Shown here one piece after another: positions 1-64,000 of a stretch of DNA of 64,000 bases (positions are counted from its first letter, which is position 1; the number at the start of each line of letters is the position of its first letter). The notes under the pieces are model-generated. The model was not told the DNA's origin. It did not search any database and saw only the letters and a list, made by a program, of their open reading frames with translations. A program made the translations under genes and the position numbers. The stretch is from Termitomyces sp. T153 (Eukaryota; Basidiomycota; Agaricomycetes; Agaricales; Lyophyllaceae), in the NCBI GenBank assembly GCA_018296165.2, contig JACKQL020000061.1, forward strand, positions 1 to 64,000. The letters are read 5' to 3'.

Positions 1-920
1 TAGCCGCAAGGTAGCATTGATGCCATTCAAATGAGCCACCTACGGGAGACAAGTACCTCACAAGAACCGCTGGTATGGTATAACTTCACAACTTGTTCCC
101 CTGCATTCTAAAGTTGTCCTCTCTGCATTCTGTCCCTATAGGGGACCGATGGAGGAAGGCATGTGATAATCAGTAGGTTGATACATCCTCCTGTAAGTCT
201 CAACGGTTACGCTTGCGTCTGGCTTTATGACTAACTCTTCCGTTTTAGAGTTCGAGGCCAGAAATCAACGGCCATGCCGTTACAAGAAATCTGGCCCGCC
301 ATGGACGCCACGTTGAGTCGCTTTTCGTGAGCTCGTTACCCGACCAATCCAGTTGGCAACCGAGACCTGCGTACTCTCATGGCAGACGAGAGAATCAAGT
401 GAGCACTTCAATTGGCCAGACTACAGTCATCATGATGAGAGGTACCATAGGCATCCTCATCGAGTGCACAACGTCGACCCAATCCCGATAGACAAATACA
501 ACCACCTCAGGTTGGTGCTTTCGAGGCTTCAACCACCTATCATTTTCACGAGAATTAGGTCCCCCAGTCGACAAGTACACATCACAATGGAAGCTATCAA
601 ACCATTGTGTCTTCAAGTACCTCGAACAACGAAGTTAATGCCACCCACCAAGATCACTATGATGAATATGAAGATGAATATGGCTTGTCTTATATTGATG
701 GCTGAATTACGGTCCTCCAAGGTGCTTTTCACCTTCCTCAATTACAGCGTTTCTCACTGGAATAAATGTAATTCACAATCCTGCCAAAATGCCAATTCAC
801 ATTCTACTTTAATATGGCAGATAGCTACCAAGTCATGCGAATAAGCATGATAATTATCAAGAATGCTGCATGATTGAAGATAGGTCAGGCCATTAAATCG
901 GTGAAGGCTCGAGCCTATGT
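1..920. other. No recognisable gene (left edge)
   Basis: Several open frames of 70-160 codons exist on both strands here, but none starts with a convincing ATG, shows a recognisable domain, or forms part of a plausible spliced model. The stretch lies downstream of the minus-strand kinase gene. I see nothing I can support. Confidence 0.5.
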
Positions 921-2338
921 TCAAAATGGCAGAAGCGACACTACCTCCTCGACGCTGATCCTTTGTTCGGGCTCATAACGTAGCATTTTCTCAAGAACCA
1001 GTTCCAATGCCTCCAGATCTCCCCTGAGTTCTTCCTGTCCTTTTTCATCATCACGTCGAATATCTCCCAGCCGTTCCTTGAGGTCCATAGTCCTAGGCTT
1101 ACCTGACATGTAACCAGAATCTGTTTTGAATGTACCATCTTCCTCGAAGAATGTGTCACGCTCCTCCCATTGCTTCCACCACCGATCGGGGAGCTTGCCA
1201 AACGTACGAACCATCTCAGTTATAATTTCGTCCGGGTCCTTGAAGAAGGACTCTAGGAGCGCATGGTTGCCAAGTACCTCGTAGATCAAGCATGCAAGGG
1301 CCCAGATGTCAACTTTGGGGCTAATGGAGTCACGGAAAATGGTTTCAGGAGCAGCAAAGGCGATTGGGGTGTTGAGAAATCGTTTATCCGTATCCGTTGC
1401 AAGGAACGATTCGCCGAAATCCGTTATCTTGATTGAGCAGTAATCTGAATCGAGGAGTCGTCTGGCTAATAGGAGGGGATGAAGGGGTTTCACCACATAG
1501 GTGGGTGCGGAAGGTGTGACGGGATTGCCGTCAGTCCTCTTGACGGTTTGCTTCCTAGGTTTTCCAAGATGTTCATAAATCTTTTCGACCGGCCACGAAT
1601 GGAAGTCAGGAATCTCTAAGAGAATATTATTGGGATGGAAGTCTATGGGCTGTTAGCATATGGAAGTTCGGACTAGATATAGCTTTATTTGACCTCCATG
1701 AACGACACCAGAAGAGTGTAAGAATGCGAGCCCTTGAGCGCTCTGTAACGCGACTTTGCGGGCGATCGACATCGGCAATGTGTTTCCGGGGGTCTCATAT
1801 CTGACTTTCCCAACGCTAGGACCAACCACTTCCATGACAAGACAACGATGACGACCATTTGGGCCTTCAAGCTCGAAATCGTCAAGTAGAGTTGCAATAA
1901 ATTTTCGTCCGGGGTGCTGGTGACCTGATGAGTTAATATGGTGCAAAATTCTGGTTTCTGGGCTTTCTGCCGAAGCTGACGCGATAGTGAACTTCATTGC
2001 AACGAATCTGTTCTGCTGCTGGTCTCTCGCGAGCCACACTGTCGAATAAGATCCGAATCCAAGTTTATGAACGATACAGTATCTGCCATTTAACACATCG
2101 TCAATGTGGACAGGATGATAGCCACCGGGCGAGTACTGTTCAAGATCTTCGACATCATCCAGCCACTGGTATAGTTCCCGAGGACTGATGGTTGAAAAGA
2201 ACGATGATAAAACAGAAGGGAATTTTTTTGGCGTTTGATGCTTACCAATGGCCGATATTCGCAACCGATCGACGGTGCGGCCGGGTCAGTACGCGAGCTC
2301 TGGACAACAGATATCCGTGCCCTCCTTGATCCAAGCAA
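921..2338 (-). CDS. SRPK-like serine/threonine protein kinase
   Basis: Protein kinase of the SR-protein-kinase-like type common in basidiomycetes, expected to transfer phosphate from ATP to Ser/Thr. Exon pieces read downward are 2338-2246, 2165-1694 and 1642-921. With introns 2245-2166 (80 nt) and 1693-1643 (51 nt) the frame is continuous for 428 residues. Visible motifs: the linker PGGYHPVHIDD before the N-lobe, the glycine loop LGFGSYSTVWLARD, VAMKF (ATP lysine), the catalytic loop HGDFHPNNIL (its Asp codon is split by the second intron), DFGES, and APE followed by DIWALACL. The region between HPNNIL and DFG holds an insert, as in SRPKs. The 5' end is unresolved: the first exon frame opens after a TGA near 2.35 kb without an ATG, so a further upstream exon is likely. 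No inactivating change is seen. Confidence 0.85.
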
Positions 2339-2892
2339 AGCACCCGCTTCTCACCATGACGTTTGTGAGACTGTTTATGAAGAGAACGTCTGGTGCGCGT
2401 GCCAAGGTGACTAAACCTTAATCAAAGCTTAATCTCCTATTACTTACTTACTGCTGTTCAAACGTGCTATCATCCCTGACGTTCCGACCTCTCCTGCCAT
2501 CTGCGACACGCGTGCTGTCACAAAGCTATAGTTGCTGCTAAATGTCATCCTAAATGATCTGGTCTTCTCCCGCCTTCAGAGGAATGCACTGTAAGCGTAC
2601 CGTATACGCTCAAAAAAGTCCTTTATCAAGCCAATTCATATGACCTGTTCTCTTGCGCGGACATAGCTGAGGAGTTCCAAGATATGTACAATGTTTCTTC
2701 CGGCTGCGCCGGCTTCAAATTGAACGTGAATTTGACCGGGAAGCGGACAATTCCAAGCATATAGCGGAGGTGTTCATTTTATTTTAGTGTCAAGAAGCAG
2801 TTGAAAATCGATCTGAATCGATGACTAGCTACTTAAATTGATTAGGAAAAAGGCTTGTCTCTTTTCTCCCCTTTCCTTCCCCTTTCCTCGCC
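2339..2892. promoter_or_regulatory. Divergent intergenic region, kinase / GH5 gene
   Basis: This stretch separates two divergently transcribed genes and should hold both promoters. A pyrimidine-rich leader (about 2852-2890, runs of TCTTTTCTCCCC and CCTTTCC) lies directly before the GH5 start codon, a common feature of basidiomycete promoters. I see no clear TATA box or coding potential. Confidence 0.4.
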
Positions 2893-4680
<1,788 letters not shown>

Positions 4681-5625
4681 CTGCATTTTTTCCCAACTGT
4701 CGATGCTATGTTTAGGACGCTTTAGCGACATTTTCATTCTCTTGTTTTATGCCAGCTCCTTTCGAGACTCCTGCACATCCATCCTTGGAGCATACACACA
4801 CTTTTGTCGATCTTTAATATACCCTCACAAGCCATTACTGTACTTCCAGAAATGGACTTCAGGTGTGCTCGTATCATATATCAGTATCATGAACATCGAA
4901 ATGTAAAAATAGCGCATATTGATGTATTTGTACGACCATCGGTCATTCGTTACAATATTCCAATCCATCAACAGTCATTTAGAAGACAATGCTACTGATT
5001 CTTTCAAATCAATTCGTTGACTGCCGGTAATCTCAACCTTCAGCAACCGGTCAGCTTCAAAGAACACGAAAGTAATCGCCCCCCATTGTGAATACGCTTG
5101 AGTCATTATAACATTTCACAGCCGCACTGAAACCCACGAGCTTTGCAAGCTGTGACGCGAACAGAACGATCCCGAAAAATGAAGGCTCTCGCTTGACTGG
5201 TTGCGGGTGGAAGACGTCACCGTCTTCAACTAAAAGAGAATCAGACGACAAAACGGGACCACGCTGTGGATTACGGATGTTATGACTACGTCTAGACGTA
5301 GTAGTAAGAGGGAGAAAAGGAAGCCCCCGTTAGCTACTGGAGATGGCGGATATAAGTGGCGGGAAAATAAGGTTCCGTCTACATGGATGTAAACAGTCCG
5401 GATTTAGTAAGTCGTGATCGGGATTACAGCGGGCAAACTTTCCTTATGTCGCGACCTCACCCGCCAGGCTGCATGGTAAAATTTGACTCCGGAGTCTTTT
5501 CCTCGTATCTTAGCCTAGTCTCCGACATCTTTGACTACTACTTCTCACTGGTTGTGCAAAATAAATGTCCAGCATTCGCAGGCCTGTCTGATACTACATG
5601 TGTGTCAAGTCACTGATGTCCCTCT
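4681..5625. other. Intergenic region between convergent genes
   Basis: Lies between the 3' ends of the GH5 gene (+) and the seven-helix protein gene (-). Short open frames here show no family features. I see no RNA gene or repeat. Confidence 0.5.
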
Positions 5626-6870
5626 TTAAGTTTTCACTCCATTTGCTTCTATATCGCCCTGGTCTGCAAGGTCGATGGGTACACCATGTTCCGAGCCAAT
5701 ATTGATCGGGGGGATCTGACTACGGATGTCATTGTCTCCGCGAAACAATGGGGTGACGCGTAGGATGATCATATAAAAGCACACAGGTATGATAGGCGAT
5801 ATCTGTGGCGATATTCAACGTCAAGCATGATGTCACGAAAATGTTAGACAGACCAGGTCAAGTACAATGTCTTTGTCGTTCGATTGTGCAATGTGGAAGC
5901 CGAGGAAAACGATCAAAAATGCTGAGTATATGGCTCCTGAATCAATGACGACGCGAGCAATATGAATGAGGTAACTATTCATGCTGGAGTATCTTGAGAT
6001 CGCCCGACCAACGGTCCATAAGCGGTACGCCAACAGACCTTCGCAGTAGGTCTCCTTTGAGGTCATATGTGGCATGTGCTATAGAATTTAGGACTCACAG
6101 GTGGCAAGGCCATTGCAAACTAAAGTAGTAGCAAAAAATGCATCAAAAACCCGCTGTGGCCATATCTTGGCGGGTCTGCCGGGCGGCTCGAGGACAGCGT
6201 TGTGTGAAAATGTCCACAATTCAGTGATCCCCAAGCCTATAGAATGATTAGCAATCTAAAATATGAGGGGAGGAAGGTCTACCAAGTGTAGCTAGCCAGC
6301 GAAGAACAGGGATGCTTATGATCCATAAGTTGCGCGACCAGACAACATAACAACGATATATCTAAGTACGTATTGACAAAATGTGTGGTATGATATGGCG
6401 AAAAATGCGATACTCACTGCTATTGCATCTCCAACAAATGTTTCAATAAAGAGTACTACATTTTTGAAGAAATAGCTGGAGGAGCCAAGATTGCCAAAGT
6501 ATTCACTAGAACTATCGCGATGCTTAATCAGCCCGCTGATTAGTCTGAAGATGTCTATGCTCATGTGCTGGTCGAAACTTATTTTCAGCAGAGTATTTCA
6601 GGGAGAGGTTCATAACAAAGACTTACAATAGAACTCAGGACGAATAAGATATATGCTGAAACAATCATCGCATAATTGATTCTCCCAGAGAATCCACGCC
6701 TTCGAGAAGGGTGAGGAAGGTTGGCCCGAACATACAAATGGAGAAACCTATGAGAGCGGAAGAGACGCCATCAGAGAGTCTGACATTAATAGAACCTAGG
6801 GTACCATAGATCACACCCTCCAAGGGTGTGGACAATGCAGAAGCATAATCGAGGGTCACTCCCGGCATTT
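5626..6870 (-). CDS. Seven-helix membrane protein, basidiomycete-specific type
   Basis: Multi-exon gene for a polytopic membrane protein of a large uncharacterised family found in mushrooms. The start ATG at 6870 opens with MPGVTLDYASALSTPLEGVI followed by a hydrophobic segment. Later exons carry FIETFVGDAIAV (the GDA-type turn of the family) and the stretch GLLAYRLWTVGRAIS before a conserved VARIV-like helix with VIDSGAIYSAFLIVFLG. The last exon, beginning near 5817 after an intron with acceptor CCACAG, encodes SPIIPVCFYMIILRV and a hydrophilic tail ending at TAA 5626-5628. The C-terminal helix plus short tail is typical. Exon borders in the middle (about 6075-6560) are only approximate. Function is unknown; location should be a cell membrane. 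Confidence 0.7.
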
Positions 6871-7485
6871 TAGGTGGCACACATAGAATTCTGCCACAGT
6901 GTAGAGTAGAGGGATGGTTGACTGCTTAAGCATTTATATATGTTGTTTCGTGAGAACTTTGACCGTAGCAACAGATTGTGGACTATTTAAAATCAAGTTT
7001 CAGGATATATGCGGTGTTCCAGTGTGTTGACGACAAAATTTAGAAAGACATCATCGAACACGCACCTCTGGAGCAAGGCTGTACTCCCTGCGATCAAGAT
7101 ATTAATATATTAGGTTTGATGGCAACAACTCGAACCAAACGTGCGATACTTGCTGCAGAATCTTGCCCCTCGGAATTGCGAAAACTCCAAATTTTTCGAG
7201 ATACATAATTTTGATATTCAGCTCGACAGAACCTCCTGTTGACGCACGCTTCATGCGAATATCAGAGTGAGTCTAGAAGATTGTGCTGGCTGAAGCATTT
7301 GGACTCGATGTCAACATCTGAGCTGAAGTTGAACGTTGAAACGTTGAGCATTGATGCAGCCGGGCCGCAAAGTTCTCTAAGCAAAACCAGTTACCATCCA
7401 TGAAGGAGGTTCCATTCGATATGACAAGGAGCAAAGATATTGACAAAATGAGAATTGATCCATATGTGATTTGTCACTAGACTTT
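6871..7485. other. Intergenic region, no gene seen
   Basis: Between the start of the seven-helix gene and the stop of the GH17 gene, both on the minus strand. AT-rich stretches and no supported coding frame. It should contain the promoter of the seven-helix gene, but I cannot point to a specific element. Confidence 0.45.
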
Positions 7486-8701
7486 CTAACAAGGAGCGAA
7501 AACATCACCCAACAAGTTGAACTTCCCAGAGATTCCAAAGCTTCTTTCATTGTCGTTGGCCTTCCAGTCCTGATCATCGTATTCGAAGGCGTATACCGAT
7601 ATGCTTCTATCATCCCGACATGCGCAGTTTAGATTGAGGAGCGCATTGCGTTCGTCGGCAAGTGATGCGACGGCGACACCATTACTCCCGCCTCTTGAAG
7701 GCCATCCAGACCTATATTTCGATGCGTTGGGTATGTCGGCTCAGATACATGTTGTCCGACTTACTCGGTAATGTAGATTTTCTTTCCTGGACAAGCAGCT
7801 TTTAGCGCCGGAACAACGGTCTTGAAGACAAAATCTCCGGCTTGCCCTGAGGTACGCCCGCCATCATAGAAAGCACTTTCAAACAAGAAAAAATGAGGAC
7901 ACCAATTAAGAGAAGTCAGGTGACTTACTGTGCGTTAGCACCAACAAAATCGGCACCACAGAGGGCTGGATTATCGCGGATGTTGACCCATGTGTGCACC
8001 GTGGAGACTGGTGTCGTTACGCCAACCGAACCCAGGTAGCCTGATGTGAAAGAAATATCGTGATTAACTTTTGATGAAAAAAAGGAATGGCATACCCCGG
8101 ACATCGTAAACCTTGGCCATGATATTGTCCACAGAATCGTTGACTTCGTTACCTATGGTGAGGCCCACATATCGGCCGGAACCATATTTCGCATAAGCGG
8201 TACGGAAAGTTTGTACGTCATTGCTACCAGGAGATAAATGATAAGCACATGGATCCCAGATAACAATCTCCAATACTCACTTTATCTGAGTAAGACTTGC
8301 GGCAATTGTACCTCCCTAAGTGACAAATCAGGACGCTGGTATAGGGACAAATTAATGTAGTGGATTCGGACTTACTGATGCATAGATGCCTGCTAGAACC
8401 TGAATACCGACGGCGGCAGCAGCAGAAGAGGCGAGATCTAATGCATTACAATCAAAGCCTGTAATGCGAATAGATTTAAATCCAGAGTTCTTCGCGTTGC
8501 TGGCAAAGGCGTTCCACTGTGGGTAAGGCCATCAGCTATAGTCAATAACCAAGGTGTTGAAAGGACCTGGTCGGCCGTCCGACATGTATAGGCCGACGTG
8601 CCACCAATGCTGTTGGATGCGCCTATTCCTGCAAAATTGTTCGTTGCCGCAATAGGTATCACAAGACAGAGAGCAAGACAGAGGAATCTGTTCATGTACA
8701 T
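7486..8701 (-). CDS. Secreted beta-1,3-glucanase, glycoside hydrolase family 17
   Basis: Fungal GH17 endo/exo-beta-1,3-glucanase or glucanosyltransferase-like protein of the wall. The start is ATG 8701 (MYMNRF...) or 8695 (MNRF...), giving a signal peptide MNRFLCLALCLVIPIAA. Exons join through short introns: ...CRTADQ | WNAFASNAKNSGFKSIRITG | DLASSAAAAVGIQVLAGIYAS | GGTIAASLTQ | and so on. The acid/base glutamate is in LTIGNEVND and the nucleophile glutamate in KIYITE | SGWPS, whose codon is split by an intron. The last exon reads VYAFEYDDQDWK...SFGIFGKFNLLGDVFAPC and stops at TAG 7486-7488, a canonical GH17 ending. No defects seen. It lies about 2.8 kb from a GH5 exo-glucanase, with which it may share the substrate. 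The GPI/transmembrane anchor seen in some relatives is absent. Confidence 0.88.
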
Positions 8702-8913
8702 TGTTGAAACTAGGAACAGCCATAATCTCGACAGCTCGTTTAAAAGAGACCTCTTGGTACTTCGGCAAACTGCCCGGGAATGAATATCTATAGAAAACAT
8801 GATCAATCTGTCATAAAATAATCCATAGTTAGAAGGCGCCATGCTCCAAGCAGAGCATATGGAAAAAGTCATGGGATCAATTATTTGGCTTCCTTGAAAT
8901 GTAGAAAAACGAT

Positions 8914-9248
8914 TTTAGGCGGTTACACGTGTGCGGATGGCAATAAGTGGACTTCGTACCTCGGTCTCTGAACTCGAAATATCACACACGCTAGAAGCTT
9001 TCGGCATCGAATCCAACTTGATAAAGAAAGAGTGAACAACTAGGTAGCATCTAATCTTAGAAGGCACTCGAGGCAACATATGCGAGAAGTGATGAGATCA
9101 CGAAAAGTGTTAGGTCGTCGCACGTATACGAATAGCAATTGGTAGTAGCCGTATCTCGATCTCAAGACTGAGAATATCATGCACACTAGAAGCTTTCGGT
9201 ATTGAATCGAACTTGGTCTAGAAAAAAACTTAACACCTAGAAGGTACT
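8914..9248. repeat. Diverged tandem duplication upstream of the GH17 gene
   Basis: Two direct copies, about 8914-9065 and 9110-9248 (offset about 196 bp), share blocks such as CTAGAAGCTTTCGG, AATATCA, CCAACTTG/CGAACTTG and the closing TAGAAGG. Identity is partial with small indels, so the duplication is old. It lies 200-550 bp upstream of the GH17 start codon and could have duplicated promoter sequence; that role is inference. Confidence 0.6.
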
Positions 9249-9347
9249 ATTTTATCACCTGTTGATCTTAAGACAAAGTGTGAAAGAGCATCATACGTAC
9301 ACAGGTGATATCATTACCACAGTAAGTCACGTACAGGGTGGTAACAT

Positions 9348-10200
9348 TTAACAATAATGCGCCGTATATGTCGTTTCCATTTTGCAGATTTGTCCACGTG
9401 ATGAGTTGTACAAATCAATAAACATGTCCGAAATATCATTATGCCGGCGGAGGATCTGCACGTGCTTCCGGACGCCCGATAATCTAAGAAACCCAAACAA
9501 CCTCCTCTTCTTCGCAGCAGGTTGCGTCCCCGGAGGAACGTGAGGCGCGGAAGTTGAAACAGCCTCGGTTGGAATCTGGATAATTTCGCCCTGAGCAAGT
9601 CCTGCTCCAGGCTTGATCTGATCCTGTTCATTCCCGGTGAGACCTTTTCCTTTCGAATCGACCTCACTGCTCCCATATGCGATAACAGCTTCGCCAGTTG
9701 GCAGGCGCGTGTACTCCTCTCCCCTTGATACTCAAGAATTCTATCAAGAGTTCAACATTGCGGCTGTTAGGTTTGTATACCGCAACTAAGACGTCTCCAA
9801 TGGCTAGGATGAAACCCACGACTGCACCGGTAATGATGTGGAAGAGCACGACGGAGAAGCTAGAGTAGAATATCTGCTTGCTGAGCTTTTTTAGCGACGA
9901 GCTGGTAGTCGAGATATACTTTGGCAGCATCGCCCATGAAAGGAATAAGGCCGATGAACACGTCCAGCCAAATCGAAAGCCAGAGATGAAGAAGCCTTTG
10001 TAGAGATAACGAGCACGTCAGATATTGGCATCGCGTGCAGATAGCCGTGGAGGTGTAATCAAGTCTTTTCACAAAGAAGGATACCCTTTCCTTTCTGCCT
10101 TTGACATTGGTGTGGAATTCGTACTCCTCGGGTTTGTAGTGTTCAAGATGTCTTTCAAAAAGTATTTTCCCAATTTTTTCGAAGAAAATCTTATGAGTTC
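9348..10200 (-). pseudogene. DUF4112 protein, frameshifted pseudogene
   Basis: Relic of a DUF4112 membrane protein (function unknown). Family blocks are all present but in different frames. Reading downward they are HYKPEEYEFHTNVKGRKER, then PPRLSARDANI, a TGA at 10020-10018, RARYLYKGFFISGFRFGW, then VFIGLIPFMGDAAKVYLDYQ with KKAQQADI, a TAG at 9862-9860, LLRRAL, then FHIITGAVVGFILAIGDVLV with YKPNSRNVELLIEFLSIKG, and finally EEYTRLPTG with a basic, proline-rich tail. Frame changes occur near 10060, 9962, 9845 and at a GGGG run 9721-9724. Four indels and two stops cannot be explained by introns because the joins fall inside conserved blocks and lack GT-AG signals. The 5' end lacks a convincing ATG. 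Neighbouring genes have no frameshifts, which argues against general sequencing error. Confidence 0.72.
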
Positions 10201-11517
10201 ATAAGGAAGGGAGGAGGCGAAAAGGCGTTTGCATCCTGTCCAATTTCCATATTCGGATATGTGAACATGACAAATCATGTAGCATTATGTAACCGGTACA
10301 AATAAAGAAATAATACACTGGTCAGATCACTTCTTTACTGTCTTTCTCTTTTTTAATGTCTTTCTTTGTGTCTACTGTTCTATATTTTCCCGCACCTCAC
10401 CTTCGCGCCGTGGCTAGCGGCGTGCGCGGAACAAAGCAAGGTCCGGCGCAGTGATGCAACGGCCCGTAGTAAAAAAATGGGTCCAATTTATGTGCGTCCT
10501 GTTGCGGATATCGGACTGTTGTTTCATCATGCCGTCTCATGTGCCACTCTGACTTCAGGCTTTCTGTCCCAATGGGAATCTTGTATATATATTTACTGGT
10601 AATAGGAGCTACTTGTGATGGCGGAATCGCCTATGATGACCGAGGGGCGGCAGCTTTCCAAGTTGCTTTTGGGTCCCTGATTGCATTTGCATCTCCTTCA
10701 GACCCAATAAGGTCGCTCTTCGCTCTTGTAGATCTTTCACTGGCTCTCTTGGCATGGACCCTCGTCCTCATATGTTTCATCCAAAGTAGCTCCGCTTGTA
10801 TCCGCTTGAAGCTTCTGATTGATACAAAAGTCTTGTGGAGTTCCTCCTGGTTTCGTAACGATTACACTATGCCAACACTGACGGCGGCCCGTGTAGTGTA
10901 GGGTCATACTGTACGTCGTGGCTTCTAACTACTTAAAGCAAGGTGACCAATCCTCGACATTATCCCTAATTACTAGTCCAATTGCTCCGCATTTGATACT
11001 TTCACGACACCGTATCCAGGTAAATTGATCTGGCTCCACGTTGAGGATTCGGCCCACGGTTATTCTGCTCCTTATAACTGACTTGTTACCTCATCTTCTT
11101 TGAAGTGATGGAAATGGTGACCCAAGACAGTGGGGAAACAACAGTCTTACATCTTCCCCTGTTCGCAGAAGAAAGACACAACAGGAAGTCGTGCGTCTTC
11201 GTTACTCAACCACGATCGAACAAGTGACACCGTCTTTCCGTCTCAGTCGTCGGTACATAGTCTCGCTGACATAGGGATCAATATGCTAATTGACCAGTAT
11301 ACTCCATTTCATGATACGAAAAAGAATAATGATGTTACACCGTCTCTGACTCCTGCAATATGAGATGATTTCTGCGTAGACTAAGATTCGCTATCCTGAT
11401 CGATTACACGAGTCTTCTGTAGTCTTTCGTCAGTAATCCACTTTTCTGTAATCCTTGTCATGGTAACATTGATGTTTCGTGAGTGCTGAATCGATACTGC
11501 GTAAAACGATGGTTCTC
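10201..11517. other. Intergenic region, no supported gene
   Basis: The longest open frames on the plus strand (10,539-10,901 and 11,130-11,363) show no recognisable domain and no codon pattern like the neighbouring genes. I therefore leave them uncalled. The region lies upstream of the DUF4112 relic and downstream of the DUF6534-type gene. Confidence 0.4.
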
Positions 11518-12981
11518 TTAGTGAATGGAGAGACGGACCGATGACTGCGCGTGGAACGTAGAGTCTTCTTCCCCTACAAAGTGGATCTTGTCACCGGAGG
11601 TACGGAAAATAGATCGAGCATTAAGACTGTCTTGAAGTAAGCGGTACAGCATAAGATCTGGTCTCAGAAGACGCATACGATGCCACCAATGAATTAGAGA
11701 AGACTGTTACGAAAGATCAGTGAATCAAAAAAAAATCCGGGTGGACTAGACATACGCCGTGAAATGACGAAAAATACAGCCATCCAAGCAAAATTGTGTA
11801 CAGCAACAAACTTCGGAAATCTTCTCAGTATTTGTAGAAATGCGGTGCGTTTAGATTGCTCACCAGAATCAACATTGTCACTGTCCCGATACTAAATATG
11901 GTGACAACGGTCAACAGGAGATTTTGAGTACCAGAATTTGAATGTGTCTCTTGACCTGGTCAATAATCCGGTCTCTGGGAAATGACCTGAGTTCCGTATC
12001 AACTCTAAATATATCATGTACTCACGGATAGTCCATAAAATAAGTTGATCAACTAATCGCTTCGTCCTGAAAAGTTCAAAATTCAGGAGGGCTTTAAGTC
12101 ATATCATAACATCCGCATACTTCTTGAACCCGCGATCACGTCGCTGCCACAAGTAATAGCACGAGTAAAATGCGATTATCATGTCTGCTGCCGTTGATAT
12201 CGCGAGTGATGATGTAAGGAGCCATACCCATTTCTCTCTGAAGTCTGTAATTGAATCTGAAGTATAGGCTGCACCGGCGACAGCCATAAGGGTGATACAG
12301 CGTAGCACGCTAAAAATCCAGCAAATGCTTGGTATAATCCAACTGGAGCACAATCTGCGTAAACGGTCTGCAAAGAACGCCTGGGGAGAACAGCTGTATG
12401 GTACCAAAGATAACATTACTAGGAAGTCAACAGTTACCTGAATAGCGGGCCCAATGATTCCTGACAATGCTACGACTGCTATTAGCGAAACAGGAAATTG
12501 GTTTATGAACTGTTTCTGTCCATATTTAACGACTGTGATCTGTGAACGACCGTATGCAAATGGGCAGTAGGGAAGAGGTCAGTAAAATGTTTACTGACGA
12601 AGTAGATCGAGTGAGCCGTCAAGGCTGCATGAGCCAGTTCTAAGATCCTGATGAAAGGAGAATATGAACTTCTTGGATCCTTCGAAGGCCAGCTGTCACT
12701 TGCCATACGGCGCCAACCTGTCAATAATTCATGTTGAATCGCGTCGACAGTACGAGAAGAGACACACAAAGGCCTTCATTAAATAGGGATCATTGGGGAA
12801 TTTTCTGGAGCATCGGATAGGCATTAAGAGGTAATAGAGGACCTATGACTCACTTAAAGTATGAAAATACCTGACTGGTCACCAGGCCAAACAGAAACAT
12901 CGAGACCATAACACCGATCTCGAAAGCACCAATAGTTGGATTGAAATCTGTGTTCCACAGTACAGATGAGGGCTCGGCCAT
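11518..12981 (-). CDS. Seven-helix membrane protein, DUF6534 type
   Basis: Multi-exon gene for a polytopic membrane protein of the basidiomycete DUF6534 kind; function unknown. ATG 12981 opens MAEPSSVLWNTDFNPTIGAF followed by EIGVMVSMFLFGLVTSQVF, the usual first helix. Later exons hold VTVDFLVMLSLVPYSC and the AFFADRLRRL motif, further helices (WIIPSICWIFSVLRCITLMA), and ADMIIAFYSCYYLWQRRDRG. Next comes RTKRLVDQLILWTI, the signature before helix seven. The end reads SLIHWWHRMRLLRPDLMLYR and DSLNARSIFRTS, where the SLNAR block is characteristic. It stops at TAA 11520-11518. Introns begin GTGAGT after LWTIR and elsewhere. Exon borders around 11,780-12,000 are uncertain. No stop or frameshift is apparent in the conserved blocks. 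Confidence 0.75.
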
Positions 12982-14150
12982 TGTTCGAAAACTTGGAAAA
13001 TCGAGTAAAGACACCTTTGGTCAGTGTTCCTGAAGAGGCAGGGCATATGAAGTCTACATAAGGATCATATAAAAGTCACAAGGCAACGGCATGCTTTACG
13101 ATCCTTCCTTGCCCTTCGGGGGCTTTACCTTGGTCAGGACAAAAAGTGATTGTGTCCCTCGGGGATATTCCATCTTCCATATGTAAGACTTTTCAAGACT
13201 AATAATAGCGAATTTCCTGCTGACCCTAGCCAGTCATTTAGGGAGTCTAACAAACCTCCATTGACTTGATTATTCTTCAAGTTGATCTTTCTGAGTATTA
13301 GAGCGTTTCAAGAATGAGAGTTGACAATACTAGGCACGGAGTATGAAGAGAATCCACGAATAGTTAGGCCATGGAGCTATAGATGATTATGATTATGGTA
13401 TATTGATTCTTGAAAACGCACTACTCAATAATCCATAACAATCACTTGGCAGGCCGGGCTGGGGACTTTATCAGCACAGTGGCTACAGAAAACTTAAAAT
13501 AGGAAAGTGACACCGCCAACAGATCTGGAAGAATGTCGGAATGGCCAGGAATTTTTCCATTGGTTCACAGTCAGATATTGTTTGAACTCGGATTTTATGT
13601 GGATGAGCTCCAGGTTGTCTTGTGATCTAGCGCATAGCATATATGGTTGAAGGCAATTACCACGCAAAGCCGAAATGCTGCAACATGGAAGCCCAGGTAG
13701 ATTCAAGGGGTCGGGATGGCCGAGCTGAGTTTGAATATCTGTCCGACATCCAGGAAAAAGTTACTTTGGTTATATAGCCAAATCATTGCACTTATACGAT
13801 CCCAGCCATGTAATATATAAGTAGATGTATTACACTATAGAAGGAAAGTTGATTTTCGTATGAAATGTAATTTTGGATATAAGAGAATCATCAGAACTAA
13901 TCTTCAATTATTGTTATCTAAAAATGTCTCAGAAGGGGTGCAATATGGATATCTTCTGGGATTCCATTATAACCTGTGAAGTTTTTGAGAGAGGTATTTA
14001 TCAGCTGACAGATGGGATATCTTTCTTATGAGCAGTTTATAGTCACAATGGTCTCATGCACAAAGATGCCATATCGAAACAAATACAATTACGCGTAGCA
14101 TATAATAAGTAAAACTGGATAACAAGGTTAGCAAAGTCCATGAGTACATA
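12982..14150. other. Intergenic region, AT-rich, no gene seen
   Basis: Upstream of the DUF6534-type gene. CpG dinucleotides still occur at normal spacing here, in contrast to the next block. No coding frame with recognisable features; the 70-codon minus-strand frame near 13.5-13.7 kb is not supported. Confidence 0.45.
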
Positions 14151-16505
14151 ACAACATCAAAGTCCACAACATGATACATGAAAAGAATCAGACAAAGCAA
14201 CAAAGTCCCAGAGCAATGACGGAATCTTACAAAAACTACTCTTCCCCCTCAGCCACCTTGTCATCCGACCTCCCACGTGACTTTTTGTCTGACCTTTGAT
14301 ACATGCTCCAAGAAGAAAGATTGCCTTCACAATTGTCATTGCCATTGCCATTGTGATTGTGATTACCCTCAACATCAGCATCAGAGTCCTCAATTACAAT
14401 GCATTGGTGCTTGCACTTGACTGGTTCTTCCAAATCAGTGGGATCCAGCTGTTATGCTTTCTTACACTTCAAATAGCATCAGGGCATTTCCTCTTGGTGC
14501 TCTTCCTCCTTTTCCTGCAGGTGTTGCTTCTGCTGATGGCATTTGCACTGAGCTTTCTTGAACTATTGAAGTGAGAGATGGTGTTACTGGGCTTGAGGGG
14601 TGGGGCTGCAGCTTTCCAATTGTGGTAGATTGTACCATCTTTACTCTAGAAGATATTACAAAGAAGTATTATGATATCACAATAGAAAAATTATTGCTTA
14701 CTCATTCTAATATTTCAAAGTCTCACATGCCAACTCACTATTGATTGGTTGAAATAGAGCAAGTACATATAGTAAAAATCAGGAAAGGAGAATTGACTGT
14801 CTGCCATGTTCCACTGTGATACAGCACTCAGAGCAAATCTTGTCTATACAAATCATATAAGATTAGAGCCTATTAAACACATCACTTACTTGAACAGCCA
14901 AATATGCAATGAGCTCAGGGGTGATCAATGTAAGGCAAAACCTATCTACAATTGGGTGCTTTGTTGCAAGCTTTTTGACTCATTTGATGCCAGATCCAGA
15001 TAGCATATGATGGCAGAGCTGAGCAAGTGTAAGCATAAAAAGATAATCATAAAGCTAGGTGCACACTGATGAGGAGTGCCCCTTGGCAAAGTCCCTTCAT
15101 GATTATATCATAGTCATTGGCCTCTATATCATCTGAAAAGCTGGCCTTCCTTGTTTGAAAGCATTGCATCTTGTCATACATGAACATTGGGAAATCATAT
15201 GCTGTTACTTCAACCTAGCAAGTGCCCAACATCAAGTGGAAACTGAAAAAGAGAGTCAGTAGAATAGTGAGATAAAAATCAAGCTTACAAGTCATTATTC
15301 CTGCTAGCTTAAAAGTCATTATTCCTGCTACTCTGTAGTGGGTTCTCATGGGCTCTATCCAAAAAAACATTCAAAGGTTGGTTCAGATAAGTGGCCATGT
15401 TTTATGGCCCAAATGGCCTGTTTGGTTTATTTGTTTATCTCTTCTCTACTGGTTTTGTGCTGCACTGCACTTGCAACACCACATCTCATTCAGACCATTC
15501 CTTTGCAGCATCCATTCCCTCTGGTCAGGGTCCTGCCTTCTTCTCCCTGTTTTCCTTATGATTCATTGTATATGTTACATTTTTTTTTATTTACATGTGA
15601 GCCCCCTTTTTTTACTTTTATTATTATATTCACAACTTATTTGGACAATTGGACATTAAACTGTTCCACTGTTCAAACTCCCTTGTCTTTCTACTGCAAT
15701 GTCCCTTTTACCTCTTCCTGCATGCTAAAGGTGACTTATCTAATCAGGTGCAACTGCAAAGGATTCCATTGTTTGAGAGGATTGGGAAAGGGCAGAATTG
15801 ACCATTGGGTTGATATTCAATGAACAATTATCACATTAGAGTAGAAGACATATCACAGTGATGTAATTACATACTATGTATCAAAGGAACCAAGGAGTAG
15901 TGGGCAGTGCAGCTGCAGAGGGCATTCTTGATGGATGAATATCCCTGCTACTTTAGTAGTGGGTTCTTGTGGTTCTATCAAAAAAAATGTCAAAGGTTGA
16001 TTCAGTTGAAAAGTCATATTTTCTGGACCATTGATCTGCCCAGCCCATTTTTTGCTAAGTGCTCATTCCCATCCCTTCCATTCCCTTTTCTAGTGTCATT
16101 TCCATATGGTGTTGTTTCCTTATTCATTGTTTGACCTTTTATGCAAGCTATGCCACCTTTCAGTTTGAGTTCTTCCCTTGCAGCAGCTATCAACATTAAT
16201 CCACTGTGATCATATGTCTCTGTTTGGTATCCACATGTGATTCTATGGGTCATTCCATATGCCCCCTTTTCTTTTGTATCTTGTCTCTAACTTACTGCAA
16301 TGTCCCTTTTCCCTCTACCTGTTCACTATCACCCTCTGTCCACTGATTTGATACTTTTTGATGTCACTTCTGTCTGTTTCTCTGATGGCAACCTAGTTCT
16401 GCTGATCAGCAATTCAATTTTTTGTATTCATGCTTCTATTTTCACCACACTTTTGTCAGTATTTAAGGCAATGTGGAGTGCATGTTAATCACATCAGAGT
16501 CAACA
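14151..16505. repeat. CpG-depleted decayed repeat DNA with a diverged direct repeat pair
   Basis: From about 14.28 kb CpG almost disappears and TpG/CpA are abundant, marking old, mutated transposon sequence. A direct repeat is visible: about 15,325-15,740 (CTGCTACTCTGTAGTGGGTT, CAAAGGTTGGTTCAG, CTGCAATGTCCCTTTTACCT) and about 15,946-16,330 (CTGCTACTTTAGTAGTGGGT, CAAAGGTTGATTCAG, CTGCAATGTCCCTTTTCCCT). A short piece near 15,905-15,935 (GCAGCTGCAGAGGGCATTC) recurs near 39,790-39,815. No transposase or reverse transcriptase is readable. A minus-strand frame at 14,236-14,433 is acidic then basic and unrecognised. Confidence 0.55.
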
Positions 16506-16510
16506 GCTCC

Positions 16511-16727
16511 TGTAATGGAGTGCCTATTACTTGCCTTTACCATTGTGCAATACAGTAATAATATTTAATTATAAGGGTAGCATCACATGACACTATCCTT
16601 GAAAGTACTATACAATTACATATGTAAGGCAGCACCTTACTTCATACTTTGTAGACAGAACTATTGACTGGTTTTGACTCATGAGGTGTGAACTGTAAGC
16701 TGCACAACCTGTAATGGACATGTTACA
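16511..16727 (+). repeat. Left LTR of outer element
   Basis: Runs from TGTAATGGAGTGCC to GGACATGTTACA and matches 37,504-37,721 at roughly nine positions in ten over its whole length, mostly with transition differences. It is preceded by GCTCC, which is repeated after the right copy. Confidence 0.85.
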
Positions 16728-16848
16728 TTTTTTTAAGTCAAACAAGTGATGATTCATTTGCAAGGAAAGAACTCAAACTTCTCAAAGAGAAGTTCACTGC
16801 TACTAGTTATGATCAGCATGTTAAAATTTTTGATGTGCACCTTCTGCA

Positions 16849-19568
16849 ATGGGCTCTGTAGTGACCATGGAAGGTCAGATGCTTGGGCCTAGGTCCAAGA
16901 CAGAGTTTGATGGAGCATTGAAGAGTGCTCCACTGGGGACATTGGAAGTTGCCATGTCACACCATGATGGGGGCAGGGAGTGCTGTGATGCCAGCTGGAC
17001 TTCCAGCAGTTACTCTAGTACAACCACCTGCAAGAGGTTGAGAGGGTGTCACAGTGGAGGGCTCTCAAGGGCCCCCTACTCAGCTATACCCAATGGCAGA
17101 GCCAGCAGGTGCTGTGGCATTGGCAGACAAAAGGAAAACCCCTTTGTATGTGCCCACAGTGCTGAGGCTGGAAGGAATCTGATCCTTCCCAGTGGCTGTG
17201 GGAGGTCAGATTGACTCCTCACTGGTGAAAACACCATTGAGGAGTGAAGAAGACTTCTCCCATAGGGCTTGTGGTCCTGTGCAATTGCAAGCTGGGCCTG
17301 TGCTGGATATGCAATTAGCAGCTCCAGCAGTGTTCATTGAAACATGGACAGTGAGGCCCATCCACATGACATCCTTCATAGAAGGGTGATGGTGTTCTGG
17401 CAGAACCATGTTGAGGTTCCTAAGACCTTAACTCAGCAATGTTTAGTTGCCAGAGTAGCTAAACACATTACTATTCAGAGATTGTTAGGAGATTGCATTG
17501 TCCCAACAGATCCTGTGAAATACATGGATATCTACATGTTGTTCTTAGCACAGGAGGTAACAGATTACCTCCAGCACAAGAAGCTGCAGGGATTGCAGGC
17601 ATCATCTGCAATGCCATCACTGTATCTTGGTGGGAAATATGTGCCCCCACTATCCCCAGTCAACAAAGCATTGACTCTGTTGCAAGCACTGCAGCAGCCT
17701 TGTGAAATGCCATGTGATTACATGGCTAGACAAGCTGCTGTGGACCATCAACAATGGGACACATTGGGCACAATTGTAGCACCAGACTTAGCATCTACTG
17801 ATGTGGGGTTGGTGATTACAGTAGAGCAACTAGTGATGCGGCATAGACCTGGTGGGTCTACATGGAGAGCACTGACTTGGGAAGATCAGATCACTCTGCA
17901 GCAATTTTGCAATGAGGACATGGAGGACTTTAGACAGTCCTCCATGGACAATCAAGGAGTAGTGTTCCAGGGGAATACTGCCTATGATGGATGGCCAGAA
18001 GGGTATGTTCCACCAGAATGAACCAGGCCAATTAAGAAGGAGGAGCAAGACTCTTGCTCCCCTTTTGGAGATGAAAATGCTGGGTTTGGTCAGAGCCCTG
18101 CAGACTCCCAGAGGCATGCAGGTCAAGGAGCTAATGCTCCTTCAAACTGGTCTGGAGAAAGACTTGCTGGTGGAGGAGAACCTAGACAGAGATCACCAGA
18201 TAGTGATCCTGTGTCATCTCCTCTCTCCACACCATGCCATAGACCCCAAGGTTCAGGAGGAGGAGGCAGAGGTGCAGGAAGAGGACCACCTTTTTTTGGT
18301 TGTGGACCACTGCCACTCCCAGGAGGAGGTCTGCCTGACCCAGGAGGACCAGATGATGACCCTTTGGGAGAAGACAATGGTGTGGATTGCAGAGTTGTGA
18401 GAAGGAGGACTACAGTCCTCCCAGAGAGACAGCCATAGCATTTTTTGATGCTGCCACATCATTGTGGATGCTTTGCTACTCCAGGAGTGGAAGAAGCCCA
18501 CAAATATCACTGCCAGATGATGTATGATTGACTGAGGGCAGTGATGGAACAGCTGCTTGCAGTATGTCTGGCAATACCAGAACAACTCAAGCCAAGGCAG
18601 AATAATCTCTTGAAAACAATTACTCCCTATGCAGAGTCTGCCAAGTTCAGTGAACTTGAGGACTGGCTGATGAGCATCTGCATATTTTATGCTGTAGCTC
18701 AATAAGGTGAAGATGGGCATGATTGTGAGAAAGTCCTAATTTTAATGGACTTCCTAGCTGCAAAGATGCTGAAGTAGTACCTATGACATATAATACATGT
18801 CAATAGGGCCCAGTCTCACTGGAGGTTTGAGGACATAATCCTTGAACTGTATGATTGTTTTGTACAACCTTTGACAATGCAAGATGCACATGATGTATTC
18901 TGCAATGCAGTGTATGCAGTCAAAGAAGGGGTGCAAGGCTTCTATGATGCCTTGCTCAACCATGCTCAAAACATGGCTGTCTTCTCTGATGAATTAACTA
19001 TTTGTGAGCAGTTCCTGGAGGGGATACCCTCTGACATGCTTGTGGCATTGATATGCAATGGTGGACTGGCTCCTGAAGTGAATACAGGCAAGGAGTTTGT
19101 CTCAGAGGCCAAGGCCTACAAGAACAGCATTAAAACTGCTGCACACTATTTAGAGCACAGCAAGAAAGGTCAGTCAGGATGGCAGCTGTTGCTAGCAGCA
19201 GCACAGTCTCCAGTGAGTGGGACTACACTAGCTAATTGGACAGAGATGACTGGACAACATACTAGTCATAGCTGTCAGGGTTGGCAAAGAGGCCAGCTAT
19301 ATGCATGGCCTCAAGACTTATGCAACCTAGAGGCAATGGGAGCTCAGGGTCCTCTCAGCCTGTGGCTGCAGTGCAGGTGGCAGGAAAATATCTTGTTCTA
19401 GGGAAGAATGTGGTGGCCATTGCATCAGGCCAACCCAGCAAGGATGCCAGGCAGTCTGCAAACTGTTACAAGTGCAAGAAGGCTGGCATTTTGCACTGGA
19501 ATGCAGGGAGCTGGCCAAGCCAGCTCTCTGAGTGTTTGTGTGAGCAGCTCATACAGCTGCACCTTTAG
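16849..19568 (+). pseudogene. Gag of outer Ty3 element (disrupted)
   Basis: Decayed Gag region in several frames. An open stretch 17,344-18,021 encodes a hydrophilic N-terminal part ending in WPEGYVPPE. A glycine/proline-rich linker follows (about 18,240-18,360). The Gag core is readable from about 18,600 (FSELEDWLMSICIFY), through RAQSHWRFEDIILELYDCFV with several TAG/TGA stops, to 18,871-19,201 (QDAHDVFCNAVYAVKEGVQG, FLEGIPSDM, EVNTGKEFVSEAKAY). A degraded CCHC knuckle (CYKCKKAGILHWNAGSW, last cysteine lost) lies at about 19,463-19,513. These blocks match the retrotransposon Gag pattern of Agaricomycete Ty3 elements. Confidence 0.75.
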
Positions 19569-22500
19569 ACATGGGTGAGGCCAATGATGAGCAGGAGGAA
19601 GAGCCTGCTGAGGCCAACATCAAGGATGCATTTGAGTCCAAGGGGACTCAGGAGCATGGTAAAGAGTACATGGAATTAGAAATGTATAACAATGAGTACT
19701 ATACTTGTGGTAGTAATAGTGAGGGACTGTTTGCCCTCACAGAGGTCCCTACCAGTGAGCATAGGGAGAAGGAACCTAGCAACAAGGTTTGCATGCAAAA
19801 GGTGCAGCTTGCAGCATCCAAGGACACTATTGACCACTCAGTGCTGCCAGCACAAGACAAAAAATGTCTCATTATTTGGGTAGAGGTGAACAGCCACCAG
19901 GCATGGATGCTGTGGGATTCAGAGAGTATGACCTCTGAAATTACTCCATTGTTTGCTTATGTGGCTGGAATATGGGTGGCACTGTTGGCCACCCCCATCA
20001 CCCTGCAGCTAGGAACAATTGGAAGTTGTTTCATAGTGAATTATTGTGCCAGGGTTATCATGAAGGCTCCAGGCAAGAATCACAATGTCTATGTAGACAT
20101 TGCAAACTTTGATTGCTACAATATAATCATAGCGACACCATTCATGAGGACTCATAAGGTCTTCCTAGATTTTGTGAATGACCAAGTGGTCATTGATGGA
20201 AGGGCAACTCTAGGTCATAAATTGGAGCTGGAAGATGCTGATTGCTATGCATGATGCTTCCACACTGCGGAGAAGTGGCATAACAAGTGGCCTTGACTCT
20301 CTGGTAGACTCAAGGGGCCCACTGTAGAGGAGGTAGTGGATGAGGATAAAATGCAGATAACTGAGAGCCTACTCAATGGCCACTCACTGCTGCTGATCTC
20401 AGAGGAAGAGTATCAAAGAAGTACTCTTCAAGAGGGGGGAAGAGTATGCCAGAAGGTTTGAATTGACCCTTTGAAGGTGAGAGAAAAGAAGATTTGGGAT
20501 AGACCAATTCCAAAGCCTACCCTTGAATGGGCATACAATCCATGCATACTGCAAGAGTGGAATCAGGTCATAGCTGACCTGACATGGCAGGAAGGGGTAA
20601 GAAGACTGACCCCTGATGTTGAAATATACTGAATGGCTATGGAGAATAAAATATCTGAGCCTGGCAAGTTCAAATACTTGTGGGTAGAAGCTAGAGGCCA
20701 GACAACCTATGGTCCTGCTTGGCTAAACATACCAGACAAATCAGAGATTTGTCTGATGGCCTTGCATGATAGTATGCAAAGCCTGTACCACCAGCAAAAT
20801 TGGCCAAGGAAGAATGTTGCTCTTTGCTGAGAGTAGATGAAGAGAAGGCATGACCTTCCACACTAACAGAAGGCAACATTCTGTGCCTTCAATAGCAATG
20901 ATACAATGAGTTCTATGATATAGTCAATGGAACAAAGGAGGAACTTCCTCCATGGCAAGAAGTAAATCATGAGATAAATCTCATTGATGAGACCAAACAG
21001 TACTCATACTTCATGCCAAGGTGCCCCAAGTCACTTCAGCAGCAATTGTGGGATAAAATCAACTGCTATGTGCATGCTAAGTAGTGGGAACCATGTGTGG
21101 CCAATCAGGCTGCACCACTATTATGCATCCCTAAGAAGGATGAATTCCTGTAGATGGTGCTAGATGTGTGTCAATGCAATGACAATACTGTGAAGAATGT
21201 AACACCCTTACCAGACCAAAAAATCATTAGGAAGGATGTTGCTTGTGCACCAGTGAGGTCAAAAATTGACCTCACCAATGCATATGAGCAAGTGAGGATA
21301 CATACATTGGACATACCAAAAACTGTGTTTATGACCATTACTAGGATGTATCACAGTAATATCATGCAGATCGGTGACTGTAATGCACCAGCCACATTCC
21401 AACACCTTTCCAACACCTGATGATGTCTATATTTAGGAATGTCATTGGCAAGTGGATGCATGTGTACTTAGATGACATATTTGTCTTTTCAGATTCAATT
21501 GAGGAACACAAGCAGCATTTCAGAGTAGTCTTTGAAAGACTATGCAAGAACAAGCTCTACTTCAAATGGAAGAAGTGTGAGCTGTATGCTGAGCACATGG
21601 AGTGTCTCAGCCATGTAATTGACTTGCAGGGTATACACTCTGAATGGAGAAGTTGAATCAGATCCAGGAGTGGTGCACTCCTAGAACCTACAACAATATC
21701 CAATGTTTTGTTGGATCAGTGAACTACATCAGGAATTTCCTGCCTGATGTCTCTGCATACACTGGGCCATTAATGGCCATGATGCAGAATGGGTCACCAT
21801 TTCATTGGCAACCTATTCATCAGAGGTGCTTTGACATGATCAAAAGGATCTGTGCAAAAACTCCTATGATATGGCTAATTAATTCTTGACACAAGGATCC
21901 CATTTGGCTGATCTATGATGCCTCAAAGACAGGTGTTGGAGTGATGTATGAACAAGGTCCAAGCTGGCAGAAATGTTAGCCAGCTGGATTCATGTCAAAA
22001 AAGTTCACTAATGCACAGCAAAATTATGCTGTGCATGAACTCAAAACTCTGGTGATCCTAGAAGCCCTCCTCAAGTGGGAGAACAAGCTTCTAGGGTACA
22101 AGATCTGTGTGATAACAGATCATAAAGCACTTGAGTTCTTCAAAACTCAACAGAATTTGTCACTGCATCACTGACAGTGGACAGATTATATGTTGAGATT
22201 TAATTTTGACATCATGTATGTAAAAAGAGAGCTCAATAAGGTAGCAGACTGTTTATCCTGCTACTTTGAGATCAACTCTCCTTGAGACATACACCATGTC
22301 TATAACTATGTCCATGCAGATGCATGTATTGACCCAGAAGAGGATGATTTGCCCCCTACACAAGTGCAAGAGATGCAAGTGCAGTTGAATCAGATATGCA
22401 CTCTCTGCAACAGACCTAGCCATAGCAGTCAGCAAGTGCATAATCATTACAAAATTTGTGATGAGAAAGCACAATTACTTGCTACCAGTAATGATGGCAA

Positions 22501-24002
22501 GGAAAATTCAGCCCATGCTCAGCATGGGTTTGATACTGAAGGGGACAAGATTGATACGCCTCTTGGAGAAGCCATCCTAGGGATGGCCCAGTCTCTGCAG
22601 CCCCAAGAGAGAAAGGACAGGGAATTTCTCTGCCAAATCCAATTGTTATATAGCAGAGACAAGCTCTTTGCTGAAATCCTGACCCAACCAAAAGACTATA
22701 AGTCCTTCTGTCTACAGGATAAGCTCATTTAGACTACCAATCTCTTGGGCCACAAGGTGCTTTGTATACCTCATAACCAAGAGCTGGTAACCAGTGTGCT
22801 TGAGCAAGCACACAATGTGATGGGACACTTTGGTGCTCAACAAATGACAGAATACATTCACCATTGGTATTAGTGGCTGACCATGGTTGCAGATGCTTGT
22901 GCATTTTGTATGACATGTCAGCTGTGTCAGCAGGGAACAGGGAGCAATCAGCTCCCTCCAGAGGAGTTACACTCCCTGCCCATGCCAGTAAAACCTTGGG
23001 ACTTGATAGGGATGGACTTTATAGGTCCATTCCCTGAGTCTAAGGAGTATAACTACCTTTGGGTAGTTATATGCCAGATGACAAGCATGGTATACCTTAT
23101 TCTAGTGCACACTACCATGATGGCATCACAGCTGTCCTGGATTTACATGTGTGAGATTGTGAGGCTACATGGCCTCCTGAGCTCAATTTTCAGCAATTGA
23201 GACTCAAGGTTCATGTCCAAATGATGGTGTGAACTACATACATTGTTAGGAGCAAGGCTCCTAATGTCTATGTCATTTCATCCACAGATAGATGGTCAGA
23301 CTGAATATGCCAATAGGAACATTGGTCAAATTCTTTGTACTGTGGTACAACCAGACCAGAAAGACTGGTTAAGTCATATAGACTTACAGAGTTCACAATA
23401 AATGCCAGTATATCTGAGACAACACAATTTGCACTGTTTGAGCTGAACAGTGAGTACATGCCATCTATAATATGGGAGATTAGGTTGGACACCATGATTC
23501 CAAGAGGAATTCAGCAGTTTGCCTGTCAAGCTCTGAAGAACTTGGCAGCAGTGCATGATGCAATTATTGAGGCATGTGTCTAAAAGACATGTGTGGCCAA
23601 CTCACATTGTAGGCCTGATCCTGATCCTGAGAAAGGTGTATTAGTGTACCTTTCCAGGAAGATCCTCAACCTGCCTAAAGGCAGAGCAAGAAAGCTCTGC
23701 CCAAAGTGGGTTGGGCCATATAGAATTCTAGAGGCCTATAATGAGATCTCCAACTATGTATTAGAGTTGCCTATAGCACTCCAGGAGCAAAGGTTATACT
23801 CTAAGTTCCATGTGTTGTTGTTATGCCCTTATAAGGCCAGCAACAATGCTCTGTTTCCTAACAGGGCAATGCCAGGGCCTTAGAACTTTGGTGCCCCCAA
23901 CAACCAAGAATGGTTTATCAATGATCTAGTGGGTCATCATTGAGATGGAAGGAACCTCAAGTTCAAGGTTTGTTGGAGCCTTGGAGATACCACTTGGGAG
24001 TT

Positions 24003-24227
24003 TGTAGCGCAAATTTTGGCGCTCGTGTCAATCCGACGTGAGCGCACTTTATTACTCACTACTAATTACTCTAGCTATTTGCTTATTTCTTTAGATTTAA
24101 ATTTGATTATCTTAGTATATAAATACTTAATCTGTAGATAGTGAAGATTTGACAAGTTTTATATTACTTTGGAGTCCCCCTCAGAAGAAAGTGTAATGAC
24201 ATTGGAATAACATCCATTGGCATTACA
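24003..24227 (+). repeat. Left LTR of inner element
   Basis: Starts TGTAGCGCAAATTTTGG and ends GGCATTACA. It differs from the right LTR at about nine sites plus a 3-bp indel; most substitutions are C/T or G/A at CpG (for example GGCGCTC versus GGTGCTC). A TATA-like TATATAAATAC lies at about 24,115-24,125. Confidence 0.92.
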
Positions 24228-24379
24228 TATTTTTAACAACAAAGACTAGTTCTATCTACAACACACCAAACCGCTTTTGTTGCCAGGGCTGTCTTGGAGT
24301 GCACCCAAGATCATCCTCACCATTGAAGGCAATCAAACCCAAAACCTGAAAACCCCCATTGTTATTTGTTGCGCGCGCA

Positions 24380-26536
24380 ATGGCAACTAGAACCAAAACT
24401 CAGACTGCTAGAGTCACCCGTAGCAATGCCCAACAGGCAGTGCTAGGCCCAGAGGGTCCGGGTGGCAGCAGGGGCCCAGAGGGTCGAGATCGCGATGGCC
24501 CAGAGAGTCTAGCTGAATTGGGAGGGGTTGTCAATCAGAACAACGACCCTGAACGATGTAGAGTACGCACCGATGTGGGTTATAGTACACCCCCTGGTTG
24601 TAATACAAATGATTTGCCCAACGTGGGCTCGTATCAAAACCGGAACATGAGTGGAGACGCTGATGGAACGTCGAGCAAATCCAACGATGTCACATCTGTG
24701 ACTAAGTATGGGTTGAGTCCAGCTAAGTGGAACAACGCGTACAAAACTCCTACCCAAGGTGGTAGGGTGAGATCTGCTAGCCTCGGGGCTTCACCCCGAT
24801 ATGGAGCTGGCAATGAGGACAGGGAACAACTGATTGCTGAGGCCAGGAGGGCGGTTGAGGTATCCCATGCTAATACAGCTCGAGTCAAATGCGGACTTGA
24901 GATTCTGGAAGGCCAAGCATCAGCTGCTAAGAAAACTGATGACACCAGCCAGAAAGAAATGAGGGATAAGGGCAAAGGGCCCGATCTCAGAGAATGGGGA
25001 GCAACCCAACTCTCCAATGGGGAAATGGACCCTGATGAACAACAAGTTAGGTTCGAACTTGCTAAGGCAGAGGAAAACGTTCACGAACCAAACCGTAATA
25101 AAAAGGCCAAGGCGCCTATGAACCCAAACAGCTCGGAAAGTGAAGGAGCGAGTGATTCTGACCCTGATACAAAGGGGATGAGCAAATGTCAGCTGAAGAA
25201 AGAGATAAAAGCATTGAAACATTTGGCAAAGATGAAAAATGACACTCACCGTGTCAAGAGAGAGAGATGATTGGCAACCCCGATGTCAAACGATATGAAA
25301 GAACTGATCACCAAATCTACTGAGGGTCGGTCTAAGCCAGGGAAGAAGTTAGTGAGAACTAGTGAACAGTTCAAGGAACACACATACCTCGGGAAAGCTT
25401 TCAGGGATATCAGTGAGGAACCTGACCCTGATGACAGCGATGATGACGAATCCAAATTGAGTAGCGATGATGACGATGAGTCCAGCGCTAACGATGACCC
25501 TGGCACAAGTGATGAGGAATCAGGCATGGAGCTCATGCCTAAGAAGAAAACAGAGAGTAAGAAAAAGGGTACAAAGATGAGGAAAACAAAAACTCACGAC
25601 GGTTATGAGAGTGAGAGGGGAACCTGAGTAAAACCCACAGCACCAGAGAAATATGATGGCACTCCAGACACCGTAAGGTTCTATCAATTCGTTAATCAGA
25701 GTGTGAGGTATTTGGAAAGAGGTAGAGTACCTCAATGGGATCACATTGCAGAAATAGCAAACTACCTGAAGGGAAAGGCTTATAAGTTCTTCTTGACAAA
25801 TGTGTCAATGGAGATGGAACGATGGACGGTACCCAAATTCTTCAAAGGATTGTTCAATGCTTGTTTTCCGCCTACATTCCACATGAAGCAGATGGACAAA
25901 TTAGACAGCCTAACGTAGGGATCGATGACCGTTAATGAATACGCATCAGAACTAAAGGTTCTCTACAAAATAGTGGGGTATACACATAAGCAAGAGAAAG
26001 TAAGGAAATTGTGGCGAGGGCTTGTACCTTGCTTGAGGACTCGCTTATTTGAGATAGGATACGATCCTGAAAGATCTAAGTGGGCTGAGCTTGTCGATGC
26101 CGCTGAAACTCTAGAGATAGCTCAAATGATGGGCCGCGACGAAGACCGGCCTGGAAGGAAAAACTCTGGAAGGGATGGTAAGAGGGCTGACAGAGAAGAT
26201 AAAAGGGAAGGCAGAAGTACTTCTGTGAATAGCGCCTTGATACAAAAATCAAAGTCCAAAGGCAACAGAAACAAGTGAAAGGATGATGCTGGGAAGGAGA
26301 AGAAGAAAAAGCTCAGCAAAGAGGAAGAGGAGAGGTACATGAAGGAAGGGAGATGTTTCAAATGTGGCAAAGTGGGGCACATCTCATGTCATCACCCAGA
26401 CAGTTCACACGTTAGTGGCTCTGGTGAAGGCCAAGGCCCACTGGGGTTAAGAAGCAATGCAACTACTATTAGTAATGAGGAGGTAAACAGGCTTCAAGAA
26501 ACTAACAAGATATCTACATCGGGTATACGACTATGA
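24380..26536 (+). pseudogene. Gag of inner Ty3 element (nonsense-interrupted)
   Basis: The ATG at 24,380 follows the leader. The frame reads MATRTKTQTARVTRSNAQQA, a long charged and acidic region (about 24,900-25,600, rich in Asp/Ser), then the Gag core KYDGTPDTVRFYQFVNQSVR and MTVNEYASELKVLYKIVGY. A basic tail and a degraded zinc knuckle CFKCGKVGHISCHHP (26,353-26,397) close it. It is broken by stops at 25,268 (TGA), 25,625 (TGA), 25,916 (TAG), 26,276 (TGA) and 26,534 (TGA). The reading frame never shifts. Confidence 0.8.
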
Positions 26537-29500
26537 GTAGTTTCTATGCTCATGGAACCTATCCTAGTTGAAAGGGCCCCAAGGGGATGACCAAACTGGA
26601 GGAGAAAATGTCGACCTCAGGGGAGAGCAGAGAAGTTAGTGATCATGACTGAACTTGATGTTGAAAGCATTGACTTACCATTCCCAAAACGCTGTGAAAC
26701 AATAGCTGACCCATATGCTACGCAAGCAGAATACTTGCTAAAGACCCAAGCACCATACCCAGGGGATGAGATATTTACGCAAATGAAAGGACAGCGATTC
26801 TGTGTGTACAGAATTAGTGAAACACAATATGTGATCATGGATCAGCTAAGGAACACGGACCTGATTGTTGATGATTGGCTTGTAACCGGGGATGAATTCC
26901 CCTTGGCGCTTCACTACGCAATGACCCTGGCAAGTGAAAAAGGGGTTGACATCAGCAGTGCCACGAGATGGAGAATGAAAAGAAAACTCACCACTAGTCA
27001 AGGGCAGTTGATAGAGGACATTCTTGAAAGAGGACGGAGTCGATTCAATGATAAGCGACCAGGTAGAAACACTGTCAACAAGTGGTTTATCGTGAAACCA
27101 GTGACTTTGGACAACAAAATAGTATCTTACCGAGTCTGGGACTTGAAGCTGGCCTTGACCACTTTCCTCGACAACAAGCTGGCAATGTGCAAGGGATTTG
27201 ACGTAAGAGAATGGTATGTGAAGCGGGCTTGCCATGAGGGGCGAAGTTTGAGGAACATATTGCTGGAACCTCTTGACCTGGGGCTATGGATGGAAACCCT
27301 GGAGAGTTGTGATGAGTATGATGAGGTTGATGGCATGTTGGGGAGATTTCTCACCGGAATGGAGCTCATTGGCCATACAATGGAAAATGCGGCGGAACTA
27401 CAGATGTGTGCTGTGAAACCGAAGAACAAAAAGAGGAAACTCCAGGAGGAGCACCTTCGCCGTGACTTGGAGAGAAATGCGTCTAGAGTCAACGACCCAG
27501 AATGTATGGTACCCAAACCAATTGTTGTGGTAGTACATATAAATGGGAGCCCAGTTAGAGCCTTGTTGGATTTGGGATCCTTGGGGGATTTCATATCTAC
27601 GATGATTGTGAATCAGTTGAACTTGAGAAAGACTGAGTTAGACACACCTCTGAATGTTCAAATGGCTGCAAAGGGGTCTAGGTCTCAGATTAACTATGAT
27701 GCTGTTGTGAGATTTCAGTATCAGGGTATAAATGAGGAGAGGAGGTTTGATGTAATGAACCTCAGCGGGTACAATGCAATACTAGGTACCCCTTGGTTCT
27801 ACCAGCACCAGGTCATGATTGGGTTCAATCCGACTCGCGTAGTCATAGGAAGCAACACATCGTTGCCTCTAGCAGGTATGGAAGTGAACCAACTGGCCTC
27901 TAGAGCAATGCAATTAGAACAGGAGAGGTTTGATCTTGTAAGAGAGAACCTTTGAGAATATGCCAAACCAGCCTGTCAGAAGGTGGCGGAGAGCCCTTTA
28001 CCTCCACTGTGAGCAATTAATCACGAAATTCCGTTAGTAGACGAATCAAAAGAGTATAGTCGGCATCCGTCAAAGTGTCCAGAAGCATTGTTGCTGCAAT
28101 GGGTAGCAAAAAAGGAAGCATATATTAAGACTGGGTGGTGGGAAGTGACATTGGGTAGGAGCAGCGCACTGATGTTGTGTATCCCTAAACCTGGTTCTGG
28201 AGACCCACCTAAGCTGAGGACGGTGGTAGATCTAAGAGAATGGAATGCTAATACAAAGAAAATGAGCTCACCTTTACCTGATATGGAGGGAATCTTGAGA
28301 TGGGCTGCAAGAGCCAATTTTCGAACCTTGATCAACGGCCAAGATGCATATGAACAGATCTGCATGGTGCCTGATCACGTTCCATGGATGACGGTAAACA
28401 CACCTAGTGGGACTATGGTTAGCCATGTAGTACAACAGGGTGACTGCAACGCGCCGGCGACCTACCAGGCACTGATGAATTATCTCTTTGCGGAGTTCTT
28501 GGGGAAATGGATGGACGTGTATCTCGACGACATAATCATATACTCAGAGACCTTAGAAGAGCACGTTCAGCACGTCAAAACCATTATAGATATAATGAAA
28601 AGAGAAAAACTATACCTTAGTGAATTGAAATTGCAGTTTCTGTGCAAGGAAATGAAGATCCTTGGGCAGATTGTCGACCTTGAAGGGATTCGAATGGACC
28701 CCAACAAAGTTGATGCTCTCGAGCATTGGAAGACACCCACTTCGCGTGCATTGCTGAAGAATCTTCTGGGTGCCGCTGGGTTTCTAGCAGATGATATCGA
28801 CCACGTAAGGATACCTATGGGAGTACTGCATGATTTAACATCAGATTCCGTCCCATTTTGGTGGATGGAGACTCACCAATGAGCTTTCAACGAGATAAAA
28901 GCAAGAGCCACGGATTGCCGTGGTCACCATTGACGACCTCTCGATTACTTGCAAGGAGCACCCAGAATCAACGTCATAACGGATGGATGTGTGACCGGTG
29001 TGGCTGGAGTCATAAGCCAAGGTGACGACTGGCAAAAGGCCAAGGTAGCGGCATTCTACTCTGCAAAACTAAATCCTGCTCAACAGCATTATCCTGTGCA
29101 TGAGATCAAGTGCCTAGCTGGGATAGAAACTATGCTGAGACATCAGGACATCCTGCAAGGAGCAAAGTTTTATTGGTATATGGACCATGAGGGCCTGATA
29201 AGGCTGTTGAAACAAAAGAATCTGTCTCCTAGGCAATCCAGGTGGATGGAGAAGCTGTCCATGTTCAATTTCGAAGTGATTTATGTTCCGGGATCTGAGA
29301 ATATATTAAGCGACGCATTATCGAGGATATATTCAAATGACGCACTGGGCACTGTTCATGCCAGGTCTGAGTACACTCAATTTGATGATTTGGATGTGGG
29401 ACCCACTGGAGAACCTATCAGACCGGTATTGGCTGGAATGGAGGGTGCGTCATCTGCGCTAGGAAAGCCTGTGGTCATCGGAATGGAGGGCGTGTCTGTT

Positions 29501-32251
29501 TCCTTCATTGGTGAGCTGGAAGTCAGTAACCCAGGTGGTGGTGAGGAGGCTGGAGGCAATACCCTGTTCCAAAAGCCTGAGACTGGTGCACCTGTGAAGC
29601 GGTCATCCAGATTGGCTGAAAAATTAAAGACCGCTGTCCAACACAATGTGATTGTTGATAGTCCTCTGCAGAGCAAAGGAATAGAGGGCAGGAATAGGGA
29701 TACAGTTGTTGTTGAACAAGTGCCGGTGCAGGCCAAGAAAATGAACAAGCGAGATAACAAGCGAAACAACCCTGAGATCAGTCAGGGTAAAGTGTCAGGA
29801 ACAAGTAAAGTCGAAAACAATGACAATGATGGAGGGAAATCAGACAATGAGGAGTCATCTGACCAACAACCAATGGACACAATTGACTTACTGGACAACT
29901 TAGATATTGTAAAACTCGTAAAACACAAGTACAATGATGATAAAATGATGAAATATATTTATATGGCACCAGGAGAACATAAGAAATTTGTAGTTGACCA
30001 GAAAGAGGGATTATTGTATCTGAAAGAGGAGGAACAACTTTGACTATGCATACCAGATATAATGTATGGTGAACGGAGGTTACGAGAGGCTATAATTCGA
30101 GATGCACATTCAGTACTTGCTCATCTGGAACCGAAGAAAACCTATGATTATCTGAGAAGCCAGGTGTGGTGGAAAACTCTATTGGGAGATGTCCAAAAAT
30201 ATTGTGATAGCTGCATGACATGTAAGCGCAGCAAACCAAACAACCAGAAGCTGAGAGGCTTGTTAAACCCTTTGGACATACCGGCGGTGCCTTGGGAATC
30301 AATTGGGATAGATTTTGTAGGGCCACTACTTGTGGCTACCAATTGTGACGGAGAATTTGATGCGATTACGGTTGTGATCGACCTACACTCTGCAATGGTC
30401 CATTTAATTCCAAGTCGTTGTAATTACACAGCTAAAGATGTAGCGGAATTAGTGTTCTCTGAAATCTATAAACTACACGGCTTACCAAGAGCAATTGTGA
30501 GTGACCGTGATCCGTTATTCAACAGTAAGTTCTGGCGAAGGCTACATGAGTTGATTGGCACAAAATTGAATATGTCAAGTGCCTACCATCCTCAGTCCGA
30601 CGGTGCCACCGAGAGAGTGAACAGAACGGTTACACAAATGCTAAGGTCTTGTATCAATGACGACCAGAAGGATTGGGTAATGAAGTTACCAGCCATCAAG
30701 TTTGCCATAAATTGTGCCAGGTCTGAGAGTACGGGGTTCACTCCATTCTTCTTGAATACAGGCAGAATGCCGAGATCTATGATATGGGATTATAGAGAAC
30801 CATTAGAAAAGGAGTACTCAGGAGTACGCATCTTTGCCCAGCGAATGAACCTAGCCATAATGAAAGCACACGATAGCATCATTGCTGCCCAGATAAAGCA
30901 AACACGAGGAGCAAACAGAAGATGGATACCAGCGGAATTTGAAGAGGGAGACTTTGTATATGTGTCCACTAAGAACATTACGATGCCAAAAGGGTTAGCT
31001 CAAAAACTATCACCTAAATTCATAGGGCCATACCAAATTACTAAGGCCAAGGACAATGAATCAGTGGAACTGAATCTATCTCTGTCTCTGAAAAGAAGGG
31101 GAATTCATAATGTTTTCCATGCTTCGCTGCTCAGAGAACACGTACCGAACGATGATAGATTATTTCCTGGCCATCTAGATACTCAGATATTTGCAGCAGA
31201 CGGAGAAGACAGAGAATGGGCAGTGGATCAGATTGTGGCGCACTCAGGCGCAAGAAAAGGAGCATTGTTCGAGATATTGTGGAAGTCGGGAGACAAGTCC
31301 TGGCTACCCTACGCTCAAATAAGTCACCTGAGAGCTCTAGATGAGTACTTAGAGGCCATGGGAATTGATTCAATTACTAACCTGCCCGAAGGTTCTGGAA
31401 CTCCTCCTAAAAGTGATCCGCAAATATTTTTGGGATCAATAAAATTTACTCTTGACTTCAACAACAATCTATCCTTGGACTTCAAATCATCTTCTGCTAT
31501 GGCTGTACCAGTCCCTGAAGTCCTGAACGATCCTCCAATTGCTACTGGAGGATGTGATCCAAGTCGAGCTACCACAGCTACTGGCAAGCTAGCCAACCCA
31601 AAGAATAATGTAGGAGGAAACAAGTTTCTCTTTCAAGAGATAAACGGACATGACTACCAGTACCCTTCCCGAGCTGACCACAACTCGATGCTGACAGTCA
31701 TTCCGCCTCTCATGCATTTGAACTTGCAATTTGACGCCGCTGCCCATCAGGGTTGAATTAAGGACAATCGTTTCGTACCCACCGGCTATTTTGACTTTGC
31801 TGATGTGATGAACTCCAACAAGGACTGCAAATGGGGACTCAGTATATTTTATGATGGGAAGTGGACTCCTGTCAAGGAACAGCTGTCATGGCGCGATATC
31901 TCCGTTGACTACCCTGATGACAATGCCATCAACAACCTCGAATACATTTTGGGGACGTTCATTGACCCGATTTCTCGTTAGTACAGCAAGGACTTTGCCG
32001 ATAAATGCTTGCTCGCTTATCATACGTCTATCGACTTACACGCAAAAGTTACGGCACTCAAGGATGAGGTGAAAAGGTTGGAGGAGGCTCCTGTCACTCG
32101 AGGACGTTACAACCCATATGGACCGATCTATGGGAAGTCCAAGAAGATATCTAAGAAGCAGACTGCTTACTCCACTGGGGAATCGATGAATGTGAATGCT
32201 GGGAGCTCTGGGATGACGCCTCTGGTCAAGGATATGGGATTGGGCAAGTAG
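26537..32251 (+). pseudogene. Pol of inner Ty3 element (nonsense-interrupted, C-terminal extension)
   Basis: Continues the gag frame. Protease around 27,530-27,850 has DLG where DSG is expected (TTG at 27,572-27,574). Reverse transcriptase at 28,088-28,700 has INGQDAYEQI where a catalytic Asp is expected (AAC at 28,334-28,336), but an intact YLDD at 28,520-28,531. RNase H follows, with the DGCVTGVAGVISQG strand near 28.98 kb. The integrase (30,062-31,000) shows the HHCC-like zinc region, IGIDFVGPL, IVSDRDPLF and YHPQSDGATERVNRT, with its acidic residues intact. The chromodomain (about 31,260-31,360) ends in HLRALDEYLEAMG. A further 290 codons follow, with a coiled-coil-like AKVTALKDEVKRLEE. 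Stops are at 26,588, 27,953, 28,010, 28,880, 28,931, 30,041 and 31,754 (all TGA) and 31,979 (TAG). Confidence 0.88.
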
Positions 32252-32280
32252 TGATGTCGAGTTGACATCAGGAGGGTGTA

Positions 32281-32508
32281 TGTAGCACAAATTTTGGTGC
32301 TCGTGTCGATCCGACGCGAGCGCGCTTTATTACTCACTACTAATTACTCTAGCTATTTGCTTATTTCTTTAGATTTAAATTTGATTATCTTAGTATATAA
32401 ATACTTGATCTGTAGATAGTGAAGATTTGACAAGTTTTAAATTGTTACTTTGGAGTCCCCCTCAGAAGAAAGTGTAATGACATTGGAATAACATCCATTG
32501 GCGTTACA
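32281..32508 (+). repeat. Right LTR of inner element
   Basis: Starts TGTAGCACAAATTTTGG and ends GGCGTTACA, followed directly by the GAGTT duplication. It pairs with 24,003-24,227. Confidence 0.92.
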
Positions 32509-32769
32509 GAGTTCCTCAAGACTTGCAAGGACCTGGCAGCTCTTGACAGGTATTTAGAGTTGCAGGGCATGTGGTGCCCTACACAGTTAGCTAGAAAGAG
32601 CTAAGTCAACTTGACTTAGTCCAGAAGTTAGAAAGGCCACTGTGCTAGTGGCCATCACAAATTATGTCAGCCAATTTTTTGGCTTAGTGCAAAGTCCAAC
32701 TGGTCTTTGTCTCCTTACACATTGTTGGTGCAATGCACCAACTATACTAGGAGACTCCTTGTCCATGGG

Positions 32770-33872
32770 CAAGAAAAAGAAATGACCAGGCAAGGCAGAT
32801 GATGATCTGCTAGGGTATACTATGAGCTCTAGACTGAGCTCAAGAGGGGGAGGAGCAGGGAGCAGTTTGCTCCCTGGCTTTAGTGGCTTTGCTGTGCTAG
32901 CAGGAGGCTTGGTGCCAGGGGACATATCACTCCCAACAACAAGACAAGTGGCCCCAGTCCATAGGGACACAAGACCTATAAGTGGAGGACTATCAGTGGT
33001 GCCAAGAGATGTGGCCCTGCCTAGCTATGCTGTGGTGATGCAGCAGTTGCCAGAGTGGAAATGCAGTGTGCCCCTGCAAAGAGGCAAAGCAGGCAGAGGG
33101 CATGGGGGAACAGTAGTTCCCCCTCAAGGAGCAGGAAGAGGATGCGGGGAACTACTGGCCCCCCCTTACTTTAACTGTGGATACTCTGTGGCTGCACAAC
33201 TAGTGCACAACCAGTGTGGTCCCAGGAGTTCCAACAATATGTGATGCCACAATTTGCTGTAGCCCCACCTCCAGTGGCTAGTTCTGGCTATACAATGGGC
33301 ACAGCAGGTCAACAATGACCTGTGACAATATCATCAGAAGTAGAGATCTTGGTCCCTACAACATCATCAGTAGAGGCAATGGAGGTTGATGATGAGAGCC
33401 CAAAGTCAATCACAGCTCTGATAGAATCATTGGCACCTCCTTGGCAGTTATATTTGCTGCTGCCTACCTTGGCACATAATTCTAATGTGCCTTCTGCACA
33501 GGCACAAGAGAGTAGTGCCCCCTCATTAACCACATGGAAGATTGTTGAGCAATGCTTCTTGGCAAAGAAGGGCAAGGGCAAAGCTAAAGAGCCTGAGCCT
33601 TCCACCACTGCAGATGAGCAAATTGCTCTGCTGCCCCAGCAACTGCACAAGGCAGAAGTGCCAGAGGATATCAATGCTAATGTCCTCAAGAACTCTATGG
33701 TGCAACTTGCACTGGCTGAAGTTCTGAATGAACTTGACATTGTTTGAAATTGAAGGGATGAGGCCTGGACAGACCTCTTCCATTCAGCATTGGGGAAGAG
33801 GAAGTGTGTTGCCTCCCCTCCAAATCCTCCAGAAGCAGAGACTTGTACTGTGATGAGCCCCAGTTTTTGCTG
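32770..33872 (+). pseudogene. Unidentified decayed coding region downstream of outer pol
   Basis: Begins near MGKKKK and stays open in pieces (32,822-33,244 and 33,322-33,747), interrupted by TGA/TAA codons. The first piece is Gly/Ser/Pro-rich with GRGHGGT and GAGRGCG runs. The second is acidic then Lys-rich (AKKGKGKAKEPEP) with a helical end. Composition resembles the low-complexity N-terminal part of retroelement Gag proteins, but I do not recognise a family. It is CpG-depleted like the outer element, so it is old and probably belongs to it. Confidence 0.45.
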
Positions 33873-33960
33873 AGCACCATCTTTGGCATTCTTTTGGCAT
33901 TGCAGACTTAGCAGCAGCTGACTACTTTGTATTTGACACAAGTCACAACACTCAGCACAT

Positions 33961-34483
33961 GGGACCGAGCCCGAGGGTTGGACCAAAGCACGAGACCCTA
34001 GCGACCACAAGACTTATCAAGCATGAGAAATATCACGAGGAGCCTGGAGCTTGGGCCTAGATCATCAAGGCCTAGACCCCCCTAGCAACAATTACTAGCG
34101 ACCCTAGTGATCCTGGTGACAAAACGGCGTTCTCCTACCATATAGGGACAAATTATCAGATGCGTACCTTTTTACTATCATTTTGTTTGCCGAACTTGCC
34201 AACACACTGAACGGCGTCTACGCTTCAGGGGTTGACATCAGACTCTTTTCTTGTTTTGGTTGTGTTAGCAATTAAGCGTCACCAAGACTTTGCCTAGGAT
34301 TTTTTCACTTAGTTACAGACTGACGCCTTGTATGCACCATAAGCACAGTGACAGACGCTGTCACTAGTGGTACTTATTTGTTTACTTTCCCATACTATAC
34401 TTCGAAACGTATAAATACTGACTGTACATAGACAGAAAGGGAGATACGGAAGAGAGAATGGAGAACCCCCTTTGAAGTCGACC

Positions 34484-34563
<80 letters not shown>

Positions 34564-34932
34564 AAGCCTACCAGCTTGATATTACACGTCGTCTTTCTTT
34601 CCCTTACCCTGTCTTTGACTCCGGCTTAGCGACGAGCCTACTACACTTCAACTTTGACTTAGTTTGGTACCAACTGCAGGTACCTATTTACATTAATTTG
34701 ACTTAGCGACACTAGCAACTTTGGCTAGTAATTAGATCAAGCTTGTTCCCTGGCTCCGCTGGCGATAGTGCCTTTTTTCTACTTCACTCCCACGTCACAA
34801 CTTTTGCTCTAGTTCTCTGGGACGGTTACTGACTCACCCTCAATTATTAAGTTCCTACTGCCAGCTACCCTATCTAGTGACTAGTGTCAGGTCCTTTCTT
34901 TAGGTCTCCTGCATGGCACTAGGCGGCATAGG
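33961..34932 (+). mobile_element. 972-bp insert with 7-bp duplication, LTR-like
   Basis: Bounded by identical AGCACAT at 33,954-33,960 and 34,933-34,939. CpG density jumps exactly at both borders (GGGACCGAGCCCGAGGG inside, none outside), so it entered the old element recently. It contains a TATA-like GTATAAATACTG (about 34,409-34,420), a long CT microsatellite and a stretch resembling an LTR end plus primer-binding site (CTCCTGCA then TGGCACTAGGCGGC near 34,910-34,925). No ORF. A solo LTR or non-autonomous retroelement is likely, but a 7-bp duplication is unusual for LTR elements. Confidence 0.6.
34484..34558. repeat. (CT)n microsatellite
   Basis: About 75 bp of almost pure CT dinucleotide repeat, ending TCTCTTTCTC, inside the 972-bp insert and about 65 bp downstream of its TATA-like box. 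Confidence 0.95.
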
Positions 34933-34996
34933 AGCACATCAACTGAGCCTTCTATATTTGTCAAGGAATCCTCAACTCAGAGTGATTACTTGACTT

Positions 34997-37231
34997 AGAG
35001 GGCACCACTCATGCCCTATAATAATGTTGTGCCTGCTGGTGATGACCAGAGCATGGATGAGCACCCTAATTTCAAGGTGGCTTCATCCTTTGCTGGGCCA
35101 TCTAAGCCAGTGGCAGCTTCAGTGAAGCCATCTAAACCAGCAGTTATGAAGGAGGGAGCATCAAAGCCCTCTATGAAGTGAGCTGCCACAGTAGTACAGG
35201 CAGACAACCCAGTTGTTGCCACTCCAATTGCCTTCCCAGCTAATGTTCCACAGGGAGCAAAAGCTGGCATAATCAAGATTCTTAAATCAAGGACCTCCAT
35301 TATGCCTGGCCTGCTGCTCCAGGAGTACATGCCTCTTGTACATTGGGATCCTCATAACAAAGAGTTCTTCATCAATCAACACTGAGCTGCCCAAACTGCA
35401 GCAGGTGCTCTAGTGGTATCTGACTTGGGTAGCAATGATGATGATGACATCCCTATATCTAAATAACATATTTTAGATAGCAACTCTGACAATAACACTG
35501 TTGAGTGTTGTTGCAAGGAGCAGCACAATGCTTCTATGTCTAATGCCAGACAGCTATTAGCTATTGATGCAGAGAAGTTCAAACTGGACCTCAAGCATCT
35601 CAAAGATACCATGCCCAGCTGGCTTCTAAACAGCTAGAAAACTACTTTGGTTTGTGGGCACTTTGAGTGCCAGAATGACTTCAGAGGTATTCTCCACCCC
35701 AACTTCTATTGGTCACCAATGACCAATGCAGTCTTTTTTTTGGCAACAAAGCAGTCTTTGCCCACTCAATGGAGATGGCTAAGGTATCTCACATATCCCT
35801 GTGTTACAAATTGTTGTACCAATGGGCTTCCTGTGGAATGCTCATGAATCCAGAACAAATTTGCCTAATCCTGAAGCTCATACAGGATGGCAGATCCAAG
35901 ATTACTATGAGGGAATGGATTCATGCTGCTCTCCTCCTCCAGGAGTACCACCAGATCTTGTTCTACACCACTTCAGACTTGCGCAACTGCACAATGCAGT
36001 GAGTCATGGAGTTGATCTCAGCAGAGTCAGAAATGACTCTGCCCAAGGGGGACTGTTATTGGATTTTGGTACCCTTACCCTCATGATTGTCAGCCATGCT
36101 TGGCTATACAGATAACAACACATGGAGAGTGGGACTTACTCAAGTCCTGATCAGCTGCTACTTCAACATTGATGCCTGGGCACAGTACATATAGCACCAT
36201 GACCATCTAGGCTCACAGAACCTGTACTTGGGCATTGCCATCAATGTGTCATTGCATGTAGATTGACATTTAGTCTTTAGATATATCTTGAATTGGGTGC
36301 TAGCCCCAACTTCTCTGCATGCACAAATGGCCTATATGAGGCTATTCACTATGGTGGTTGCTCAGCCACATCTCTATTAAGAGGTGGTCAATAGCTACTG
36401 GCACTAGGTAGGGGAGTTTAATATGATCTCCTCCCATACTTTTACTCTGCATAGGCTGCAGGTGCTGCCTATGCAAATTAACAACCTCAGTGAGGCAGAG
36501 GTGATTTGTCATCTTCTAGCTAACTGTGTGCCCCCATCCTGGGTGAATCATGTGTATACCTATAGTATACACTTTCTTGATTACCACTGGTCCAGGAGTG
36601 CACTACACATGGACCTGTTTGCATGGGTTGACAATGAATGTTATTATTAACTCCAAACCATTGGGATTCCCCCTGCTATAGAGGGATATGATGAGTGGTA
36701 TGTACCCACTGCTGACAACTGGAAGTACTTCTGCATGCTCCTTCAGATTCAAGAGAGCAGAGGGCACTCCCTTCTCAGCATGGTTGAATGGCTGCACTAT
36801 GGAGAGGAGGGGATCTTCACTAACCTTATACACTAACTGGCCAAGGTGGTGAATGCCACTCAGCAGCTACAGTGGAGCCATCATCTGTGGTTCCTGCAGC
36901 CCTAACTGAGGTAGGGCCTTTGTTGTCAGTAGCTTTAGCCACGACCAACTCAGAATCAAGCTCTGGTGGGTCCTCAGAGGATGCCCTTTCAGAGGAGTCC
37001 ATAGAACTGGACTATGTAAATGACCCAGCATTGACCATGCCTGTCCAACTAGTGACAACTACACCAGTTGTCCCCAGTGCTTTGGAAGCAGTGGTAGTGA
37101 CTAACATTGCTACTCCCACTGCTCCTGAGGCTGGATCCAGTGGCTCCAATAATATGACTAATGCTGTATCAGAGTGCTGGGCAGACATTGTGAGCAATGA
37201 GGAGGCCACAGCCTCAAAGATGGACAAATGA
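34997..37231 (+). pseudogene. Unidentified decayed coding region before the outer right LTR
   Basis: A long coding-like stretch with many stops and frame changes. Readable blocks in order: VVPAGDDQSMDEHPNF, MPGLLLQEYMPLVHWDPHNKE, GALVVSDLGSNDDDD, FRGILHPNFYWSPMTNAVFF, LLDFGTLTLMIVSHAW, WRVGLTQVLISCYFNIDAWA, PMQINNLSEAEVICHLLANC, VPPSWVNHVYTYSIHFLDYH, EGYDEWYVPTADNWKYF, and an acidic Ser-rich end 36,872-37,231 stopping at TGA. The blocks suggest one large soluble protein (roughly 700 residues) associated with mushroom retroelements. I cannot assign a function; Gag-like is only a guess. It lies between pol and the polypurine tract of the outer element. Confidence 0.5.
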
Positions 37232-37503
37232 GTCAGGTGAGCTACTAGATGAGCTCACCCTATGATGTCAATATATATGGGCACTAGCGGCCCACTCTTC
37301 TCACTTAGTGTGTTTGGACAGTGCACTGAGATACACTCTGTCCATATAGAATTGTTTGATTCTACCACAATTCAACATAGAGATTTGTACTCAAAATCTT
37401 GGTGCACTCTTGCAGGTGGGATGCTGTATCCCCACCCTTTCTCTGTCATTTACTACCCTTGTTTTTTGGAAGTAAGTCTGTTGACAGACTCAAAAGGGGG
37501 GTA

Positions 37504-37721
37504 TGTGACAGAGTGCCTGTTACTTGCCTTTACCATTGTGCAATATAATAATAATATTTAATTATATGGGTAGTGTCACATGATGCTATCCCTAAAGTAC
37601 TATACAATTACTTATGTAAGGCAGCACCTTACTTCATACTTTGTAAACAGAACTATCAACTGGTTTTGACTTATAAGGTGTGAACCATAAGCTATGTGAC
37701 CTGTAATGGACATGTTACAGC
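37504..37721 (+). repeat. Right LTR of outer element
   Basis: TGTGACAGAGTGCC to GGACATGTTACA, preceded by the polypurine tract and followed by GCTCC. It pairs with 16,511-16,727. Confidence 0.85.
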
Positions 37722-37726
37722 TCCAT

Positions 37727-39780
37727 ACCATCCACATTATCAGCAAGGATGCTGTTGATTTTTCTATCCTTCTTTGCACTATATACTCACTCAAACCATA
37801 CATTGTTTCATGTTTCACTAGTGTACACACTCTGAATTCTTTAGACCTTTTCTGAGCTCTCAGCCTTTGTGTACAGAAATTATTGATTCCTTGTTGCACA
37901 TGGGAGATAAATTCTCAATAACTGAGATTTACATCCCTTTTACTGATTGCATCAGTTATGACTTATCTCTCGATTTAATTGATAGCACTCTGGTTATGGG
38001 TCCCAGTGTGGAGGTTGATCTTTTTGCATCTTGTTGTATGTTTGGCCTTCAAAGTTGTGTTCCAGCACTGTTATACCAGATGTGCAAATGTTATCCATTG
38101 TTTTATAAAATTCAGCTCTGGTTTGTGTTTCTTGTTTTGATTCCCTTCAAGCATGCTCTTCAGTTTGGCATCACTTGTGTTGATGGTACAGTTGCCCATA
38201 TGAATGCAGCCAACATAATTTGTGTGTGTATCAGTAGGTAGTGGCTAATTTGGGCCCAGATGGAGTATATGTGGTCATGGATGTTCCATTGGTTTTCTGG
38301 CAGCCATTGTCCCAGTTCTTCTCATTGTCTCACCACTTGCAATGACATTGGTCATTCTCTTTTCCACAAAACTTCTTTCTCATGTTATAACACTCTGGAA
38401 AATATAAACATGTACCCATTCCTCTTTTATTGCATCAAATTTGTGGTGATTAAACTTGCAAACAGTTATTGTATTGTGCTGAACAGATGAAAACTTGGCC
38501 ATCCATTAAAAACTTGCACCCCCCATTCTATAACTCCAAATGTGGTTGTTCTTTTTCAATGTGTGAAATGTTGTGGCCATTGCACTACTGTGGTCAAAGC
38601 CTCATAGTGTGTGATAACTTGATAAAGTATGGGAATGGTTGCATGACTGGTAAATGAATTGGCATTTTGTTACATTGGTTGTGTAACTTACCTCCAAGAA
38701 AGAAAGAGAATGTTGAGGTTTAATAAAACATCTGGAAACTTCTTCACAACAAAACTTGGACTGTTTTTTGTGTCTTGTAACACCACAAGATTATGGGTTC
38801 AAGGACAAAACATATGGATTATCCTGGACATTTTGGTAGTATAGAGTTAAACAAATATTGTTGGCCACAATGACAAGGTAGCATATAACAATGTAAAGGA
38901 TTGTAAACAAGTGTAGTACATTTAATAAAAGGTATGATGGTGTTGAAGGAACAAAACATACTTATAACAAGATCTCTGCTACAGGAAGACCTTATTTACC
39001 AATTAAATAGGGGCACTACATGCTTGTCACATGCCATTATATCTGTGTCACATGATGGAAATTAACTTTGCTGCATTTTCTACAATATATTTGACCCTTT
39101 GTAATATAAACATGAACATGATCAACTGTTGCTACAGAAAGACTGAATAAGAACTGTGGCTTGTTATGTCCAACAATATCTTTGCTTTTGCTTACTTCAG
39201 TAACAAACTGACCACTTGCACATTATATAACTCAAGGTCAAATCCTGAAACCAGACTCATTTTTGCTCCCTGCTAGTGTGTTTATGTTGTCTTTCCTCCA
39301 ATTGTTGTGAGTGTGTTGATTTTTGTGCTATTTATTCATAGGATGTCTTTCAAACAATCAATACTCCACTGATATATTGGTCTGTTATCCTTACAGAAAG
39401 GAGAGGTTCAAATGGATCAGCAGACTGGATGAGAAAGGTGAATGGATTTATCAAATTTATTTTCAGATACTGAGTTTATCAGGTCAATTTTTGATGGACG
39501 GGTGATACATCAGATAGAAAGCATATTGCTGAAGCATATGTATACAACATATGATAGATAACATATTGCTATGATATATTCACATACCTTGTATACAAAC
39601 CTTCAAATTGTTGTAGAAATAATGATAATGATGGTATTGGTTGTTCAGCATCCATGATCAGTGACTAAGGCAACACAGACAAAGTTTGAAGACATTTCTG
39701 AATGCACCAGTTATGGTAATTTGAATCATATAAATCATAGTTCTGAGCTAGGCATACTTTGTGATTGATGAAAGTGAAAA
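37727..39780. other. CpG-depleted AT-rich DNA, unidentified
   Basis: Almost no CpG. The open frames (for example 37,867-38,241) are broken and show no domain I recognise on either strand. It continues the pre-insertion host sequence of the outer element: removing 16,511-37,721 plus one GCTCC joins it to the 14-16.5 kb block. It is probably older decayed transposon DNA. Confidence 0.5.
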
Positions 39781-39948
39781 GTAGCAGGCATTGCAGCTGA
39801 AGAGGGCACCCTTCATGAATGAAATTTCCATGCAAGTTTGGTGGGACATTGTCCAGGGCTGGTCACATGATGTGTCACAAGGTTGTCATAGTGGGGGGAG
39901 AAGCAAGGGGTGTTTGATGCAACCAGTCACACCAGTTCCTGCTATGGG

Positions 39949-40351
39949 TGTTGGACTTAAAACAACATCATCACTGGACTTAAATGTTGGACTTCAAACA
40001 ATGTCATTGCTGGATTCAAACAATGTCACCACACACACACAACATACAGGGCTATTGTTGCATTGTGTTGGCCACACATTATCTCTCCACTACTCTGTGA
40101 ACAATGGCTCATTGTTCACATTCATAGATATATAATACCAACCATTGTAGACAGACACCCTCAGTCACTTATATTGGACCGAGGGTGAGTAACTTATACC
40201 TTGATATGCCTTACATATTCATGGACTATGCCATAGAATAACACTTATAATTGTTCTTTAGATATAGTCTTAACTAGTCACTTATATCAGACTGAGGAAT
40301 AACACTTATAATTGTTCTTGAGGTCTGAACTATCAGTCTAGATTTCTAACA
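39949..40351 (+). repeat. Left Copia LTR (with internal 36-bp duplication)
   Basis: Differs from the right LTR by an extra 36 bp near its start (the TGTTGGACTT block occurs at 39,949 and again about 36 bp later). It also differs by CpG-to-TpG/CpA changes such as AACATCATCACTGG for AACGATGTCATCGCTGG. Confidence 0.92.
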
Positions 40352-40498
40352 GGTTATGGGAGATTGCTGCTCAACAACTATCTAGAAGTGTCAAACTTTT
40401 GAATCTGAACCTATCAATCTGATCTTATCTCACATGCATTGCATCACATATCTCTTTGTCTATCCTTGTGCTCTGTGTCTGCAAATCATATCCATACC

Positions 40499-41322
40499 AT
40501 GGCCCCTGCTACCACTACCTCTACTATGCTACCCTCAGACTCTTCCATGCCCTCTGTCCCCAAATGTGTTATCTGCCACAAGTGGGATGGCACTAAATAT
40601 AGCTGCACTGATGGCAATTCTCATCACTGGACAGAGAAACTAAAGGTTGCTCTGATACAAAATGGCATTTACACATATGTCTTCAAATCCATTCTCTTGT
40701 GCCCTGACAGCACCATTGAGCCATGTGCATATGCCAATTGGCAGTTGAATGACCATCTTGGCATCACTTTATGAAGTCTGCACTTAATGATGCCAAGCAC
40801 CATGACCTCATTACCAGCAAAGGGGCAGCACACTGCTTTGAGGACTTGAAGACGTGTGTGTAGCAAGAGGGCCCTATCAAACAGATCAGCCTTCTTCAGA
40901 AAGCCTTATCCACCTACTGCTTACACTCTGAGCCCCTGCCAACCACTGCTGGGTGAATCATGGACATTGTCAAAAGAGAATTTGACATAGGCATGATTGA
41001 AGTCAATATTTTCACTTGTATAGCCTTACTCAACAGCTTAAACAATCCCATATTTGAAACTCTTCAAAATTCTGTATCCACTCTACTAAGCAAGGGAACA
41101 AAAGAGAAACCCTGCATGCCAACCAACATTTGCCTTCTCATGGAGAATGCTCAGAATATCCTGAACTCAAAAGCTAGCACAGGTCAAACCACAGCCTTAC
41201 ATGCAAAAGGGGGTGGGAAGTCTCACAAAACAGATCTACCAGGTCATAATCATGGCCCTGGAGCAATCTGTTGTGAGAATTGCCATTTACTTAGATGCCC
41301 ATGTAGAGGTCACATGAAATGA
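40499..41322 (+). pseudogene. Copia Gag (disrupted)
   Basis: ATG 40,499 opens MAPATTTSTMLPSDSSMPSV, then a UBN2-like Gag with CTDGNSHHWTEKLKVALIQN. It is broken by TGA near 40,772 and by further stops, and resumes at 40,960 in another frame with MIEVNIFTCIALLNSLNNP. A degraded zinc knuckle CENCHLLRCPCRGHMK lies near 41,270-41,320. Strongly CpG-depleted. Confidence 0.7.
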
Positions 41323-41647
41323 TATTGTATACAAAAAGGTGGTAGAATGGCCAGTAAATCTCTCCTCAATGCTTGCACTGCCCAAAAGGCATCCAAATAC
41401 AAAGACAACTCTCTTCCCTCCACAATCAATGTCCCAGCAGCAAAATCCTACATTGCAGTCACAGGATTGGATGGAAAAGTTTGGTATATTAATTCCTCCA
41501 ACCTCAAGCAGTTCCCTGTTCCCAGGAAACAGCTGCACTTTCAGAGGTAGCCAATTCCCCTTTGTCCATGCCTGTACCTGACTTCACAATGGAATGTTTG
41601 GAACATGTGGGCTTTATGGTGTTTGAGAGGGCCTGAGCAACAGTAGA

Positions 41648-44600
41648 TTGGAAGGACTACACAGAACAATTGAGGAGAAGATCATGGCAACTGATGTCTC
41701 TCCCCTCCATCAACCAAAGTGTGCTCCCATCACTTCGACCAATGCTAATCCCTTCCTCATTGACTCAGGCACAACTGTTCACATCTCCCCTTGCCATGAT
41801 GACTTCTTAACACTCTACCCTATACAACCATGCAATGTCAAAGGCCTGGGAGGATCCTCCATTACTGCAATTGGCATGGGAAATATCTGCCTTCATGTTG
41901 TGAAGGGGGTCACCATTCTTCTCAAAAATGCCTTGTATATTCCCAATGCTACTGTTCAACTTGTTTCTGTCAGTTTACTTGCAAAGCACTCTGGCCTCAA
42001 TTCATTCTTCAATGACAAATCTGTCAAGCTCATTGACAAATTCACTTGCACAATCATTGCACAAGGCCCACTACTTCCCAATCAAAATCCTTATGCCATC
42101 AATCTCAACTCAGCTTACAACAAACACTGCATTTGTGTTGCAGTCTGCCACAAACCTGGAAACTTGGCATCACCATCTTGGGGATGCCAACTACCAGACA
42201 ATTATGGATATGGCAAAAGCTGGCCTGGTTCCATGTATGCCCTCTGTCTTCTCCTCCAAGCCCCCTAGGTGTGACTCATGTATTTTTGTAAAGCAGACCC
42301 AGAATACTGTACTTAAGGTGCAGGAGGAGGGGTGGAAAGTGACATAAAAGCTGGAAATTGTCTGGGTAGATCTTACTGGGCCACAGGCCATCATATCACA
42401 AAATGGGTACTCTTATATTATGAATCTTGTTGATGATTACACAAGTGAACACTGGTAAATTCTGCTCAAGTGGAAGAGAGAAGCTTTGGCACACCTCAAG
42501 GCCTGGCAAGTTGCATGGGAGACTGAAATACAAGGAAAACTTGTTACCTATTGAACAGGGCATGATGGAGAACTAGGAGGACATAAGATGGAGGAATGGC
42601 TCTTGTCCCAGGGGTCAGAGCACCAATTTGGAGCAGCACATACCTCAGAACACATCAGTCAGGTTGAGCAAATGCACAGAACAATCATGGGGAAAGCAAG
42701 GTCAATGCAGATAGCTGCAGGATGCCCATCAAACATGTGGGATGAATTTTACCTTACCACCTCACACCTTCACAAGAGGACTCTTACCAAATCACTCAAG
42801 GGAATCACGCCGCACAAAGCCTGGACTGGTTGATGGTCCAACTACTCACACATGCATGAGATCAGATGCAAGGCATTTGTGCTGATTTTGTCATTCCACA
42901 ATCCAAAGATCTACACACATTCCATTGGATGTATTCTTGTTGGGTATGCGCAGAACTCAAAGGCCTACAGATGCTATGAGCAAAAGACTGGAAAGATTTA
43001 TGAAACTGACCATGTCAAGTTCTGTGAAAGCAAAGATGGACATCCGCACCCCCTAATGCCCATTCCCAATGACATCACTCAGGAGGAGCATGCAATCCTT
43101 GAGCAGACCCATCAACAGCTTGATGAACCATCAGCTTATGACAATGAAGGCTCACCACCTACAAAAGAACTTCCAGTGCCCCCACCAGAGCCAGCAGTTG
43201 GAAACCCTCCAACCTTGCACTGATCAGCCCACGTTCCAGTTCCAACAGCCAGAGCTGACCCAGAAAAATGCAGCACAGTCACGAGTAGAAAGGGCGGTAT
43301 AAGAATCCATCGAGCAGGGGAGCATCTGCACATGGTTCGAGAAGAACGCAGATGTGTTGAGCAAAACAACGTGCTTGACAATCAGGAACGGGAAGTATTT
43401 GATCGAGGACCTCATGGACCTCATCAAGATCGAATCCCACCAGATCTAGCTAACATAGCCTCAATCGAGGATCTTGAGCACCTACTTGCGGCTGTGGAGG
43501 AACTCAGTAACGATTGCGCAGCACCAGAGATAAGTGATGAGCCTCGAACCTGGAATGAAGCCAAGCAATCTGGAGACTCAGCCAAATGGGAGGTTGCATA
43601 TCAGGACGAGCTGAATTCTCTACGGAACATGGGTGTCTACAAGTTGGTTCCACGCTCAGATGTACCCGCCAGTCAGAAAGTCCGAACAGGTCAACCTGTA
43701 TTCAAGATCAAACGTGACGAGCATGGCAATGCTGTTCGATTCAAGGTCAGGCTAGTCTTCAGAGGATATGAGCAGATACAAGGGCGGGACTATATGAAAA
43801 CTACCTCACCAACAGCACGCATGGAATCATGGCACGTTCTACTAAACCTTGCAGCAGCAAAAGGATGGGACGCCACTCAGGTCGACGTCAAAACAGCTTT
43901 CTTATACGGCATTCTCCCAGATGATGAAATCCAATATATGAAACAACCGGAAGGATTTGAGGAGAAGGGCAAGGAGGATTGGGTATGGATGCTGGTGCGA
44001 GGGCTGTAGGGCATGAAGCAGGCAGGAAGGATCTGGAATGGGACTGTGAATGAGAATATGGTGTCATGGGGTTTCAAGCGACTGGCATGCGAGTCTTGCA
44101 TTTATTACTGAGTTACTGATCAGGGCACAACCATAGCAGCGTTACATGTCGACGATTTCCTCTCAATTGCGAGTTGCAAGAGAGAAAACAATCGATTCAT
44201 GGAACAGATGAAGCAAGTCTGAACCATCTCCGGTATTTCTGTTGAATGGGATCGCCCTAACCAGACTGTGAAGCTCTCCCAGACCGCCCTCATTGACAAA
44301 ATCATTGCTCAATTCGGCCAGAAAGATGCGACGCCTCTATCACTACCTATGGACCCCAACTCAAGACTGCGACGGGTCGACTGCAAAACTCTATCTGAGG
44401 AGGAGCAACAAAGCTTAGAACGCACCCCGTACCGACAGCTCGTTGGCTGTCTACTTTATCTCACCATATCGACACGTCCTGATATTGCCTTCAGGGTCCA
44501 ACAGCTTACTCAATAAGTTGATTCTTACGCAACACCTCACTGGAACGCTGCGATACGCCTGGTACGCTATCTAAAAGGGACTCGGGACCTACGACTACAC

Positions 44601-45092
44601 CTGAGGGGACAAGGTCAGGATACAACGCTTACTGGCTTTACGGACTCAGACTGGGCCAGTTGCCTGGACACGAGACGAAGCGTGGGCGGATTCACTTGGA
44701 ACCTTGGGACCGGGGTAATTTCGTGGGCTGTCAGAAAGCAAAGAACCGTGGCTGCGTCATCCTGTGAGGCCGAATATATGGCGGTATTCGAGAGCGCTCA
44801 GGAGTGTATTTGGCTTCGAGGGCTGCTCAAGAACATCGGTTTCGACCCCACCTCCCAGCCCACAAAAATATTCTGCGATAATGACGCTGCAATCGCGCTA
44901 TCCGAAGACCCTCTTCTACATGCTCGAGTCAAACACGTCGACATAAAGTATCATTTTCTTCGAGAACGCGTACAATCTGGTGAATTAACGCTATGTCGGA
45001 TCCCTTCCAAAGAAAACACTGCCGATATCTTTACGAAAGCCCTGCCGGCCCCTGCCTTCAAATACCTTCGACCACGCCTCGGTCTTCGGTGA
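41648..45092 (+). pseudogene. Copia Pol: protease, integrase, reverse transcriptase, RNase H
   Basis: Protease FLIDSGTTVHIS (DSG intact) near 41,755. The GAG-pre-integrase block WHHLGDANYQTIMDMAK with CDSCIFVKQTQ is next. The integrase core begins WVDLTGPQ and NLVDDYT near 42.36-42.45 kb, with stops. Reverse transcriptase (43,540-44,520) is TWNEAKQSGDSAKWEVAYQD, YKLVPRSD, VDVKTAFLYG and LHVDDFLSI, with the catalytic DD intact. RNase H with KQRTVAASSCEAEYMA, CDNDAAI and HVDIKYHFLRE ends at TGA near 45,092. From 42,588 onward the pieces stay in one frame with a few stops (TGA 42,833, TAG 44,009, TGA 44,111, TGA 44,221, TAA 44,516). Upstream pieces change frame. Confidence 0.85.
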
Positions 45093-45140
45093 AGCACCAT
45101 GATTCCATGCGAGGAGGAGTGTGTCTGCGGTGAGGAGGAG

Positions 45141-45507
45141 TGTTGGACTTAAAACGATGTCATCGCTGGACTCAAACAATGTCACCACACACACACAACA
45201 TACAGGGCTATTGTTGCATTGTGCTGGCCACACATTATCTCTCCGCTACTCTGTGAACAATGGCTCATTGTTCACATTTATAGATATATAAAACCAACCA
45301 TCGCAGACAGACACCCTCAGTCACTTATATTGGACTGAGGGTGAGTAACTTATACCTTGATATGCCTTACATATTCATGGACTATGCCGTAGAATAACAC
45401 TTATAATTGTTCTTTAGGTATAGTCTTAACTAGTCACTTATATCAGACTGAGGAATAACACTTATAATTGTTCTTGAGGTCTGAACTATCGGTCTAGATT
45501 TCTAACA
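45141..45507 (+). repeat. Right Copia LTR
   Basis: Retains CpGs lost in the left copy (AAAACGATG, CTCCGCTAC, ACCATCGCAG, GCCGTAG, ATCGGTC). Followed by ATGGG. Confidence 0.92.
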
Positions 45508-46299
45508 ATGGGAGGTACGAACGTTCCAACCGGAAGGCTGGTGGGCAGAAGAAGCTGGTGACGACCGTGCGAGAAGTTCTCGAACCATCGCGCGTGGAGC
45601 TCGGTGTGAGAATTCCGAAGCGAGTTGAATTCTTGGGCCGAGATTGGCCCGTCCGTGGGCACGGCGGGGGGAGGGGGTGTCATTATTCCGGCAATAGATG
45701 ATCCTCTGCCGTCAGCGGATCTAGGAGGTAGCGAGGCTTTTCTCATGCACCGTATGTGCGAGAACAAAAGCAATTGATTAGATCGACAATCGAGACGCGT
45801 AACGTCCAATAAGACGCGTGACGTAATGTACTAACGAGAACCGCTCTGCGAGCGTAGTGTGAGATGGACAGTGTGAGACGACGTGAGACCAAGTAGAATG
45901 AGACCTTACCTGCGAGCGCAGTGTGAGACGGCGGAGTCCCTGACACGTCGCTCGCAGGTATATGTACAATATAGAACCGAGCTTGGCCAGCGAGGAAATG
46001 AACAATGAGCAGGGGCGAATGTGATGACGTGGAGAGTGGGCGAGCTTAACTGTGCCAGGAACCCCAGGCAAACCTCACCGATCCACTTTCTCAGCTTCTA
46101 GCTGGCTCTCATGAGTTGAGCGCCAAATGGAGATATTTCTGCTTTCATATTTCTGCTTTCAACAAAGTTGTAAAATTGCACTGCAACCGAGAGAAAGAGG
46201 ATCCTTTTGCAGTTAACCATTCTGCTTAAATTGATATATGCACGTTCGCTTGCTGAAGATTCATACGAACCTCCTCCGACTGCATCACCACTTACAAAC

Positions 46300-48549
46300 A
46301 TGACACAGGCAACTGCGTTGACGTCTTTTTCTACGAAGCCTACGAAACAGGATCCTTACAGCTACCAAGTGGGTTTCGGGAATTCCTTTGCGAGCGAAGC
46401 GTTGTACGCCCTTACTTTTTTCTGTCGTCGTACCATTCATTGACCGAAATGAAGACCAGACACGCTTCCAAGGGATCAAAACAGTCCTCATCGATGCAAA
46501 TATGGTCTTTATGCAGAGCAGGTGTGTCTCTGTAGTTATATATCGTAGGCCGACAAAGTTAAAATGTAAAATGAAGCTGAATGGTACCCCCTTTGTCACG
46601 CCTCGTGCTCAGTGTCTTCGCTCGTAAGAGTTTACACTTAAATATCACCGCTCACCAAATTCATGGAAAAAATTCGAGGTGGATGTATCGTATTCGGCCC
46701 TCTGTGGCTCATCAAGGATTCACCAAACTTCCAGACAACCCTGACGTATATATCTGCCTATCTAGTATGACTACAAATACGCCTAATGCATTCTCGTTTC
46801 CAATTTAGCTTGAATCTACTTTTCTTCCTCTCAATCCGAAGGTCCACGCTAGTCCTACACGACTTGCTTGGTATCCCTTCGACATCCCCAAAGATACGAT
46901 CTCGGTCGATTTTGTCGACGGCCTGAAGACACTGGCCGGAAATGGTGATCCCACATTTAGGGAAGGCCTTGCGATTCATATGTACCTTGCCAATACATCA
47001 ATGAAAAACAAGGCGTTTTGCAACAATGACGGCGATTTTCTTATCCTTCCACAATTGGGAAGGTTGGATATACAAACAGAGTTTGGAAAGTATGTGTTTT
47101 GAACGCTAACCAATCAAGCGCTTCTGGTTCCTATCCTGTTAGGCTTATGGCTCGCCCTGGAGAGCTTGTTGTTATTCAGCGCGGTCTCAAATTCAAGGTC
47201 AGATTTCATCAACGTCAACGACTAGTCTATTCAATGCTTATTGGATAGATTATGTTGCCTGACGGTCCCTCGCGAGGATGTGAACTATTTTTATACTCTT
47301 TATATAACACTCACTTGACCAATGAATGAAGACATTCAAGAGATTTTTGGTTCTCACTACGTACTCCCTGATCTCGGGCCTCTGGGTGCCAACGGTCTCG
47401 CTAACGCGCGAGATTTTGAATATCCGCTCGCCCATTTTGATGCTGATCAGAGTCCATGGAACAGTACGTATATCTTGTATTTCGTTAGTTACACAGTGCC
47501 TGACATCTTATAATCTGTGCTCTTTGTTAGTTGTCTACAAGTGTGTATGACCGTACTACCTGAACAATCTCTCTTACATTCCCCAGGTTGTGTGGCAAGC
47601 TTTTCAATTGCTCTCAGGACCATACGCCATTTGATGTAGTCGCATGGCACGGAAAGTAAGCACTCAAGAAAATCTTTCGTTTTGGGCTATCGAATATCTC
47701 AGCTACGTCCCTTACAAATACGCTATGGAGAAGTTCGTGTCTGTCGGAAGCATTTCTAAAGACCACATCGACCCATCCATTCTTTGTGTCCTCACAGCAC
47801 CATCTAAAACTCCGAACGCACCTCTTGCAGACTTCCTGATATTCAGCCCTCGTTGGGACGTTGCAAATGGGACGTTCCGTCCACCGGTAAGTCACTGGCA
47901 CTGTATAGGCCATGATGATTCACCGCTTAGTATTCCATATTCTAGTATTACCATCGTAACGCGGCAACGGAGTTCATGGGAATGATATACGGAGAATATG
48001 GAGGAAGAAGCAGCTCAATTCAACCTGGTAGGGACGCTCTTCTTCCCGCTTTCAAGTAGTGTTGAAGCCTTGGTTTCATTCTAAGGTTACGCAAGCTATA
48101 AGACTGGTTTTTGTCCTCATGGAGGTCGGTTGCGATGATTATGTCTATCGTAATCTCACTCTCATTTTTGCATGTAGTGCCCTACGACGAGTTTAAGAAG
48201 GCTACTGAGTCAGATCTTGCGCCAATGAAGGTTAACGAAGGGAGCATTGGTATTATGTTTCTGTTTTAGAGGACATTCTTTATTTCTCAATATACCCCTA
48301 GGATTCATGTTCGAAACAAGTATGATGCTGACAATCACTGACTACGCAATTCATCGCTCTGGGAAGCTGCTGCACGGTAGATCTTCCTCAGACCATTCAG
48401 TCAATTATTTGATTCATGTTTTCGTATCAGAGCACGAACCCAAGATGTGGGATGACTTCAAAGCGCAGTTTATGGACCATCTGGATGAGGTTAAAGCTGA
48501 ACTCGAAGCTGCTGACCTGCCAAACCCACTCTCTGGCACACGCTTTTAA
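46300..48549 (+). CDS. hmgA: Homogentisate 1,2-dioxygenase
   Basis: Cytosolic non-haem iron enzyme that opens the ring of homogentisate to maleylacetoacetate in phenylalanine/tyrosine breakdown. The ATG is at 46,300. Exon 1 ends after YQVGFGNSFASEA near 46,400; the following exons give LPDTLPRDQNSPHRCKYGLY, LNGTPFVTPR, NSRWMYRIRPSVAHQGF and KVHASPTRLAWYPFDIP. Then come VDFVDGLKTLAGNGDP, ARPGELVVIQRG, MLPDGPSRGYIQEIFGSHYV, PLGANGLANARDFEYP, NCSQDHTPFDVVAWHGN and YVPYKYAM. The iron-site block PPYYHRNAATEFMGMIYGEY contains the metal His and Glu. GFCPHGVPYDEFKKA follows, and the end is HEPKMWDDFKAQF to TAA 48,547-48,549. Introns are short with GT-AG ends and all joins keep frame, so it appears functional. 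A Ngaro fragment ends about 210 bp upstream. Confidence 0.93.
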
Positions 48550-48760
48550 TGCAGATCACCTTGACTTCTCATGCGATAAATATGATTTTGAATGACGCAA
48601 ACTCGGATAACTGCAGGTTACTTGTACCAAAAACAAACATATATGGAGATTTAATTCTTGTAACTAACTATGTTTTAGTGACTACTCAATGACTTCTGTA
48701 TCAGTCTATATAGGGCACATATGAGGTAAAAGGGAACCGTCCAATGTGAAGAATTTCATT

Positions 48761-49160
48761 TCAAATGTGATTTCTAGCGCGAGAAGTACAGAGATCCCCA
48801 TGTCTCTTTGCAGAATCTTTTCTTGCGAGCATTGTTTAGGGCAGGGAGCAGAAGGCTCTCTATGCTCCCTGCACGACAAATGTCGTTGTAAATCTTTCCT
48901 GTTGTTACAAGCATGTGAGCAGTCGAGGAAAGGACATGCATACAAACGTTTCGTAGTGTTCGTAAGTTCTGGATTGCCGGTTTTTCCGATGACATGCTTA
49001 GTGAGAAATCACTGGGAAGATATGCGATAGGAAAATTCGGAATGAAGAGATTGTCGAAAATATCAACGTGGTTTGAATCGTTGGAATAAGGTGGGGAGTA
49101 TAATTCTTCAACGAGGTCAAGGGAGTGAGTGTAAGGATTCTGGTAGCTGAACATCTCCAT
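48761..49160 (-). pseudogene. C2H2 zinc-finger protein, frameshifted
   Basis: ATG 49,160 opens MEMFSYQNPYTHSLDLVEEL and an acidic, proline-containing N-terminus up to LSMSSEK. Finger 1 (YACPFLDCSHACNNRKDLQRHLSCREH) is in a second frame, reached by adding one base in the A-run at 48,985-48,981. Finger 2 (CPKQC...ARKDSAKRHGDLC) is in the third frame, after another shift near 48,826-48,834. It ends at TGA 48,763-48,761. The layout, a short acidic N-terminus with two C-terminal fingers, is common for small fungal C2H2 regulators. Two indels make it a likely pseudogene unless both are assembly errors. DNA-binding role is inferred from the fingers only. Confidence 0.55.
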
Positions 49161-49338
49161 CCAGAAGGACGATTGTGAGCAAAGGGCGCTGAATTCCGAG
49201 ATCTAGAATAGATCGAGGCCTTTTCCTCAAAAGTTCGACGCGGAATCCGTACAACTGCTTGTATCTGTTTGTTCCTTACCTTTATCTTTATCTTATTATC
49301 TTATCTTGTTCTTTTTTCTTATCTTACATCTGAATAAG

Positions 49339-49615
49339 TGGAACGGGCAAGAGAGAGGAGGGTTGCCCGGGGTTAATTCGGGCCAAGATTAGATCACCGT
49401 CACTGTTCCCTTATCTCATTCATCACATCACATCTCTTTCACGTATCACTCCATTGTCTCTGTCTCTCTCTATATATTGCTGCGAGCGCTAGTGATGGCA
49501 ACCATCGTCGCCTCACACTGCGCTCGCAGGTACGTATCAATCTTAATTACCTTCGTCGCCTCACACTGCGCTCGCAGCGTTCGCTAGTCGATATCATTGC
49601 GTCACGCGTTTCTTC
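49339..49615 (+). repeat. Ngaro A1 terminal repeat
   Basis: Begins TGGAACGGGCAAGAG. Contains TCTCTATATATTGCTGCGAG (a possible promoter) and two copies of GCCTCACACTGCGCTCGCAG. All 12 differences I can see from A2 are at CpG sites, with A1 keeping CG. Confidence 0.9.
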
Positions 49616-49663
49616 TGTAGATCCAATCTACTCCCGCGATTAATTGTAAGCACCCGCAAGTGC

Positions 49664-50596
49664 ATGACAAGTCGCGTACTTTCGAGAGACTCTAGTGGAC
49701 GTTTTGCTCGAGCATCAGCCAGCCCTGCCCCCCCCAGCATGCCTATCGACTCTACATCTCCAGCTGACAAACTAGGCGCGCTTCGCGAGTTGCAGAATCA
49801 GCTTTCCACAAGGATGGAACAGCTCCTCTCGCAATTCGAGTCCCTCACCGCGCACCTTCCATCGCCAACAACCCCCGCAGCAGCCACAGCCGCAGCAGCC
49901 CAGCAAGCAAGCACTTTCATGCCACCGATCGCCGGAGTAGGAGCCAACGGTGCGTCCACCTTCACTCCTCCCCTTTCCCTCCAATCTCGCTTCCCCGATG
50001 TCGAGGCGGCAGTGATTGCGGCCATCATCACACACGAATTCAAAGCGGCAGATCTGCACAAACTCGACCCCACAAATCGCAACAAAGAGACAGCATATAC
50101 GTTCAACGGCAGCACGAATCAATTCGAAGTGAGCCACAGGGCTGCCAGGGAATATAAAAACCCCTTCTCCGTACTCATACCCCTAACGACCTACTTTAAA
50201 GTCCTCGCCTTTCACGTCAACAACAATGCAGCCATGGACGCGTTCTGGGACTACTCAGCTCATCTGCTAAAGCTTGTGGCAGAATATGAGTGGCACGCCA
50301 TCTATGCCTATCATTCCATATTCTTCAATCGACGATGGGCTGAGATGGCAGTGGGGGACTACTCGAGGTGGGGACAAAGTGAGAATGGTCTATTGGCGGA
50401 GCACGTCTATGGGCACCGCAAGCCCAACCCTTCCAAGCAGGCCAAGAACACAGCAACCACTTGCTCCAACCCTGGCAAAGCATGCCAAAAATTCAACGAT
50501 GGCAAATGCCCAAACACACTGTGCCCATGGGGCCACTCGCATACTTGCTCCTCATGTGGAAAATCCGACCACAGTAAGCTCCAGCACAAAGACTAG
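49664..50596 (+). CDS. Ngaro ORF1, Gag-like protein
   Basis: ATG 49,664 opens MTSRVLSRDSSGRFARASAS, followed by a leucine/glutamine helix (about residues 38-60), a Thr/Ala/Pro-rich linker and a FMPPIAGVGANG block. A conserved region is AREYKNPFSVLIPLTTYFKV with FWDYSAHLLKLVAEYEWHAI. It ends with a cysteine/histidine cluster of zinc-finger type (KACQKFNDGKCPNTLCPWGH, then CSSCGKSDHS). 310 residues. Nucleic-acid binding and particle formation are inferred from position and the finger. Its TAG (50,594-50,596) is the only stop separating it from ORF2 in the same frame. A second, decayed copy lies at 54.5-55.2 kb. Confidence 0.82.
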   Translation: MTSRVLSRDSSGRFARASASPAPPSMPIDSTSPADKLGALRELQNQLSTRMEQLLSQFESLTAHLPSPTTPAAATAAAAQQASTFMPPIAGVGANGASTFTPPLSLQSRFPDVEAAVIAAIITHEFKAADLHKLDPTNRNKETAYTFNGSTNQFEVSHRAAREYKNPFSVLIPLTTYFKVLAFHVNNNAAMDAFWDYSAHLLKLVAEYEWHAIYAYHSIFFNRRWAEMAVGDYSRWGQSENGLLAEHVYGHRKPNPSKQAKNTATTCSNPGKACQKFNDGKCPNTLCPWGHSHTCSSCGKSDHSKLQHKD

Positions 50597-52846
50597 GCCC
50601 TCGGCCAGGCAAGCTGTGCTTCTGTGCAAACAGCTTGCTCAGGCCTCTCATTGGACAACTTTCAACCATCTCCCAGCTTCATTGCACTGCTTCCTATTGA
50701 CCCCACTCTCCCCAACCCCCTAATCCGTCCCAACACTGATCCACATGCTAACGCACCACTTGCCTCCACCAAACACCTCACACCCATCTCTTCCTCACTT
50801 AACAAGCTCGCATGGGCACACTATTTACAAGATTATCCTGATCATACATTTGTAAAGTCATTACTTCAAATAATACGCTTTGGTGCCAATCTTGGCTTTG
50901 CAGGAGATTGCTCCACCTCGCAGCAGTGCACCAATCTAAAGACAGCCTTTGCCAACGCTTCAACCATATCAGCCATATCAGCTGACATTGCCAACCAAGT
51001 CACTGATGGGTGCACGCACGGGCCGTTCGACACGCCACCATTTTCCAACTTTCGTGCCTTGCCAATCAGAGCGGTCACTTGCAAACGCTCGTCCAAAGTC
51101 CGACGCATCCATCACCTTTCCTGGCCTGATGGCAGCTCCGTGAATAATGGAATTGCTGACTCTGAAGCCACCATCATCTACGACATGGTCAAACAGGCCT
51201 TAAATGATCTTGTCGTGTCAGGTCCAGGCTCTCTGATGCTGAAGCTCGACCTCGAGGCAGCATTCCGCCACATCCCTGTCTGCCAGGAGGACTGGCCTCT
51301 CCTTGGCTTTGAATGGCTGGGGAAGCTATACTTTGATGTCATCCTAGCTTTCGGAGGCAGATCTGCTCCGTACATATTTAATCTCTTTGCTGAGGCTCTC
51401 CACTGGATACTGCAGTGTAACATCCCTGCCCGCGTGCACCACTATCTCAATGATTTCCTTAAAATATTCTCGCCATCAATCCCCCATACAGTTGTCAACA
51501 AATCCCTTGAATGGGCAGCAGACCTTGCTACCCAGCTTGGCCTCAGATTTCAACCATCCAAAATAGTTGGTCCGGACACCTGCATTGAGTTCCTGGGCCT
51601 CGAGCTGGACTCCATTGCAATGGAGGTCTGCCTGCCCCCTGCCAAGCTTGAGTATCTGCGGGAACTGACTTCTTCATGGGCAATGCGCCACTTGTGCACT
51701 CTCAGGGAACTCGACGAACTCACAGGATACTTGCAATTTGTGTCTCAAGTCATCCCACTCTCTCGTGCCTTCATCCAATGCCTCCATGACTTTGCCACCT
51801 CCTTCCCCACATCTCCCTTTACTCGCCGCCACATTCCTGCCCTTGCTCACCATGACATCAAATGGTGGCACTCTGTCACACCCTCATGGAATGGAATCCG
51901 GCTCTTAACCCCAACCCATCATCAGATTGACATATTCACAGACGCCAGTGGCAGCAAAGGCCTGGGAGGCCACTTTGAGTCTGAGTGGTTCGCAGCTCGT
52001 TGCCCCCGACGCTTGCGATCTCAGCACATCCAAGTCAAGGAGATGTTTGCAGTAATATATGCAGTCCTATGCTGGGGCAAATCCTTCCATGGAGCCCACG
52101 TCGTATTCCATGTAGACAACAACGCCGTCTTCAATGCAATAAGAAACCAGTCAATCAGATCCCTGCCCACCATGAAATTTGTGCAACACCTAATAGCCTT
52201 TGCTTGCCGCCTCGACTTTTCCTTCTCTTCTGAGTGGTTGTCCTCCTCCAAGAATTCCGTTGCTGACACTGCCTCTCATTTTTCCTTTTCACGCATGTTC
52301 AAAATCGCACCCTGGCTGAACCTGAAGCCCAGCTCGAAGCGCCTCCAGCTTGGTGGTATGAGCAAAACTGACAGCATCCCAAGACCATTGCATTTTACCT
52401 TTGGCATGGACTTGCAGCCAGCACTTGAAAGACATACTCAACAGGCCAGCGACAATTCATCATCCATGCCCAGCTCAATGGCTTGTATAACCCTGACGGC
52501 TCAATCCTCCCAGCCTCCAAGCCAGCAATCTTGTCTTGGGTGGCACACCTTGGCAGATACATCCAACCAAAAACCATCAAGGCCTACCTCTCTGCTGTGC
52601 ACTCCCTCCATGTTGATGGAGGGCTCCCCTTCACCTCTGTTGAGTCCCCTCTTGTCCAGCGCCTCATCCGTGGGATCAAGCGGTATCACAGCGAGCAAGA
52701 CAGAAAACCAGTACAGCCAATCACTTTACCCATCCTCACCGCCCTTCTTGCTCAGCTCAAGCCAGGGACCATTGCAGGAGACACAACAACTTATGCCACA
52801 TGCTGCCTCATGTACTCAGGACTACTTTGCAGTGGCAAACTCATAG
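50597..52846 (+). CDS. Ngaro ORF2, reverse transcriptase / RNase H (catalytically altered)
   Basis: In frame with ORF1 across a single TAG; no ATG near its start. Reverse transcriptase: SLMLKLDLEAAFRHIPVCQE (first catalytic Asp), FGGRSAPYIFNLFAEALHWI, and HHYLNDFLKIF where YLDDFL is expected (AAT at 51,449-51,451). Domain end: CIEFLGLELDSIAMEV. RNase H: IDIFTDASGSKGLGGHFESE, VKEMFAVIYA, VVFHVDNNAVFNA, then NSVADTASHFSF, with the acidic residues present. After about 52,330 the conserved protein moves to the ORF3 frame, so the last 170 codons are probably a non-native tail. The Asp-to-Asn change predicts loss of polymerase activity. Confidence 0.85.
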   Translation, partial: ALGQASCASVQTACSGLSLDNFQPSPSFIALLPIDPTLPNPLIRPNTDPHANAPLASTKHLTPISSSLNKLAWAHYLQDYPDHTFVKSLLQIIRFGANLGFAGDCSTSQQCTNLKTAFANASTISAISADIANQVTDGCTHGPFDTPPFSNFRALPIRAVTCKRSSKVRRIHHLSWPDGSSVNNGIADSEATIIYDMVKQALNDLVVSGPGSLMLKLDLEAAFRHIPVCQEDWPLLGFEWLGKLYFDVILAFGGRSAPYIFNLFAEALHWILQCNIPARVHHYLNDFLKIFSPSIPHTVVNKSLEWAADLATQLGLRFQPSKIVGPDTCIEFLGLELDSIAMEVCLPPAKLEYLRELTSSWAMRHLCTLRELDELTGYLQFVSQVIPLSRAFIQCLHDFATSFPTSPFTRRHIPALAHHDIKWWHSVTPSWNGIRLLTPTHHQIDIFTDASGSKGLGGHFESEWFAARCPRRLRSQHIQVKEMFAVIYAVLCWGKSFHGAHVVFHVDNNAVFNAIRNQSIRSLPTMKFVQHLIAFACRLDFSFSSEWLSSSKNSVADTASHFSFSRMFKIAPWLNLKPSSKRLQLGGMSKTDSIPRPLHFTFGMDLQPALERHTQQASDNSSSMPSSMACITLTAQSSQPPSQQSCLGWHTLADTSNQKPSRPTSLLCTPSMLMEGSPSPLLSPLLSSASSVGSSGITASKTENQYSQSLYPSSPPFLLSSSQGPLQETQQLMPHAASCTQDYFAVANS

Positions 52847-53442
52847 TCAGCAAAGGAGGCAAGTACTCCGCCTCCCTTAACTTATCCCGCAGATCCGTCC
52901 AATTCCTACCCACCTTCGCGGATGCCATGCATGTCTGCCTCACACTGCCCACCTCCAAAACAGACCCATTCTGCAAAGGGGTCACCATCACCATTGCTGC
53001 CACTCCCAGGCAACCAACCTGCCCTGTCGCCGCACTCAAAGCCCTGTTCATCGAAACTCCCCACCCTGATGATGCCCCACTCTTTGAACAACTGGATGGC
53101 CAAGCCCTCTCATACTCCCACTTTGTTAAGTCTTTTCAAAACGCACTCTCACTTGCAGGTCTCAACCCTGAAATCTATGCTGGCCACAGCTTCTGCTGGG
53201 GAGCTGCCTCAGCCACCGCCACTGCAGGATATTCTGACTATGAAATACAACTCCTCGGCAGGTGGCGCAGCGACTCATATAAGCTTTACATTGACAACGC
53301 CCCAATTGAATCCTCCACCTCTCCTCTCTTCTCCATGTGGCCTTCACTCACCTCGCCCCTTTTGAGCCTCCAGCCCTTCGGGACTTCACAGCAATGGCTT
53401 GAGTTCAGCTCTTTCTCTCCTTTACCAGGGGGGCCAACTTGA
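52390..53442 (+). pseudogene. Ngaro ORF3, tyrosine recombinase (inactivated)
   Basis: Tyrosine recombinase that would integrate the circular cDNA. The conserved start FYLWHGLAAST is followed by TGA at 52,426-52,428 in a position where Arg (CGA) is expected (STR-KTY). It then continues KTYSTGQRQFIIH and is open to TGA 53,440-53,442. Core motifs: LPTSKTDPFCKGVTITI, PVAALKALFI, AGHSFCWGAASATATAGYSD and LLGRWRSDSYKLYID. In the HxxR motif the Arg is Cys (TGC 53,194-53,196). The next residue, also usually Arg, is Trp. The nucleophile tyrosine in the YKLYID region is kept. Overlaps ORF2 in a different frame. Confidence 0.82.
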
Positions 53443-53542
53443 GAACTTCTCGGACTCAGAAATACAGACATTTCTCACGCAGCGGTGGCCGAAACACTTA
53501 AGTCACATTTCCCTCAACTTCCATTAATCCTTGCCTTGAATT
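53397..53542 (+). repeat. Ngaro B1 repeat
   Basis: GCTTGAGTTCAGCTCTTTCTC to CTTGCCTTGAATT. It overlaps the end of ORF3, abuts A2 and pairs with 53,905-54,050. Confidence 0.88.
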
Positions 53543-53544
53543 GA

Positions 53545-53821
53545 TGGAACGGGCAAGAGAGAGGAGGGTTGCCCAGGGTTAATTCAGGCCAAGATTAGAT
53601 CACCGTCACTGTTCCCTTATCTCATTCATCACATCACATCTCTTTCACATATCACTCCATTGTCTCTGTCTCTCTCTATATATTGCTGCAAGCGCTAGTG
53701 ATGGCAACCATTGTTGCCTCACACTGCACTCGCAGGTATGTATCAATCTTAATTACCTTCGTCGCCTCACACTGCGCTCGCAGCGTTCACTAGTCAATAT
53801 CATTGTGTCACGTGTTTCTTC
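53545..53821 (+). repeat. Ngaro A2 repeat
   Basis: Second copy of A1. Shows CA or TG where A1 has CG (for example GTTGCCCAGGG, CATTGTTGCC, CACTAGTCAATATC). Confidence 0.9.
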
Positions 53822-53904
53822 CCCCACCTGCCATCCCTATTCAATTCTTTCATTCTACATATTACATCTTCCTACTTGCCCATTACATTAGTCCCTTGTA
53901 GTTA

Positions 53905-54050
53905 GCTTGAGTTCAGCTCTTTCTCTCCTTTACCGGGGGGGCCAACTCGAGAACTTCTCGGACTCAGAAATACAGATATTTCTCATGCAGCAGTGGCCGA
54001 AACACTTAAGTCACATTTCCCTCAACTTCCGTTAATCCTCGCCTCAAATT
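53905..54050 (+). repeat. Ngaro B2 terminal repeat
   Basis: GCTTGAGTTCAGCTCTTTCTC to CTCGCCTCAAATT; right end of the element. Separated from A2 by 83 bp. Confidence 0.88.
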
Positions 54051-54116
54051 AATAAGCGTCAACCTGACAAATACAATTATTTATATTTATTTGTCCATTG
54101 TACTCTTCACTTAATA

Positions 54117-55185
54117 GATCGGGCAAGTGAGAGGGGGGTTGCCCGGGGTTGATTCAGGCCATGATTAGATTACCACCACTGTTTCCATTATCTCTTTCCC
54201 TTCACATTTCACATTCCTTTTCAATATCACACCATTGTTTCAACTAGTATCATAATGCAAGTGCCACTTACGACAACCCCATCATCTCACACTGTGCTTG
54301 CAGGTATGTCTTACATTCACTAATTTATGCCATTTCACACTGCACTCACAGCACTTGCTTGTCATTCTCATTGCATCATGTGTTTTCATCTGTAGATCCA
54401 GATCTACTCCCACAAATATTACTAGCACCCACTAGTACATAACAAGTTGATCACTTCCAAGAGACTCAAACAGATGATTGTCATGAGCATCAGCTAGCCC
54501 TGCCCCATCCAGCATGCCAGCTGCCAATCCTTCAACCTCTGCAGAGGAAATCAACACACTTTGCAAATCTCAGAGCCAGCTTTCTTCATAGATGGAACAG
54601 CTTCTCTTGCATTTTAAATCCATTGCAGCACATTTTACATCACCCACAAACCTCATGGCAGCCCCACTAGTGCTGGCCCAACAACCAAGCATGTTTGTAC
54701 CACCAATTGCAGGGGTGGGTGTCAATGGCATGTCCACCTTCATTGCTCCCCTCTTCCTTCAATTCTGCTTCCCCAACATTGATGTAGCAGTGTAATTACA
54801 GCTATAATCATGCACAATTTCAAGTTGGCAGATCTGCACAAGCTCAACCCATGAATCATAATAAAGAGATGGCCTACATGTTTAATGGTACAACAAACCA
54901 GTTTGAAGTGAGCCACCAGGCAGCCCGGGAGTATAAGAACCCCTTCTCTGTCCTTGTACCCCTAACAATGTACTTTAAGATTCTGGTGTTTCATGTCAAT
55001 GACACAGCAGCCACTAATGCCTTCTGGGACTACTCAGCTCACCTGCTGAAGCTTGTTGCCAAATATGAGTAGACTACAGTCTATGCCTACCATTCAATGT
55101 TCTTCAATTGCTAATGCACCAAAATGGCAGCAAGAGACTACTCAAAGTGGGAAGCATGTGATAATGGTCTTTTAGCTGAACATGT
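54117..55185 (+). mobile_element. Second Ngaro copy, 5' part only, CpG-depleted
   Basis: Begins like A1 (ATCGGGCAAGTGAGAGGGGGG...) and repeats the CACACTG(T/C)(G/A)CTTGCAG-type motifs. A degraded ORF1 then carries FVPPIAGVGVNGMSTF at about 54,690-54,740, NQFEVSHQAAREYKNPFSVL (54,900-54,960) and FWDYSAHLLKLVAKYE. Stops are frequent. It ends abruptly after NGLLAEHV at about 55,185, where Helitron sequence begins. Same orientation as the complete copy, 66 bp away. Nearly all CpGs are gone, so it is much older. Confidence 0.85.
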
Positions 55186-55733
55186 GATCAATCCTGTGAT
55201 AGAATTGTCATCATAGATCATAGTTGCAGGAAGTGGTACTGTTTCTCCAGGCCCAAGATTTTTCCAGCACTAACATCTGATAACCAAGCTGCATGAGCAG
55301 CATTATCAGGAGTCTGATCCAATCTCATGTTTTGAACCAAGTAGTGGACTTGAATCTGATCCCAAAGTCTTCCTCTTTTGAGTGAAGTAGCAACCATTGC
55401 AGCCAGAGCAGGAATAGGGATTTTGAACCTTGAATGTGCAGTTCTACCACTCTATAACAATGAGGCAACAATCCCAGATGATGCTACACATAGTGCCACA
55501 TCTCCACTGGAGTGAATGGCAGAAGCCAAAGTGTTGCAGATCAAGGTTTTTCCACATCCACCTGCACCATGAATGAATATCATCTTGCCCAAATTATTTT
55601 CCACTGAGTCCATAACTGCATTGAACATCTCCAATTGTTTTGCATTGAACTTGGCCTTGTTTTCAGCCACTCTTCTCTGCAATTCCTCAACATCATAATC
55701 AGTTTCTTCTTGCAAAAGTCTATTCCCTAACAT
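55186..55733 (-). pseudogene. Helitron PIF1-like helicase, truncated with internal deletion
   Basis: Contains the Walker A motif HGAGGCGKT within KMIFIHGAGGCGKTLICNTL and the SSGIVASLL block. After RTAHSRFKIPIP it jumps to LWDQIQVHYLVQNMRLDQTP, skipping the Walker B/DE region. It then ends at about 55,186. It lacks the C-terminal helicase motifs. Confidence 0.82.
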
Positions 55734-55760
55734 TGTTTGACCAGCCTTATAGTCAATTCT

Positions 55761-57836
55761 CTATACAGTGGCTGACTTACCTGGAATCATCTTCCAAATT
55801 TGTTGAGGTTCTGGCATGTTGGGAAAGTCTTGAAGAGTCTTGCCAAAATTCTTCAAGTTGTCATTGATCAGATGAAGGCCAAAGTCATAGACATTTTCAT
55901 CAGTAAAGACTTCATCTCTGTACTGCCAAATATTCTTCAATCTGTGTTGAAGATCAGGAGTGTTTAGATTCATCACATAGAGCCTCTGGAGTGGCAGGAG
56001 CACAGTGGAATAGGATAGTGCAAAAGAGCTGTCTGAGAGCTGATCCTGGTTGGATTGGAGCAGCTTCAGCAAGACATTGCCTCCATTCTGCATCATGTTC
56101 CAAAAGACCAAAGGCTTTGCATGCCTCCTTGTAAGTTGAATAGGTGTGGCCATTGACTGTTCTGAGATCAGCCCATGATTTTGTATTCATCACAACTGTC
56201 AGGAGCATCCTAAGGTAGAACCTTTCTCCTTGTTTGGAAGATGGGTGAAGCAAGGTACATCCTTCCAATAGCTGTTCCTCTTTGCCTTTTCTCCCAAGTC
56301 CTCTTAGCAGCTTCATAGACAAACTTGGTCAGAAAGTTATGATAAGTGGTGTTGTTGTTAGGGAATCTGGCATTGGCTTCAAAACCAAGCAGTAAGTGCA
56401 GTATTATCTGCATTAAGCCTGGCAGCAACCATCTCCAAAGGTTCATTATCCTGGAAGTAAACTTTATGCTGGCCTTCCAAATGCACAGTTAATTGATACA
56501 CAGGAGGATATTCTCCATGCATGTTGAATTCAAAGATGTGCCAGCAAGATTCAGCTGCAGAAATGTATCTGGCATCTAAGTGTTCTTTAATTTCATCTCT
56601 TTGGTCTGCCTGTTCTCTGGAAATTTCCAAAGTGGTCCTAGCATAGCCTTTGTAGATGTACCTGTGAATGTATTTGATGGCTCCCACTGAAGTACAGACC
56701 TCCACATTGATGTGGCATTGATTCTTGGCTGAGAGATAAGGATTCCATGGGACAACATCACAATTGTCATATTGATGACCATTCTTTTCAAAGAAGCAGT
56801 CATTGTCAGGTCTGGCATATTGAGGATAGGCATTTTCCCCATACTGGGTAGCTTCTTGAAATTCCTTTGGGTATCTTTTAAAACATTTACCATCAACCAT
56901 GCACTTAGCATTGGGTTTGGCAGCTCCACATGGACCATGGACCATGTTAGTAGTCAAGTAATGGGATTAAGAATTCAAATAAAGCCTATACCTGATACAA
57001 ATGAGGCTGAGCAACTGGATCTGGGATTTGAGCTGAGACTATAGAATCTACATGAGCTGCATTCTGTATCTTATGATGATGTAAAAAGATCAAGATATGC
57101 ATGTGTGGAAGTCCTCTCTTTTGGAATTCAATAGTATGAACATGAGCAACACAGCTGCCAAAGAGACCTTCTTTGATCTCCTTGAACACAGCAATTTTCC
57201 TGAGTTTGAATACCCTGGAAACAATATCAGGTTGATCAGCAGCTGATTGTTCTTTGCCATTGACTGCAGGTTCCTTTAAGAGAGTTTCTTCAATTTCTGA
57301 CCACTTTGGATTGGCAGTCATAGTCAAGAAGAGATCAAGTTTTCCAAAATGCCTGCAGATAGCCATAGAGTCCTGGAACAATTGCTGCATTTGTTGTTCA
57401 CTTCCAATATGGGAAGAAGCAAGGATAATACAATGACTTTATGGGGTGACTTGTTCATCTCCAGCAGCAGCATCTACTACTCCCTGATAGACCTCAGCTC
57501 TGATATTCTTCTGATTGTGCCAAACCCAATTCAACTTATTTTATTCACTTGAGGCCCGTGCATCAGCAATATATTGTTGAAATAGCCTTCTGCTCCAGAG
57601 TAATGCTGCATTAACCTCCAATGTCCTTTTCTGCAGTCTATATGCATAATTTGCAGTTTGGGTGACCTTTGATACTCTTTGTTGATTCTCTGGTCCAGAA
57701 TGAGAGTGAATATTTGTGTGATATCCTGGCTCTCCAGTTGAAAACATAATGGTATAATGCAATGGAGTGTAATATGGGTGCAAATGACTGATCTGCTTCA
57801 ATTGACCTCTGTGCAAATGCAAGACTATATCATAAT
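55761..57836 (-). pseudogene. Helitron Rep (HUH) and central region
   Basis: Reading down: HPYYTPLHYTIMFSTGEPGY (57,822-57,541), the Rep block with LTMTANPKWSEI, then EFQKRGLPHMHILIFLHHH holding the HMH of the HUH motif at about 57,105-57,097. Next are HGPCGAAKPNAKCMVDGKC with ARPDNDCFFEKNGHQYDNCD and VVPWNPYLSAKNQCHINVEV (56,957-56,379), then IKYIHRYIYKGYARTT and the linker to the helicase (56,322-55,761). Stops and frameshifts separate the blocks. The order and motifs are diagnostic of Helitron RepHel. Confidence 0.85.
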
Positions 57837-57939
57837 GATCTGATTGTTCTTCTCAGCCATCTCCAGGAATTATAGCTACAACCCCCTCCTGTTCATTGTG
57901 GTCATTATGGCATTGTGGGTCTCCAAAATCAGCTCTAAA

Positions 57940-58931
57940 TGTCACCTTCTGCTGACCATGGGGGCTCAGATCCACTGGGTGAGTCCTTACTAGGCAGACA
58001 CAATGTCCTACACATATAATCTGTGTTCTGGTGGGTTCTGCAAGTGAGATACATATAACTGCAAGTTGGAGGAGCAGTCCAAGTAAGTCTGGTGAGCTCC
58101 AGGGAAGGCTAAAGGTGATACAAGTAAGGGGCAAGCATTGGGGTGTCAGGCACAAAGTCCAGGGGTGGCTATCAGAAGGTGGGGTGGCTTTGGTCATGTG
58201 AGCAAAGAGACCAGGACCAGGAGTTAATGGAGTATCAGGTATGGAGTGATGGGTCCTTGAGCCAAACATGGAACAAGGTCTGGGGCTGAGAAAAATGGTA
58301 CAGAGTTACAGAAGTGAGAATGGAGATTGGAACAGAAATAGAGTTGAGATAGACAAGCACACAAAAGGAGAAACTAGGAGAAGCAAGATGAGATAAAGTT
58401 GAGACAAGTTGAGACAAGAACAAGATAAGATTGAAATGATATGAGACAGAGACAAGACAGATATAGAGCACAAACATAAGTAATATCAAGACTACCATAA
58501 CTGATATTACTCTATGACTTAAATACTGGTTACTAGACGTCCTCCAGGGACTATGGGTCTGACAGCAAGGTTCATTGTGGCTGCATGGGTTCAATGGGTG
58601 TCAGTTCCAATCTGGTTGCAGGCTGCAGTGATACATTGATGCAGATGTGTGATGTGCAGTGCATGTTGGGGCATTCTGATTGGGTGGGCCATAGTGACAC
58701 ATTGATATGGGTCCATGACATATGCCAGGGGTCAGGAGAAGCATCAGAGGTACCTGGGAGCTTGGTGAGGGTTGGGAGAGTGATGGCGCCCACTAGGGAA
58801 GCATCAGAGTTTGCTGTGGTGGGCACCAGGAGTAAGCAAAGGTCAGAGTGGGCTGAGGGAGCATTGGCAGGTACTCTGGACCATTGGGGTTGTTCAGAGG
58901 GAGGTATGGGAGTCAGAGATGGGTTGTGATA
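57940..58931 (-). repeat. Solo LTR in the Helitron ORF
   Basis: About 992 bp, homologous in inverse orientation to 60,899-61,908. The plus strand starts TGTCACCTTCTGCTGACC and ends TGGGTTGTGATA. Flanks are CTAAA (57,935-57,939) and CTAAG (58,932-58,936), a target duplication with one mismatch. The Helitron coding sequence continues on both sides. No internal retroelement genes. Confidence 0.75.
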
Positions 58932-58940
58932 CTAAGTGTG

Positions 58941-59756
58941 ACAGAAAGCCTTTGTGGTTGGCCTTCTGGAGCTTCTCTCATAATCTGCCTGGCTTGCTTG
59001 TATAAATCTCTGTATTTCTTGCTCCAATGCAGTTAATGCATCTTGTTGTTGAGCAGCAAGCCTCTGTCTATTCTGTTCCTGAGCAATATTTCTCTGTCTT
59101 TGTTGCTCTTAAAAAGCTGTTAATGCTCATTGATCTTGAAATGCATTATAGTTAGACATCCTTTCTCTATAAGCAATATCTCCTCTGGTCAAGTTAAGAT
59201 CAGCTTGTCCACTAGAGATATTATGTAGTGGTCTGAGGAGCCCTCTATGTCCAGAAGAAGAGGTAGATGCAACATTAGCAGTAGGATAAAGGGACATATG
59301 TGTTTGATTCTTACATCTATGCTGGTTTCTTCTCAAAGTAGGTGCAGCAGGCACATCCTGAGAAATAGGATTTTGCAAAGGAAGATCCCAACTCTCAGGT
59401 AAATGTGTTACAGAAGGTATATATATACTTTTGCCCACAGGAGCATTCAAGGAGAAGGGATCATCAGAGATAGCTGGCAGTCTCATAGGTCTTTCAGAAG
59501 ATCCAAAAGTAGTACCCCTACCCTGTGCCATAGAATCAAAATTTAAAGGTGGCACAGGTGGCATAGCAGCATTGACCTGTTCAAAGTTATGAGGAGAATC
59601 TCCATTACCTTGGTTTGCATGTTGATCATCAGGATCAGTCATTGGCAATAATTGTAGTCTACTTTGAGAGCAAGACTGTTGTCTTTGACTCTCAGGAGTA
59701 CTGGGTAGTTCTTGAGTAGAAGGTGGCCTGAATTTTTTCAATAAATAAAGAATCAA
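58941..59756 (-). pseudogene. Helitron N-terminal region
   Basis: Open frame 59,756-59,127 is proline- and glutamine-rich (PDDQHANQGNGDSPHNFEQV) and ends RGDIAYRERMSNYNAFQDQ. It then continues past a stop as a Gln-rich helix (RQRNIAQEQNRQRLAAQQQD) and EQEIQRFIQASQADYERSSR, up to the solo LTR. Such low-complexity N-termini are usual in fungal Helitron proteins. Confidence 0.6.
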
Positions 59757-60893
59757 AAAATGATCAATAAGTACTCACATAATCAAGGCTTGGAAAGTAA
59801 ATTGATACAAAATATTGGAAGCATTCAATAAGAAGAAATGGTTAATCCTGAATTCAAGCTAATGATGATTCTTATAGATGAGAAAAATAAGAAACACATA
59901 CTCAGCAACTGTCCAAAACTGAAGAATAACAGCAGTAAAGCACAGAAAGCAGAAACTACCAAATTATCAGTCAAATACAGACTTCAATAAGCAGGAAACA
60001 TTCTTACCTGAATGAGAGCCACATATAAAATGGCTGATATTTACCTTGAAAGTAGAAAAGCCAATAGCTGCTTGAAAAAAAAACATATACTACTTATAGA
60101 TTGTAAAAATCAGCTCTCAGATAAATGTGGAGAAAGCATACCTGCAAAGCTACTGAATGCACAGAAAAAGAGAATGATAAAGGCTGCAGTGAAATCTGTT
60201 TTCAGTCATGGTCAGTCAATAGAAATTACTCTCAGAAAAGAAGTATACATAAGAAAATGAGCTTTATAAAGAAAGAACCATGAAAATCAGTCATCAGACA
60301 ATTAGGCAAAGAAATAAGGGCCACATCAAGGACAGAAAGCTACTCAATGCTTAGAAATAGCCTGATAAAAGATGCAATAGTGAAGAGCTGGTTATCAGTT
60401 TGATCAGTGATTGGAGATGACACTCAGTAGTAGAGTACATGGTCAAGTAAGTGAAGCCTCTAAAAGAGGGTCAGTAATGTCTATCAGGTTAATGAAAACC
60501 TTTTCTCATAGTGTCAAAACAGAGAGAATGTTGGAAGCTTCAGGTTGGGAAGAAAGAATGAGAGATTTGGTGTGATGTTTTTGATGTTTATGTGATCAAT
60601 CAATCTTTCCAAGGAACTGGCCAAAAATTTGAAACCAGTCAACTTATGTAACTTTACATATTCATTATATAAGGATTGATGAAACCCAGTTTCTTAAGAT
60701 CTTGTCAATTGGACACACTTACCCCAAGCACAAGCCAAGAGAACATGTTTATGAATTGTCAAGAGAAGTTTTTGCAAGACTTATACAATGCCAAACATGA
60801 CATACATACTTAGATGAGTACTATGCCAAGTTTTTACCAACTGAAACTTCTAGATGTCCATGCAGGCAAAGATACCAAATATGGAAATATGTC
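59757..60893. other. CpG-depleted A-rich DNA, unidentified
   Basis: Upstream of the Helitron coding region and left of the second solo LTR. Probably includes the Helitron 5' end, but I cannot locate a TC terminus. The plus-strand frame at 60,012-60,260 is lysine-rich and unrecognised. Confidence 0.4.
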
Positions 60894-60898
60894 ATAAG

Positions 60899-61908
60899 TG
60901 TCATGAGCCATCCCTGGACCTCTGGACCTCTCCCCAAGCAACTTCCACATTCCCACAGCACCTGCTGATGCCCCCTTGACCTGCTCCAACCTTTGTCCAA
61001 CCCCAGCACCCATCCTGGCAAACCCTGACACTTCCTAAGCTAACTCCAACACTCCCCCAGACAACTCCAACATCTTCCTTACAGGCACTGTCACTCCCCC
61101 ATTCCCCACCAAGCCCCCAGATATCCCTGACACTTCCCCTAAACCACAGCATACATCATGGACCCACACCAATGTGTCACTATGGCCTGCCAACTGATCA
61201 GAACTGACACCCATTGACCCCACATGGCTCCAATGAGCCCTGCTGCCAGACCCACAACCCCAGAGGAGTTCCAGTAGTTAGTATTTAAGTCATGGAGTAA
61301 TATCTGCTATGGTAGTCTTGATATTGTTGATACTTCTCTGTTACATCTGTTTCTGTTACATTTCCCAGCTTTGTCTCTATTTCTGTCTCTAGTTTTGTGT
61401 CTCATTCAATCTATTTCATTCTCATCTCTGTCTTGTCTTGTTGACTCCATCTTGCTTCATTTGTTCTGTTTCCTTTTATGTGTGCCTGAATTCCTTTCAA
61501 CTCAAACTCTGTTACAATCTCCATTCATATATTTACAACTTGCACATTCATAACTAACTCTGGACCTTACTCTATACTTGGCTCCAGAACCCATCAACAC
61601 TAATTGATCCATCATCAATCTCTGGCCCCACTCCCATCACTCATGCAACCTCCGCTTGCCCCACACACTCAATACTCCTCTCCAGACTTGTACCTGGACA
61701 TTCCTTAAGCCCAACCCTTATTTGTACCTTGTCTTAGACTTCTCTGGACCACCCTGGACTTGCTTGGACTGCTCCCCCTAGCTTGCCCTCACAAGTATCT
61801 GATGTCCAGACCTGCCCAGAGCACTAGGTTATAAGTGCAGGACATTGTGTCTGCCTAGTAAGGACTCACCCAGTTAAGCTGAGCCCCTGTGGTCAGCAGA
61901 ACCTGACA
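60899..61908 (+). repeat. Solo LTR
   Basis: About 1,010 bp, TGTCATGAGCC to AACCTGACA, with perfect target duplication ATAAG (60,894-60,898 and 61,909-61,913). A TATTTAAGTCATGG core promoter-like site lies near 61,282. Homologous to the inverse copy at 57,940-58,931. No retroelement genes on either side. Confidence 0.83.
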
Positions 61909-61913
61909 ATAAG

Positions 61914-62631
61914 GGAATGTCTCAAGCACAAGGGACACAGAGATATACTGAGGAGAGTAAATGAAGAATTAGAGTTGGGAAATCTACTGGACCCTCATCC
62001 TAGACACATGTATTGCTGCTCATGTACACCACACATTACTGGTACAGTAGATAGGCCTTGGTATAAGTAGTATTAGGATGTTACAATGAACAAGCTTTGA
62101 CTACCCCACATTACATATTTTTTGTGTGTGATTGGGAATGGTGTGCACTGTGTTCAGGTAAGTTGCGAGAACTGTAAAGGCACCATTACATAGGACTTCA
62201 TAAAAAAGATTGGAAGTTGAAACTTGGAAACTGGATTTGGAAGTGATACACATCATTAGGAACCAGAGTCAACACAAAAAACTTGGAACTGCCACTTCCA
62301 AAAATCCTGACTTGTAAAATTCCGATCGCAAATTCTGCCACGAGATCTCAACTGATCCCGGTCATGATGGAGTTCAGGTGTGATACTGCTGACCCACCAA
62401 GGCCTTTGAGGTCTATTATCAACTGTAGATACAGTATTAGGCCTTGATGGTTTCACGTGATGGCAAAAGCCAATGCCAAAGGTGACTGTTGCACGATCCA
62501 CCAGGCGGCAAGCCATCAAAAACGTAGATGTGAGTAGATATCGGCCAGGACGTTGTCCACAATCACATATGCATATAGCCACACACAGTCGAGAAGGGTT
62601 ATTGAACTCGCTCCTGCGCAATAATCATCAT
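61914..62631. other. Transition from CpG-depleted to CpG-normal DNA, no gene seen
   Basis: CpG reappears from about 62,320 (CCGATCGCAAATTC). The minus-strand frame 62,621-62,256 starts with TTG and has no recognised domain; I do not call it. Confidence 0.4.
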
Positions 62632-62794
62632 TGAGAGCACTTGTAAGCATTAACCAATGCTGTACACGTAGAATTTCATGAGAGCACTTGTAAGCATTAA
62701 CCAATGCTGTACACGCATGAGAGCACTTGTAAGCATTAACCAATGCTGTACACGCATGAGAGCACTTGTAAGCATTAACCAATGCTGTACACGT
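62632..62794. repeat. 39-bp minisatellite, four units
   Basis: The unit GAGAGCACTTGTAAGC... starts at 62,633, 62,680, 62,719 and 62,758. The last three have a 39-bp period; the first is separated by 8 extra bases (TAGAATTT). Each unit contains the inverted repeat AGCATT-AACC-AATGCT. Because 39 is divisible by three, the minus strand shows a repeated 13-residue peptide, but no gene is supported. Confidence 0.93.
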
Positions 62795-62899
62795 AGAATA
62801 TCTTCATCTCTGACCAGTTTTATCTCACAGGAAATCTTTCTAACCCGAATTATAGGTCAACCATTTTCCGCTGCGTACCTGAGTAGATTACTGAGCTGA

Positions 62900-63118
62900 A
62901 ACTCATCGTTCCTGCGGGGACATTCACCGGGTAATTCTACCTACTCACTCAAAAGAGACCTTGTCCGAACGGCTCGTTCTGAATCGTCTCAAACGAATAC
63001 ATCGGGCGCAGTTAGATCGCTGAACTTGAATCTGAAATTCCGCCACGATCCTTGGCCGAGATTTCAGCAAGTTATAACTTGAACGTTTATTGGTTGGATA
63101 TTGATTAGAAGTACAAAT
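62900..63118. other. Short intergenic stretch 3' of the MFS gene
   Basis: CpG-normal DNA between the minisatellite region and the MFS stop codon. No terminator-like or coding feature recognised. Confidence 0.4.
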
Positions 63119-64000
63119 TCAATACCCAGTCCACAACTTGTGGGGCAAGTACCACGCCGCCATAATCGCTACAGCAGCTATCGTTACCAGTACAATGTAG
63201 ACCAGATTACCCCCCAAGTAATTCTTCTCACTTGACAACACAAACAAGCTACTGACCATCCCTGGCGCAACTCCTTGCAGTGAGTTGGAAAGCATCTACA
63301 AGTATGAATGAGCGTGGAAGGCTTTCTAGGCACAGAAAATCATATATACCTGACTCAATCCATTGATGGTACCAACGGACTCTGGAGTTGGCGATGACGC
63401 AGTTATGTACATGAATACTGCACCTATGTAAATGAGGACTGATACTCAAGCTGGGTTCAAAATGGTCCTCACCGAATGCCAGATTAAAACCTATGAACAA
63501 GATGACTTGTACACCGAGAGCCAACCAAAGGAGAATGCCATGGCCAACATATTTGGCGAAGAAACCCATGACAGGAAACATAAGAAATAGCGGAACGGCA
63601 GATGCGACACCATACAGAAACGACTTTCTTGGCCCCAGATGATCATGTATTTTTGCGAAAAACAGTAATTGAATAATACCATTCGAAATTCCGCACGCCG
63701 AAATGATATTGTCGGTTTGTTTAGCAGGTAAACCCAACCCGCCAAAGTGAGCTGGATTTGCGAGAAACAAAAGTTGGATGGCCCTAAAAGTGATATCGAC
63801 AACCGACAAGAAAGCAAAATTTCCAAGGGCAATGAGAATCGCTGGATTTTTGAAGAGGAATCGTATGGATAACAACTGGTTCAACTCGAAAGGTAGCTTC
63901 TTAGCCATGACAGACGCGACAGCGCCACCGATCGCGAGGCTGTCTTGTAATTCGGGTGGCCTGATGTGCAATGTCGGGATTACATGAATCGCCCCGTATT
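63119..64000 (-). CDS. MFS transporter, C-terminal half (runs off the window)
   Basis: Major facilitator superfamily membrane transporter; substrate unknown. The gene continues past the right edge, so only the C-terminal six-helix half is seen. The frame is open through the edge and no ATG is visible. Blocks: ILIALGNFAFLSVVDITFRA, LLFLANPAHFGGLGLP, the helix IQLLFFAKIHDHLGPRKSFL with the loop pattern of the second half, then GILLWLALGVQVILFIGFNL. After an intron near 63,470-63,430 comes GAVFMYITASSPTPESVGTI with NGLSQ. After another intron ending near 63,299 comes SLQGVAPGMVSSLFVLS with NLVYIVLVTIAAVAIMAAWY. TGA is at 63,121-63,119. The family in basidiomycetes has the same ITASSP...NGLSQ signature. 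No defect seen. Confidence 0.85.

Follow-up and report, generated by a model that had tools for sequence, protein, structure and literature searches.

A CpG-depletion edge inside a Copia element of Termitomyces sp. T153 points to a DNA-methylation boundary beside a homogentisate dioxygenase gene

The window analyzed here is the whole stretch of 64,000 nucleotides comprising bases 1–64000 of contig C61 of the Termitomyces sp. T153 genome (72.4 Mb in 307 contigs; C-numbers below denote these contigs). Segmentation of CpG content with an HMM gave nearly CpG-free blocks at 14277–24007, 32324–33965, 34925–43231 and 54272–62322. The third of these ends within a Copia retrotransposon, and a homogentisate 1,2-dioxygenase gene lies beyond it. 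The features to which we refer are as follows.

23996–32508, + strand: Gypsy element in depleted DNA, whose CpG edges are its own ends, with no internal step
34925–43231, no strand: CpG-depleted block left of the edge (HMM segmentation and Poisson test; CpG observed/expected 0.03)
39944–39948, + strand: left copy of the target-site duplication ATGGG, from the sequence
39949–40351, + strand: Copia left (5') terminal repeat, 6/7 CpG-class sites lost
40352–43231, + strand: left part of the Copia body, with 6 CG among 567 CG+TG+CA
43210–43282, no strand: the edge (likelihood fit of CpG retention, 2-lnL range for one breakpoint)
43232–44315, + strand: shoulder, CpG observed/expected 0.66, containing the start of the RVT_2 region
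44316–45140, + strand: right part of the Copia body, CpG observed/expected 1.01
45141–45507, + strand: Copia right (3') terminal repeat, 1/7 CpG-class sites lost
45508–45512, + strand: right copy of the target-site duplication ATGGG, from the sequence
45536–46061, no strand: right-flank repeat with 47 CpG, whose relatives have 0 (C25) and 41 (C9) CpG
46300–48549, + strand: homogentisate 1,2-dioxygenase gene of several exons (PF20510 and PF04209, in three frames), in a CpG-normal island
49331–54053, + strand: Ngaro-like element with split direct repeats (A1 49331–49615, B1 53397–53545, A2 53537–53821, B2 53905–54053)
54272–62322, no strand: next CpG-depleted block, beyond the Ngaro-like element, with 6 CpG (segmentation)

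The block left of the edge holds 12 CpG, against 372 predicted from base composition (Poisson p ~5e-140). Across the depleted blocks CpG loss reaches zero CpG over kilobases, and TG and CA are raised while TA is not. Other features of this landscape were noted. A stretch of 959 bases (33966–34924) carries CpG amid depleted DNA, has sharp ends and no other match within the window, and is perhaps a nested insertion. The Gypsy element has a CpG observed/expected of 0.58 within fully depleted surroundings. Gradual shoulders, of the kind described below for the Copia, are also present at the domain edges at 12754–14276 and 62000–62800, and the edges at the Gypsy ends (24–32 kb) are abrupt. The last depleted block contains diverged inverted repeats (57940–61908; 755 bases, 68%, approximately 2.5 kb apart), possibly two copies facing opposite ways or an ancient DNA transposon. 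Elsewhere in the genome, the contig pairs C71/C211, C153/C29 and C204/C158 gave Copia matches of equal or near-equal length and score, a sign that the assembly may contain segmental duplicates or haplotypes that were left unmerged.

A single Copia insertion spans 39949–45507, with the ATGGG duplication on either side. Membership of Ty1/Copia is indicated by the paired terminal repeats, by the matching target duplications and by the RVT_2 reverse transcriptase (PF07727 in 43224–44009, E = 1.8e-23), and a remnant of the Pol beta-barrel domain (PF22936, Pol_BBD) was found at 41627–42268 in the one frame of the left half that was scanned. Among the listed relatives of the reverse transcriptase (120 of 163), the fungal names were Dentipellis, Hericium, Ganoderma and Termitomyces. 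By eye, some 36 bases are duplicated in tandem at the start of the left terminal repeat (39949–40020), a duplication that the right repeat lacks. Over 367 aligned bases the two repeats show seven CpG-class differences and differ at 7/353 other sites. The related copy on C10 aligns over 5.4 kb at 76%, unbroken across the edge, and this, together with the few non-CpG differences between the repeats, indicates that the Copia is one element. Outside CpG-type contexts, divergence from C10 was 317/1718 left of the edge and 185/1249 right of it, and from C33 277/1220 and 158/809, respectively (two of six references, summed from bins), so that both halves look like one lineage. Against both references the right side is slightly better conserved than the left, as would be expected for a reverse-transcriptase region.

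To locate the edge, CpG retention along the Copia body was fitted by likelihood. The best single breakpoint falls at 43,282, and a three-segment fit puts its first step at 43,232. Left of this step CG makes up 6/567 of CG+TG+CA, rising to 42/217 in 43,232–44,315 and 57/156 in 44,316–45,140. When CpG sites of six related copies were scored for retention in the window, with a site able to count once per copy, 1/198 were kept left of the edge and 137/312 right of it. The gain from allowing an internal step was 81 lnL for the Copia, 19 for the Ngaro-like element and 2.6 for the Gypsy (24–32 kb). A smooth gradient with no breakpoint, which the initial annotation had named as a refuting outcome, was compared with stepped fits: a logistic gradient (lnL -251.1) did nearly as well as a single step (-250.2) and a sigmoid with free plateaus reached -248.3, but two steps, at 43,232 and 44,315, fitted better (-243.3). 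The edge is thus best described as a step and, beyond it, a shoulder where some 1.1 kb is depleted in part. Part of this shoulder may be composition, as the C33 copy also dips in the same part, although less (38/162 vs 48/176, compared with 28/155 vs 57/156 in the window).

These fits bear out the initial annotation's placing of an edge within the Copia open reading frame at 42800–43220, with the fitted range at its right end. Its description of a left repeat and left pol nearly without CpG and full of stops also holds, with 28–35 stops per forward frame in the left body besides the losses listed above. The right half, which it called CpG-normal, is so at 44,316–45,140; the shoulder is partly depleted, and stops are present (five in the best frame of the right body). 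The right terminal repeat, described in the same way, has lost one site of seven but is CpG-poor (bins of 0.35 and 0.22).

On the far side of the edge, both ends of the homogentisate dioxygenase gene were inferred from reading frames, the last of which has no Pfam hit. Beyond the gene lies the Ngaro-like element, so labeled from its repeat order and reverse transcriptase, in which the split of the Copia is mirrored. Its gene-side repeat A1 kept 22/22 CpG-class sites and A2 10/22, and CpG retention steps down within the element near 50,218 (range 50,130–50,443). With the Copia edge on one side and the Ngaro edge on the other, the gene sits in a CpG-normal island, both edges of which are within transposons. 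On C4, where the surrounding DNA is CpG-normal, a copy of the Ngaro tail kept 31/31 scoreable CpG and the window copy 15/31, although the two differ at only 2/390 other sites; this comparison covers one stretch of 452 bases. Measured against A1, the C4 tail has lost 2/19 CpG. The Ngaro-like element is followed in tandem by a 71% relative (54117–55185), mostly inside the CpG-free block.

Given that each insertion begins with two identical repeats, the CpG difference between them may show where a border has lain since insertion. We examined 15 terminal-repeat pairs, of which the seven with clearly unequal flanks formed the main count.

Window Copia, left flank depleted: 6/7 lost on the depleted side vs 1/7 on the other (Fisher p = 0.029)
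C10 Copia, left flank depleted: 9/10 vs 1/10 (p = 0.001)
C45 Copia, left flank depleted: 10/10 vs 1/10 (p = 0.0001)
C9 Copia, the mirror image, right flank depleted: 8/10 vs 3/10 (p = 0.070)
C33 Copia, left flank depleted: 2/11 vs 0/11 (p = 0.48)
Window Ngaro, right flank depleted: 12/22 vs 0/22 (p = 0.00006)
C21 Gypsy, right flank depleted: 5/11 vs 0/11 (p = 0.035)

Every one of the seven had lost more CpG from the repeat adjoining its more depleted flank (sign test p = 0.016, with the flank grouping set after seeing the data and using flank CpG, not repeat CpG). Pooled, 52/81 sites were lost on the depleted side and 6/81 on the other (Cochran-Mantel-Haenszel p = 4e-15). Five pairs were significant singly, the exceptions being C9 and C33, and we regard the window Ngaro as the most telling. 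In this small sample, then, an element loses more CpG at whichever end adjoins the more CpG-poor flank, be it the left or the right.

The pairs outside the main count (losses given as left, right) comprised those with both flanks low, namely L029 (4/9, 6/9), L042 (2/2, 2/2), the window Gypsy (3/9, 2/9, or 4/10, 2/10 in a second tally), the C56 Gypsy (3/13, 8/13) and a 122-base pair on C12 (L005; 4/7, 1/7). Two were covered on one flank only (L038, 3/4, 4/4; L043, 1/6, 3/6), and the C19 Gypsy had both flanks intermediate (1/9, 3/9). Second repeat pairs were left out, these being Ngaro B1/B2, both on the depleted side (5/9, 3/9), and the short L039 pair (1/3, 2/3). A terminal-repeat pair was sought for the C70 and C48 copies and none was found. 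The view of the initial annotation that decay follows chromosomal position is supported, mainly by evidence beyond its own: the paired repeats, the mirror-image Copia on C9, the C4 Ngaro tail and the right-flank repeat with its 0 vs 41 CpG.

It had added that decay does not follow age, and here our results differ. In eight elements, the further the terminal repeats have diverged, the more CpG has gone from the depleted side (Spearman 0.81, p = 0.015), ranging from 2/11 lost in the C33 copy (0/318 other differences) to 10/10 and 9/10 at 2.4% and 3.2% divergence, respectively. In a joint fit to these eight, CpG sites on depleted sides were lost 166 times as fast as non-CpG sites changed (95% 111–248), and those on the remaining sides 11 times as fast (95% 4.5–22); L038 and later-added pairs were excluded, the intervals come from a coarse grid, and a CpG lost to the identical product in both repeats is invisible to a pair comparison. 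In most repeats the TG and CA products are intermixed, those of C45 being partly grouped by strand (1 TG, 5 CA, 4 TG). On balance, age-graded loss with intermixed products is easier to explain by CpG decaying one site at a time over a long period than by a single burst. The window Gypsy is the one clear outlier: both its flanks are depleted and its repeats differ at 4/206 sites (Copia 7/353), and it has lost only 3/9 and 2/9 sites, a low loss for its divergence that counts against a strict clock. Other misfits concern position. The C56 Gypsy has zero CpG in the outer 500 bases of both sides and yet its repeats lost unequally (p = 0.11), and with the C12 pair it shows unequal loss where no flank difference is clear. 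In bins of 300 bases, C44 and C16 pass from a CpG-normal left flank into depletion near the start of Copia homology, and the C162 copy is depleted in its middle and less so at its ends. Together with the misfits named before them, these three copies allow that the repeat itself may contribute.

Since insertion, the left repeat and the left 3.2 kb of the Copia have lost nearly all CpG to TpG, CpA and other states, the right part has retained many, and CpG-specific loss with TpG and CpA products marks one side of the edge. Judged from sequence, the edge probably records, in mutations, where a CpG-methylated heterochromatin domain ended, inside the Copia and short of the gene. The agent would have acted continuously, the simplest candidate being deamination of methylated cytosine, with the methylation deposited by enzymes of the DNMT1/DNMT5 type and CpG within the domain lost perhaps 170 times faster than other sites are substituted. 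The border may have been held by the neighborhood of the homogentisate dioxygenase gene and not by the element, as inferred from one window. Exon-level pieces of CpG methyltransferases occur at three loci in the genome (one DNMT5-like, two DNMT1-like), and the PF00145 hits resemble DNMT5 and DNMT1. One genomic piece matches PDB 7r76 (record name Rad8), which we take to be Cryptococcus DNMT5; two loci match DNMT1 structures, one of them with a TGA within the matched stretch. In a TET/JBP search the control genomes gave no match. A single UDG-family hit was seen in the genome, with a stop inside. We tentatively extend this reading to suggest that LTR pairs act as built-in recorders of the border, that the gene island at about 43.2–50.2 kb is long-lived, and that a loss of about 170-fold may need a methyltransferase-coupled mutator or very weak repair of T:G.

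An alternative that we consider unlikely is RIP-like hypermutation, in which bursts on duplicated DNA leak outward and end where homology or leakage runs out. CpG-biased mutation of a RIP-like kind is described in the accessible parts of two basidiomycete studies (PMC4014442, PMC4457147), and it would suit the complete loss of CpG over kilobases, the edges near the start of Copia homology at C44 and C16 and the partial strand grouping at C45. It sits poorly with the sparing of a right half that has at least 54 genomic matches (the left at least 46, with 40 candidates scored), with unequal loss between two repeats of one element, with the age-grading of loss in the set of eight and with the interleaving of products in most repeats. 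As for classical RIP, its position-blind attack on similar repeats is not what the Ngaro tail shows, with 0/31 sites lost on C4 and 16/31 in the window, and its CpA preference is not matched by CA and TG raised without TA. A slow mitotic process tied to the methyltransferase is conceivable.

Gene conversion or recombination that swapped in a CpG-intact right half, which the initial annotation had offered as a possible cause, is very improbable. The steepness of the step would suit it, but the search for a better genomic match to the right half, also proposed there, gave none above 79% among the candidates scored (40/182 and 40/136), which leaves this explanation unsupported. The few non-CpG differences between the terminal repeats, the matching target duplications and the single lineage indicated by the divergence of both halves from C10 and C33 also stand against it. 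Misassembly, a haplotype switch or the joining of two Copia families is just as improbable. Some contigs are apparently duplicated, including the three pairs named above, but six other elements lose CpG in the same sense (four with p < 0.05), and a chimera, which the initial annotation had named as a refuting outcome, was rejected on the target duplication, the identity of the repeats and the colinear C10 alignment over the edge. A polarity coded by the element, whereby Copia left ends are attacked first, was suggested by C10 and C45 and would suit the greater left-hand loss in four of the five unequal-flank Copia pairs (window, C10, C45 and C33), but it was dropped as scarcely credible, given that C9 is reversed, that the Ngaro-like element and the C21 Gypsy lose on the right, and that edges fall at varying element positions (300-base bins, by eye).

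The initial annotation had taken both flanks as one Ngaro fragment split by the Copia. Within the window, the left piece (39.8–39.9 kb) has one better-than-chance match, of 63 bases at 15.9 kb, and the right piece has inverted matches of 65 and 59 bases (76–77%) to the window's Ngaro repeats. These make a Ngaro remnant plausible on the right side, but the left piece and the joining were not borne out: the right piece has 22 further matches, seven of which were examined as empty sites, and none of the seven aligns across the joined flanks. Before insertion the flanks were joined, and depleted DNA now runs up to the insertion point with CpG-rich DNA directly beyond. The left flank may have been depleted before insertion, with the border then about 0.8 kb from the inferred start of the gene, or may have decayed alongside the left half of the Copia.

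Several fungal systems resemble what we propose. In Neurospora, the DMM complex reportedly keeps methylation out of genes. According to the accessible text of a black truffle study, methylation is reduced near gene starts and ends (PMC4165359). In both it ends near genes, as it may do here. The parts available of an Agaricus study describe CpG methylation that is found almost only in transposons and is clearly bounded next to large repeat clusters (PMC7473861), and those of a Ganoderma study report CpG-directed mutation and CpG methylation in transposons (PMC4457147). Agaricus bisporus and Ganoderma sinense are thus alike in the CpG context and its concentration in transposons; the differences are that methylation is here inferred from lost CpG and that the border lies inside single elements. 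For three basidiomycetes with a Masc2-like Dnmt1, the available text reports CpG-to-TpG decay of transposons and proposes methylation followed by deamination (PMC4352252); as far as that text goes, whole copies were scored, whereas here the two ends of one copy are compared.

Leakage of RIP is also said to occur in Leptosphaeria. CpG hypermutation near repeats, with C-to-T change spreading into adjoining DNA, is described in the accessible part of a study of Rhizoctonia solani AG8 (PMC4014442). Spread beyond repeats is shared with both, but in this genome the mutated zone ends inside a repeat, and repeats of nearly the same sequence fare differently according to position. Dim2-linked mitotic C-to-T mutation in Zymoseptoria tritici occurs mostly inside methylated regions, by the part of the source available (PMC8016269), and has a CpA context where ours is CpG. 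A limited literature search gave no report in which such a border was located by comparing the CpG content of an insertion's two terminal repeats.

Taken from sequence, the Copia edge looks like a DNA-methylation boundary of a kind already known, in a clear example that can be quantified. Loss of CpG from transposons is usually scored per copy, but one half of a transposon can retain CpG while the other half loses nearly all of it. As a single insertion carries its own control, the effects of where an element lies, how old it is and what it is can be told apart. If this holds on a larger sample, the speed of mutation at methylated CpG could be compared against that at other sites, and past heterochromatin borders in CpG-methylating fungi could be mapped from an assembly alone.
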